Assembly (NCBI GenBank): GCA_015143295.1
Contig: CM026565.1
Coordinates: 25,738,052 to 25,802,051, forward strand
DNA length: 64,000 nucleotides
From: Tetracentron sinense
Taxonomy: Eukaryota; Streptophyta; Magnoliopsida; Trochodendrales; Trochodendraceae
Direction of reading: 5' to 3'
Shown here: positions 1 to 64,000 of the stretch, one piece after another
Layout: the number at the start of each line of letters is the position of its first letter
Numbering within the stretch: position 1 is the first letter of the stretch
Program-made: the position numbers and the translations under genes
Notes under the pieces: model-generated
Seen by the model: the letters and a program-made list of their open reading frames with translations, nothing else
Told to the model about the DNA's origin: nothing
The model's database searches: none

Positions 1-1
1 A

Positions 2-180
2 ACACATTGATCAACTAAATGCTCAGGTAAAAATCCAATATTCCTGATTTCTGATTAGTATAATTGGATAATTCATATAAATGGATGATCCGATCACCAC
101 TTCTAGTTTACTTTTTTTTTAGGCCTGAAGAGAACCGGAAAGAGTTGCAGATTGAGATGGATGAATTTTCTGCCGGTGTC
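2..180 (+). pseudogene. R2R3-MYB transcription factor fragment (end of exon 1, intron, start of exon 2)
   Basis: Bases 123-172, with the split G codon from base 26, read GLKRTGKSCRLRWMNFL, which matches the recognition helix of the R2 repeat of plant R2R3-MYB proteins (consensus GLKRTGKSCRLRWLNYL). It is preceded by a T-rich tract ending in AG at 121-122. A CAG/GTAA donor lies at 26/27, so bases 27-122 look like a 96-bp phase-1 intron at the conserved first-intron position of R2R3-MYB genes. Exon 1 in the matching phase ends in STKCSG, close to the AKCAG of the MYB21/24-like group, but it contains a TGA at 8-10. After residue MNFL the match stops: the expected RPD motif is missing and the frame closes at about 240. 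It is therefore a decayed fragment. Since it lies inside the CACTA element, capture of a host gene piece (transduplication) is inferred. The exact MYB subgroup is uncertain. Confidence 0.7.
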
Positions 181-479
181 ATTCCAAGTCCATAGTTTCC
201 ACGTGGTGGAGTCCATACAAACATGGATTCATGGATAGGTAGAAAGGAATTTGGTGGAAAAGAATGTAATTGAAGCTGTGATCTTGTTTATATTAAAGGG
301 ATTATAAGTATTTTGTTTATTTGTTGTTATGGCCTATGGGTTCAGTGTGCAAATGAAATCAATTGAAGAATAGGTTACATTATTCAAATGTATGAAAACA
401 GGTACATTATTAAATTGTATTTAAACAGATGATAGGTTATGGCATGGAGACAGGGTATTGGATTTGTAAATAAAAAATA

Positions 480-940
480 AAAAATATCAGACACGGAAAT
501 AATTTTGTGTCTGATATGTGATTCACAAGGAAATACATTACCAGGCACGGAATTATTTCCGTGTCTAATCTTAGATATGACGTATATTAGAGTATTAGAG
601 ACGGAAATAATTCCGTGTCAAAAAATATATTAGACACAGAAAAATTTCCGTTGCTATAATTATTAGACACGGATATGTTTCCGTGTCTAATGCTATATTT
701 AGACACGAAACAATGTGACGTCATATATAATTTTACATTTACGGGTAATTATCATTAGACACGGAAATATTTCCATGTCTAGTAATATTATTAGAAACGG
801 AAAATTAATTCCATGCCTAATAGCATCAGGCACAAGAGTAACTGTCATGGTTTAGGCACCGTCGTTAATTCCTTGTCTAATAGTATTAGACACGAAAATT
901 TATTATCAAACACGGAAATTTCCGTGTCTGTCAGGTAGTT
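480..940. repeat. CACTA subterminal repeats, AGACACGGAAAT type
   Basis: More than ten copies of a 12-14 bp motif (AGACACGGAAAT and its reverse complement) occur, often as head-to-head pairs that form imperfect palindromes around short AT spacers. They sit directly inside the 951 terminus, where CACTA transposases are known to bind subterminal repeats. The motif differs from those of the other CACTA elements in the window. Confidence 0.8.
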
Positions 941-951
941 TTCTTGTAGTG

Positions 952-2243
952 ATGATTCAGATAGAGGTGAGGAAGAAGAGGATCGGAGAACTTGAAGGAT
1001 GATCGTGGGAGAGCAAGGCAGATGAAGACCCAAGTGTTGATTCGATGCTTAACCCCATTGCCCCTTATTTTTAGGGATAAACATGTCATTTTAATATATA
1101 TATATATACACACACACACACATAACACTAAAGCCCCACATGGACGGCCTTTCCTATTCGCAATGCCATAAAAATAAAGTTAAAAGTTTAGGGTCATCTT
1201 GGACTTACCTCAAATCATTGGAGCCATTCTGGGAAAAATCCCTTAACATTGTTGATACATCAAAAGATGCATGGGATCCGGGACATATAATGTAATAGAT
1301 TGAGGGAATGCCATCTATATCCAACTGGTTACATCATTAAGAGAAAAATCTCCACTTAACGTGGAAGAGTGGACAAAACAAAGTCACTTGCTCCTGAATT
1401 CATACAAAAACCAAATTTGGGAAACAAATATGTATATATAACATCCTTGATAAAGCTTTGATCCCTCCAAACAAACCAAAAGATGATTACAGAATTCCTT
1501 CATCCCCACTTTCAAAGATTAAGGCATCATAAATCATAGAGAAAACACATGACAGAAACACTTCTATCCATGTATATATGTATGCATATGCTAGTGGTTA
1601 GAGGGTGAAGAAAAATTTTGAACCCAGGTTGGCGCTTATCAATACTCGTGAACTTTACCAGCCCACAAAATTTGGCATCCATATCATGCATCTTTAAAAT
1701 AAATTTTCAAGGATAATGATTCAACAACAAACTATAACCAGTAACCACCTAAGTTCAAAAGACCACACTATCTTTATTAAAGTAACCAAAGGTTCCTTTA
1801 TTTGCAACTAATTTCATATATTAATTGCTCCGAAAACTATAGGGTCCCTAAAATGAGAAAAAATTAAAAGTGCAAACAAAATTTTATGCTTTTCCTTTTT
1901 CTACAAAAAATTGAATAATTTTTTAATGCAATTTTTGGCATCTTCGACATATATAAGGGGCAGGGGTTCCTTTGAAAGAGTGCCCTTGCAACCTTGGTTG
2001 TGTAGGAGGATTCTAGCCTCCAGAGTATCAGGGGTTGGGTAATTGTTTTGTTTTGAGCATTGGTTGGTTCTGTTGTTTGGGTTTTCGATCATTAGAAAAA
2101 AAAAATATATAATTAATGTAATTTTTGGCATCTTTGACATATAAATGAAGCAAATATGGCTTGTGAAACAAATTAAAAGCGCAAACAAAATTTTACGCTT
2201 TTCCTTTTTGTAAAATAAATCGAACAAAATTTTTTAATGTAGT
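952..2243. other. Non-coding unit sequence, no gene seen
   Basis: Homologous to 56689-57965 in unit 3. It contains a TA/CA microsatellite at 1093-1123 and the SINE-like insert at 1957-2105. Around the insert there are imperfect direct repeats of a segment with TTTTTGGCATCTTTGACATA and GCTTTTCCTTTTT. Short open frames on the minus strand show no recognisable protein and are not called. Confidence 0.6.
1957..2105 (+). mobile_element. SINE-like short retroposon with poly(A) tail
   Basis: A short segment beginning GGGGCAGGGGTTCC and ending in an A tract is inserted between imperfect copies of ACATATA. In the unit 3 copy (57686-57826) the flanks read ACATATA on both sides of the insert, as expected for a retroposon target duplication. 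I cannot identify convincing A and B boxes, so the SINE class is inferred from size, tail and target duplication only. Confidence 0.4.
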
Positions 2244-2652
2244 TGTGAGCACAAATTCCGGTTACCCACATTTTTGGCGGTGATTGAGTTATGTTTAGAG
2301 TTGCCACTTATTAATTCAGTAGGGATAAGTCCTAGGTAATGGATAAGGTCTAAGTCCGTTAGAGTTACGGTTCCCTACTTACTAGGTATAAGCCAAGTTA
2401 ATGTCAAGATTAGTCAAATGCCTTAGGTTTAGTATATACTAATCCAAGAAAGGAAAAACTAAGGTAGGGTCGAACCCGAGTTGAGTTGCCTACGTACTCA
2501 CATTGGGGTGAGATCAGACCGAGCATAGTTCTGGTACATGAGCCCGTGCCAAGGCTAAGGGAGTGTTGTGTGTGCATCAAGGGTGGCTTAGGGTCTAGTT
2601 GGGAAGCTAGGGGTGGTTGACCAGGTTGGTCAAATGCATGGTCATGTTGATT

Positions 2653-2870
2653 GGGCCTGGTAGGCCAAAAAGGTAGTCCAGTAGACTAGGATATGGGCTC
2701 GGTAGGCTTGGGTTTAGTCCGATAGACTAAGAGATAGGCCTGGTAGGCTAAGCTTTGGCCCGATAGGCCTTGGATAAGCTCGGTAGGCTAAGAGATAGGC
2801 CCGGTAGGCCAAGATTCGGCGCGGTAGGCCTTGGGACAAGCCCGGTAGGCTAAGTTGGGCCCGGTAGGCC
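2653..2870. repeat. Degenerate tandem repeat with CCCGGTAGGCC core
   Basis: About eight copies of a 25-31 bp unit occur, each containing a variant of GCCCGGTAGGC followed by TAAG or TTGG. It lies inside the 2.5-kb LTR-like insert and is absent from unit 3. The short minus-strand open frame across it is repeat-derived and not a gene. Confidence 0.75.
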
Positions 2871-3299
2871 ATGGGTTTAACCGTGGTTAGGATTGCTAAC
2901 CATGGTTGGGCAAGGTCCAAGGTGTGTCTATGGTCTTTAAGAATTATTTAACATTTTTGAGGATTTTTCCCAAATTTTTCCAAGTTAAATGGGCTTAACC
3001 ATGGTTAAATCAAGTGTTAATCATGATTAAACTCATCTAACCATGGTTAGACATGAGCACAAATTCCAAAAATGGTTTTTCCTATAGTTTCAGAATATTT
3101 TGGATTTTTAAGCATTTTTCCAAATTGGTTAGGTGGGCTAACCAAGGTTAAAGTTTAACCATGGTCGAGTTAACCATGGTTAAGGCAAGGGCAGGCCGGG
3201 GTAAGCTTGGGCTGGGCCCCCAGGGCTAGGTTAGGTCCAGGGGTGGGCCTCCTTGGGCTATGGGCCATTGCCAGGTCCTCAAAAGTCGAAAAACCACAC

Positions 3300-4470
3300 T
3301 GTCGGCAGCCTGATTGCCGACAATTTTGGTGTTTTTGTCAAAGTTCACACCCCTGTAACTTGGGTCAAGGGGTGAGTTAAAGGGAGCTTGACCCACGGTT
3401 TTGAAGAGAGGAAACCAGGGAACAAAATGAGCCCAAGGTGGGCCCTAGGGGTGGCCTGATGTGGGCCCCACTGTGTGCCAAAGTGGCACTGTTCACTAGC
3501 TACATAAAATCATAAGTGTCGACATTGGATTGCCGACACTTTGACAGTTCTTTTTCTCTTGGATTTTAACCCTAGTTAAAGTTAACTATAGGTCTCGATA
3601 TCTTCAGGTGAAATGTAAGGGAGACCTAGGGGGTCTTAACCTAGGCCTTGGATTGGTCCAGAGGGGTCTCTGGTGGGGCCCACAGGCCTTCAAATAGAGA
3701 GCATCAGGGGTGTCGGTACTGAGTTTACTGACACCCTATAAATTTTTAGAATTCGAAAAAATGCCCTACTGGGCTACAATGACGGTGAACCCAGGGGTTC
3801 CCTCATGATGTGAGGGACCCCCAAGTGATCCTGAGGCTACTATATGTGGTGTTTTACCCTTAAGGGTTTCCCCACACCTATGGTGAAGGTGGGGGAGCCC
3901 CTTTAATGGGTTTTGTTTTTGCAATAAGGAAACAATAGTCCCTTAGAATGGACCAGGTGTTCACATGAGATGTCAAAATAGAATTAAATAGGGGTAGGGG
4001 GAAGCGCTACCATGCCGAAGTGCTGGTGGTAATTGGTGGTGGTGCTACAGGTGTTGGAGGAGCTCGATGGCTGCTGGTGGCGCTGTGGAGGTGCTGTACA
4101 GACGGGGGAAGAGCTTAGGATGCTACTAGGACCTTGGGGAGTTTCTGGAAACACCTAGGGAAGGGCTTGGGCTCTGAAAATCAGTAGGGGGACGGGTATG
4201 AGGAATTTACAGGTGATTTTGAAGGTGGGGGTGTTGCCCTCTTTATAGGGGAGGTCCAAGGGGATACACCTGGCAATAGGACGAGGGTAGGAGGGGCTCT
4301 CATGAGATGGAGAGGGAGCTGCAGGCCAGCGGAGTGGGCAGCAGGCGTGCCCTAAACCCTACAGGGGTGGTGTGCTGCAGGAGAGAAGAACAGTGGGCGT
4401 CGGTAATAGGATTATAGACATCCCCAAAGCTTTGGAAGTTTTGGGTGTCGGTAATCCCATTACCGACACC
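3300..4470. repeat. Five dispersed hairpins of the GTGTCGG/CCGACAC family
   Basis: Inverted repeats are seen at 3300-3322, 3514-3541, 3708-3736, 4395-4424 and 4444-4470. Each has an arm containing GTCGG or GTCG, a short loop and a complementary arm. The last is perfect over 12 bp (GGTGTCGGTAAT, loop CCC). Loops differ while stems are related, which suggests a repeated structural unit. Function is unknown. Confidence 0.7.
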
Positions 4471-5205
4471 ACGGGGTTTTGCCCAGCAAGCCTTGGCCTA
4501 AGGGCTTAGGGCTTACTAGGGCTTGGGTTTACCTAGGTTTTAGGCTAGATTAGGGCTAGGCTATGCTAGGGCTAGGGCTAGGGCTTACCTAGGGTTTACC
4601 TAGTGGTCTAATCCTAGGGTTAGGCTAGGGTTGACCTAGGGTTAGGGCTTTACATATGGTTTATGTAAAGTTAGGGTTTAACTAGGGTTAAAACCTAGGG
4701 TTTGCTAAGGCTTTGCCTAAGGGTTGAGGGGATTCAGTTAGGAGCTAACCATGGTTAAAAGCTCTTAACCACAGTTAGGGGGGGTGTAAAAATTGGATAC
4801 TTATAGTAGTATTTAACATTTTTGACATATAACTGAAGCAAATATGGCTCAATTTCTTTGGAAAACAAACAAAATTATTTTCAAAAGAAGACTCCGCTTT
4901 ATCAAAAACCAATTAATCATGGCTAACCATAGTCAAAACACAAAATGTACCTAGTTCTAGATCCACACTCCAACTTCAAGTATTTTTTGAATTCAAAATA
5001 ACTAATAAGAGAATGTTGAACAATTGCTCCAACCTCAAACCCAAAATATAAGATACATTATTAATGAATTACATGTAAAGTCATCACTCAAAAAGAAAGA
5101 AACATATAAATTGTTATAACATATTAAGATTTGAATTAAAGGTCGTAACAACCTCTATGTTTGACTATGTTGGTAAACTACACCATACACAAGAGAGCTT
5201 TCTAA

Positions 5206-5562
5206 GAGCATCTCCAACGCATAGTTAAAAGCCTCTGCCAAAGCTAAAATATAGCTTTGACCCAAAGATAACATACTCCAGTGAATAGTTAAAAGGATTG
5301 CCAAAAAATGTTTTTTGCCATTTCTCATGCCAAATATGGCGTGGGAAATGACAAAAGTCATTTAATGCCATTTGATGTGTATGACCAATTCACCCTTCTT
5401 GTTTTTACACTTTTGCCAGTGTCCCACAAAAAAGGCTTATTGAATATAGAAATGGCTAATGAACCATTGGAGCTTCAGTGCTAAATCGTAGTATTTTGGC
5501 ATTGTAGTAGTGTCAAAAAATAGACGACACTGAAAAAAATAGCATTGCCACTGAAGATGCTC
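5206..5562. mobile_element. MITE with GAGCATCTCC ends and TAA target duplication
   Basis: The 357-bp element begins GAGCATCTCCAACG and ends in GATGCTC, giving a terminal inverted repeat. It is flanked by TAA on both sides (5203-5205, 5563-5565). A 3-bp TWA target duplication is characteristic of PIF/Harbinger-derived Tourist-type MITEs. The unit 3 copy is at 58362-58719. Minus-strand open frames here are not genes. Confidence 0.7.
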
Positions 5563-5565
5563 TAA

Positions 5566-7270
5566 AGACCACTTCAAGTTAACAAAAAGGAACCTTTATT
5601 CGAAATTGTAACTGCTTTGCATAATTTGAAAATAGTGTTCCATTATTAAGGAAAACCAAACGGCAAAAAAAAATGAATATGGGGAATATTGGTAGGAAAA
5701 TATAAATTGATAAATGCAGGATCATACCTTATCCCTAAAATTATAATACGAGAAATTGTAAAAATTCAAAATGTCATCTAATTATACGAAATAAATTAGC
5801 ACTTAGGAGGGGATGTTGTAAAAAAATTCTCCATTCATTTCTAAAATTGACCAAAAAATTTGATCCATTAGAAATTGTATGGGAGGTAGCGAGCAGTGAA
5901 AGTTTGGGTGAATCAGGTTGACTTTTTGGTAGAACCTCCAGCCTATAGGCTATATCCCAATTCAACCCGAGTGCATCCTTCAATCCGTATATATACATTT
6001 TACATGTAAGACATAATAACACACCATCAAGCTCAGCTTGGATTGGGTTGACTAATGGCTCAACCCCAACTCCATTGGTACTATGGCTAAGGTTATGATT
6101 CTTGAACCCCAAGTTGAATAATCAAAACCCTTGGTACAGTCGAGATCATATCAATCTTGACCGAAGTTGCACCCAAAGTTGGAGGCATTTAGATTTTTCA
6201 ACTTTAGTTGCTTGAAACCAACTTACTACCAAATTCCTTTCTAAATCAAAATATTTTTTTCAATATTCTTTACTCGTTTTTAATAAATTCACAAATATAT
6301 CCATTATTGAAAAGAAAATGATGACACTTTCACCATTATTGGAAAATGATGATGCTTTCACCTTGAACAAACTTGATCATGATTAAGCTCCTTTCGATCT
6401 CGAAATTTATTTAAGATGAGCTAAGTTCGGGTTCGCTCAAAGCTTGGTTGACAAAATTATTTTGTTGACTTTTACATGATTTCAATAAAAGTGTTTATTA
6501 TTAAATTATAATACAAAGAAACTACGAAAATAATACAATCATATACAAAAATAAGATTTGGGGATAGTCTTGAGAGCAGAGTCAAGGTTTCAATTATTAA
6601 CTTCTTAACTTTTATGTTATTATTATCTCTTAAACTTATTAAAAATTATATAATCTACAATAAAGAAAGGCAAAAATATCATTTTATATTAATATAAATA
6701 ACATTATAAAAAATATTGTAGTATATTTATAATATTTCTAATCAAGCCGAACCTACCCCAAAACGTGCTAAGCATTGACCCGAACCAAATCATATAGGGT
6801 CTAGCTTGAGCTTGACTTGTTTAAACATTCAAGCTCAAATAAAATCTTGACTTGATTCATTCGAGTCTGAAATGCAAGCTTGAGCTTGGTTCAAACAAGT
6901 CAGCTTGACTTGAGTGCAACACTATTCAGGACTCAAAGAGGGACTCTCTCCCTCCATTTGGAAGGAAGCTTGTTTAAATTAGAATTTAAAATTACGTACC
7001 CCTAGACAACAGGGGTTGCACTTGGTATACCAACTTAGTCCACAGAAGATATGTAACCATATTCTTTTGATGAAACATATCAATATGTAAGTACAATACC
7101 CATGTAGGCATGTAATATTTCGAATGATTAAGTTAAATTTAGAGAATTTATATGATTCTTAACATCTTGGGTTTTTACTCTAGAGAGAATCCTAAGATTC
7201 TCAACAACTTGTATTTTTAATTTTAGATTAGCCCTTCTAAACATCATCAGTAGCTTAGCAACCCAAAGAT
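5566..7270. other. Non-coding unit sequence with AGCTTGAGC-rich repeat remnant
   Basis: No recognisable gene. The part 6360-6935 is rich in AAGCTTGAGCTTGG-like motifs and is the internally deleted counterpart of 59757-60550 in unit 3. The frame at 5774-6112 is kept in unit 3 but has no recognisable domain and lacks coding character, so it is not called. Confidence 0.5.
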
Positions 7271-8128
7271 ATCTCTTTGGCTATTGTTAGAAATTGGTAA
7301 GCATGGTAGAACTCAGTTTCTGCTTTGCACAACAAAGTGGCTCAATTGGACGTAAACCTGGCATACCATGGATGATCAAAGACACTATGGAATTGATTGA
7401 TGGAGGTCTAAGAACTCCATTAAGATACTCAACTGATATTGGGTCCACGTCTGATGGAGAGCCCATTTGAATGATTATGAGGCCTAGTCTCATTACTACG
7501 ACCACGTCCACATCCTCTTGTTGGATGATACAATTTCCAATCCGAATATAATGTCATAGATGATGAAAGTAGTGGGCGTTGTATGAAATTGGAGCAATGT
7601 TTGCTCATGAACCAAGATTCAAGAGCGCAACTCAAAAACATTAATGCGCTCATTGCAAGCATTAGTAGACCATGGTCTAAAATATGATCCTAGATGGGAA
7701 CAAGGGCAGAAAAAATTTCGATCTTATTCAAATACCAGCCATAGGAGTGGATCCCTTCCAAAGGGTCTGGAGTTGCATTGTATGAACCTAAGTTGTTGCG
7801 TTGGAGATCCCATATTTCTCGTGAACTATTAAGACCAAAAGTTTGTGAAAGGTTTGAGTCAGTGAGAGTTGCATTAATGATATCGATAATGTATTGATCA
7901 ACACAATTCCATTCAATAAAAATCAAGGATAGGGGTGGCATCTTCAAGATAGATAGATAGGGGGGGTAATGTTACCACCAATATATCCAAACAGGTCTTG
8001 AAAGACCCAATTACAATGTAGCTTCCTTTTGCTAAGAAAGTAATTTATGCCGTCTAATTTATTGAGAGGAAAGGAACAATGTTTGTGGTATTAATGGTAG
8101 AAATTTGAGAAGATGTAGGGGAAGCCAT
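7270..8128 (-). pseudogene. Decayed Ty1/copia gag relic
   Basis: Read on the minus strand from an ATG at 8128. After a frameshift the sequence gives LHCNWVFQDLFGYI, matching the LL-GYIDG region of plant copia Gag. It then gives INATLTDSNLSQTFGL and REIWDLQ, matching the INATLS...SS-EVWD block of the Gag UBN2/retrotran_gag domain. Farther on an arginine- and glycine-bearing stretch (RGCGRGRSNETR) resembles the Gag linker before the zinc knuckle, but no intact CCHC motif remains. Several frameshifts and stops make it non-functional. No LTR or pol was recognised next to it. The unit 3 copy at 60880-61764 carries similar lesions, so decay predates the duplication. Confidence 0.65.
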
Positions 8129-8680
8129 GTCATTACCAGTTGGTTCTTACAATCGAGAGGGAAAGTGGCAAGATTAGCCATTGAAGACGATTGCTGGTAC
8201 ACTCAAAGGAAGAAGAGAAAAATGTAAGTTCTAGGGATATCACAATAACTTAGAAGTTCTCATACCATGTAAAACCAAAAGATAATGAAGAAGAGACAAT
8301 CATGATGATAAATCGCTTCGTCCTTTCAATGTGTTTATAATAATAGCCACGGAGATATATTTTTGGGTTGCTAAAATATTCGTCATGTGCTGATTATTTT
8401 TAATACAATTAGAAAATAAATTATTTCTCTTTGGGTTAGAAACCTTCAATTTTTAGAATTACTCGAATTCTCTACAATTTGACATAATCCATCAATACAA
8501 TAGTCTCCTTTAACTCTCAACCGTATTCCTTTTTTTTTGCTACAAAAAATGATAATTGCAACCTCCAGTATATGCATCACTCAATGTTTTACAAATTGAA
8601 CTGGTCAACAAACCATTAGAGACGATGTTCGGTCTAAAGTTGAATCATTTGGGTGGACAAATTGAATAGTAATATATATA

Positions 8681-8853
8681 GGGGATAGCTACAGTTCACG
8701 CGGTGCGTGAAGGTGGTAACTACCACCAAGAATTTTTATAACTCTATAATTCCTTAAAAATAAGAGTATTATACGTCATTGTGTAACCTTTTAAAAGCCA
8801 CAAATTTTGAATCCTTTCCAATTTTTAAGAACCCAAATTTTTGAAACCACTCA
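8681..8853 (+). mobile_element. Left terminal repeat of a truncated Mutator-like MITE
   Basis: The segment starting GGGGATAGCTACAG after an ATATATATA run matches the left inverted repeat of the element seen complete in unit 2 (30203 to 36208). Here, as in unit 3 (62318-62490), the right end is missing and sequence jumps at CCACTCAT to a TATC microsatellite. It is therefore a deletion derivative. Confidence 0.6.
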
Positions 8854-9574
8854 TATCTATTTATCTATCTAAGTTATGTTTCTTCTACCTACAACTTAAA
8901 TCCTACAATATATTTTCTCTTCTCGTTCTACAAAAATTCCTCTTCTACAACTCCGAATGCAATTGCCAATGGTAAGCAATGGCTGATGATGGTGCTGCAA
9001 TAGATGACAGAGAGGATGATGATTGCAACAAAAGAAAATGGTGGAGGATGAAGAAATCAGTCTGATCAATTCTTTCTCTTTTCCTTCTACCACTCTCTCC
9101 CTCCTTATAGTCTCTATCATTGTCTCTCCTCATATTTATATCAAAAGCCCCAACTCATTGATTGGATGGTCAAAATCTTCTCCTTTTCATTCTTTGAAAG
9201 ACCCTAACCCCCTTTTTTCAACAACATGAAAAAATGAACTCCAAAATTTGATTTGTTTGTTAAAAAACCATAAATTGCTTTTTTTTTTCTTTACTCTATT
9301 TTTAATGGTCAAAATGGTTGGAGAAGATGAAACAATTGTACATCTATATTTTGATCACATACCCAAGCAGTTCATCGGACGATCGAATCATTTTAACGAT
9401 CCAACAGTTTGAACACCCTATTTGAACAATTTTAACTTTTTTGAGTGGTCTTTTACTTGGAAAGGTTTTCACGTGTTTGAAATCCATTGATCGTCAAGGG
9501 TGACGGTGCAACCATCTAGTGAAGTTCGGGTTTAAAAGCATTACAGTCACTATCATCATCATAGATAATGCTAC

Positions 9575-10526
9575 ACTACTGGGAGATCAGCCACTTATTG
9601 ATCTTGTGTCGAACATTTATAACCTTAAATGCACAAAATGACCCCAAATGTTCATCAATAGTTCTCAAAACCTTTTGTGATCCACAGGGATTCTCTTGCT
9701 TTTGTATAGATGAAACAACATCCTAGCTAATTTGTGGGAACCATTGAATGCTTTTTGTGTATATTACCTATGGCTTGTAGAGGATCACCTATGGCTTGTT
9801 GTTTATGGGTAACGATAGACTTGAGGCAATTAAAGGAGAGGACCCCATTAGCGGAAGACCATAGTTCGAAATTGACCCCAATTACTATAAATTCAAAAAT
9901 AAATTATAGTTCGAAAAACAGAAGCAACAACCAATCTTAACAAAACATGAACTGGAGATGATACTGATATATACGAACCTTTCCGTCGTGGCAAAGGAAA
10001 AATGAGTTTCTACTTCTGGCGACAATGGAATAAACTCTCTCAGACACGAGAGCCTTAACAGAGCGAACCCATTCTTTCTCATCATTGTTGTCAATGCCTA
10101 GTTGGCATCTTTTCCTGAACCTTCTCTCGTTCTCTGTTACGTGGAATTAGATGTGGAATTTCCCCTACCTGAGTTAGGATTCAGAGCGGCTGCAAGAACG
10201 TTGCTAGCGTCGGAGAAATGGGGATGTTGCCGGAGGAACAGAGAGTCAAGATGGAAATTGAAAGGGAAAATCCAGAAATTGTGGGAAAGGTATAAGAAAG
10301 AAAGAAGGAGAAAGAAAGAGATAGAAATGAGAGGGTTTCGAATAAGTGCATGGTGAGAGGGAAAAGAAACGACGGTCATGGACTGTTGTTGTTTATGACA
10401 ATAGTTTACCACCATTTAGAGCCGCCATTTTAGGCGTTAGGCCTTCGATATATAATTTAACGATGGCTGACTGTCGTTTTTAGCTCAAAATAAACATAGT
10501 GTTTTTTTTGGCTTTTTCAGGTAGTG
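9575..10526 (-). mobile_element. CACTA-family terminal fragment, CGACGGT subterminal type
   Basis: The plus strand ends at 10526 in TTTTTCAGGTAGTG, a CACTA terminus read on the minus strand as CACTACCTGAAAAA. Inside it (10360-10500) are repeats such as AACGACGGTCATGGAC and CGATGGCTGACTGTCG. Farther in comes CT-rich leader-like DNA on the minus strand. The left boundary is tentative: CACTACTGGGAG at 9575 could be the other end, but I find no matching 3-bp target duplication. Copies lie at 37378-38335 and 63225-64000. The open frame at 10102-10356 and its antisense are not recognised and are probably leader sequence. Confidence 0.5.
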
Positions 10527-11551
10527 AAAGCTACAAAGATTATGAGAGGGAGCAACATATGTGGAGACCACCCATTAATTGGGGGACAATCTATTTGTAG
10601 GGCCAAGGAAGGAGGTGGATAAAGTCGGCATATATGCTACAACAAGGTAAGTTCATATTTTGAAGATAATTTTGGATTAAGGATTCAATTAGACTTGGTA
10701 AACTTGAGAAATACCTCCCTCTTAATTTGGAAGATAACAAACTATGGAACAAATCAAGCTTAGAAAAAATATCATTTCTCTACATCCAAATAACAAGCAA
10801 GGATACATTCAAAATATCTCACTTTAGATTCTTCCTTTGGTATGCATTTGTAGCTATATTGAATTTCCGTGTCTATACTTGCCACCCTTCTTCCAAATAT
10901 TGAATGGTTAAGGTTGAGTTTTCAAATTTAATTTGTTCGTTTAGTGGCAAAGAAAGGTCCCTAGACTCAACAAGCTCTTTGCATAAGATAAAGTTTATAT
11001 GAACTTTTCCTGAGCCTTGAACTTATAAACTATATAGCAACCATGTGACAATTGTGTGTCTATGGTCTTGGAACATGGTTTTGGGACCAAATGAAATTGA
11101 ACAAAATGATCTTTAAAATTGTCACTCGAATAGCATTGAATCTAGGATTTAGAGAAACGATTCTGTGTGGCAAGGGAATAAAAATCACCTCATTTTCGGA
11201 TATAATAGGACACTGAACAACATCTTGAAGGTGAATCCAAATTTCTTGAATTTCAAAAGACTTCCCTAGAAGAGAATTTGCCAATGATCTTTATATAAGG
11301 AGCTACCTCTATCCCCTACAAGAAGATCGGAGACTACTCTATCATGTAGGTGAGTTTGATTCACATGTGCGAATGTTAAATCTGCACATGTTGATTCTGA
11401 GTAGCCTTTCACACTATCATATAGGTGATATTGATTCACATGTGTGAATGTTAAATCTGCACATTTTGGTTCGCAATAGTCTTTCCCACTATCATTCTTC
11501 AGTTCTAAGGTTAAATCTGCTACACAATATTTCAAATCCTATGGTATTGAC
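10527..11551. other. Non-coding unit sequence with an 84-bp tandem repeat
   Basis: No gene recognised. At about 11337-11500 a roughly 84-bp segment containing TTCACATGTGCGAATGTTAA is present about twice, whereas unit 2 keeps about one copy (39120-39190). Because the period is a multiple of three, the minus-strand frame at 11266-11535 repeats CADLTF-HVNQ-HL, but nothing else suggests a gene. Confidence 0.5.
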
Positions 11552-12101
11552 TTGGGGTGATTATTGAAAAAAATGTTCGCGAACTACTCGGGCTCAAAAC
11601 CTCGAGTATCGTTCGTTTATTTAGTAAACAAGCCGAGCTTGAACACCATTTTTGAACTCGTTTGGTAAACGAGCCGAGCTTGAACACACCCCTGCTATGC
11701 TCGATAAAACCTTCTAAAATATTTAAAATAAACTTCTTTAATTTAAAATTTAAAATTAAGTATATGTATTATATACTAGTAAAGATTAATTGTATATAAT
11801 GTATTTTATATGATAAGAATACCATTTATATAATTATAATCTTATACTAAAATTTTAGTTAACTCCGTGATTTCTTTGCCTAGGATAATAAAGTGAATTT
11901 TTTACCTAATATAAATAGCTATATCCAATAAAACAAGCTGCTCATGAACTACTCCAGCTCAGGTTGAGTTCGACTAGTAAAGCTCGAGCTCGTGTATTTA
12001 ATAAACGAGTCAAGCTTGAACATGTTTTCCAAGCACGTTTAATAAACGAACAAGCTTGAACACACCACTACTCGGCTCGGCTCGGCTCGATATCACCCTT
12101 A
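11552..12101. mobile_element. hAT-like MITE with 8-bp target duplication
   Basis: The element is flanked by GTATTGAC on both sides (11544-11551 and 12102-12109), an 8-bp duplication diagnostic of hAT transposition. Ends are T-TGGGGTGAT and TATCACCCTTA here, and TAGGGGTGG and CACCCCTA in the better preserved unit 2 copy (39249-39811). The interior has repeated GAGCTTGAACA and TTTAATAAACGA motifs in both orientations and no transposase. Present in units 1 and 2, so it predates the duplication. Confidence 0.8.
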
Positions 12102-12109
12102 GTATTGAC

Positions 12110-14046
12110 CTAACCAACTTATAAATAGAAACAAAATTTGATGTATATTTCAAACCAAGAAGTTATATGTCGCTGGTATTCTACACCATGACAGCAATTT
12201 AGAAGAACCAAAGGGCATAAAATGGTAGTAGCTAGTACTGCATATAATGGTTGTAGTATTGCCAACCGCATAAATAAAGTAAAACAATTGAAAAGAATAT
12301 AAGTATGGTTACCTCAATAAGTAAGGTGTCAGTTCATGCATTTCCTAAACTCAGATTATTGCCCCAACTCAATAATACTAGTCTTCTTCTTCCTGCTCCT
12401 TCTATCTCTTCTTGCTTCATTCTACAACAAAAACAAGGATAAGACAAGCGTTAGTCTTTCCATCTTTGTTTGGACAGTAAAGGGAATTCCTAAACTTAGG
12501 AGATAAGTTGTTCTCCACAATATTTATAGATGCATTGATTTTTTACTGTTGCTATTAGCTTATCATATGGAGAAGGATTTATGTCCCCTCTAATTAGGTG
12601 CAACAAACAGGCGCAAAGGAGGGTCACATGTATAGTGTGGTTGAGAGGGTACAAGATGGCCGGTGAGAATTGGCGATGAAAGGTTCCCATATGCCCTAAA
12701 AGGATCTGGATTCGTGCAGTGTCTTGGCTAGGGTCCATGCCAAACCCCCAACCCCTTGGATGGAGAAACAACAAGAAGGATATATAGGAAAGAATATACA
12801 TTTCTATACTAAAATATGTAAATGATAAATCATCAAATGGGTAAACGAGAATGCCTTCTGAAATCAAAGTGAATGGGTTTCACAAGTGATTACAGCAAGA
12901 AAATCGAAAGGATCATGCAGTAAGAAAACCACAGATTGTTTCCAAGTGATTATAACAAGGTAATGCTAAGGAGCTTCTTTGAAATAATGCAATAAGAAAA
13001 TGCTGTAGATTTTCCCAAAACACTTCAAAAAAGAAAAAAGAGTATTTAGAACAAAACAACCAAAGCAGCACCTTCGCAAAGAATGAAAAAAAAAACAAGC
13101 TAACTCCATAAAATACAGAACCCCAGAAGCTTAAATGTGTAACAATATCTGCAAATTGAAGTAACTTCTAGCCTGTCTAAAGGGTTTTTCCTCTGTAAAA
13201 GCTTGTTTCATAATAGAAGGCCAGTGAAGATTCCTTCCAGAATATCATGGCCATCTGACCACAAACACAGAAATAATGGTAGCGAAAAAAAAAAGGAGTA
13301 ATTTTCTATATGTACTAGTATCCATCAAAAACCCAATTACTAAACCCTTTTCATAATCATGCAAAAAAAAAAAGTCATTTATTAGCAAAAAAAACTACTG
13401 AAATCGTTAGAAACTATTTTTGAAAAAAAAAAAAGTTCGATTCCGGTGCCGGAAGCTGACAGAAAGATAAGTGAGCACGCACTGGCAATTGCATACTCTT
13501 ATATCATTGCCTTGTGTGTGCTCACTCTCTTCTGTCAGTCTATCAGAAAATTTCACCTAAAAAATTCTCAGAATGAAAATATATATAAAAAAATCCGAAA
13601 CCACAGACAACCCCAATAAAGAAACCCACCACGATTCAGAGTCTTTTAGGGTTTATGGAACCCAACAAAAGGAAAGCCACGAACTACTTATCCCTTCATG
13701 CATTAACGTACTCGATGAATCCAGCTGCCAGCACTGCCGGGAGAGAGGAGGTTGAAGGAGTGAGTGGTGGTAGTGGTAGGTGAGAGATTTGACTGTTAAA
13801 TAAAGCTAAGCTAGTGAGATTTTATGACCGTTGGTTTAATTAATGGTGGACCGATTGATGTTTATAGTAAGTTGTTTTTTTTGGATGGTATGTTTATAGT
13901 AAGTTGTGCATGTGGGACTGCATCAAACAGGGAGACAGGATAAAGAACCGCCTTTTTTAGCATGGAAAATGTTAAGATTACAATCACCCTAAGTTTCAAA
14001 CAAAAAATAATAATTTAGAATAATATATATATATATATATATATAT
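12110..14046. other. Non-coding unit sequence ending in an AT microsatellite
   Basis: Colinear with about 40000-41990 in unit 2. It holds poly(A) tracts near 13290, 13365 and 13420 and an AT microsatellite at about 14022-14046 into which the copia element inserted. The minus-strand frame at 12496-12867 is preserved in unit 2 but shows no domain. A 42-codon frame at 13655-13783 is listed separately. Confidence 0.5.
13655..13783 (+). CDS. Conserved small ORF of 42 codons, unknown function
   Basis: The frame starts MEPNKRKATNYLSLHAL and continues YSMNPAASTAG to a TGA. Its ATG follows a leader ending TTTTAGGGTTT. The paralogous frame in unit 2 (41654-41782) has the same length and start; the few differences include T to K and a short change near the glycine-rich end, with no frameshift. 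This could be the first exon of a larger gene, an upstream ORF, or chance conservation within a young duplication. I recognise no family. The equivalent part of unit 3 is beyond the window. Confidence 0.3.
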   Translation: MEPNKRKATNYLSLHALTYSMNPAASTAGREEVEGVSGGSGR

Positions 14047-14444
14047 TGAAAGGATTTGAGAATCCTTGGATAGTATTGCTATAGAAATTGTAAAGCCAGA
14101 GCTTGTAACGTGCACAACTGAAGAAGCTCTCTTGAATGAGAAGCTTATTCACTTTGTTACTAATTTATAAACTTCCAGTATGTAGCAATTACAATATGTG
14201 AGTTTTAGAAAGAAATATACACATTACTTAATCACAGCCAGTCGTATGAGTTTCTAATCTTGAAGTATCAAATCCCTTGAGATCTTCCAAAAACTTGATT
14301 GAAGGAGAATTAGTAACCTTCCTTATGTGTTGAGTTCCTAGGATATCTCTAGAATTAGTAGTATCTTTAATCAAGGAAACGTCCTCCTTGAGTGGGGCAA
14401 CTGTAACAGTCACTGACGTGGATGGTAGTGGAGGACTATCTTCA
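14047..14444 (-). repeat. 3' LTR of the minus-strand copia element
   Basis: Starts TGAAAGGATTTGAG and ends CTATCTTCA. It matches 18953-19349 with scattered substitutions. The adjoining 14445-14462 (ATATCCCCCCTCAAGTTG) is the reverse complement of a purine-rich priming tract, AACTTGAGGGGGG. Confidence 0.9.
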
Positions 14445-15214
14445 ATATCCCCCCTCAAGTTGAGCTGGGTGAAGGCCCGGACATTCAACTTGGACGCCAA
14501 AAATTGGAGAGAGTGACGGGGAAGACTTTTGGTGAAGATGTCAGCAACTTGGAGATCAAAGGGAACAAATTGGATGCGAAGCTGATTTGATGCAATCTTC
14601 TCTCGAATGAAGTGGTAGTCGAGCACTATATGCTTGGAACGAGCATGGAAGACCGGATTGGAGCTCATATAAATCGTACTTTGATTGTTACAAAATATCA
14701 CCGAAGACATAGGGAGATAGACCTGGAGTGCACGAAAAATGAAAGTGACCCAAGTGATTTCGGAAGTACCATGTGCAAGACCTCGATACTCTGCTTCAGC
14801 ACTAGATCGAGACACAGTAGCTTGCTTTTTGGCACTCCAAGAAATCGGATTTCGTCCCAAGAAAAGAGCAAAACCAGAAGTCGAATGACGCATGTCAGGA
14901 CAACTAGCCCAATCAGCATCAGAGTAACCCATAAGCGAGAGCTGAAAGTCGGCATAGATCTGAATGTCGTGATGGAGGGTACCCTTAACATATCGTAGAA
15001 TACGCTTAACTGCTTGATAATGGTCTGTTGTGGGCGCGTGCATGAACTGGTACACAGAATTGACACTAAATGACAGATCCAGTCTAGTTATAGTAAGGTA
15101 CTGAAGGGCATCAACTATACTATGATAGTGAGTGACATCAGAAAAGGGAGTGCCTTCGTTTGTGAGTTTGTGACTAGTGACCATTGGAGTGGACGGAGGT
15201 TTAACTCCATCCAT
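14228..15214 (-). pseudogene. copia RNase H and end of reverse transcriptase
   Basis: The 328-residue frame begins at MDGVKPPSTPM, the end of the RT connection region, and continues through DALQYLTITRLDLSFSVN and AVKRILRYVKGT into RNase H with YSDADWASCPD, SWSAKKQATVSRSSAEAEYR and ADIFTKSLPRHS. The canonical CDNQS motif of copia RNase H reads CNNQS here, so a conserved aspartate is lost. The frame runs on into the LTR and stops at 14228. It is out of frame with the upstream RT because a short deletion near 15240-15260 removed part of the LFLSQ-KYA region. Confidence 0.9.
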
Positions 15215-16311
15215 TTGTACTCGTTGAAGAAGCTCAGTGGTATACTTGGACCTTGTGTTGCAGATACCACTTCAATACCAAGACAGTAGTGCAGTAGTCC
15301 TAAATCTTTCATAGCTAACTCACAACTAAGTTGCTGAATGAAGGATTGAAGAAGCGAGGAGTTGCTGCCAGTGAGAATGATGTCATCAACGTACACAAGT
15401 AAGATCATGGTGCCACTAGAGTTGTGAACCGTGAACATGGAGCAATCAGCATGACTATGGATGAAGCCAACGTCAAGAAGAAAGTTGCTAAACCATTCAA
15501 ACCAAGCATGTGGTGCTTTTTTTAAGCCATACAAGGCTTTGTTGAGGTGACACACATGGTGGGGATGAGAGGCATCAGAGTAGCCAGGACGTTGATCCAT
15601 ATACACTTCTTCTTGCAAACACCCATGCAAGAAGGCATTTATGACATCGAGTTGTCGTATTTCCCACCTATGTATGGTTACTAAGGAGAGGACCAACCGA
15701 ATAGTAGCAGGTTTGACAACAGGACTGAAAGTTTCATCATAGTCAAGACCGTGCATCTGAGAGTAGCCCTTGGCCACAAGTCGAGCAATGTATCTTTCCA
15801 CCGTGCCATCAGCCTTAAGTTTGGTTTTGTAAATCCAACGACAACCAATAATATTCATGCTAGGAAGACGAGGAGTGAGAGTCCAAGTCCGATTCTGATG
15901 AAGATCTGCCATCTCTTCATCCATTGCGGCAAGCCATTGGGGATATTTTGCAGTGGATTTAAAACCACGGGGTTCCTCGATACAAATAAGTGCCTCAAAA
16001 AAATGAAGATGAGCCTCTGGGAGAGAGCTGGAAGTGCGTGGCAGAAGTTGATGCTTGGTAGTAGCCTTGTCCTTGGATCGTGTGATCATAGGATGAGAGT
16101 TAGGGGGATCTATAGGTAACTCAATAATAATTTGTCCAGCAGGGATGTCAAGAGCACTTGTAGTAGAACTTGGCTGGGCAAGAGAGTTCCTCTGAGCATT
16201 GGGATTGACCTTGGTAATGGAGCATGCAGGCAGTTCGATAGAGCTAGACTCAAGAGATGTGGGCGAAGCAGGAGGAGCAACAGCCGAGCTAGTGCATTCT
16301 GACGAATCCAT
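15115..16311 (-). pseudogene. copia reverse transcriptase
   Basis: This 398-residue frame carries the copia RT core. The domain starts around residue 120 with the PQWLAAMDEEMADLHQNRTW region, followed by WIYKTKLKADGTVERY, ARLVAKGYSQ, DYDETFSPV, QLDVINAFLHG and LYGLKKAPHAWF. The catalytic YVDDIIL is present. The first 100 residues are the serine- and proline-rich spacer between integrase and RT, ending in MITRSKDK. An in-frame stop at 16315-16317 separates it from the integrase end. The tail after SATQG is frameshifted. Confidence 0.9.
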
Positions 16312-16314
16312 GGA

Positions 16315-17036
16315 TCAAGTTGAGGGGGGCACTAAAGGGCCCAATGGAACTATATCATTTGAAGGAGTGTCCAGTTGGCAACGGATGAAATTTGACGAAC
16401 TAGAGAGATCCTGATCATCAGGAAGGGATGCATCCTGTTCATGTAGGCAATCGAGATCGTGGAAGGCAACAAAATCATGTGATACAGATGTAGTATGAGG
16501 TGAGTGAGAAAACGGAAAATTAGTTTCATCAAAAACAACATGCATGGAAATATAAACACGATTGGTGGCCAAGTCCAAACAGTGAAAACCTTTGTGGAGA
16601 GAGCTGTAACCAGTAAATGCACAATGAGAACTTTTGGGGGCAAGTTTGTGAGGTGAATAATCACGAATATATGGAAAACATAAGCAACCAATAGTCCTAA
16701 ACATGGAATAGTTAGGAGTCTCACCAAACAGTACAGAGTACGGGGATGAGTGTTGGAGCACAGTGGTAGGGAGCGGGTTGATGATGTATGTCGCAGTAGA
16801 GAAAGCTTCAACCTAATATTTAGATGGTGCATGACTATGAAACAGAAGAGTAAGACCCATTTCTGTAATGCTCGGTGTTTATGCTCAGCTCTACCATTTT
16901 GTGCTAGAGTGTGAGGGCATGACACCCTCTTTTGGATGCCGAATTTAGATAGGTGCTGCAAGAATATCAAACTGGCAAAGTCCTGACCTCCATCACATTG
17001 TAGGATTTTTATTTTGTGATTTTGTTGATTCTCCAC
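16315..17036 (-). pseudogene. copia integrase core and C-terminal part, frameshifted
   Basis: Two overlapping frames carry the domain. One, from 17036, has KIKILQCDGGQDFAS and CPHTLAQNGRAEHKHR, corresponding to the second D and the E region of the DDE integrase. It shifts into the frame from 16761 with SVLFGETPNYSMFRTIGC and CFPYIRDYSPHKLAPKS, then CAFTGYSSLHKGFHCLD and NRVYISMHVVFDE. These are the conserved end of copia integrase. At least one frameshift lies between about 16760 and 16900. Confidence 0.85.
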
Positions 17037-17094
17037 TAATTTTTGAAAGTGAATAAATGTTGAGAGAAAATTTCATTTTTTTTAATGGAAAAAA

Positions 17095-18051
17095 CTATGA
17101 ATATCGACTAAAATCATCAATAAAAATTACATAGTAGCGGAAACTTGATGGAGAAAGAATAGGCGAAGGACCACATATATCAAAGTGCACCAAACCAAGA
17201 GGTGATGTGCAACGTTTATTATTAGACGAAAAGGGTAAAAGTTTGCTCTTGCCGAATTGGCAACTAGAGCAAACTGAGAGCTTACATAATGACGAGTCCA
17301 GAAGTTGGATCTCATTGGATTTATTTAAAACGTCAACAATAGTAGAGGCAACATGACCCAAGCGATTGTGCCAAATTTCAGAATTTCCTTTGACGGAAGA
17401 AGATGAAGAAATGAAGGCCTGATGAAGACGAACAAGGGTGTAAAGTCTGCCTTTGCTATTCCCTGTCCCCAACACTTTCCCTGTTTTCTGTTCCTGAATG
17501 ATAAAGACAGAAGGAGAAAAGGTGAATGTGCAATCATTATCACTAGTAAATTGACTTACTGAGATTAGATTCTTTTTAATATGAGGGACAAGTAAAGTAT
17601 CATTTAATTGAAAAAAGCCAGTAGGAGTGGTGAGAGATGTTGATCCTGTATGAGAGATGGGAATACATGATCCGTTGCGAACTAGAACTCGATCTGCTCC
17701 ATGGTAGGATGTAATATGAAAAAAGTTACTTTCATTGTTGGTCATGTGAGAGGTTGCACCACTATCAGGGTACCATTCAACATCTTGAGTGTCCTGAATG
17801 GTGAGGGAGGTAAATGCTTCAGCAACAGAGGGTGTCTGATAGGAATGGTTGAAGCGATTGCGACATTCCAAAACTATGTGACCACCATAGCCACAAATCT
17901 GACAGATACTAGCAATGGGTTGTTTGTTCCGAATAGAGGAACTCTGAGCATGACGTGCAGGGGCTTGATTTCGGCCATCAAAGTGATGATTGGATGGATT
18001 GTAGTTCTGTCCTCCACAGTTTCCATGTGGGCTGTCAAAATTGTTAGGCAA
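17095..18051 (-). pseudogene. copia zinc knuckle, protease and integrase N-terminus
   Basis: The frame shows CQICGYGGHIVLEC, a CX2CX4HX4C zinc knuckle of Gag, then WYPDSGATSHMTNN, the aspartic protease active site. Next are WHNRLGHVA and CSSCQFGKSKLLPF, the HHCC zinc-binding head of integrase, and HFDICGPSPI and YYVIFIDDFSRYS, the first D of the DDE core. It ends at a stop after FSRYS. It is in the same frame as the gag N-terminus upstream, separated by several in-frame stops. Confidence 0.9.
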
Positions 18052-18834
18052 TGATGGAGCACCCTGTGGTCTCGCATTGGTAGAATTGTGATAATTCTAA
18101 TTGCGATTATGAGATCTGAAATTTCTACCACCACCACGACCATTGTTCCTCCCATGTCGTCCTCCACGTTGAGCAGTGAAAGCTGAGTCATGATTTATTA
18201 GAGATGGCAAGAGGCTTCATAAAAGGAGTTCATGACTAAGAAGAGATGGGACCACTTCTTGAAACGATGGAATAGGAGGCTTTGAGAGTGTGGTGGTAAC
18301 GAAAGTATGGTATTCTGTTCCTAGATCTTGTTGGAACCAATAAATGTTGTCTGTGTCCGGCACAGGACTGCCTATGGCCTAGAGTTGATCACAGATTACT
18401 CTGAATTTTTGAGCATGATCTGTGATGGTAGCATTGTTTCGTTTTAAGACCTGTAGCTCCTCTTGGAGTTGTAACTCACGATTCTTGGATTTGTGAGCAA
18501 AGGATTCGGCCAAGACGGTCCATGCTTCAAAGGCATTCTAGCTATCCATGGTGACGCTCATGGCTGCCTCTATCAAAGAGGAGTTGATCAGACTTATCAT
18601 AAACCGATCAATGAGACGCCACTTTTGATGTTCAGGGTTAATGACCTGAGTTCCATCTTCTTGAGGAATGGTGGGAGATGGTTGTTGAGAAGTTCCATCA
18701 ATGTAGCCCATTAATTCTTGGCTTTCAAGTAATGGAAGTATTTGGTTTCTCAACAACAGATAATTGTTCCCATTAAGCTTAATCGAGAGCATGTTTGCCA
18801 TAGAGGAGTAGGGCAAGAGGGGTGTGATATTCAT
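18052..18834 (-). pseudogene. copia gag, interrupted by in-frame stops
   Basis: Begins at MNITPLLPYSSMANML at 18834. It shows LNGNNYLLLRNQILPLL and LMGYIDG, the start of plant copia Gag, and then a stop at 18538-18540 after SVTMDS. The same frame resumes NAFEAWTVLAESFAHKSK, then LQVLKRNNATITDHAQKF, with further stops near 18380, 18230 and 18100. The glycine- and arginine-rich RGGRHGRNNGRGGGR before the zinc knuckle is visible. Confidence 0.85.
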
Positions 18835-18940
18835 GGTGGAGGTAACAAGTTGACCAGCCTAAGGAATCGAGATTAAGCTAGATAATAAACGGTGAAGAAA
18901 GAAGAAACTGACTAACAGATTTTTTTTCAAAGATCAGAAT

Positions 18941-18952
18941 GCTTTGATACCA
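18941..18952 (-). other. Primer binding site (initiator tRNA-Met type)
   Basis: On the minus strand TGGTATCAAAGC directly follows the 5' LTR. It differs by one base from TGGTATCAGAGC, the complement of the 3' end of plant initiator tRNA-Met used by most copia elements. Confidence 0.85.
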
Positions 18953-19349
18953 TGAAAGGATTTGGGAGTCCTTGGATAGTATTGCTAGAGATTGAAAAGC
19001 CCGAGCTTGTAACATGCACAACTGAAGAAGCTCTCTTGAATGAGAAGCTTATTCACTTTGGTACTAATTTATAAACTTCCAGTATGTAGCAATTACAATA
19101 TGTGAGTTTTAGAAAGAAATGTACACAGTTCCTTAATCACAATCAGCCGTATGGGTTTCTATTCTTGAGGTATCAAATCCCTTGAGGTCTTCCAAAAACT
19201 TGATTGAAGGAGAATTAGTAACCTTCGTTATGTATTGAGTACCATGGATATCTCTAGAATTAGTAGTATCTTTAATCAAGGAAACGTCATCCTTGAGTGG
19301 GGCAACTGTAACAGCCATTGACATGGATGGTAGTGGAGGACTATCTTCA
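18953..19349 (-). repeat. 5' LTR of the minus-strand copia element
   Basis: 397 bp, TGAAAGGATTTGGG to CTATCTTCA, matching 14047-14444. The short minus-strand frame at 19133-19324 lies within the LTR and repeats the terminal part of the RNase H frame, so it is not a gene. Confidence 0.9.
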
Positions 19350-19367
19350 AAATATATATATATATAG

Positions 19368-20644
19368 GGGTACTGCCTATTTCTACTCCCTAAATCTACT
19401 CCCTATCTAATCTCTTCATTAAAATAGATCAATGGTTCTAATAACAGATGAGGTGTCATTAGTTAAAAACCTATATAATTCCACAATTGACCTTCTATTA
19501 TTGGAAAAAAAATATCCGTAAGAAATTAAGGCAATAAATCTCTCTCTCTTTCTCTCACCGTAAGAAGCAAAATAACTGTAAGAAGCAAATCTGTGTCTTC
19601 TTACGGTTATTTGAAACAACTCCAATAATCTACCGCTACAAGGGTAGAGACCCTTTAAATATGGTTTAGTTTAGTAAACCTACGTTCTTGTAGAGCCCCT
19701 TCTAATTGTGGTTAAGCTTAGTCAACCTAAGGTTATATTTTTTCTAAAAAAAAAGTTATATGGATGAACCATAGGGGTGAGTGAATCTTAACCACAGGTA
19801 GTTGGGGGGGGTGTAGTGAATCTTAACCATAGGTAGCCAACTTGTAACAGCCCTTTAACTGTGGTTAAGCTTAATCAACCAAAGGTTAATATCTTTTTTT
19901 CCCTAAAAACTAAGGTTAGATGGATGAACCCTAAAAGGCTGAGTAAAACTTAAGCACAATTAGTGGATGTGAAAAGGGACATGTGGTGGCTTGTACAGCC
20001 ATCAAAATTGTGGTTAAGCTTAGTCAACCTAATGTTAATTAATTTTTTTAATATTTTTTCTATGGATGAACCCTAAGGGTGAGTGAACCCTAACCACAGA
20101 TAGTTGGGTGTTAAAAGGGACACGTGGTGGCTTGTAGAGCCCATTTATTGTTGGTTAAGCTTACTCAACCTAAAGCTATAATTTTGCTTCTTCTAAAAGC
20201 TAAGCTTATATGGATGAACCCATGGCCATGGTTATAAACATGAGAATGACTTACTCAACAGCAGCAACTAGTAATCAGTACTCTTTTCCTTCAAAACCGG
20301 GAACTTGTTCCTAATTGTCCTCCTTGTGTTTGATGATCTCCTGCAACACTTTCAGAGCTCGTCATTCTCGATTCTTCTAAATTCACCGATTGAGTCCTCG
20401 GTCACCACTTCTATTATTGGAGTTGTTTCCAAAAACCATAAGAAGGCAGGGATTGGCTTCTTACAGTGAGAGAGAGAGAGAGATTGATTGATTGCCTTTC
20501 TTACGGATATTTTGTTTCTAATAATGTTAGAAGGTCAATTGTGGAATTATATATGTTTGTAACTAATGACACCCCATCTGTTATTAGGACCATTGATCTA
20601 TTTTAATGAAGGGATTAGATAGGGAGTAGAAATAGGGAGTACCC
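19368..20644. mobile_element. 1.28-kb element with about 265-bp terminal inverted repeats
   Basis: The left end (GGGTACTGCCTATTTCTACT) and the reverse complement of the right end (GGGTACTCCCTATTTCTACT) stay alignable for about 265 bp, to AACAACTCCAATAATC, with small indels. Unit 2 has no such insert at the corresponding AT tract (about 44676-44716), so it arrived after the duplication. The core (19631-20230) has four to five imperfect direct copies of a 110-150 bp segment with GTGGTTAAGCTTAGTCAACC and TATGGATGAACC. No transposase is present. Long inverted repeats suggest a Mutator-like or foldback element, but the target duplication is lost in the microsatellite, so the superfamily is open. 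Confidence 0.75.
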
Positions 20645-20679
20645 TTAGACTGACTCTCTCTCTCTCTCTATATATATAT

Positions 20680-20724
<45 letters not shown>
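20645..20724. repeat. Compound CT/TA/CATA microsatellite
   Basis: A CT run, a TA run, a TACA run and a long TA run follow one another. It corresponds to the simple TA tract at 44676-44716 in unit 2. Confidence 0.9.
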
Positions 20725-20727
<3 letters not shown>

Positions 20728-21466
20728 TAACTTTAAGTTGGATAAGCTTAATCATAATTAAAATGAGAAGCCTGAGAACTTAGTAATGAGTTTAAATATG
20801 TGGTGGCGCTCCTATGAAATTGACGTGAAGCCTTTCAAATATGAAGAAAAGTTATTGCAAATTATTACTTTATTTTTTCATAATTACAAGAATGTCATTG
20901 TATGCAATAATTATTAATTTATATCTCCATAATTACAATACTTCGTTTCTCCATAATTATAAGAATGTTATAGTAATGTGTTTACTTGAAGAACGAGCTA
21001 CATAGAACAATATTCAGCAAAGAGTTGTCTAATAGCTAACAACTCTTTATTTATAATCTACTATGTATTGGAGGGGACCATACCACGGTTTTAATTTCAG
21101 TTTTTTTTTTCGGCAAAATTTCAATCTTGGTCCCCCCCTCTCAAATCGATATCTAGGGGGGGGAGGGGGGGGGGGGGTAATTGCGATGAGCCAGGCTCAT
21201 TCAATAACAACAGTGCTCGGCTCGAGCTCGAGCTCAACTCGAACTTCACTATTCTTGTCTAAGCTCGAATCGTGAATAAAACTATTAGCTCGAGGTTAGC
21301 TTGGCTTGTTCACATAGAAAAATTGAACTCGAGCTCATTTTCAGCATTTGTTACCTTTTATATTTTTAGGATTAAAGCTTATTTTAAATTAAAAAATTAA
21401 ATCAAAACTTAAAACATGTGCATTACTTTACATAATTAACATATTTAAATACATAATATCTACTCA
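20725..21466. other. Non-coding unit sequence with a G tract and GAGCTCGAGC remnant
   Basis: No gene. 21156-21177 is 22 bases of G with a single A; unit 2 has only GGGGG there. 21210-21320 carries CTCGAGCTCGAGCTC-like repeats of the kind seen in the hAT-like MITEs. Confidence 0.6.
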
Positions 21467-22290
21467 CACTACAAGAAATCTACCTATGGAAAATTAGAGA
21501 CGGAATCATTTCCGTCTCTAATACATCACTTATAGTGACGGAAGTAGATTTTGTCACAAATGTCCCCCCTCTAATAAGTGTCTAAATTTTTATTGTGTAA
21601 AAAAATTCATAGAGATGGAACTATTTATGTCCCTAATAAGGATATTTTTTAGAGACGGAAACAATTCCATCACTAATGGTATCCGTGACGGTGTTAACTG
21701 TTTGTACCGGAATATGCTTGTCACTATTGATACAAGATTATTAGAGATGAAACTATTCTGTCACTAATAAGGATATTTTGTAGAGATGGAAAAAGTTCTA
21801 TCACTAATGGTATCTGGGACGGTATGGATTTCTTGTAACGGAATATGTTTGTCACTATTGGTGCAAGATTATTAGTGACAGAATTATTTCCGTCACTATT
21901 GGATATAGATTATTAGTGACGAAAATAATTCCATCTCTAACACTGGTTATATAAAAACATAAAATCGAAACGCGTGAAAACCCAATTTTCTCCCTAATTT
22001 TGTTGTCTCCCGCGCTTCTTGCCTCCGACCACCTTCTGTCGATGTCAACCATCTTCTCTGGCCAAGTTCTCTTCTCTGGCCAGCATATTCGACCCAGATA
22101 CTCTCTCTGGCCAACATGTTTTAGGTTTTGAAGGATTTAGTCTCACAGACATGAAACTGAAAAAATTTTCAAAACCTAAATGATGAGGACAGACGTCGCC
22201 TTGCTTCTCCTATCTGGCCAGGATGACACTGCTCGGATAAGGGTATTCCCTACACGCATTTCATTTGATTAGGGTTTCTACATATTCTTT
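21467..22290 (+). mobile_element. CACTA 5' end with AGAGACGGAA subterminal repeats, truncated
   Basis: Starts CACTACAAGAAATCTACC. From 21490 to 21935 it carries repeated TTAGAGACGGAA, CCGTCACTAAT and related motifs, typical CACTA subterminal repeats. Next comes leader-like sequence (CTCCCTAATTTTGTTGTCTCC, repeated TCTCTGGCCA). I find no matching right terminus before the following tandem repeats, so it is probably truncated. The unit 2 copy starts at 45449. Long antisense frames across the repeat block are artefacts of the repeats. Confidence 0.75.
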
Positions 22291-22784
22291 CCATTCTTGA
22301 AAGGTATGAGGGAGAATCCCCTTCTAGTTTCTGAGCTATTAGCCAGAGTCAAAAGAGGACAGAAAGAGTTCTCATAAGCAGGAGAAAATGAAGGGCCGCC
22401 ATAGTGAAGGACTCTCCTTAGAGAGGACTGAACTCACTAAGCTACTAATGGAAGAGCTACTCTACTATAGGAAGGTGCTACCCTTACTCCATTCCTTTCA
22501 GGAATGGTGGGTAGATAACCACTTGGATTCTCCTTGCATGAAACACATAGGTGTTTATGAACGCATTCCTTCCCTTACACATCCATGTGCGATGAGTGGC
22601 GGGTAGATAACGACTCGGATTCTCCTTGCGTGAAAAAAATAGGTGTTCATGAACGCATTCCTTCCCTTACACATCCTTGTGCGATGAGAGATACACAAAG
22701 CATACCTTGTATTTTGAATTGAAATATACCAAAGTATTTTTGGTTATGAAGCATTAGCAAACCAAGTTTTTGAGAAAAAAGTAG
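22291..22784. repeat. Short tandem repeats (107-bp and 92-bp families)
   Basis: 22291-22390 holds one copy of a repeat that is present about three times in unit 2 (46746-47091). 22505-22688 holds two copies of a 92-bp repeat starting GGTGGGTAGATAAC or GGCGGGTAGATAAC. No protein is recognised in either strand. Confidence 0.6.
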
Positions 22785-25236
22785 TGTGAGCATGGGATTT
22801 TCCAACCCACTTTCACAATTATATGTTTTGACTTGAGTCGCCACCTATTCATTCTTAGGGATAGGTCCCGGGTATTTGTTTGTTTGGATAAGGCAAATGG
22901 TCTAATCAGAGTTAGGGTAAGTGGTTCGATTAAGCCATGAGGAAGGTGTTGGGCACCCCAAGACCCCCGTTTTATAACGGTTACCTACTCCCTAAACTTA
23001 AGCCAATTATAATCTCAAAGTTTAATTAGAATGTCCAAAGTTTTTAAGTGAGTGCTAATCCAAGAAAAATAGAAAGCTAGATGGCTAGGGTCGAACCCGA
23101 GTTGGGTTGCCTACGTACTCACATGGTGAGATCAGACCGAGCGTAGTTCTGGCACATGAGCCCGTGCCGAGGCTAGGGGGGAGTGTGTGTGTGCATAGGA
23201 TGGTCAAAGGGTCTAGCCTAGAAGGCTATGGTTTAGTTGACCGGGGAGGTCAAGTGCACAAGTGTTAAGTCTAACCGCGGTTAGAGGGTATTTATCCATG
23301 TTTAGATGAGCTAACCAAAGCTAAGGAGGTCCAACAAGTCTCTTTTTGGTCTTTTTGTATTTTTTATATTTTTTGAGATTTTTAGGGATATTTGAATGTT
23401 TTTTATATTTTGGTTATATTTGAATGTTTTTGGTGTTTTGAGATTTTATCATGTTTTTGGTATTTTGAGATTTTATCATGTTTTTGAATTTTCATATAGG
23501 TAAGGTTTTGACAAACTTAACTAAAGTCAAATTTAGTCCAAGAGTTTGGCTAAAAGATTATAGTTTAAGACATAAAGAGGGATGTGCCTTATGAATAGTA
23601 AATGGTCTATTACCAACACCTATTTTGTTGGATTGATGTTGATAATAGATCAAATACCATTGTCTTTAGTATGAAACATTTTTAAGAATGTCCTCTTTAA
23701 GTCCTTACACCATCATTTATCTTAAGTCCTTAAACCATCACCTACCCATTCAACATAGAACATGAAGGAAAAATAAAGAAATGAAAGAAAATGAAAACTC
23801 ATCCTCTCCCTTTTAAGGTGGTTCATTTACACCATTATTAATGATGTAATGTTGCTCTAAAGAATGTTAGGGAGGGGATGACCTTTCACAAAAAATTCTA
23901 GAAAGAGGACTAGAATCTCAAAAGAAAACAAAATGAAAAAGAGAGGTATAGCTTTAGCTTCCACTCTCTATGGGCCTACCCATATCCACACTTGTGGGTA
24001 CATAAAAAAGAAGAAAATATGTACATGGAAAGGAAAAGAAAAAATGAGCATCTCCTTGCCTTTGATATGGGGTCCCTCTACACCATTCGATTGGTGTAGA
24101 GAGGCCCAACTATGCTTGAGAAATGAGAGATCAAGAAGAGAGAACCAAAAAAAATAAAAAATAAAAAAGAAGAGAAAATGAAAGAGGGAGTGCCTACTCC
24201 TCCAAGAATTCTCCTTCAATGCTCCAAGGGGTAGGGTTTTAGAATCCACAAAGGAAGAGAGTTAGTGAAGAACTCTAAGCTTTTAGTCTTAGAATTCTTT
24301 CCAAACTCTAAACCTTAGTTTCTTCTCCCTTCTTCAAACTCAAGAGAAACACAAGTGGGTGGGAACCTTCTAGGGGTCTTGAGGGATGGATCTAAGGGGC
24401 TAAGAGATTGATATTTATAGGAAAACTAAGAGGTTGGGTTGTGTCTTTTACATGGGAGATAAAAGGAGCTAGTGGGTAAAGACTTGAGTGTTGTAAGGTG
24501 AGTTGGTAGATTGAGTGTTGTAAGGAGTGTAAAAGAGTTGATGGTTGAGTATTGTAAGGGGTGTAAGAGAGGTGTAAGAGAGTTGGTGGGTTGAGTGAAC
24601 TATGAGTTATATGGGTATGAGTTCTAGGATATAGGGTGTAAGAGAGGTGTAAGAGAGTTGGTGGGTTGAGTGAACTATGAGTTATATGGGTATGGGTTGG
24701 TGTAAGAGAGGTGTAAGAGAGTTGGTGGGTTGAGTGAACTATGGGTTATATGGGTATGGGTTGTAGGATATAGGGTAGGTGGATATGGATATATGGATTA
24801 GGTCTTATGAATCATGGGTTATTAGTAGATGGGTCATGGGTTATGATTATTGGATTTTGACTATGACATTTGGGCTTGGGCTATGGAAATAGGCTTTGGC
24901 TTAGGCAATTGGGTGATTGGGTATTTGAGCTTGACTACTTGGGTTGGGTAATAAAATTAGGTAATTGAGTTTGATTGAGTTGTCTAGGTATAAGTTTGGT
25001 CAAATGGGCTTGGGCCTTGGGTATACCTAGGGCTTACTAAGGTTAGGCTAGGGCTACCTAGGGTTTGGGTTTAGGACTACCTAGGGTTAAGCTTAGGGTT
25101 AACTAGGGTCTTAACTAGGGTTTAGTCCTATGGTTAAGGGTTTACCTAGGGTTTGGAACTAGGGTTGATCTAGGGTTTGGACCATAGCTAAATTAATTAA
25201 CCACGATTAAGGGGGTGTAAAAATAGGGTGCTGACA
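22785..25236 (+). mobile_element. Putative solo LTR of the same large-LTR family (2452 bp)
   Basis: Flanked by AGTAG on both sides (22780-22784, 25237-25241). Unit 2 has the uninterrupted sequence at about 47471. It starts TGTGAGCATGGG and ends GGTGCTGACA, TG...CA ends as for an LTR. It shares conserved blocks with 2244-4805 (GTCGAACCCGAGTTG, TGAGATCAGACCGAGC, and the AACCTAGGG-rich end), although the middle parts differ. No internal coding region is present. The lineage is inferred to be Ty3/gypsy with long LTRs but not proven. Confidence 0.75.
24561..24770. repeat. Tandem repeat, three copies of 64-75 bp
   Basis: Copies starting at about 24561, 24636 and 24700 share GTGTAAGAGAGGTGTAAGAG and TTGGTGGGTTGAGTGAAC. 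It is internal to the LTR-like insert. Confidence 0.75.
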
Positions 25237-25241
25237 AGTAG

Positions 25242-25870
25242 TAAGTGTTATCATGAATAGCACCCATTATCTTTAATTAAATACGCCCACATTTCGTACT
25301 CAGGTCATAAACATAATTCTTTATGTGTTGGTAGCTTGTTCTTATTAAGCAACTCTAGTCTACGCAAGAGGTGAAAGAGTTGTTGCATATTAAGGATGTT
25401 CTCCAAAGAGGGGTAAACATATTACTTGTTCTTTTGTCTAATTCATTTATTTCACAAAAAGTTTGAATTAGATTATAAATGTTGTTGTATTGGAAGGTAT
25501 CGAGGCTAGTTCAAGAAGGTAGCATAAGCTCTTTCTCCCCTTGTGTTGGATAGAAATGCTTAATTAGAACGAGTTGCCAATAGAAAGAATTCTGGTATTA
25601 GTAAGAAATATGTGCATATTTATGTTAAAGATAATGCGAGCTACTGAAGATAATAACATACGCCTTTTTTCTCAAAGAATTTCTTCGCTAATACTTTATA
25701 ACAGAAATATCTTGATGTAGTCCAATTCAAAATATGAGGGATGCTTTGCGTTTCTCATTGTACAAAGATGTGCAAAGGCTAGAATGTGTTCATAAGGTAT
25801 ATCTATTTCATGTAAACAATATTTTTGTTAGCAAAAATAATTAAGTACTATTAAACTTACACTAAATAAA
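25242..25870. other. Non-coding unit sequence, no gene seen
   Basis: The first 300 bp match unit 2 (47471-47755). Beyond about 25540 unit 2 diverges and carries an unrelated purine-rich segment up to 48085. No coding signal recognised. Confidence 0.5.
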
Positions 25871-26361
25871 GGAACCTTACACTAGATAAAGGCATACGAT
25901 ACCTTGAAAATATACTTGAAGGGCAAACATGCATCCATAGACAAATTATTTCATTTGCAACACCTCTTTAAATTCTTATATTCGATTATGTCCAAAGTAT
26001 ATTCATTAAACTCTTCTAAATTATCTATTAAGTTAAGGTAATTTAATTTATATGGTAAAGCTTTCTCCTCCTTCAAGAAAAGTCTACAAAAATTAGAAAA
26101 ACCAACTTTGCATTATAATTAAGGAACCTTACACTAAATAAAGGCATAAGATAGCTTGAAAATATACTTGAAGGGCAAACATGCATCCATAGGCAAATTA
26201 TTTCATTTACTACACTTCCTTAAATGCTTGTATTCGATTATGCCCAAAGTATATTCATTAAACTCTTCTAAATTATCTATTAAGTTAAGATAATCTAAGT
26301 TTATATGGTAAAGCTTTCTCCTCCTTCAAGAAAAGTCTACAAAAATTAGAAAAACCAACTT
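25871..26361. repeat. Tandem duplication of about 250 bp
   Basis: 25871-26110 and 26123-26361 are near-identical direct copies with period 252, starting GGAACCTTACACTA and ending AAAAACCAACTT. Unit 2 keeps only the end of one copy (about 48085-48195). On the minus strand a short open stretch (INYLNLIDNLEEFNEYTLDII) looks coding-like but belongs to no family I recognise. Confidence 0.75.
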
Positions 26362-27790
26362 CCTTCATCTATACAACTCTTAAATGCATTCATCGAATAA
26401 CTCTTCAATATCTTCCATAAATCTAGAAAGAGTCTTCTCCAAAGTGAATCTGGTACTAGCTCAGTCTAATGATAGGAGTTGAGAGAGTGGACCTCAGTTG
26501 TAGATTTCCTAGGTACCTTGGATATCGAACTCTAGATTTCCAAGGAGCTTCTAAAGTAAGTGGGACGATTTGAGACACAAATTTAAAAGATGAGAGGTTA
26601 GATAGCCATGCAAAACAACAATGCAAAAAAGTGTGCTTTCTTTTAGGATTACTTCTAAAATTCTTCCTTAGCTCTTTACTGAAGGCCACCATACACGTGG
26701 ATGAAGGTTGAGTCATGTACTCCAGCATAGAGGTGATAGAAAACTTTGTCTTCCACCCTCATTATCCTTCAATACCTCTCCCCTTCAATCGTTAATACCC
26801 TCTTGGTTCAGTTGGACCTTTTATGGGTTGAGGCCAACAACTTCAAGCCCATTCATAATCAAGACCTTAGTAACCCAAACTGCTTATGACCATACCCGCT
26901 CCTTTGCTCAAACCACACTCTCATGATTTGAGAGTGGATTCGCGCAAGGAGCACGATTTTCAATCTTGGGGAGCACGGTTTTCATTTCGATAAGAAGACC
27001 AAAGACTATTTTTTTTTTTTTTAAAAAATTAAGTTTAAACTTAAAGGCTGCCAAAAAAAAGGGTAAAAGCTTTGTGGTGAAAAGATGTAAGCTTTGCTTC
27101 TTCTTTTTTAGTTTCTTTTACATTTAATGGCAGTTAGCAGTTTATGTCAGGAGACTTTTAACTCTTTCAAAATTTTATTTATATATTAATTTATTTAATT
27201 ATTTTATTCTCATCAGTCATCATCTTTCCTTTTGCTTGTTTACTTTATTCAAATGTAGTTCAACTAATTGCGATTGAGCTCTTCAAATGGGAAGAGTTCA
27301 ATTGCACCTACAAGTCAACATGTGTCCCTGTTAATCTTTATTAATCGTGGTTAAGATTTACTAACCTTAAGGTTCAATAATCTAAACCTAAGATTATATA
27401 ATCTATTATAACCCATAGATTATATATATATAGATCCGGCGCTCTCAACCCTATCCTAAATTAAAATTTGACGCTCTCGCTCCTGCTTCCCACTCCTGCT
27501 TTTGCTTTGGTAGATTAAGACTATAATTTTTGAAAAAAAATAGATTTAGAACATGTAAAACTATCTTTTGAATTATTGCTGATCACGGAACAAAATTGGA
27601 CATTCTTCAGAATTGCCAACATCTATACATTGATCTCTAATAATTGGTTGTCGACCGCTGACAAATCACCAATAATTGGGTATCAATCATTGATAATTGG
27701 CTGTTGACTGCCATTATTTGGTGATCGATACTCAAATATTAGTGATCAACATCTAACTATTAGCGAGCAGAGGAAGATTATTAGTAGTTG
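26362..27790. other. Non-coding unit sequence, no gene seen
   Basis: Colinear with 48195-48580 and 54643-55172 in unit 2, where a Ty3-type element interrupts it. The minus-strand 90-codon frame at 26456-26728 has no recognisable domain. The segment 27620-27790 has repeated ATTGGTGATCGAT-like motifs. Confidence 0.5.
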
Positions 27791-28267
27791 CACTACAAAA
27801 ATATAGGCCTTCAGCGGCAATCTTTTAACGGCGTTTAGCCAAAAATGCCTCGAAAGGCAACCAACCACGGCATTTCTATAGAAACGTTGTTGATTACATG
27901 GCGGGAACATGTTTAGCGGCATTTTATAAAGAAATGCCGTAGTTGGTGGACTCTATAACGGCGCTCTTGAAAAAAGTGCCGCAAAAGACATGGTGGGAAG
28001 CTAACTTCAACGGTGCTTATTTGAAGTCGCCACGGATAGAGGCTCGTGCCATGCCAACCTCGGCATCACTTAAGGGCCTTTCGCGGCGCTTTTTAAAAAC
28101 GCGGCGAAAGGCACCGTATTTGGGGATTTAAGGCCCGAGCCTTTCCCTCTTCTCTTTCCCTCCACTTTCTCTCTTCCTCTCCTCCTCCTGCTCTTTGCTT
28201 CGGCTCCCTTGCTCCGTGCTCCAGCCACCTTCTTTGGTGTTCTTCTCTGGCCACCCACTCCAATAAG

Positions 28268-28316
<49 letters not shown>

Positions 28317-29760
28317 CTAATAATAGTTTGCTTCTTCTCTCTCTCAACCGCCCTCTCCTCTCTCGCAGTCTCTTTTCTCAGGTAACCGCCAACCTCTTTT
28401 TGTTTTGTTTTAGATTTGGGTATTTTACGAATCATTTTTTTCATCCATGTCTAGGATTTTAAGTTCCTGTTCTTCTAGGATTTTAAGTTATGATGAATTT
28501 ATGGATTTGGGTTTGGCTTGCATGTTTTTTTTTTCAACTGATCTCTGATTTCTTCATAATATTTCTATTCTAGATATGGTTGCTGTTTCTAATGATCTGC
28601 GTTATATTCTGAGCTTTTATTCACATATTATTTGGATTTGAAGTGCTTGTCATTTGGTTTGTGTAGAAATTGTAGTTTAGATTAGTCGGTTTTTGTTGGG
28701 GTTATTGAATCTGAACAAAGGAAGAAAAAAAATTCCATTGTTGAATTGATTTTTGTCCTAGGGTTTGATGATGGGGTAGAAGTGGCATTTTGTGTAAATG
28801 GATTTTGGTTGCCTCTGGGATTATTGGATCTGAAGAGAGAGAGAGAGAGAAAATAATGTTTTTTTGTGCTTCTTTGCATATTAATTAATTATGAAATCTG
28901 TAAATTTTATCATTTTGATATTCTAATAAATAATTTTATTTTATTTTATTGTCTTTATAGGAAGGAGCCGACATCACACACCTATTGAGTTTTAAAGCTG
29001 TGGGAGGGAACCAGCGAGATGAAGATAGTTAGACTTGGGATTTTTTGACACTTTTTAATGGACATGTATTATTACATTATGATGGGCACGTGTGATTGGA
29101 TGTATTTATTTTATATATACTGATTGTGGATATCCAAGCAAAAAGTTTATTTTATATATAATGTATTTATTTTACATTATGGGCACGGTTTATTTATTTT
29201 ATATTGTTGACAGGTGTAAAAAAAAAATTTTACAAAATTAAATTCTATTTTGTCATTCGATTACTATCTGCGGCATTTGGGAAACACCATAATTGACATC
29301 CATTACTATGATGACGTTTGTAAAATGGCGTCATAGACTCCACTTATAGCGGCGTTTGGAAAATGCTGTCATGGACTCCACCTTCAGCGGTGTTTGGGAA
29401 ATGCCGTCATAGACTCCACCTATAGCAGCGTTTTGTTGAACGTCATCATAGACTCCACATATCGCGGCGTTTTTTTGAATGTCGTGACATGTGTTTTTAC
29501 AAGCCGTTATCGGTTTAGTTAGTGCCGGCGTTATTAAAACACCATTATACGTAGAGCCTGTAGTGGCGTTTTAGAAACGCCATCACAAACTATACCTATA
29601 ACGGCATTATTCAAACGCCGAGTATAAATGTCTTCTTTACCTTTCCCGACGTGACCAATAATGGCGTTTGGTATGAAACGCCATTATTACCAATAACGGC
29701 GTTTTTGTGTCTTTTAACGGCATTGTTCAAACGCAGTAAAAAGTCTTAAATTTTGTAGTG
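27791..29760 (+). mobile_element. Non-autonomous CACTA element, GCGGCGTTT subterminal type (1970 bp)
   Basis: Left end CACTACAAAAATATAGG at 27791; right end AATTTTGTAGTG at 29760. The inverted termini agree over CACTACAAAA. Flanking triplets are TTG and TCG, close to a 3-bp target duplication. Both ends carry repeats of GCGGCGTTT or GGCATTTT with AAATGCCGTCATAGACTCC, about 40 bp apart at the right end (29270-29720). The interior has a CT-rich leader with a long CT microsatellite (28267-28315) and possible splice sites (CAGGTAACC, TTTATAGGAAGG). There is no transposase. The unit 2 copy (55173-56266) has lost the left end. Confidence 0.8.
28267..28315. repeat. CT microsatellite
   Basis: A run of CT dinucleotides with one TTT interruption. 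The antisense arginine/glutamate-rich frames (28070-28444) come from this run and are not genes. Confidence 0.95.
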
Positions 29761-30202
29761 TCGATCATTACGAAAACTTTATTTCAAACACAAACAAAAA
29801 AAAACTAAATATTATTTTTTGCAATTTTGAAGTTGAATCCACCTCATCACCTTTCTATAGAACAAGAACCCCACATGTTATGTGCATTATCCAAAAAAAT
29901 TTTAAAAGGGATAGAATCAACAAACCTTATATACGCTCAATCCAAAGTTCAAAACTCTCTAAATAGCATCCTCAACAGCACAAAATGTTTTTAATGGTTT
30001 CGTAAAAGCCTTCAATTTCATTGAGTTATATCTAGAAGGGTTTATGAAGAAATATGAATGAAGAGGAAAGTGATCATTACAACCTCAAGTATATTCATTC
30101 ACTCAATGTTTTACAAATTGAACTGGTCACCAAACCATTAGAGATGATGTCCGGTCTAATGTTCAAACATCTGGGTGGACAAATTGAATAGCAATATATA
30201 TA
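29761..30202. other. Junction between duplication units
   Basis: Up to about 30071 the sequence matches 56267-56590 near the end of unit 2; from about 30072 it matches 8550 onward (and 62190 onward). The join is at a GTGAT stretch, consistent with a microhomology-mediated deletion of the A segment. Confidence 0.75.
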
Positions 30203-30678
30203 GGGGATAGCTACAGTTCACACGGTGCGTGAAGGTGGTAACTACCACCAAGAATTTTTATACCCTATAATTCCTTAAAAATAAGGGTTTTATACATCAT
30301 TGTGTAACCTTTTAAAAGCCGCAAATTTTGAACCCTTTCCAATTTTTAAGACCCCAAAATTTCGAAACCACTCATGTCTCCTCATCTTCTACCTTCCTTT
30401 ATTCTTCTTTGTTTCATCCATTTTGATGAACACAACCTTTGTTTGGAAGAGACAGAAAAGAGATATCCTCTTAGATCTCCATTGCAGGAGGGAGAGAGAG
30501 ATAGAGAGAGTGTATGCCTATGGTAAACCTCGTTTTCTAGGTCTCCTCTCAAATCTCCATTGCAGAAAAAAAAACAGAGAAGCAACCAAGAAGGGAGAGA
30601 GAGAGAGAGAGAGAGAGAGGTATGAAAACAAAATGGTTTCTGATGAATGATGAAATTTCAAATTTGGGGTGTCAGGTC

Positions 30679-30795
30679 TGATGAAGGAGACTCCAAGTCC
30701 ACGCCCTCTACTCTACAGCCGTCTCCACACATTGCAAGCTAAGCAACTAATTGGTATCTTGTGGGAATAGTAAGATTGTAGGAGGATATCGTATC
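30679..30795 (+). repeat. Forward fragment of LTR, first 117 bp
   Basis: Identical in order to 35468-35584, starting TGATGAAGGAGACTCC and ending GGATATCGTATC. It forms the outer left end of the insertion next to the AGGTC target duplication. Confidence 0.9.
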
Positions 30796-31309
30796 AAGAG
30801 AGCTAAGCTCTGATACCATGTAGAAAAATAAGAAGAAGATGAAGAGAGAAGAGAAAACGTGAGTTGCTCTTGAAAGAGGGTAGGCGTTCACTATTCAAAA
30901 CGTGAATTACACCACCCTACTCCTTTTGTATATATATGAAAGGATTACAATAAACTAGGAAATTTCTTTATCATAGAATAGGAAACTTTCCAATAGACTA
31001 GGAAATTTCCTTAACATAGACTAGGGAACTTTCCCATAAAATAGACTAGGAGACTTTCTTAATACAAAATAGGAAACTTTCCTATACAATAGAGTAGGAG
31101 ACTTTCTTAATACAAAATAGGAAACTTTCTTAACATAGAATAGGAAACTTTCTCAAGCTCTCAAACTAGTGAACGCATGTGTTGCCTCTTGGGATACGAT
31201 ATCCTCCTACAATCTTACTATTCCCACAAGATACCAATTAGTTGCTTAGCTTGCAATGTGTGGAGACAGCTGTAGAGTAGAGGGCGTGGACTTGGAGTCT
31301 CCTTCATCA
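30796..31309 (-). repeat. Inverted primer site (30796-30818) and inverted complete LTR (30819-31309)
   Basis: AAGCTCTGATACCA at 30805-30818 is the reverse complement of the initiator tRNA-Met primer site. It is followed by TGTAGAAAAATAAG to CTTCATCA, the reverse complement of the full 491-bp LTR. An LTR in this position would normally be in forward orientation, with the primer site on its gag side. Confidence 0.9.
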
Positions 31310-31325
31310 AGACAAAGTTATTTAC

Positions 31326-33140
31326 ATGAGCAGGGGTCTTGGACAACGGTACAATATTTTGGTTACTTCCATGCTTGCAAAACCCCCCTTCCCAACCTAT
31401 TCCCAGTTTGTCACAGCCGTCCAAAGCTATGATTTAAGGATGAAAAATATGGAGCCCGAGCCAAAACCAATTGATCATAGTATGGCATTCTTTGGGCAAC
31501 GCTCCAATAGGGGACCGAATAATGGTCCACGTAATTTTAATCCTGGATTTAATGGAGGTGGTAGAGGAAACAATGGGTACTTTAATGGTGGTCGCAATAG
31601 TGGCAGAGGAAGGGGTGGCTACAATGGTCCAAACGCTAATGGTGGATTCAACTCACGTGGTCGTGGTTTTGCACCAGCCGGCCAACAAGGGTTTCGACCC
31701 TTTAATCAAAGCTTCAATCAAAATTTTAGACCACCACAACCGAATCAAGGATTTGGTCAACAACTTGGGCAAGGTAATCAGTTCAATGGTGGTAATCAAT
31801 TTCATGGTTCTAACCCCAAGCCTGCAGGTACCCCTCCTGAGGGACAACCACCCATAGGATCTCAAGGAAATCACCCTGCCCAGAATGAATGTCAAATATG
31901 TGGCCGTAGAGGCCACTCTGCAATTCGGTGCTGGTATAGGTGGGACTTCTCTTATATGGCACAAGATGAGATGCCACAGGCACTAGCTTCGATGACCTTG
32001 AATGAACCACAAGATCCTAATGTCTACTTGGACACTGGAGTGAGCGAACACATGACCAATGATCCAGGTAAATTAATCAACTTGATTCCATATTCTGGGT
32101 CTAATAAAGTTGTTATTGGTGATGGTTCACATTTAAATATATCTCATGTTGGGACTACATCTATTCATTCTAGTTTGGGAGAGATGAAATTAAATGATGT
32201 TTTGGTAGTACCTGAGCTGCATAAAAAGTTGCTTTATGTGAGTCAGCTAGCTAAGGATAATTGTTGCACTATTGAATTTACTGACTATGGCTTTTGTATT
32301 AAGGATCGAGCAACGGGCAGAATTTTGGCAACAGGGAGTAAAAAGGGAAACTTGTATGCCTTAGATGGAGATGCTGCTGCTGCCCTAGTAGCAGTAAGAT
32401 CGGGAAAGGCACCAGAAAATATTTGGCATCAACGTTTAGGACATCCCAATTCTAAATTATTGCAGTTTTTGAATTCTCAAAAAATAATTGATGTTAGTTC
32501 TTGGTTAAGTAGTCCTAGAATTTGTGAGAGTTGTCAGTTGGGAAAGAGCTGTAAGCTTCCTTTTTCGTTGAGTAATAAAAAAGCTCTTGTTCCTCTTACA
32601 AAAATTCATTGTGATTTGTGGGGACCTACTCCTGTTGCTTCTTATCAAAACATGAGATATTATGTTGTTTTTGTCGACGATTACTCTAGATTCACTTGGA
32701 TTTATCCTCTCAAAAATAAATCTGATTTTTATGATGCCTTTCGGAAATTTCAGAAATTGGTAGAAAATCAGTTTTCCAAGAAAATTAAAATTTTTCAGAG
32801 TGATGGTGGTGGGGAGTTTCAGTCTAAGAATTTTATTAACCATCTGGAAAATTGTGGTATTTTGAGACAGATGTCTTGCCCAGGAACCCCAGAGGAGAAT
32901 GGTGTTGTTGAAAGAAAACATCGACACATTGTTGAGATGGGATTAACATTACTTTTTCACTCCAAGCTGCCTAAGAGTTTATGGGTTGAAGCTTTTCTTA
33001 CAACTGTACATCTGATTAATAGATTGCCTTCTACTGTCATTGGTATGGAAACACCATTCTTTAAATTGTATGGAACTCAGCCGGATTATTCTTCCCTGAA
33101 GATATTTGGATGCAGATGCTTCCCCTATTTACGAGATTGA
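31326..33140 (+). pseudogene. copia gag (partial), protease and integrase
   Basis: The 604-codon frame opens in mid-gag (RYNILVTSMLAKPPFPTY, VQSYDLRMKN), so the N-terminal Gag half, and presumably the true start, are missing. A glycine- and asparagine-rich linker follows, then the zinc knuckle CQICGRRGHSAIRC near residue 189. The protease site is VYLDTGVSEHMTND near residue 236, where D-T-G is kept. The integrase head is WHQRLGHPN near 367 with CESCQLGKSCKLPF. The DDE core is HCDLWGP near 428, FQSDGGGEF near 492 and EENGVVERKH near 523. It ends at one TGA after CFPYLRD. The same frame continues directly into the next entry, so a single nonsense codon breaks the polyprotein. Confidence 0.92.
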
Positions 33141-35531
33141 GCTACAACTAAATTCCAACCCAAGTCTTATCCATTCATCTTTGTTAGATATAGTCTCATG
33201 CACAAAGGCTTCCGGTGCTATTACCCCCCATCTCGGCGAGTTTTTCTCTCTCGGCATGTTGTGTTTGATGAGTCTGTTCTTCCCTATACAGATCCTCCAT
33301 CCTCTTTGGCTTCATCCAAGGACTCCTTATCTATCACCACTTACTCAGATTTCTTAGAGTGGAATTCTTTACCACAAGAGGTTGTTGAGCAAATTTTAGG
33401 GAATCAAGACTTTATAGGGGATGGGCTACTTCTTGTCCCCGTCAATATATCTCCTAAATCGATTGGAGTTCTTGAGGGTACAACACCTATTGGTGATATT
33501 TCGGTTCCTGCTAGTGAGGGGGAAAAGCCTATTGTTGAGAGTTCAAATTCTATTGTTGAGGGGGAAAAGTCTATTGCTGCCACTCCATGTACTGATATTT
33601 TTGTTTCTTTTCCTGATGATCCTGACACTTCTTCCACTTCTATTGCAGTTGATCAGGTTTCTAATGAGTTAATTGAACAAAACACAGACACTTCTGAAGA
33701 GGCTAATACCAATCAAAAGGCCACAACTGTGTTTGATGAGACTGGGTTACAGGGCACCTTTGTTATTGATCTTGGTCTCCCAAGTGAGGGATGCCCCCCT
33801 CCTGAAGTGGTGATACCCCCTCCCCCCTCCATTGTTGGTGATCATCCTCATTACACTCGGTCTAAAGCCAAACTCAAGGCATCTTCCACACTTGCTCTCA
33901 CCGCCTCCCATGGCGTCCTTCATGAACCTCGCAACATCAAAGAAGCTATTCAGAGTCCCCACTGGATTACTGCTATGAAGGAGGAATTACAGGCCCTTGA
34001 CCTCAATGCCACTTGGACTCTTGTGCCTCGAACAATTGATATGAATGTAGTTGGTTCTCGGTGGGTGTATAAGACCAAACTCAAATCGGATGGTTCCATT
34101 GATCGATACAAAGCTCGCCTTGTTGCTAAGGGATACAACCAAAAAGAGGGTATCGATTTCGATGAAACTTTTAGTCCTGTGATCAAGCGTACTACTATTC
34201 GCATTGTCCTGTCTCTTGCTGTCATACGTAATTGGCCTATTAGACAACTTGATGTGAAAAATGCCTTTTTACATGGTTTTCTTCGTGAAACTGTTTACAT
34301 GGAACAACCACCTGCCTTTGTTAATCCTCACTTTCCTAATCATGTCTGTCATCTCCAAAAGACCATCTATGGACTTAAACAAGCCCCTCGAGCTTGGTTT
34401 GACCGTTTCAGTATGTTTTTGCTCTCTGTTGGCTTTGTGTGTAGTAAGGCTGATTCCTCTCTCTTTGTTCTTCATTGTTCTCTTGGTGTTATTCTATTGT
34501 TGCTATATGTTGATGATATTATCGTTATTAGTGATAATACATCTCTTCTATCTCGTTTGATTGTCAAATTAAGTTCTGAATTTGCAATGAAGGACCTCGG
34601 TCCTCTCCATTATTTTCTTGGCATCGAGGTACAACCCTTCTCTGGCGGTATTTTTCTCTCTCAAAATAAATATGCTCATGACATCCTGTCTCGTACTGAT
34701 ATGCTCCTTAGTAAGTATGCCAGTACTCCTCTAGCACAGAAACACAACTTACATGCTTCTTCGGAGAACTCTATAGATGGCACCAATTATAGAAGCATTG
34801 TTGGTGCTCTGCAGTACCTAACATTGACCCGACCAGACCTCTCATATGCTGTCAATCTAGTATGTCAATTTATGAATGCTCCAACTACACTTCATTATCA
34901 AGCTGTTAAAAGGATTCTTCGATATCTCAAAGGAACCAGTCACTATGGCATTCGGATTCTTTCTCAATCATCTATGAACATGTATGCCTTCTCAGATGCA
35001 GACTGGGCAGGTTGCCCTGACACAAGGAGGTCTACCACAGGCTATTGTGCTTTTCTAGGTTCCAATTGCATCTCATGGGCAGCTAAGAAACAACCTACTA
35101 TAGCCCGGTCCAGTGCAGAAGCTGAGTACCGTGCTCTAGCCTCCACTACTGCCGAGTTAACTTGGATTTCCTACATCTTGCGTGACATTGGGGTGTTCCT
35201 TGCCAAACCTCCAGTTTTATTTTGTGATAATCTTAGTGCTCTCTATTTGACAGTGAATCCTGTGTTTCATGCTTGCACAAAGCATATTGAACTTGACTAT
35301 CACTTTGTTCGTGAGAAAGTAGCCTTGGGGGCACTTGTTACTCAGTTTGTGTCTTCCTCTGGACAACTTGCAGATATTTTCACTAAAGCCTTGCCTAAGG
35401 CTTCTTTTCAAAGTTTGCGAGCCAAGCTAGGTGTGGTCTCTACACCACCCTCCAGCTTGCGGGGGAGTGATGAAGGAGACTCCAAGTCCACGCCCTCTAC
35501 TCTACAGCTGTCTCCACACATTGCAAGCTAA
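33141..35531 (+). pseudogene. copia integrase end, reverse transcriptase and RNase H
   Basis: In the same frame as the upstream part, restarting after the TGA; the first ATG is at 33198. Order: integrase end (GFRCYYPPSRRVFLSRHVVF), a spacer with tandem EGEKPIVESS-like repeats, YTRSKAK, then RT with ATWTLVPRTIDMNVVGSRW, KARLVAKGYNQ, QLDVKNAFLHG, IYGLKQAPRAWF and the catalytic YVDDII near residue 438. RNase H follows with FSDADWAGCPDTRRS near 598, ARSSAEAEYRAL near 640 and FCDNLSAL with its aspartate kept. The last 20 codons extend into the LTR and stop at 35531. Apart from the TGA the pol is intact, which fits a young insertion. Confidence 0.92.
35455..35467 (+). other. Polypurine tract
   Basis: GCTTGCGGGGGAG lies directly before the LTR start at 35468, as expected for plus-strand priming. 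It shows that the right LTR is in normal orientation for a 3' LTR. Confidence 0.8.
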
Positions 35532-35958
35532 GCAACTAATTGGTATCTTGTGGGAATAGTAAGATTGTAGGAGGATATCGTATCCCAAGAGGCAACACAT
35601 GCGTTCACTAGTTTGAGAGCTTGAGAAAGTTTCCTATTCTATGTTAAGAAAGTTTCCTATTTTGTATTAAGAAAGTCTCCTACTCTATTGTATAGGAAAT
35701 TTTCCTATTTTGTATTAAGAAAGTCTCCTAGTCTATTTTATGGGAAAGTTCCCTAGTCTATGTTAAGGAAATTTCCTAGTCTATTGGAAAGTTTCCTATT
35801 CTATGATAAAGAAATTTCCTAGTCTATTGTAATCCTTTCATATATATACAAAAGGAGTAGGGTGGTGTAATTCACGTTTTGAATAGTGAACGCCTACCCT
35901 CTTTCAAGAGCAACTCACGTTTTCTCTTCTCTCTTCATTTTCTTCTTATTTTTCTACA
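35468..35958 (+). repeat. Right LTR (491 bp) of the inverted-arm copia element
   Basis: TGATGAAGGAGACTCC to CTTATTTTTCTACA. The middle (about 35625-35830) is made of about eight degenerate copies of a 22-26 bp unit with AAGTTTCCTATTCTAT. It is followed at once by a primer site, which is abnormal for a 3' LTR. Confidence 0.92.
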
Positions 35959-36098
35959 TGGTATCAGAGCTTAGCTCTCTTGATACGATATCCTCCTACA
36001 ATCTTACTATTCCCACAAGATACCAATTAGTTGCTTAGCTTGCAATGTGTGGAGACAGCTGTAGAGTAGAGGGCGTGGACTTGGAGTCTCCTTCATCA
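35959..36098 (+). repeat. Primer site after the 3' LTR plus inverted 117-bp LTR start
   Basis: TGGTATCAGAGCTTAGCTC at 35959 has the 12-base core complementary to initiator tRNA-Met, where a 3' LTR should border host DNA. At 35982-36098 the sequence is the reverse complement of the first 117 bp of the LTR, ending CCTTCATCA at the AGGTC duplication. The short joint AGAGCTTAGCTCT is itself an inverted repeat. Confidence 0.9.
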
Positions 36099-36168
36099 AG
36101 GTCTTTCAAAAGTTATAAATTACTTATAATACCCTTCTTTTTAAGGAATTATAGGATTATAAATGTCT

Positions 36169-36307
36169 TAGTGGTCTATACCACCTTCACTCATTGTGTG
36201 AACACCCCATATATATAAATATATATTCACAAGCATATAGGTCTATACCACCTTCATTCATTGTGTGAACGCCCCATATATATAAATATATATTCACAAA
36301 CATTTAG
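36169..36307. repeat. Tandem duplication of about 72 bp
   Basis: Two direct copies of GTCTATACCACCTTCA...ATATATATTCACAA. It duplicates the right end of the Mutator-like MITE and its flank. Seen only in unit 2. Confidence 0.8.
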
Positions 36308-36313
36308 GGTTAC

Positions 36314-36718
36314 GTTCTAGTGGGCAGTGCTCACTGGAACCTCTGGTGAGCCTCCCTTAAAAACTCGGCACTTGGCTTGTTATTTTCAATTCTAACCATT
36401 GGATGTCAAGGTGTGCCCTTGTGAGACACGGGGTAAAAAATTTCCCTACCAGATGTTCCTAAAACATCCGATTTAAGATCAGAAAATAAGATATTTATAT
36501 AACCTAAGTAGGGTCTAGTGACCTTACGGGGTTAACAATGGCTAACTATGGTTAAATTAGATGGTTTAAAAATGCCCGACCAGACTGAATTTTTACCACG
36601 CGTCTCCAAAGGGACCCACCTTAACATCCAATGGTTAGTTTCTAAAAAAACATGCCCTGTGTCAAGTTTCTAGAGAGGGCACTCATTAGAACCTCTAGTG
36701 AGCGCTGCCTGCTGGAAC
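36314..36718. mobile_element. MITE-like element with imperfect inverted ends
   Basis: Left GTTCTAGTGGGCAGTGCTCA and right TGAGCGCTGCCTGCTGGAAC form an imperfect inverted repeat that continues inward to CTAACCATTGGATGT on both sides, about 115 bp. No open frame. Missing from units 1 and 3, whose sequence skips from the Mutator-like left end to the TATC microsatellite. No clear target duplication, so no superfamily is given. Confidence 0.6.
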
Positions 36719-36721
36719 TCT

Positions 36722-36766
36722 TCTATCTATCTACCTACCTACATATCTATCTATCTATCTAAGTTA
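36722..36766. repeat. TATC/TACC microsatellite
   Basis: Repeats of CTAT and CTAC. Counterparts are at about 8855-8872 and 62491-62512 with fewer units. Confidence 0.85.
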
Positions 36767-38335
36767 TCCTTCTTCTACCTACAACTTAAATCCTACAATA
36801 TATTTTCCCTTCTCCTTCTTCAAAAATTCCACTTCTAATACTCCAAATGCAATTGCCAATGGTAAGCGATGGCTGATAATGGTGCTGCAATAGATGACAG
36901 AGAGGATGATGATTGCAACAAAAGAAAATGATGGAGGATGAAGACATTAGTCTGATCAATTCTTTCTCTTTTCCTTCTACCACTATCTCTCTCCTTATAA
37001 TCTCTATCATTGTCTCTCCTCATAGTTATATCAAAAGCCCAACTCATTGATTGGCTAGTCAAATTCTTCTCCTTTTCATTCTTTGAAAGACCCTGACCCC
37101 TTTTTTTCAACAACATGAAAAAATGAACTCCAAAATTTGATTTGTAATTTAAAAAACCATAAATGGCTTTTTTTTTTCTTAACTCTTTTATTAGTTTTAA
37201 ATGGTCAAAATGGTTGGAGAAGATCGAACAATAGTACATCTGTATTTTGAGTGGTCTTTTACTTGGGAAATTTTTCACGTGTTTGAAATCCATAGAGCAT
37301 GAAGGGTGACGGTGCAACCTTCCAGTGAAGTCCAGGTTTAAAAACATTACATTCACTATCATCACCATAGATAATGCTACACTACTGGGAGATCAGCCAC
37401 TTATCGATCTTGTGTCGAACATTTATAACCTTAAATGCACAAAATGACCCCAAATGTTCATTAATAGTTCTCAAAACCTTTTGTGATCCACAGGGATTCT
37501 CTTGCTTTTGTATAGATGAAACAACATCCTAGCTAATTTGTGGAAACCATTGAATGCTTTCTGTGTATATTACCTATGGCTTGTAGAGGATCACCTATGG
37601 CTTGTTGTTTATGGGTAACGATAGACTTGAGGTAGTTAAAGGAGAGGACCCCATTAGCGGAAGACCATAGTTCGAAATTGACCCCATTTACTATAAATTG
37701 AAAAAAAAATTACAGTTCGAAAAACAGACACAACAACCAATCTTAACAGAACATGAACAGGAGATGATACTGATATATACGAACCTTTCCATCATGGCAA
37801 ATGACAAATGAGTTTCTACTTCCGGCGACAATGGAATGAACTTTCTCAGACACGAGAGCCTTAACAGAGCGAACCCATTTTTTCTCTTCATTTTTGTCAA
37901 TGCCTAGTTGGCATCTTTTCCTGAACCTTCTCTCATTCTCTATTACATGGGATTAGATGTGGAATTTCCCCTACTTGAGTTAGGATTCGGAGCGGCTGTG
38001 ACAATGTTGCTAGCATCGGAGAAATGGGGATGTTGCCGGAGGAACCAAGGGTCAAGAGGGAAATTTAAAGGGAAAATCCAGAAATGGTGGGAAAGGTATA
38101 AGAAAGAAAGAAAGAAGGAGAAAGAAAGAGATAGAAATGAGAGGGTTTCGAGTAAGGGCATGGTGAGAAAGAAAAGAAACGACGGTCATGGACCGTTGTT
38201 GTTTATGACAGTAGTTTACCACCATTTAGAACCACCATTTTAGGCATTAGGCCTTCAATATATAATTTAACGATGGCTAACTGTCGTTTTTAGCGCAAAA
38301 TTAACGTAGTGTTTTTTTGGCTTTTTCAGGTAGTG
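36767..38335. other. Unit 2 copy of the region with the CACTA terminus
   Basis: Colinear with 8870-10526. It lacks the 75-bp stretch around TCATCGGACGATCGAATC that units 1 and 3 share. It ends in the CACTA terminus TTTTTCAGGTAGTG at 38335. No gene recognised. Confidence 0.6.
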
Positions 38336-39248
38336 AAAGCTACCAAGATTATGAGAGGGAGCAACATATGTAGAGACCACCCATTAATTGGGGACAATCT
38401 ATTACTAGGGCCAAGGAAGGAGATGGATAAAGTCAGCATATATGCTACAACAAGGTAAGTTCATATTTTGAAGATAATTTTGGATTAAGGATTCAATTAG
38501 ACTTGGCAAACATGAGAAATACCTCTCTCTTAATTTTGAAGATAACAAACTATGGAACAAATCAAGCTTAGAAAAAATATCATTTCTCCTACATCCAAAT
38601 AACAAGCAAGGATACATTCATAATATCTCACTTTAGATTCTTCCTATGATATGTATTTGTAGCTATTGAATTACAGTGTCTATTCTTGCCACCCTTCTTC
38701 CGAATACTGAATGGTTAAGGTTGAGTTTTCAAATTTAATTTGGTCATTTAGTGGCAAGGAAAGGTCCCTAGACTCAACGATCTCTTTGTATAAGATAAAG
38801 TTTATATGAACTTTTCCTGAGCCTTGAACTTATAAACAATATAGCAACCATGTGACAATGGTGTGTCTAGGGTCTTGGAACATGGTTTTGGGACCAAATG
38901 AAATTGAACAAAATGATCTTTAAAATAGTCACTCAAATGGCATTGAATCTATGATTTAGAGAAACGATACTGTCTGGCAAGGGAATAAAAATCACCTCAT
39001 TTTCGGATATAATAGGACACTGAACAACATCTTGAAGGTGAATCCAAATTTCTTGAATTTCAAAAGACTTCCCTAGAAGAAAATTTGTCAATGACCTTTA
39101 TTGAGAAGGAGCTACCTCTATCACATTTTGATTCACATGTGCGAATGTTAAATGTGCACATTTTGATTCGCAATAGTCTTTCCCACTATCATTCTTCAAT
39201 TGTAAGGTTAAATCTGCTACACAATATTTCAAATCCCATGGTATTGAC
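38336..39248. other. Non-coding unit sequence, no gene seen
   Basis: Colinear with 10527-11551, but with one copy of the 84-bp repeat instead of two. Confidence 0.5.
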
Positions 39249-39811
39249 TAGGGGTGGTTATTGAAAAAAATGTTCGTGAACTACTCGTGCTCGGCTCGTT
39301 AAAAGCTTGAGTATAGTTTGTTTATTTAGTAAACGAGCCGAGCTTGAACAACGTTTTTGAACTCATTTAGTAAACGAGCTGAGCTTGAACACACCCCTGC
39401 TCTGCTCGATAAAAGCTTGGTTCGATTATATATACATATTAACCTACTAAAATATTTACAATATACTTAGTTCATTTAATTATTAAAATTAAGAATATGT
39501 ATTATATACTAGTAAAGATTTATAGTATATAATGTATTTTATATGATAAGAATACCATTTATATAATTGCATTCTTATACTAAAATTTTAGTTAACACCG
39601 TGATTTCTTTGCCTAGGATAATAAAGTGAATTTTTTACCTAATATAAATAGCTATATCCAACAAAACAAGCTTGTGAACTACTCGAGCTAGGATTGAGTT
39701 CGGCTAGAAAAGCTCGAGCTCGTTATTTAATAAACGAGTCATGCACGTTTAATAAACGAACAAGCTTGAACACTCCACTATTCGGCTCTGCTCGGCTCTA
39801 TATCACCCCTA
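39249..39811. mobile_element. hAT-like MITE, unit 2 copy
   Basis: TAGGGGTGGTTATTG to TATATCACCCCTA, flanked by GTATTGAC at 39241-39248 and 39812-39819. It is better preserved than the unit 1 copy and defines the TAGGGGTG inverted ends. Confidence 0.85.
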
Positions 39812-39820
39812 GTATTGACC

Positions 39821-39989
39821 TTTTTTTTTTTTGGTAAACTCAATCATACCACAAGGCAATGACTGAAGGCAAAGACAAGGGAATACTCACACCACCCAAG
39901 CAAACACACACACACACACCACACACATGCAGCCCATGTAAGCTTCACCCTAGAGCTCCTCAAAACGGGTACCAACCGTTTGAGGCGCC
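39821..39989 (-). mobile_element. SINE-like insertion, minus strand
   Basis: Absent from unit 1, where GTATTGACCTAACC is continuous. The insert starts on the plus strand with a T tract (a poly(A) tail on the minus strand), and AGTATTGA is repeated on the far side (39990-39997). Size of about 170 bp, a tail and a target duplication fit a SINE or other short retroposon. It contains a CA microsatellite (39903-39930). I cannot identify the pol III boxes with confidence. Confidence 0.5.
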
Positions 39990-39999
39990 AGTATTGAGC

Positions 40000-41990
40000 T
40001 AACCAACTTATAAACAGAAACAAAATTTGATGTATATTTAAAACCAAGAAGTTATATGTTGCTGGTATTCTACACCATGACAGCAATTTAGAAGAACCAA
40101 AGGCAATAAAATGGTAGTAGAACTGATATAATGGTTGTAGTATTGCAAACCGCATCAATAAAGTAAAAGAATTGAAAGAATATAAGTATAGTTACCTGAA
40201 TAAGTAATGTGTCAGTTCATGCATTTCCAATTTAACCTTCAACTCATATTATAGCCCCAACTCAATAATACCAGTGTTAATCTTGCACACTTATAGATTG
40301 TCCCAAGCCTACAATGGTTATCTTCGTCTTCTTTCTCCTTCTATCTCTTCTGGCTTCATTCTACAACAACAACAAGGATACGCCCAGCGTTAATCTTTCC
40401 ATCTTTGTTTGGACAGTAAAGGAAATTCCTAAACTTTGGAGATAAAGTTGTTCTCCACAATATTTATAGATGCATTGATTTTTTACTGTTGCTATTAGCT
40501 TATCATATGGAGAAGGATTTATGTCCCCTCTAATTAGGTGCAACAAAGTGGCCCAAAGGAGGGTCACATGTCTAGTGCGGTTGAGAGTGTACAAGATGGC
40601 CCGTAAGAATTGGCGATGAAAGGTTCCCACATGCCCTAAAAGGATCTGGATTCGTGCAGTGTCTTGGCTAGGGTCCATGCCAAACACCCAACCCCTTGGA
40701 TGGAGAAACAACAAGAATGATATATAGGAAAGAATATACATTTCTATACTAAAATATGTAAATGCTAAATCATCAAATGGGGAAACGAGAATGCCTTCTG
40801 AAATCAAAGTCAATGGGTTTCACAAGTGATTATAGCAAGAAAATAGAAAGGAGCATGCAGTAAGAAAACCATAGATTGTTGGGATTTTCCAAGTGATTAT
40901 AACAAGGTAACGCTAAGGAGCTTCTTTGAAATAATGCAATAAGAAAATGCTGGTGATTTTCCCTAACACTTCACAAAAAGAAAAAAGAGTATTTAGAACA
41001 AATCAACCAATGCCGCACCTTCACAAAGAAAGAAAAAAAAAAAAACAAGCTAACTCCATAAAATACAGAACCCCAGAAGCTTAAATGTGTAATAATATCT
41101 GCAAATTGAAGTAACTTCTAGCCTGTCCAAAGGGTTTTTCTTCTGTAAAAGCTTGTTTCATAATAGAAGGCCAGTGAAGATTCCTTCCAGAATATCATGG
41201 CCATCTGATCAGTATCTGACCACAAACACCGAAATAATGGAAGCAAAAAAAAAATGTAGAAATTTTCTATATTTACTTATGTCCATCAAAAACCCAATTA
41301 GAAAAAGGGTCTACTCCTCCTGAACCCTTTTCATAATCATGCAAAAAAAAAAAAAAGGCATTTATTAGCAAAAAACACTACTAAATCGTTAGAAACTATT
41401 TTTGAAAAAAAAAAAAGATGTCCGATTCCGGTGGCCGGAAGCTGACAGAAAGAGAAGTGAGCACGCACCGGCAACTGCATACTCTTATATCATTGCCTCG
41501 TGTGTGCTCACTCTCTTCTGTCAGTCTATCAGAAAATTTCACCCAAAAAACATTCCCAGAATGGAAATATATATAAAAAAATATTTAAAAAATCTGAAAC
41601 CACAGACAACCCCAATAAAGACACCCACCACGATTCAGAGTCTTTTAGGGTTTATGGAACCCAACAAAAGGAAAGCCACGAACTACTTATCCCTTCATGC
41701 ATTAAAGTACTCGATGAATCCAGCTGCCAGCACTGCCGGGAGAGGGGGGGTTCAAGGAGTGAGTGGTGGTAGTGGTAGGTGAGATTTTCTGACCGTTGGT
41801 TTAATTAATGGTGGACCAGTTGTTGTTTATAGTAAGTTGTGCATGTGCGACTGCATCAAATAGGGAAACAGGATAAAGAGCCACCTTTTTAGCATGGAAA
41901 ATGATTAAATTACAGTCACACCCTAAGTTTCAAAAAAAAAAAAAAATTAGAATTAAAAATAAATAAATAAATAAATATATATATATATAT
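40000..41990. other. Non-coding unit sequence ending in an AT microsatellite
   Basis: Colinear with 12110-14046. The minus-strand 150-codon frame at 40361-40813 is the longer version of the one in unit 1 and has no recognisable domain. Confidence 0.5.
41654..41782 (+). CDS. Conserved small ORF of 42 codons, paralogue of 13655-13783
   Basis: Starts MEPNKRKATNYLSLHAL and ends GVSGGSGR, the same length as the unit 1 frame. An upstream in-frame extension exists (from 41402) but begins in a poly(A)-derived lysine run and is not shared with unit 1, so the shorter start is preferred. Function unknown; it may be a chance frame. Confidence 0.3.
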   Translation: MEPNKRKATNYLSLHALKYSMNPAASTAGRGGVQGVSGGSGR

Positions 41991-42255
41991 TGAAAGGATT
42001 TGAGAATCCTTGGATAGTATTGCTAGAGATTGAAAAGCCATAGCTTGTAACGTGCACAGCTGAAGCAGCTCTCTTGAATTAGAAGCTTATTCACTTTGGT
42101 ACTAATTTATAAACTTCCAGTATGTAGCAATTACAATATGTGAATTTTAGAAAGAAATATACGCCGTTCCTTAATCACAGCCAAGCCGTATGGGTTTCTC
42201 TATTCTTGAGGTATCAAATCCCTTGAGATCTTCCAAAAACTTGATTGAAGGAGAA

Positions 42256-42591
42256 TTAGTAACCTTCCGTATGTGTTGAGTGACGGGAAAGACTTTTGGT
42301 GAAGATGTCAGCAACTTGGAGATCAGAAGGAACAAATTGGATGTGAAAATGATTTGATGCAACCTTCTCCCGAATGAAGTGGTAGTCGAGCTCTATATGC
42401 TTGGAACGAGCATGGAAGATCGGATTGGAGCTCATATAAATCCCACTTTGATTCTCACAAGCACGAAAGATGAAAGTGACCCAAGTGATTTCGACAGCAG
42501 CATGTGCAAGAGCTTGATACTCTGCTTCAGCACTAGAACAAGACATAGTAGCTTGCTTTTTGGCACTCCAAGAAATGAGATTGCGTCCCAA
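42256..42591 (-). pseudogene. copia RNase H remnant
   Basis: SWSAKKQATMSCSSAEAEYQ and ADIFTKSLSRHS are recognised. The CDNQS site is lost: FRACENQSGIYM shows an in-frame deletion of about 13 codons relative to unit 1. The N-terminal DADW part is in another frame because of a frameshift near 42800. Confidence 0.8.
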
Positions 42592-42796
42592 GAAAAGAGC
42601 AAAACCAGAAGTGGAATGACGTGTGTCAGGACAACCAGCCCAATCAGCATCAGAGTAACCCGTAAGCGTGAGGTGAGAGTTGGCATAGAACTGAATGCCA
42701 TGATGGAGGGTAGCCTTAACATATCATAGAATACGCTTAATTCCTTGATAATGGTCTGTTGTGGGCACGTGCATCAATTGGCACACGGAATTGACA

Positions 42797-43669
42797 CTAA
42801 ATGACTTCTGGTCTGGTTAAAGTAAGGTACTGAAGGGCACCAACTATACTGCGATACTGAGTGACATCAGAAAAGGTAGTGCCTTCTTTTGTGAGTTTGT
42901 GACTAGTGACCATCGGAGTGGATAGCGGTTCAACTCCACCCATTTGTACTCGTTGAAGAAGCTCAGTGGCATACTTGCATTGAGATAAGAACAAGCCTTG
43001 TGTTGTAGATACCACTTCAATACCAAGAAAGTAGTGCAGCAGCCCTAAATATTTCATAGCGACCTCACAACTAAGTTGCTGAATGAAGGATTGAAGAAGC
43101 GAGGAGTTGTTGCTGGTGAGAATGATGTCATCAACGTACACAAGTAAGATCATGGTGCCACTAGAGTTGTGAAGACTGAACATGGAGGAATCAACATGAC
43201 TATGGATGAAGCCAACGTCAAGAAGAAAGATGCTAAACCGTTCAAACCAAGCACGTGGTGCTTGTTTTAAGCCATACAAGGCCTTGTTGAGGTGAAACAC
43301 ATGGTGGGGATGAGAGGCATCGGAGTAGCCGGGAGGTTGATCCATAGACACTTCTTCTTGCAAACACCCATGCAGGAAGGCATTTTTGACATCGAGTTGT
43401 CGTATTTCCCACCGATGTATGGTTGCTAAGGAGAGGACCAACCGAATAGTACCAGGTTTGACAACAAGACTTTAAGTTTCATCATAGTGGAGACCGTGCA
43501 TCTGAGAGTAGCCCTTGGCCAAAAGTCGAGCCTTGTATCTTTCCATCGTGCCATCAGCCTTAAGTTTGGTTTTGTAGATCCAATGACAACCAATAATATT
43601 CATGCTAGGAAAACGAGTAGTGAGAGTCCAAGTCCGATTCTGATGAAGAGTTACCTTCTCTTCATCCAT
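42797..43669 (-). pseudogene. copia reverse transcriptase remnant
   Basis: WIYKTKLKADGTMERYKARL, QLDVKNAFLHG, LYGLKQAPRAWF and YVDDIIL are present. An in-frame stop replaces the F of DETFSPV (after HYDET, 43472-43474). Unlike the unit 1 copy, it keeps the LFLSQCKYATELL segment, so that unit 1 lesion came after the duplication. It ends in a frameshift after LTRPEV. Confidence 0.85.
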
Positions 43670-44278
43670 TGTAGCAAGCCATTGGGGATATTTTGCAGTG
43701 GATTTAAAACCACGGGGTTCCTTGGTATAAATAAGTGCCTCAAGAAAATGAAGATGAGCCTGTGGGAGAGAGCTGGAAGTGTGTGGCGGAAGTGGATGCT
43801 TGGTAGTAGCCTTGTCCTTGGATCATGTGATCATAGGATGAGATTTAGGGGGATCAATAGGTAACTCAATAATAATCTGTCCACTAGGGATGTCAAGAGC
43901 ACTTGTAGTAGAACTTGACTGGGCAAGAGAGTTCCCCTGAGCATTGGGATTGACCTCGGTGAAGAAAGAAGAAACTAACTCACAGGTTTTTCTCTAGAGA
44001 TCAGAATGCTCTGATACCATGAAAGGATTTGAGAGTCCTTGGATAGTATTGCTAGAGATTGAAAAGCCAAAGCTTGTAACGTGCACAACTGAAGCTCTCT
44101 TGAATGAGAAGCTTATTCACTTTGGTACTAATTTATAAACCTCCAGTATGTAGCAATTGCAGCAATTACAATATGTGACCACCCATAAGGAATCGAGATT
44201 AAGCTAGATAATAAATGGTGAAGAAAGAAGAAACTGACTCACAGGTTTTTCTCCAGAGATCGGAATGCTCTGATACCA

Positions 44279-44673
44279 TGAAAGGATTTGAGAGTCCTTG
44301 GATAGAATTGCTAGAGATTGAAAAGCCAGAGCTTGTAACGTGCACAACTAAAGAAGCTCTCTTGAATGAGAAGCTTATTCACTTTGGTATTAATTCATAA
44401 ACCTCCAGTATGTAGCAATTACAATATGTGAGTTTTAGAAAGAAATATACACAGTTCCTTAATCACAACCAGCCGTGTGGGTTTCTATTCTTGAGGTATC
44501 AAATCCCTTGAGATCTTCCAAAAACTTGATTGAAGGAGAATTAGTAACCTTCCTTATGCGTTGAGTACCATGGATATCTCTAGAATTAGTTGTATCTTTA
44601 ATCAAGGAAACGTCCTCCTTGAGTGGGGCAACTGTAATAGCCACTGACATGGATGGTAGTGGAGGACTATCTT

Positions 44674-44675
<2 letters not shown>
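44279..44675 (-). repeat. Complete 5' LTR of the deleted copia copy
   Basis: 397 bp, TGAAAGGATTTGAG to CTATCTTCA, the same length as in unit 1. Followed by a TA microsatellite (44676-44716). Confidence 0.9.
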
Positions 44676-44716
<41 letters not shown>

Positions 44717-44719
<3 letters not shown>

Positions 44720-45448
44720 TAACTTTAAGTTGGATATGCTTAATCATAATTAACATGACAAGCCTGAGCATTTAGTAATGAGTTTAAACATGTGGTGGCG
44801 CACCTATGAAATCGATGTGTAGCCTTTTAAATATGAAGAAAAGTTATTGCAAAATTGTTACTTTATTTTTTCATAATTACAAGAATGTCATTGTATGCAA
44901 TAATTATTAATTTATATCTCCATAATTACAATACTTCATTTCTCCATAATTATATGAATGTTATTGTAACGTGTTTACTTGAAGAATGAGCTAAATAGAA
45001 CAATATTCAGCAAAGAGTTGTCTAATAGTTAACAACTCTTTATTTATAATCTACTATGTATTGGAGGGGACCATACCATAGTTTTAATTTCAGTTTTTTT
45101 TTTTTGCAAAATTTCGATCTCGGTCCCCCCTTCTCAAATCAATATCTAGGGGGTGTAATTGCGATGAGCCAGGCTCATTCAATAACAACGGTGCTCGGCT
45201 CGAGCTCGAGCTCAACTCAAACTTCACTATTCTTGTTTAAGCTTGAATCATGAATGAAACTATTAGCTTGAGGTTAATTAGCTTGGCTTCTTCACATAGA
45301 AAAATTGAACACAAGCTCGTTTTCTGCATTTGTTACCTTTTATATTTTTAGGATTAAAGGTTATTTTAAATTAACAAATTAGATCAAACCATAAAACATG
45401 TGCATTACTTTAAATAATTAACATATTTAAATACATAATATCTACTCA
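44717..45448. other. Non-coding unit sequence
   Basis: Colinear with 20725-21466. No gene recognised; CTCGAGCTCGAGCTC repeat near 45200. Confidence 0.55.
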
Positions 45449-46300
45449 CACTACAAGAAATCTACCAATGGAAAATTAGAGACGGAATAATTTCCGTCCA
45501 TAATACATCACTTATAGTGATAGAAGTAGATTTTGTCACAAATGTTCCGTCTCTAATAAGTGTCTGAATTTTTACTGTGTAAAAAAATTCAAAGAGATGG
45601 AACTATTTATGTCCCTAATAAGAATATTTTTTAGAGATGGAAATAATTCCGTCACTAATGGTATCTGTGACGGTGTTACATGTTTGTACCAAAATATGCT
45701 TGTCACTATTGATACAAGATTATTAGAGACGAAACTATTTCCGTCACTAATAAGGATATTTTGTAGAGATGGAAAAAGTTCTATCACTAATGGTATTTGG
45801 GATGGTATTGATTTCTTGTAACGGAATATGTCCGTCACTATTGGTGCAAGATTATTAGTGATAGAATTATTTGTCACTATTGGATATAGATTATTAGTGA
45901 CGAAAATAATTCCATCTCTAAAACTGGTTATATAAAAACATAAAATTGAAACCTGTGAAAACCCACTTTTCTCCCTAATTTTGTAGTCTCCTGCGCTTCT
46001 TGCCTCCAACCACCTTCTGTCGATGTCAGCAATCTTCTCCAGCCAATTTCTCTTCTCTGGCCATCTTCTCTTCTCTGGCCAGCATATTTGACCCAGATAA
46101 TTTCTCTCTCTCTCTGGCCAACATGTTTTAGGTTTTGAAGGATTTAGTCTCACAAACACGAAACTCAAAAAAATTTCGAAACCTAAGCGATGAGGAGAGA
46201 CGTCGCCTTGCTTCTCCTGTCTGGCTAGGATGACACTGCTCGGATCAGGGGTATTCCCTTCTTCACCTACACGCATTTCATTTGATTAGGGTTTCTACAT
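45449..46300 (+). mobile_element. CACTA 5' end, unit 2 copy
   Basis: CACTACAAGAAATCTACC at 45449, followed by the AGAGACGGAA/CCGTCACTAAT repeats and the TCTCTGGCCA leader. The 234-codon antisense frame across it (45572-46276) is made of repeat translations such as IVTNN and ELFPSL and is not a gene. Confidence 0.75.
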
Positions 46301-46510
46301 ATTCCTTCTATGTCGTTTCGTTTAGGGAAGAGATGTTACTTGATTTACTTCACAAAAATTCCATAGAGTTTACATTTGGCTTTTGGATATCTGCTAGTAT
46401 AATTCTCTAAGAAGCTAAGCTAGATATTACTTTCCTGATTATTCTTCATTAACACCTACAATCTCAATGAATCATTTTTGATTGTGTATACCCAGGAGTT
46501 TAGTATCCAT

Positions 46511-46655
46511 GATGGCTGGCGTCAAAAATGGACCAGACTCCCCCTGAAAATAGGCTTGGTCCTCAAAGAAAGTCACATGCCTCGACACATACATCTTGCA
46601 AGAAGAGGGATCATAATAGCGATACCCTTTTTGCCCAGATGGGTATCATAGAATA
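46511..46655 (-). pseudogene. copia integrase C-terminal fragment
   Basis: On the minus strand the sequence reads KGYRYYDPSSCKMYVSRHVT, then FFEDQAYF and GPFLTPAI, which matches the conserved GYR-YDP---R-YVSRHV-F block at the end of plant copia integrase. Neither LTR nor other domains were found nearby. It lies in a stretch missing from unit 1 (deleted at 22290), so it is part of the ancestral unit. Its sequence differs from both copia elements in this window. Confidence 0.7.
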
Positions 46656-46745
46656 ATACATGATAATTGAGCAATGAGCTAGAGGAGAAAGAGGAGAAAA
46701 AAGAGATGTAACAATGAAGGAGAATCCGAGTCGTTATCTGCCCAC

Positions 46746-47091
46746 CATTCTTGAAAGGAATCGAGTAAGGGCATCCCCTTCCTAAGGGAGAATCCCCTTC
46801 TAGTTTCTGAGCTATGAACTAGAGTCTAAAGAGGACAGAAAGAGCTCTCATAAACAGGCGAACTCTGAAGGGCTTCCATTCTTGAAAGGTATGAGGGAGA
46901 ATCCCTTCTAGTTTCTGAGCTATGAGCTAGAGTCAAAAGACGACAGGAAGAGCTCTCATAAGCAGGTGAAGCTGAAGGGCTTCTATTCTTGAAAGGTATG
47001 AGGGAGAATCCCCTTCTAGTTTCTAAGCTATGAGCTAGAGTCAAAAGAGGATAGAAAGAGCTCTAATAAGCAAGTGAAGTTGAAGGGCTGC
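46746..47091. repeat. Tandem repeat, three copies (131 and 107 bp apart)
   Basis: Copies start at about 46746, 46877 and 46984 with ATTCTTGAAAGG, then GGGAGAATCCCCTTCTAG and AGAGCTCTCATAA. Unit 1 has one copy (22291). The minus-strand frame repeats LTLAHSSETRR without other support. Confidence 0.8.
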
Positions 47092-48580
47092 CACAGTGAA
47101 GGACACTCCTTAGAGAGGACTGAACTCACTAAGCTACTAAAGATAGAGCTACTCTACTATAGGAAGGTGCTACCCTTACTCCATTCCTTTCAGGAATGGC
47201 GGGTTGATAACGACTTGAATTCTCCTTGCCTGAAAAATAGGTGTTTATGAACGCATTCCTTCCCTTACACATCCTTGTGCGATGAGTGGCGGGTAGATAA
47301 CGACTCGAATTCTCCTTGCATGAAACAGATAGGTGTTTATGAACGCATTCCTTCCCTTACACATCCTTGTGCGATGAGATATACACAAAGTACCTTGTAT
47401 TTTGAATTGAAATATACCAAAGTATTTTTGGTTATGAAGCATTAGCAAAGAAAGTTTTGAGAAAAAAGTAGTAAGTGTTACCATGAATAGCACCCATTAT
47501 CTTTAATTTAATGATGCCCACATTTCGTACTCAGGTCATAAACATAATTCTTTATGTGTTGGCAGCTTGTTCTTATTAAGCAACTATAGTCTATGCAAGA
47601 GGTGAAAGAGTTGATGCATCTTAAATATGTTCTCCAAAGAGGGGTAAACATATTACTTGTTCTTTTGTCTAATTCATTTATTTCATAAAAAGCTTGAATT
47701 AGATTATCAATGTTGTTGTATTGCGAGGTATTGAGGCTAGTTCAACAAGTTAGCATCAGTTAATAAACTAAAAGTCAATAGGATGATGAGGATGGGGAGA
47801 AAGAGAAGGATGAGGAGAGGAGGAGTTTTGTGTAACTCTCCCCTCTCATCCCTTGAAAAGGAGACTTATCGTGAAGAGGGGAAAGTAATTTCGAATTTCA
47901 CGATTAGTCCTTCCTTAACGAAAGAGAATGATTGATTGTAAAAAAGAGGAACTCATTAAAATTAAGAATTACTTTCTCTTCATCATGATTAATCCTCATC
48001 CTCAAGCTGCGCTCCTCCTCCACATTCCCCTCATCCACCTTCTCATGTTTTTGCACCTCCTGGTTTGAGAGCGGATTATTTCATTTACAACACTCTTCTA
48101 AATTATCTATTAAGTTAAGGTAATCTAAGTTTATATGGTAAAGCTTTCTCCTCCTTCAAGAAAAGTCTACAAAAATTAGAAAAACCAACTTCCCTCATCT
48201 ATACAACTCTTAAATGCATTCATCGAATAACTCTTCAATATCTTCCATAAATCTAGAAAGAGTCTTCTCCAAAGTGAATCTGGTACTAGCCCGGTCTAAT
48301 GATAGGAGTTGAGAGAGTGGACCTCAGTTGTAGATTTCCTAGGTACCTTGGATATCAAACTCTAGATTTCCAAGGAGCTTCTAAAGTAAGCGGGACGATT
48401 TGAGATACAAATTTAAAAGATGAGAGGTTATATAGTCATGCAAAACAACAATCCAAAAAAGTGTGCTTTCTTCCAGGATTACTTCTAAACTTCTTCCTTA
48501 GCTCTATGCTGAAGGCCACCATATAGAAAAGTTTGTCTTCCACCCTCATTATCCTTCAATACAACCGGTTAATACCCTTT
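47092..48580. other. Non-coding unit sequence with a 92-bp repeat and a divergent block
   Basis: The 92-bp repeat with GGCGGGTAGATAACGACT lies at about 47198-47380. 47760-48085 is a purine-rich block without counterpart in unit 1, replacing 25540-26260. 48085-48580 matches 26260-26780. No gene recognised. Confidence 0.5.
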
Positions 48581-48585
48581 TGGTT

Positions 48586-50992
48586 TGTAGAGACCTGAAT
48601 CTTTTTCATACCTTTAATGAAAGTATTATGGGTATAATAGTATTTGTGATGTTTTAATGTGTTTGCATTTATATCTAATTGGTGTGGGGTGATCAAGGTT
48701 TAATCAAAGTTGTAAAGAGAGGGATGCCTTCACATACCCTCAACTTTAGGAAGCTCTAGTTTTATCACCGTTTATCATAATTGAATGATTCTTGACCCAT
48801 TAGAAAGATATTGAAACCTTCTTAAATGTTCATGTTTAATATATTTCCTGATTTTGAGTCGAGGTTAAGTCAAATGTTAGATTTCCAAAGTCGGGTCTGC
48901 TGAAATTCTGGTTTGCTATAATCCATCCCAAACCAGTCAACTTTATAGCCCATTTAGGCTATTAAAAATTCAAAATTAGGATTTTCTAAAACATCAAAGT
49001 TGTTCCCCTTTCAAAGACGAGTCCAACTCAAGTTGAATTGTCAAAATCCGATGAGCGAGTCAAAATTTATGGTCAAAATACCAAACGTGAAAAATCGGGA
49101 CCGCTCACTGGAATTTGGACGATCGATCGTCCAAAGCCTGATAATCAATCGTTCAAAACCTAGAAAAATGGTTAGCTCACTGTAATTTGGACGATCAATC
49201 GTCCCTACTAACAATCGATTGTCAGCGCGCGACCCAGTTTGATTAAAAGACACAGATTTTGGGGTTTTTAACCCTTGGGACTATAAATAGGGGTCCCATT
49301 TCGAGGTTTTAGACTATCCTACCCATTTCTCCCCTTTAAAGGATTGTGCTTGGTGAAGGTGGAGATTGCTCTTAGAAGGAGGAGGAAGCTTGGAGTTCCC
49401 AAATCATCTTGGGAGCGATTTGGATCCAAGGGAAGGATCCCTAAGGTCGATAAACTCTCTAACTCAACCCTATTAATGATTTTTGTGAGTATTAGTATGA
49501 TATAAATGTTAGAAATGGAGATTGTGTATATTTTCCCTAATTATGTATGGATTAAGCTTATTAGAGATGGAAATGAGTTTGTAGTATGGATGGATTGTAT
49601 GGAGGATGAGAAATATTATGGAGGATGGGATGAATGTATGGATGTGGATTATGTTTGGGTTGTGTAGATGGATTATGGTGTCATGGAATGTTAATAATAC
49701 GAAAGAGCAAAGTATCCATAATTAAAGCACTCAAGGTGTTTGTTGAAATTCCTAAGAAGGATAAATATTAGTATGATGCTATTGATTATTAATAAACTAA
49801 GTAAAATGGATATTGTTGTTTGTCATGATAAATTATGTCCTATTTACTTTGTATGGTGATCGGTATTCGGGTATATCAAACCTTAGAGGAAAATCTTTCA
49901 TGTTGGGAATTCTCTAACTAGGGAGATGTAACCTAGCGGAGTTTCCTAACGGAAGATCGGAACCTAAGGGAGGACTCATTTGAATTCTAATCACGACACT
50001 CAAGCCGTGCACTCGCATGGTAAGTATTCAAGTCTCATGAGTTCACTTGTCTCACAAGCATGCATGCATTTGATATGAATATGTTATGAATTATGCTATA
50101 AAAAAAATGATCCCCAGTTACGAACATACCACTCTATGCGTTGCCGCGACTATGTTACAAACACAATGAATTATGCATTACCCGGATTAAACACACAATA
50201 AATATGCGTTGCCGGGACAAAACACATTACGATTATGCGTTGTCAGGACAAACACACTATGATTATGCGCTGTCGTGAAAAATATACTATGAATTATGCG
50301 TTGATGGGACAAACACACTATGAATTATGCGTTGACGGGACAAATACACTATGAATCATGCATATATGAGTCTATGTATATGTTAAGTCAAGTTCATGGA
50401 TAAGAGTTGCACGAGTGCACGAGTCAAGATGATGTTATAACATGTTATATGCTCTGCACTCTGATTATGCCTATTTTACATGAATTTATTATGATTATGC
50501 ATAGATAAACTAAGTTATGATACTGTTATTGCTCATGCTATCTTATGTTGTTGTTAGTTTTTTTATCCACTGAGTATTCTATACTCAGTCGACCTGTCAT
50601 TGTCTTCAGGTCTAGAAGAGAAGCCTTGGACCGAGGAGATTTACGGTGAAGAAGGTGAGCTCCTTGAGAAAGGGGATAAGGATTTAGACAATTATCCTCA
50701 TTACTAGTTAGTTGTTTCAGTTTTAAAGGAATTGCAATAGACCTTTAGATGATGTTGCTTACTAGACTACTTTGCAGATGGTATTAGACTATTTTGTTTA
50801 TGTTGGATTTTGTTATGTTGAGCAGATGACCGTTGTACAGGATGGTTTAGTTTTATATAATCAGAATTTTACTATCCTCATATTTGGAGACTCGTGTTAG
50901 TATGCCTTTTATGTATGAATTTTAAGTAGGTTTATGTAATGTAACGATTCCAAAGTCCTATTTTAGCCTTGTAGGATTTTGGGGTCGTTACA
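48586..50992 (+). repeat. 5' LTR of the Ty3-type element
   Basis: 2407 bp. It lacks about 40 bp near 49330 that the 3' LTR has. It contains a perfect 22-bp palindrome at 49114-49135 around GACGATCGATCGTC and a 32-34 bp tandem repeat at 50135-50368. Confidence 0.9.
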
Positions 50993-50996
50993 GAGG

Positions 50997-51010
50997 TGGT
51001 ATCATAGCTC
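50997..51010 (+). other. Primer binding site of the Ty3-type element
   Basis: TGGTATCATAGCTC, one mismatch from the initiator tRNA-Met complement TGGTATCAGAGC, four bases after the LTR end. Confidence 0.8.
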
Positions 51011-51249
51011 AAGGCATTAGAGTCCTTAGGGCTAAGGTATTAAGTATAGGATATAGGAAGAGGTCATCCTTAGGAAAGAAACATCAAGTCTAAGGTGATA
51101 AGTTTACTCTAGGCTTAAGTTTAGAATTAGTTATGTATTCTTGTATTGTGATTATGCTATGATGATGGTTGCTATTATGTATCAACATGCTAAATATATA
51201 TTATCTGTTTGGCACATGATTTGACACACTTAGTTATGTATCCAATTCA

Positions 51250-51363
51250 GGCACTTTGTTGGTAAATGACTTTTTAGCTCATGTGTTGGTTGATACTGGG
51301 TCTATTCACTCCTTCGTTACTCTTAATTTTGGAAGAGAATTTCTTATGGAGCTAAGGCTTTAG
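51250..51363 (+). pseudogene. Retroviral-type aspartic protease relic of Ty3/gypsy
   Basis: The frame reads GTLLVNDFLAHVLVDTGSIH and continues SFVTLNFG, matching the gypsy protease motif with a hydrophobic strand, D-T/S-G and HSFI. It stops at 51361 after 37 codons. The rest of pol is missing. It supports a Ty3/gypsy origin of the element; it is far too short to be active. Confidence 0.75.
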
Positions 51364-52210
51364 GCCCGTATGGGATAGTATTAGGAGCATGAGGATTAAG
51401 GAAATTTACCAAGATAGATCAACTTTTACAAAAACAAAAATGAAAACAGGCAAATCCGATCAATTTTTACAAAACAAGGGCAGACACGTGATTCCTTACA
51501 TGAAAACATGAAGGCTCGGGTAACCTATAAATTTTCAGTTAAAATCCAAAATTCATAAGTTTATCTCTTAAACACCAAAAAGCTAGAGTTTGATAGATAG
51601 AGAATAAAAAGTTTGACATTTAATTTTCCTATTTAATTTAGCTTTCAAGTTAATTTAGATTAAATTTTTAAATTTAAATCTAATAAATTTATAATCCAAA
51701 TTTATTCTTATGTTTTGTCACAAACAAACACAAGTCGCATATCATGGTATAATGATAAGTCTATATGAGTACATGCATACCCATGACTAGTAAAATTTTT
51801 TTTTAAAAATAATCATTACATGAGACTTTTTATAGTATAATAGGTAAGAACTTCTCATTTATAACTAAGTGATCGTGAGCTCTATCCATCCAAGGAGGCC
51901 ATCTCAACTGCCTTGTCCGACCACACAAGGCAAAGTATTTATCATCTCAAAATAAAATATTCAAATATCTGATAATATGGTGCAAGGTATGTCCTACCCT
52001 ATGATGACCTTAAATGAGATATTTTAGCAGAATGAGTAAATTTTCTGTTATTTTAGAGTTATTATATTAAGCTTAATATGATTGTGTATAATAGATATGT
52101 GTACTATATGAGTATGTGACTTGTGCAGTTGATTGACACACTTAATAAGGCTATAAAAAAAATCTCAATTATTTGTTTAAGGTTCGTAATTTCGAGGATG
52201 AAATTCTTTT

Positions 52211-52224
52211 AAAGGGGGGGAGGA
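52211..52224 (+). other. Polypurine tract of the Ty3-type element
   Basis: AAAGGGGGGGAGGA lies directly before the 3' LTR start at 52225. Confidence 0.85.
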
Positions 52225-54642
52225 TGTAGAGATCTGAATCTTTTTCATGTCTTTAATGAAAGTATTATGGGTATAATAGTCTTTGTGATGTTTTAATGTG
52301 TTTGTATTTATATCTAATTGGTGTGGAGTGATCAAGGTTTAATCAAAGTTGTAAAGAGAGGGATGCCTTAACATACCCTCAACTTTAGGAAGCTCTATTT
52401 TTGTCACCGTTTATCGGAATTAAATGATTCTTAAACCATTAGAAAGATATTAAAACCCTCTTTAATGTTCATGTTTATCATATTTCCTAATTTTGAGTCA
52501 AGGTTAAGTCAAATGTTTGTTTTTTGAAGTTGGGTCTGCTAAAATTCTGGTTTGCTATAATCCATCCTAAACCAGTCAACTTAAGAGCCCATTTAGACCT
52601 TTAAAACCTCAAAATTATGATTTTTGTAAAACAACAAAGTTGTTTTCATTTCAAAGATGAGTCCAACGCAAGTTGAATCGTCAAAATCTGATGGACGAGT
52701 CAAAAGTTATGGTCAAAATACCAAACGTGAAAAATCGGGACCGCTCACTGGAATTTGGACGATCGATCATCCAAAGCCCGACAATCGATCGTCCGGAACC
52801 CTAAAAAATGGTTAGCTCACTGTAATTTGGATAATCGATCATCCCTACTGACGATTGATCGTCAGTGCGTGACCCAGTTTTATTAAAAGACGTGGATTTT
52901 GGGGTTTTTAACCTTTGAGACTATAAATAGGGGTCCCATTTCGAGGTTTTAGACTATCCTACCCATTTCTAACCTATTATGGCAAAAGGGGAGGAAAAAC
53001 CTAGGGTTTCTAAGAGGGTTGTGCTTGACGAAGGTGGAGATTGCTCTTGGAAGGAGGAGGAAGCTTGGAGATCTTTCCCAAATCATCTTGGGAGCGATTT
53101 GGATCCAAGGGAAGGATCCCTAAGGTCGATGAACTCTCTAACTCAACCCTATTAATGATTTTTGTGAGTATTAGTATGATATAAATGTTAGAAATGGAGA
53201 TTGTGTATGTTTTCCCTAATTATGTATGGATTAAGCTTGTTAGAGATGGAAATAAGTTTATACTATGGATGGATTGTATGGAGGATGGGAAATATTATGG
53301 AGGATGGGATGAATGTATGGATGTGGATTATGTTTGGGTTGTGTGGATAGATTATGGTGTGATGGAATGTTAAAAATGTGAAAGGGAAAAGTATCCATAC
53401 TTAATGCACTCAAGGTATTTGTTGAAATTCCTAAGAAGGATAAATATTAGTATGATGCTATTGATTATTAAGAAACTAAATAAAGTGGATATTGTTGTTT
53501 GTCATGATAAATTATGCCCTATTTACTTTGTATAGTGATCGGTATTCGGGTATGTCAAACCTTAGAGGAAAATCTTCCACGTTGGAAATTCTCTAACTTG
53601 AGAGATGTAACCTAACGGAGTTTCCTAACGGAAGATCGGAACCTAAGAGAGGAATCATTTGAATTCCAATCATGACACTCAAGCACACGTGCACTCGCTT
53701 GGTAAGTATTCAAGTCTCATGAGTCCACTTGTCTCACAAGCATGCATGCATTGGATATGAATTTGTTACGAATTATGCTATGAAAGAATGATCCCCAGTT
53801 ACGAACATACCACTAAGCGTTGCCGCGACTATGTTATAAACACAATGAATTATGCATTGCTGGGACAAAACACACAATGAATTATGCATTGCCGGGGCAA
53901 AACACACTACGATTATGCGTTGTCGGGACAAACACACTATGATTATGTGTTGTCGGGACAAACACACTATGAATTATGCGTTGACGGGACAAACACACTA
54001 TGAATCATGCATGTATAGGTCTATGCGTATGTTAAGTCAAGTTCATGGATAAGAGTTGCACGAGTACACGAGTCAAGATGATGTTATGACATGCTATATG
54101 CTCCGCACTCTAATTATGCCTATTTTACATGAATTTATTATGATTAAGCATAGATAAAACTAAGTTATTATATTGTTATTGCTCATGCTATCTTATGTTG
54201 TTGTTAGTTTATTTATCCAATGAATATTCCGTACTCAGTCGACCTGTCATTGTCTTCAGGTCTAGGAGAGAAGCCTTGGACCGAGGAGGTTTACGGGGAA
54301 GAAGGTGAACTCCTTGAGGAAGGGGCTAAGGATTTAGACATTTATCCTCATGACTAGTTAGTTGTTTCAGTTTTAAAGGATTTGTAATAGACCTTTAGAT
54401 GATGTTGCTTACTATACTACTTTGCAGATGGTACTAGACTATTTTGTTTATGTTGGATTTTGTTATATTGGGCAGATGACCGTTGTACATGATGGTTTAG
54501 TTTTATATAATCGGAATTTTATTATCCTCATTTTTGGAGACTCGTGTTAGTATGCCTTGTATGTATGGATTTTAAGCAGGTGTATGTAATGTGACGATTC
54601 CAAAGTCCTATTTTAGCCTTGTAAGATTTTGGGGTCGTTACA
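52225..54642 (+). repeat. 3' LTR of the Ty3-type element
   Basis: 2418 bp. By eye it differs from the 5' LTR by many substitutions and several indels, so the insertion is older than the copia element at 30679. The plus-strand frame at 53185-53373 lies within the LTR and is not a gene. Confidence 0.9.
53815..54012. repeat. LTR-internal tandem repeat, 32-34 bp period
   Basis: Five to six copies of a unit with ATGCGTTGCCGGGACAAA and ACACACTATGA. The 5' LTR has a slightly longer array (50135-50368). Copy number differs between the two LTRs, as expected for slippage. Confidence 0.85.
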
Positions 54643-54647
54643 TGGTT

Positions 54648-55172
54648 CATTTGGACCTTTTATGGGTTGAGGCCAACGACTTCAAGCCCATTCATAATTA
54701 AGACCTTAGTAACCCAAACCGCTTATCACCATACCCGCTCCTTCGCTCAAACCGCACTCTCCTGGTTTGAGAGTGGATTTGTGCAGGGAGCATGATTTTC
54801 AATCTTGGGAAAACGGTTTTCGTTTTGATGAGAAGCCCAAAGACTATTTTTTTAAAAAAAAAAAATTAAATTTAAACTTAAAGGCTGCCAAAAAAAAGGG
54901 TAAAGGCTTTGTGATGAAAAGACGTAAGCTTTCCTTTTTCTTTGGTTTCTTTTACATTCAATGGCAGTTAGCAGTTTGTGTCAGGAGACTTTTAACTCTT
55001 TTAAACTTTTACTTATTTATTTAATTATTTTATTCTCATCACTCATCATCTTTCCTTTTCCTTATTTACTTTATTCAAATGTAGTTCAGCAAATTGCGCT
55101 TGAACTCTTTAAACAGGAAGAGTTCAATTGCACGTACTAGTCAACACGTGTCCCTGTTAATCTTTATTAACC
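54648..55172. other. Non-coding unit sequence, no gene seen
   Basis: Colinear with 26810-27345. Contains poly(A/T) runs near 54848 and 54890. The plus-strand frame at 54767-55024 owes its lysine and phenylalanine runs to these tracts. Confidence 0.5.
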
Positions 55173-56266
55173 GTGGTTGGGGATTTAAGGCCCGAGCCTT
55201 TCCCTCTTCTCTTTCCCTCCACTTTCTCTCTACCTCTCCTCCTCCTGCTCTCTGCTCCAGCCACCTTCTTCGGTGTTCTTCTCTGGCATCCTTCTCCAGC
55301 TACCCACTCCGGTAAACTCCTTCTCTCTCTCTATCTCTCTCTCTCTCTCTCTCTTCTAATAACAGTTTGCTTCTTCTCTCTCTCTCTCGCAGTCTCTCGA
55401 AGCTCAAAACCGCCCTCTGTAAATTTTATTATTTCAATATTCTAATAAATAATTTTATTTAATGTTTTTGTCTTTATAGGAAGGAGCCGACAGCACACAC
55501 CTGTCGAGTTTTAGAGTTGCGGGAGGGAACCCGCGAGATGGAGATAGTTAGACTTAGGATTTTTTGACACTTTTTTATGGACATGTATTATTACATTATG
55601 ATGGGCACGTGTGATTGGATGTATTTATTTTATATATATTGATTGTGGATATCCAGGCAGAAAATTTATTTTACATTATAGGCACGGTTTTTTTATTTTA
55701 TATTGTTGACAGGTACAAAACAGGTAAAAAAAAATTTGTAAAAAATTAAATTCTATTTTTTTATTCGATTACTATCCATGGAGTTTGGGAAAGGCCGTAA
55801 TTGTCATCTGTAACTATGACGGCGTTCGTAAAATGCCGTCATAGACTCCACCTATAGCGGCGTTTGGGAAATTCCGTCATAAACTCCACCTTTAGCGGCG
55901 TTTGGGAAATGTCGTCATAAACTCCACCTATAGCGGCATTTTGTTGAACGTCATCATGGATTCCACATATCGTGGCATTTTGTTGAACGTCGTGATATGT
56001 GTTTTTACAAGATGTTATAGGTTTAGTCTGTGACGGCGTTATTAAAACACCGTTATACGTAGAGCCTGAGCGGCGTTTTGGAAACACCGTCATAGACTAT
56101 ACCTATAACAGCAATATTCAAACACCGTGAGTATAAATGCCGTCTTTACCTTTCCCGACATGACCAATAACGGCATTTGGTATGAAACGCCGTTATTACC
56201 AATAACGCCGTTTTGTGTCTTTTAACTGTATTGTTGAGACAGTTAAAAGTCTTAAATTTTGTACTG
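55173..56266 (+). mobile_element. 5'-truncated copy of the GCGGCGTTT-type CACTA
   Basis: Begins abruptly with GGGGATTTAAGGCCCGAGCC (matching 28120) joined to TTAACCGTGGTT; the left terminus and first 330 bp are deleted, along with parts of the leader and interior. The right end keeps the AAATGCCGTCATAGACTCC repeats and ends GTACTG (one change from GTAGTG). Confidence 0.75.
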
Positions 56267-56688
56267 TCAATCATTATGAAAACTTTATTTCGAACACAAA
56301 CAAAAAAAAAACTAAATATTTTTTTTTCCAATTTTGAAGTTGAATCCACATACACAGCTCCTCATCTCCTACAGAACAAGATCCTCACATGTTATGTGCA
56401 TTATCCAAAAGATTTTAAAAAGGGATAGAATCAACAAACCTTATATTTGCTCAATCCAAAGTTCAAAACTCTCTAAATAGCATCCTCAACTGCTCAAAAT
56501 GTTTTTAATGGTTTCGTAAAAGCCTTCAACTTCATTGAGTTATATCTAGAAGGGTTTATGAAGAAATATGAATGAAGAGGAAAGTGAGAATGAAGAAGGG
56601 AGAACAAATAGACACTAGTTTATGTTAACATCTTCATGGAGAAAGACGAACAAAAAGGAAGGGAGAACTAGTTATAAATATTACGAAC
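56267..56688. other. End of unit 2 (segment H)
   Basis: Matches 29761-30071, then about 100 bp without counterpart in unit 1 (56590-56688) that lead into segment A. No gene. Confidence 0.6.
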
Positions 56689-56822
56689 ATGATTTAGCCA
56701 GAGAGGTGAGGAAGAAGAGGATCAGAGAACTCGAAGGATGATCGTGGGAGAGCAAGGTAGATGAAGACCCAAGTGTTGATTTGATGCTTAACCCCATTTC
56801 ACCTTAATTTTTAGGGATAAGC

Positions 56823-58361
56823 ATGTCATTATAATACACACACACACACACATAACACTAAAGCCCCACATGCACGGCCTTTCCTATTCACAGTGCCAAA
56901 AAAATAAGGTTAAAAGTTTAGGGTCATCTTGGACTTACCTCAAATCATTGGAGCCATTCTGGGAAAAATCCCTTAACATTGTTGATACATCAAAAGATGC
57001 ATGGGATCTGGGACATATAATGTAATAGATTGAGGGAATGCCATCTATATCCAACTGGTTACATCATTAACAGAAAAATCTCCACTTAACGTGGAAGAGT
57101 GGACAAAACAAAGTCACTTGCTCCTGAATTCATACAAAAACCAAATTTGGGAAACAAATATGTATATATAACATCCTTGATAAAGCTTTGATCCCTCCAT
57201 ACAAACCAAAGATGATTACAGAATTCCTTCATCCCCACTTTCAAAGATTAAGGCATCATAAATTATAGAGAAAACACAGGACAGAAACACATCTATCCAT
57301 GTATATATGTATGCATAGGCTAGTGGTTAGAGGGTGAAGAAAAATTTTGTACCCAGGTTCGTGCTTATCAATACTCGTGAACTTTACCAGCCCACAAAAT
57401 TTGGCATCCATATCATGCATCTTTAAAATAAATTTTCAAGGATAATGATCCAACAACAAACTATAACCAGTAACCACTTAAGTTCAAAAGGCCACACTAT
57501 CTTTATTAAAGTAACCAAAGGTACCTTTATTTTGCAACTAATTTCACATATTAATTGCTCCTAAAACAATAGGGTGCCTAAAATGAGAAAAAATTAAAAG
57601 TGCAAACAGAATTTTATGCTTTTCCTTTTTCTACAAAAAATTGAATAACTTTTTTATGTAATTTTTGGCATCTTTGACATATATAGGGGGCAGGGGTTCC
57701 TTTGAAAGAGTGCCCTTGCAACCTTGGTTGTGTAGGAGGATTTTAGCCTTCAGAGTGGGTAATTGTTTCATTTTGAGTAGTGGTTGGTTATGTTGTTTGG
57801 GTATTCGATCATCAAAAAAAAAAAAACATATAATTAATGTAAATTTTGGCATCTTTGACATATAAATGAAGCAAATATGGCTCGAGAAACAAATTAAAAG
57901 CGCAAACAAAATTTTATGCTTTTCCTTTTTGTAAAATAAATTGAACAAATTTTTTTAATGTAGTATTTAACATTTTTGACATATAACTGAAGCAAATATG
58001 CCTCAATTTATTTGGAAAACAAACAGAATTATTTTCAGAAGAAGACTCCGCTCTATCAAAAACCAATTAATCACGGCTCAACATAGTCAAAACACAACAA
58101 ATGTACCTAGTTCTAGATCCACACTCCAACTTCAAGTATTTTTTGAATTGAAAATAACTAATAAGAGAATGTTGAACAATTGCTCCAACCTCAAACCCAA
58201 AATAAAAGATACATTATTAATGAATTACATGTAAAGTCATCACTCAAAAAGAAAGAAACATATAAATTGTTATAACTTATTAAGATTTGAATTAAAGGTC
58301 GTAACAACCTCTATGTTTGACTATGTTGGTAAATTACACCATACACAAGAGAGCTTTCTAA
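56823..58361. other. Non-coding unit sequence with CA microsatellite and SINE-like insert
   Basis: CA run at 56838-56851. The SINE-like insert at 57686-57826 has ACATATA on both flanks and a 12-A tail. No gene recognised. Confidence 0.5.
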
Positions 58362-58719
58362 GAGCATCTCCAACGCATAGTTAAAAGCCTTTGCCAAAGC
58401 TAAAATATAGCTTTGACCCAAAGATAACATACTCCAGCGCATAGTTAAAAGGATTGCCAAAAAATGGCTTTTGCCATTTCTCATGCCAAATATGGCGTGG
58501 GAAATGACAAAATTCATTTAATGCCATTTGATGTTGTGTGACCAATTGACCCTTCTTGTTTTTACACTTTTGTCATTGCCCCACAAAAAAAGCTTATTGA
58601 ATATAGAAATGGCTAGTGCACCATTGGAGCGTCAGTGCTAAATTGTAGTATTTTGGCACTGTAGTCGTGTCAAAAAATAGCTGACACTAAAAAAAATGGC
58701 TTTGCCACTGAAGATGCTT
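58362..58719. mobile_element. MITE with GAGCATCTCC ends, unit 3 copy
   Basis: GAGCATCTCCAACG to GATGCTT, flanked by TAA (58359-58361, 58720-58722). One terminal base has changed relative to the unit 1 copy. Confidence 0.7.
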
Positions 58720-59756
58720 TAAAGACCACTTCAAGTTAACAAAAAGGAACCTCTATTTGAAATTGTATCTGTTTTGAACAATTTGAAAATAGTGTTCCAT
58801 TATTAAGGAAAATCAAAAGCCAAAAAAAATATGAATATGGGGAATATTTGTCGGAAAATATAAATTGATAAATGCAGCATCATACCTTATCCCAAAAATT
58901 ATAATACGAGAAATTGTAAAAATTCAAAATGTCATCTAATTAAATGAAATAAATTAGCACTTGAGGGGATGTTGTAAAAAAATTCTCCATTCATTTCTAA
59001 AATCCACCAAAAAATTTGATCCATTAGAAATAGTATGGGAGGTAGCGACCAGTGAAATTTGGGTGAATCGGGTTGACTTTTTGGTAGAACCTCTAGGCTA
59101 TAGGCTATATCCCAACCCAACCCGAGTGCGCCCTTCAACCCGTATATATACATTTTACATGTAAGACATAATAACACACCATCAAACTCAGCTTGGATTG
59201 GGTTGACTAATGGCTCAACCCCAACTCCATTGGTACTTTGGCCAAGGTTGTGATTCTTGAACCCCAAGTTGAATAATCAAAACCCTTGGTACAATTAGGA
59301 TCATATCAATCTTGACCGAAGTTGCACCCAAAGTTGGAGGTATTTAGATTTTTCAACTTTAGTTTCTTGAAACCAACTTACTACCAAATTCCTTTCTAAA
59401 TCAAAATATTTTATTCAATATTCATTACTCATTTTTAATAAATTCACAAATATATCCGTTATTGAAAAGAAAATGATGACACTTTCACCATTATTGGAAA
59501 ATGATGATGCTTTCACCATTATTGAACTAGGCATGACCTATGAAGAAGGAAGGATGCTATTTGACCGCATTGCCTCCTCCATCCCATCCATCATGCACGA
59601 AAGGTCATGGCATACACAAGTTTCAACAGATTGTTTATAAGAAACAAAAATGGTCAGTTTAATTACCTGCTCTTAGTCACATTCTCAGAAAAGCAACTCT
59701 GAGGCCGATAGTCTTATGGAGATTGTAATCAAGCTAATTCTCCAGAACTAGGAATG

Positions 59757-60550
59757 TACTCAAGCCGAGTTTGGCCAAGCTTGAGCTTGGCTTGAACATG
59801 CTTGTTCTCGGCTTGGCTTGAGCTTGCCTTGAACAAACTTGATCAAGATTAAGCTCCGTTCGATCTCGAAATTTATTTAAGCTGAGCTAAGTTTGGGTTC
59901 GCTCAAAGCTTGATTGACAAAATTATTTTGTTTACTTTTACATGATTTCAATAAAAGTTTTTATTATTAAATTATAATACAAAGAAACTACGAAAATAAT
60001 ACATTCATATCAAAAAATAAAATTTGGGAATAGTCTTGAGAGCAGAGTCAAGGTTTCAATTATTAACTTCTTAACTTTTATGTTATTGTTATCTCTTAAA
60101 CTTATTAAAAATTATATAATCTACAATAAAGAAAGACAAAAATATCATTTTATATTAATATAAATAACATTATCAAAAACCATTGTAGTATATTTATAAT
60201 ATTTCTAATCCCGCCGAACCTAGCCCAAAACGTGCTAAGCATTGAGCCGAACCGAATCATATAGGGTCTAGCTTGAGTTTGACTTGTTTAAACTATCGAG
60301 CTCAAATAAAATCTTGACTTGATTCATTTGAGTCTGAAATGCAAGCTTGAGCTTGGCTCAAACCCGTCAACTTGGCTTGAGTGCAGCTCTATTCTGGACT
60401 CAAAGAGGTCTGGCTTGAGCTTGGTTTGTTTAAACATTCGAGCTCAAATAAAATCTTGACTTGATTCATTCGAGTCTGAAATGCAAGCTTGAGCTTGGCT
60501 CAAACGAGTCAGCTTGGCTTGAGTGCAACTCTATTCAGGACTCAAAGAGG
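59757..60550. repeat. AGCTTGAGCTTGG-rich MITE-like element with a 142-bp tandem duplication
   Basis: Starts near TACTCAAGCCGAG and ends near GGCTTGAGTGCA, an imperfect inverted pair. Inside, 60268-60409 and 60410-60550 are direct copies of a 142-bp segment; unit 1 has one copy (6790-6935) and lacks the left end. No open frame. The superfamily is uncertain. Confidence 0.55.
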
Positions 60551-60879
60551 GACTCTCTCCCTCTCCTTGTAAGGAAGCTTGTTTAAATTAGAATTTAAAA
60601 TTATGTACCCCTAGACAACAGGGGTTGCACTTGGTATACTAACTTAGTCCTCAGAAGTTATGTACTATATTCTTTTGATGAAAGATATCAATATGTAAAT
60701 ACAATACCCATGTAGGCATGTAACATTTCGAAGGATTCAGTTAAATTTAGAGAATTTATATGATTCTTAACATCTTGGGTTTTCACTCTAGAGAGAATCC
60801 TAAGATTCTCAACAACTTGTATTTTTAATTTTAGATTAGCCCTTCTAAACATCATCAGTAGCTTAGCAACCCAAAGATA

Positions 60880-61764
60880 ACTCTCGTTGGCTATTGTTAG
60901 AAATTGGTAAGCATGGTGAAGTCAGTTTCTGCTTTAAACAAAAAAGTGGCTCAACTGGACGTAAACCTGGCATACCATGGATGATCAAAGACACTATGGA
61001 ATTGATTGGTGGAGGTCTAAGAATTCCATTGGGATACTCAACCAATATTGGGTCCACGTCTGATGGAGAGACCATTTGAATGATTACGAGACCTAGTCTC
61101 ATTAATACGACCATGTCCACATCCTCTTGTTGGATGATACAATTTCCAATCCGAATATAATGACGTAGATGATGAAAGTAGTGGGTGTTGTATGAAATTG
61201 GAGCAATGTTTGCTCATGAACCAAGATTCAAGAGCGCAACTCAAAAACATTAATGCGCTCATTGCAAACATTAGTAGACCATGGTCTAAAATATGATCCT
61301 AGATGGGAACAAGGGCATAAAAAATTTCGATCTTATTCAAATACCAGCCATAGGAGTGGATCCCTTCCAAAGGGTCTGAAGTTGCATTGTATGAACCTAA
61401 GTTGTTGCATTGGAGATCCCAAATTTCTCGTGAACTATTAAGACTAAAAGTTTGTGAAATGTTTGAGTCAGTGAGAGTTGCATTAATGCTATTGATAATG
61501 TATTGATCAACACAATTCCATTCAATAAAAATCAAGGATAGTGGTGGCATCTTCAAGTTAGATATATAGGAGTGGTAATGCTACCATCAATATATCCAAA
61601 CAGGTCTTGAAAGACCCAATTACAATGTAGATGCCTTTTGCTAAGAAAGTAATTTATGCCATCTAATATATTGAGAGGAATGGAACAATGTTTGTGGTAA
61701 TAAGTGAATGAGTAGAAGAAGTAAGAGTTTCAATAGAAATTTGAGAAGATGTAGGGGAAGCCAT
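60880..61764 (-). pseudogene. Decayed Ty1/copia gag relic, unit 3 copy
   Basis: Minus strand from ATG at 61764. Reads INYFLSKRHLHCNWVFQDLF followed by GYIDGSITTPI, then INATLTDSNISQTF and REIWDLQ. It retains the GYIDG motif that is GYIGG in unit 1. Frameshifts are shared with the unit 1 copy. Confidence 0.65.
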
Positions 61765-64000
61765 GTCATTACCAGTTGGTTCTTGCAATTGAGAGGGAAA
61801 GTGCCAAGATTAGCCATTGAAGACGATTGCTGGTACACTCAAAGGAAGAAGAGAAAAATGTAAGTTCTAGGGATATCACAATAACTTAGAAGTTCTCATA
61901 CCACGTAAAAACCAAAAGATAATGAAGAAGAGACAATCATGATGATAAATCGCTTCATCCTTTCAATGTGTTTATAATAATAGCCAAGGAGATATATTTT
62001 AGGGTTGCTAAAATATTGATCATGTGCAGATTATTTTTAATACAATTAGAAAATAAAATATTTCTCTTTGGGTTAGAAACCTTCAATTTTTAGAATTACT
62101 CGGATTCTCTACAATTTGACATAATCCATCAATACAATAGTCTCCTTTAACTCTCAACCGTATTCCTTTTTTTTTTCTACAAAAAATGATAATTGCAACC
62201 TCCAGTATATGCATCACTCAATGTTTTACAAATTGAACTGGTCAACAAACCATTAGAGATGATGTTCGGTCTAAAGTTCAATCATCTGGGTGGACAAATT
62301 GAATAGTAATATATATAGGGGATAGCTACAGTTCACGCGGTGCGTGAAGGTGGTAACTACCACCAAGAATTTTTATAACCCTATAATTCCTTAAAAAGAA
62401 GGGTATTATACGTCATTGTGTAACCTTTTAAAAGCCACAAATTTTGAACCCTTTCCAATTTTGAAGAACCCAAATTTACGAAACCACTCATATCTATCTA
62501 TCTATCTATCTAAGTTATCTTTCTTCTACCTAGAACTGAAATCCTACAATATATTTTCTCTTCTCGTTCTACAAAAATTCCTCTTCTACAACTCCAAATG
62601 CAATTGCCAATGGTAAGTGATGGCTGATGATGGTGCTGCAATAGATGACAGAGAGGATGATGATTGCAACAAAAGAAAGTAGTGGAGGATGAAGACATTA
62701 GTCTGATTAATTCTTTCTCTTTTCCTTCTACCACTCTGATCTCTCCTTATAATCTCTATCATTGTCTCTCCTCATATTTATATCAAAAGCCCCAACTCAT
62801 TGATTGGCGAGTCAAATTCTTCTCCTTTTCATTCTTTCAAAGACCCTAACCCCTTTTTTTCAACAACATGAAAAAATGAACTCCAAAATTTGATTTGTTT
62901 GTTAAAAAACCATAAATTGCTTTTTTTTTTCTTTACTCTATTTTTAAATGGTCAAAATGGTTGGAGAAGATTGAACAATAGTACATCTGTATTTTGATCA
63001 CATACCCAAGCAGTTCATCGGACGATCGAATCATTTTAACGATCCAACAGTTTGAATGCCCTATTTGAACAATTTTAACTATTTTGAGTGGTCTTTTAAT
63101 TGGAAAGGTTTTCACGTGTTTGAAATGCATAGAGCGTCAAGGGTGACAATGCAACCATCCAGTGAAGCCCAGATTTAAAAACATTACATTCACTATCATC
63201 ATCATAGATAATGCTACACTACTAGGAGATCAGCCACTTATTGATCTTGTGTCGAACATTTATAACCTTAAAAGCACAAAGTGACCCCAAATGTTCATCA
63301 ATAGTTCTCAAAACCTTTTGACATCCACAGGGATTCTCTTGCTTTTGTATAGATGAAACAACATCCTAGCTAATTTGTGGGAACCATTGAATGCTTTCTG
63401 TGTATATTACCTATGGCTTGTAGAGGATCACCTATGGCTTGTTGTCTATGGATAACAATAGACTTGAGGCAATTAAGGGAGAGGACCCCATTAGCGGAAG
63501 ACCATAGTTCGAAATTGACCCCATTTACTATAAATTGAAAAATAAATTCCAGTTCGAAAAACAGACGCAACAACCAATCTTAACAGAACATGATCAGGAG
63601 ATGATACTGATATATACGAACATTTCCATCATGGAAAATGACAAAAGAGTTTCTACTTCCGGCAACAATGGAATAAACTCTCTCAGACACGAGAGCCTTA
63701 ACAGAGCGAACCCATTCTTTCTCATCATTGTTGTCAATGCCTAGTTGGCATCTTTTCCTGAACCTTCTCTCGTTCTTTGTTACATGGGATTAGATGTGGA
63801 ATTTCCCCTACCTAAGTTAGGATTCGGAGCGGCTGCAAGAACGTTGCTAGCATCGGAGAAATGGGGATGTTGCTGAAGGAACCGAGAGTTAAGATGGAAA
63901 TTGAAAGGGAAAATCTAGAAATGGTGGGAAAGGTATAAGAAATAAAGAAGGAGAAAGATAGAGATAGAAATGAGAGGGTTTCGAGTAAGTGCACGGTGAG
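61765..64000. other. Unit 3 copy of the Mutator-like left end and CACTA terminal region
   Basis: 62318-62490 is the truncated Mutator-like left end. From about 63225 the sequence matches 9575 onward. It keeps the TCATCGGACGATCGAATC stretch of unit 1 that unit 2 lacks. No gene recognised before the window ends. Confidence 0.6.

Follow-up and report, generated by a model that had tools for sequence, protein, structure and literature searches.

Autointegration, which in Ty1 was reportedly the subject of a 2006 paper by Garfinkel, is one of several described processes that come close to the case presented here. It is reported to lead to nonproductive deletion or inversion circles (PMC2644782), and it has been inferred for the eccDNA of several Magnaporthe LTR elements (PMC9694575). 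Truncated Copia insertions are described from Arabidopsis mutants, all with two LTRs and two of them with clear target-site duplications (TSDs) (PMC10462705), and complex template-switched LTR insertions with 5-bp TSDs from Triticeae (Sabot and Schulman 2007, PMC1950507). The DIRS-1 element combines inverted LTRs and internal complementarity to the LTR ends with a tyrosine recombinase (PMC5633606). Finally, HIV-1 integrase pairs like ends in vitro, mostly with 5-bp TSDs, and in the same assay U5 pairs are preferred over U3/U5 and U3/U3 pairs (PMC8742673).

Here we describe a Copia insertion with U3 at both ends, found in a 64,000-nucleotide stretch of Tetracentron sinense DNA (the window). The element, labelled C15, resembles Copia (Ty1/copia) in its order of gag_pre-integrase, rve and RVT_2, its primer-binding site (PBS, TGGTATCAGAGC), its polypurine tract (PPT), its 5-bp TSD and its normal sister copies; it differs by an inverted left LTR, a U3 terminus at each end, a PBS and leader that follow the right LTR, and a truncated gag. 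As in retroviral and Ty1 autointegration products, an LTR terminus is joined to an internal site; unlike the circles, the product is linear, has two U3 ends and was inserted into the genome. With the Triticeae elements, as portrayed in that source, it has in common an apparently aberrant strand switching, a 5-bp TSD and insertion as one unit (PMC1950507), whereas in those cases two elements are fused through a common LTR, and the word 'invert' is absent from the searched part of that text. The inverted LTRs and the internal complementarity to LTR ends recall DIRS-1 (PMC5633606), but C15 has a DDE integrase domain and a TSD and is not a replicating plan. The HIV-1 paired-end integration, in turn, is an in vitro reaction that prefers U5 and does not concern Copia (PMC8742673). 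In a search of the open-licence literature, we found no report of genomic U3/U3 Copia insertions.

Anatomy of the window element

The insertion occupies positions 30679-36098 of the window (5,420 bp); it starts with TGATG and finishes with TCATCA. Its two inverted arms (30679-31309 and 35468-36098) are 631 nt long, align without gaps and are identical at 627 positions (4 mismatches, 99.4%), with a core of 4,158 nt between them. A preliminary description had seen 631-bp inverted arms, an inverted left LTR and some 4.2 kb of gag-pol in the middle, which is borne out by the alignment. Read from the core outward, each arm is made of an LTR of 491 bp (TG..CA), 12 nt of PBS (TGGTATCAGAGC), 11 nt of leader (TTAGCTCTCTT) and 117 nt of inverted U3 (positions 117-1), adding up to 631. 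These parts were assigned against a normally arranged copy of the same Copia family, L014 on contig C16.

From left to right, the TSD AGGTC (30674-30678) is followed by the outer left U3 end, U3 positions 1-117, which begins at the T of TGATGAAGG (30679-30795, forward strand). Next to it lie the inverted leader (11 nt) and the inverted PBS (12 nt), recognized by comparison with the normal copy (30796-30818, reverse strand), and a complete 491-bp LTR that is inverted relative to gag-pol (30819-31309, reverse strand), its U3 terminus TCATCA adjoining gag. The coding core is on the forward strand. Its first part (31310-33140) holds gag without the first 160-170 codons, the Pol beta-barrel (BBD) region, gag-pre-integrase and the integrase core, with an in-frame TGA (33138-33140) at the end; the remaining pol (33141-35456) holds an SH3-like part, the RVT_2 reverse transcriptase and an RNase H region, the latter named by position only.

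The core is followed on the forward strand by TTGCGGGGGAG (35457-35467), which from its position we take to be the PPT, then by the right 491-bp LTR in normal orientation (35468-35958) and by the PBS with its 11-nt leader, misplaced 3' of this LTR (35959-35981). The element closes with inverted U3 (117-1), running from the common GATACG to TCATCA (35982-36098, reverse strand), and the right TSD AGGTC stands at 36099-36103. The PPT precedes the right LTR as expected; the PBS follows the right LTR, and an inverted one flanks the left LTR on its outer side. Nowhere in C15 is there a pair of LTRs in direct orientation, and both ends are U3 instead of U3 and U5.

Two joints define this arrangement. 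At the gag joint (31309/31310), the U3 terminus is joined exactly to an internal site, TCATCA/AGACAAAG. At the outer joint, GATACG is common to the normal leader (CTCTCTTGATACGG) and to the inverted U3 (CCTCTTGGGATACGA). The preliminary description had proposed a template switch here, pointing to a GATAC microhomology and a short inverted repeat. A strand switch at the microhomology is supported, the shared word being GATACG; the inverted repeat AGAGCTTAGCTCT is normal leader and no product of the joint. This hairpin is also present in the normal copy on C16, and it is ruled out as the cause of the joint.

A profile search of the two open reading frames returned the core domains in Copia order (gag_pre-integrase, rve, RVT_2), with rve PF00665 in the first frame and PF07727 (RVT_2) in the second, that is, with the integrase upstream of the reverse transcriptase. 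The Copia gag-pol core described earlier is present but damaged: gag starts at a point that aligns with residue 163 of a Shorea homologue, P0002 (162 codons missing; 168 when counted by position in L014), and pol contains one in-frame stop. Since the start of gag is absent and LTR, PBS and gag do not follow each other in a functional order, the element is presumably dead.

No member of the tyrosine recombinase families was found in the two frames at E 0.001. DIRS-like elements are not known to leave a target-site duplication. With rve present, this lack of a recombinase match and the TSD AGGTC in place, a DIRS-like identity is rejected.

Insertion site and age

The host site sits in a tandem segmental duplication with paralogues on the same contig. 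Two of them (L037 and L038) are without the element, and each carries a single copy of the 5-bp site. The empty site of L037 reads GTGTCAGGTCTTTCAAAAG, with one AGGTC; identity is 91.8%, and the resemblance ends 28 nt to the right of the join. That of L038 reads GTGTTAGATCTTTTGAAAG, with a diverged AGATC; here the identity is 91.9% over 950 columns across the join, and the match extends some 780 nt to its right. Elsewhere L038 is different; a stretch of other sequence, about 2.8 kb long, is located some 170 nt left of the join. The occupied site in the window reads GTGTCAGGTC, then the element, then AGGTCTTTCAAAAG.

The chance that a random pair of flanking 5-mers at this locus would match is about 0.0009. 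Given the empty paralogues, in which the site is single, we conclude that the 5,420 bp with their two U3 termini entered as one unit with an integrase-type 5-bp duplication, as had been proposed before from AGGTC on both sides; no host bases were lost. The arms had also been called about 99 percent identical and young, and the 4 differences in 631 nt do indicate a young insertion. At 1.3e-8 substitutions per site per year, its age comes to about 0.24 million years; a slowly evolving host would make it older.

These flanks bear on two trivial origins of the structure. An assembly artefact from a palindromic chimaeric read is one; we find it highly improbable in view of the exact TSD, the unoccupied sites, the unlike flanks, the 4 differences between the arms and a second U3/U3 element (C6, below) that was assembled in three places. 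Inversion or gene conversion could also have altered a normal element once it was in place, and the 99.4% identity of the arms and the duplicated array of the host locus would offer some ground for this. Such a change is very improbable nonetheless: the right U3 terminus adjoins the TSD exactly, conversion without flank homology is not expected to put a U3 end at the border of U5 and host, and the misplaced PBS and leader would be left unexplained.

Copies in the genome

The left arm, when searched against the assembly of the element's own genome (1.16 Gb, 1,479 contigs), had 92 matches, and the full 631 nt were matched only by the two arms of the C15 locus. The 16-mer at the U3 start occurs exactly 25 times, every time in loci already found by this search. 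With a 901-nt pol probe, copies of at least 98% identity were seen only in C15, C4, C16, C2, C6 and the duplicates of C6, a lower bound obtained among 40 of 1,699 candidates. The exact 35-base joint had 0 matches in a prokaryote contig collection, which may not include this genome, and the 20-base PBS-leader pattern had 0 matches in viral contigs.

LTR matches of at least 92% in the left-arm search define a close set of seven distinct insertions. A second C6 place and C398 were counted as duplicates of one C6 insertion, and C679 as a further copy of C10; matches below 92% were left out, for example C12 (72%) and C17 (83%), in both of which the LTR pieces are in direct orientation. The two LTRs differ by 0.3-0.7% in C2, C4, C6 and C15, and by 2.4% in C16. 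Three of the seven insertions have the direct plan: C2 (TSD CCCCT), C16 (TSD GTATT) and C4, whose right end is cut and which has no TSD. The C16 copy L014 shows the order LTR, PBS, leader, gag, pol, PPT, LTR and TSD GTATT. Both C2 and C16 have U3..U5 ends with TSDs, and U3..U5 is the normal plan of this Copia family.

An inverted U3 terminus is found in the other four (C15, C6, C10 and C24), a fraction of 4/7 that is descriptive only. Older relatives (78-89% over the pol probe) in which both pol and an LTR match were found have the LTR piece in direct orientation in 10 of 10 cases among the matches listed, mostly as U5-side pieces, beside which a short inverted U3 could escape notice. The inverted-U3 habit, therefore, extends on this evidence to the close copies and to one older relative, C13.

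A Copia lineage with a heritable inverted plan, fold-back or DIRS-like, that moves as such would agree with the symmetric 631-bp arms and the clean TSD of C15, and the preliminary description had indeed envisaged, as one possibility, a hybrid family moving with its ends inverted. The search does not support this: with the full arm at one locus among 92 matches, the plan of C15 is not that of a proliferating family, and the other close pol-bearing copies have other layouts, including C6, the second U3/U3 copy, whose architecture is unrelated. As gag is truncated, pol has a stop and the tyrosine recombinase families were not found in the two frames at E 0.001, we give such a lineage very little credence.

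Other loci with inverted U3

C6 reads ATCTT/U3(1-16), 15 nt of inverted pol, pol, PPT, LTR, A, LTR(1-306), then a fold-back to inverted U3 from position 183 and TCATCA/ATCTT. Its TSD is ATCTT and both ends are U3; the left end, U3(1-16) with 15 nt of inverted pol and then pol, amounts to two successive switches, and the right end has a small rearrangement ahead of the TCATCA tip. An empty site with a single ATCTT is provided by an upstream copy of the host repeat in L012, although this match is weaker than those of C15, going only 14 nt past the join (12/14 alike) in AT-rich DNA. The structure was assembled in three places within duplicated segments. C6 is an independent U3/U3 insertion, with a layout unrelated to that of C15.

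In C10, LTR positions 1-191 are folded back to 174-16; next come a host repeat of 38 bp and a further fragment of U3. This locus is a weak spot, as the host repeat and the second U3 fragment are not placed in order. In C24, U3 1-37 is inverted against gag and an LTR fragment. An exact U3 end occurs once in each and a clean TSD in neither, which makes them at best evidence of capping, not of U3/U3 integration. The older relative C13 (L026), which has no match to the 901-nt pol stretch, carries 59 nt of inverted U3 with its terminus bluntly joined to pol, TCATCA/CTTCCC.

The inverted U3 piece reaches the U3 start or nearly so in all five loci, to the terminal bases in C15, C6, C24 and C13 and to position 16 in C10. 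Blunt joints of U3 to the body of the element occur at two unrelated points, in gag (C15) and in pol (C13). By an exact 17-mer scan of the examined loci, which does not reach diverged copies, the inverted U5 terminus is found only within the whole inverted LTR of C15. Since the other close copies with inverted U3 each have a different architecture, it is the error that recurs, and its product is not inherited as a family.

Proposed mechanism

Four features call for an explanation: inverted U3 pieces ending at or near the U3 start, little homology at the joints, a PBS and leader behind the right LTR, and the integration of two U3 ends. We consider it probable that C15 goes back to one aberrant cDNA of a small Copia family, inserted once and now dead, and that it arose when 3' ends of cDNA were capped by copying of U3, in C15 probably together with autointegration of a U3 end into gag, after which integrase joined the two U3 ends. 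The anatomy, the TSDs, the unoccupied sites and the recurrence are observed; from these we infer the following steps inside the particle.

Stray cDNA 3' ends would switch at short homologies onto plus-strand DNA with a clean, PPT-cut U3 5' end. Copying would then run off this 5' end and leave a terminus TCATCA-OH that integrase accepts; broken ends would thereby be capped, and two such ends could be integrated together. Copying onto plus-strand DNA with a free U3 5' end would account for all of the above except the position of the PBS and leader, which would follow if autointegration of the left U3 into gag came first. In reverse transcription, the minus-strand 5' end bears the tRNA primer, and U5 would for this reason rarely act as a cap.

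For C15, the most economical order of steps appears to be the following. By half-site autointegration, the 3'-OH of the left U3 end would attack gag on the plus strand and produce an inverted LTR, a truncated gag-pol and a right LTR on one strand. The right LTR could then fold back on its inverted counterpart, and extension of the right LTR's 3' end across the inverted PBS and leader would put a PBS and leader behind it. A switch to U3 at GATACG, with copying to the U3 start, would complete the arm; the stem-loop would let the arms copy each other and so become alike, and integrase would finally put the U3/U3 DNA into AGGTC.

Several points speak against this account. The order of steps depends on one molecule, and the blunt joints of U3 with gag and with pol would be explained just as well by end-to-end template jumps or by ligation; at the gag joint there is an overlap of 1 nt, which favours neither strand transfer nor a template jump or ligation. 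Moreover, a snap-back on one continuous strand would run past the U3 start into the PPT and pol, so that the exact stop at the U3 start presupposes a template on which the 5' end of U3 is free; such a template is our assumption. The U5 preference in the HIV-1 assay (PMC8742673) and the direct LTR pieces in 10 of 10 comparable older relatives also weigh against this account, whereas the pairing of like ends in that assay is in its favour.

Template switching without autointegration would do with a plus-strand snap-back from leader to U3, while a minus strand stalled in gag, having jumped to another left LTR at its 3' end, repeats the arm, integrase then using the two U3 ends. The stop in gag is there ascribed to broken RNA. 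The microhomology at the outer joint of C15, the fold-backs of C10 and C6 (17 and 123 nt), which resemble snap-backs, and the switch from gag to U3 in C24 all fit such a course. We think it unlikely on the whole, as the switch at GATACG would have to occur alike on both strands, unless a copying step is added, and as by itself it leaves the PBS and leader 3' of the right LTR unexplained; besides, the blunt U3 terminus at gag, and at pol in C13, resembles strand transfer. U3 capping, probably with autointegration, remains our preferred reading of C15.

Implications

Together, C15 and C6 are evidence, from a natural genome, that DNA with two U3 ends can be inserted by an integrase of the Copia type, and this twice in one small family. 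Each of these U3/U3 insertions is backed by an empty homologous site, strongly in C15 and more weakly in C6; two such events with TSDs are few. For 'scrambled' LTR insertions, they offer a testable mechanism with a directional prediction, namely that inverted caps should be U3 and not U5.

Finders of LTR elements that need direct LTRs are expected to call such loci fragments. On a wider scale, we would only tentatively suggest that U3 end-capping may be a recurrent salvage route in LTR retrotransposons, that their integrase may readily take two U3 ends and that insertions with inverted LTRs may have been overlooked by direct-LTR annotators. As a hairpin, the 631-bp inverted LTR arms of C15 may also give rise to small RNAs directed against the Copia family.

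Sequence surroundings of the element and of its close copies

The window is contained in a tandem segmental duplication, with pieces at 4806-10357, 36742-44679 and 57960-64000, among others. Its long matching stretches have an identity of about 82-97%, and further paralogous pieces lie upstream on the same contig, in L037 and L038 (two paralogues of the insertion site that lack the element). Two copies of the duplicated unit bear remnants of a Copia family other than that of the window element (15118-16314 and 42800-43471, both RVT_2 and on the minus strand): they share about 65-68% identity with its pol.

The second copy with a U3 terminus at both ends, on contig C6, lies in duplicated segments. 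Across about 4.5 kb, element included, these segments (L012 1501-6000 against L013) show 0 mismatches and a few gap columns, whereas outside this stretch they differ by 0-7% per 250 bp; this contrast suggests recent conversion or duplication. Close to the inverted U3 tip of the C6 copy, a quasi-palindrome turned near-perfect palindrome, CTTGGAGACTCCAAG (L013 4535-4578), is an additional small fold-back.

On C10, which carries a close copy with an inverted U3 piece, a 48-bp U3 fragment is placed between two copies of a 38-bp host stretch (L016 4544-4715). Finally, the direct-plan sister copy on C2 contains a 1.8-kb insert foreign to the family (L009 2877-4702), perhaps a nested DNA transposon, with the 10-bp direct repeat GCTCTGTCAT on both sides.
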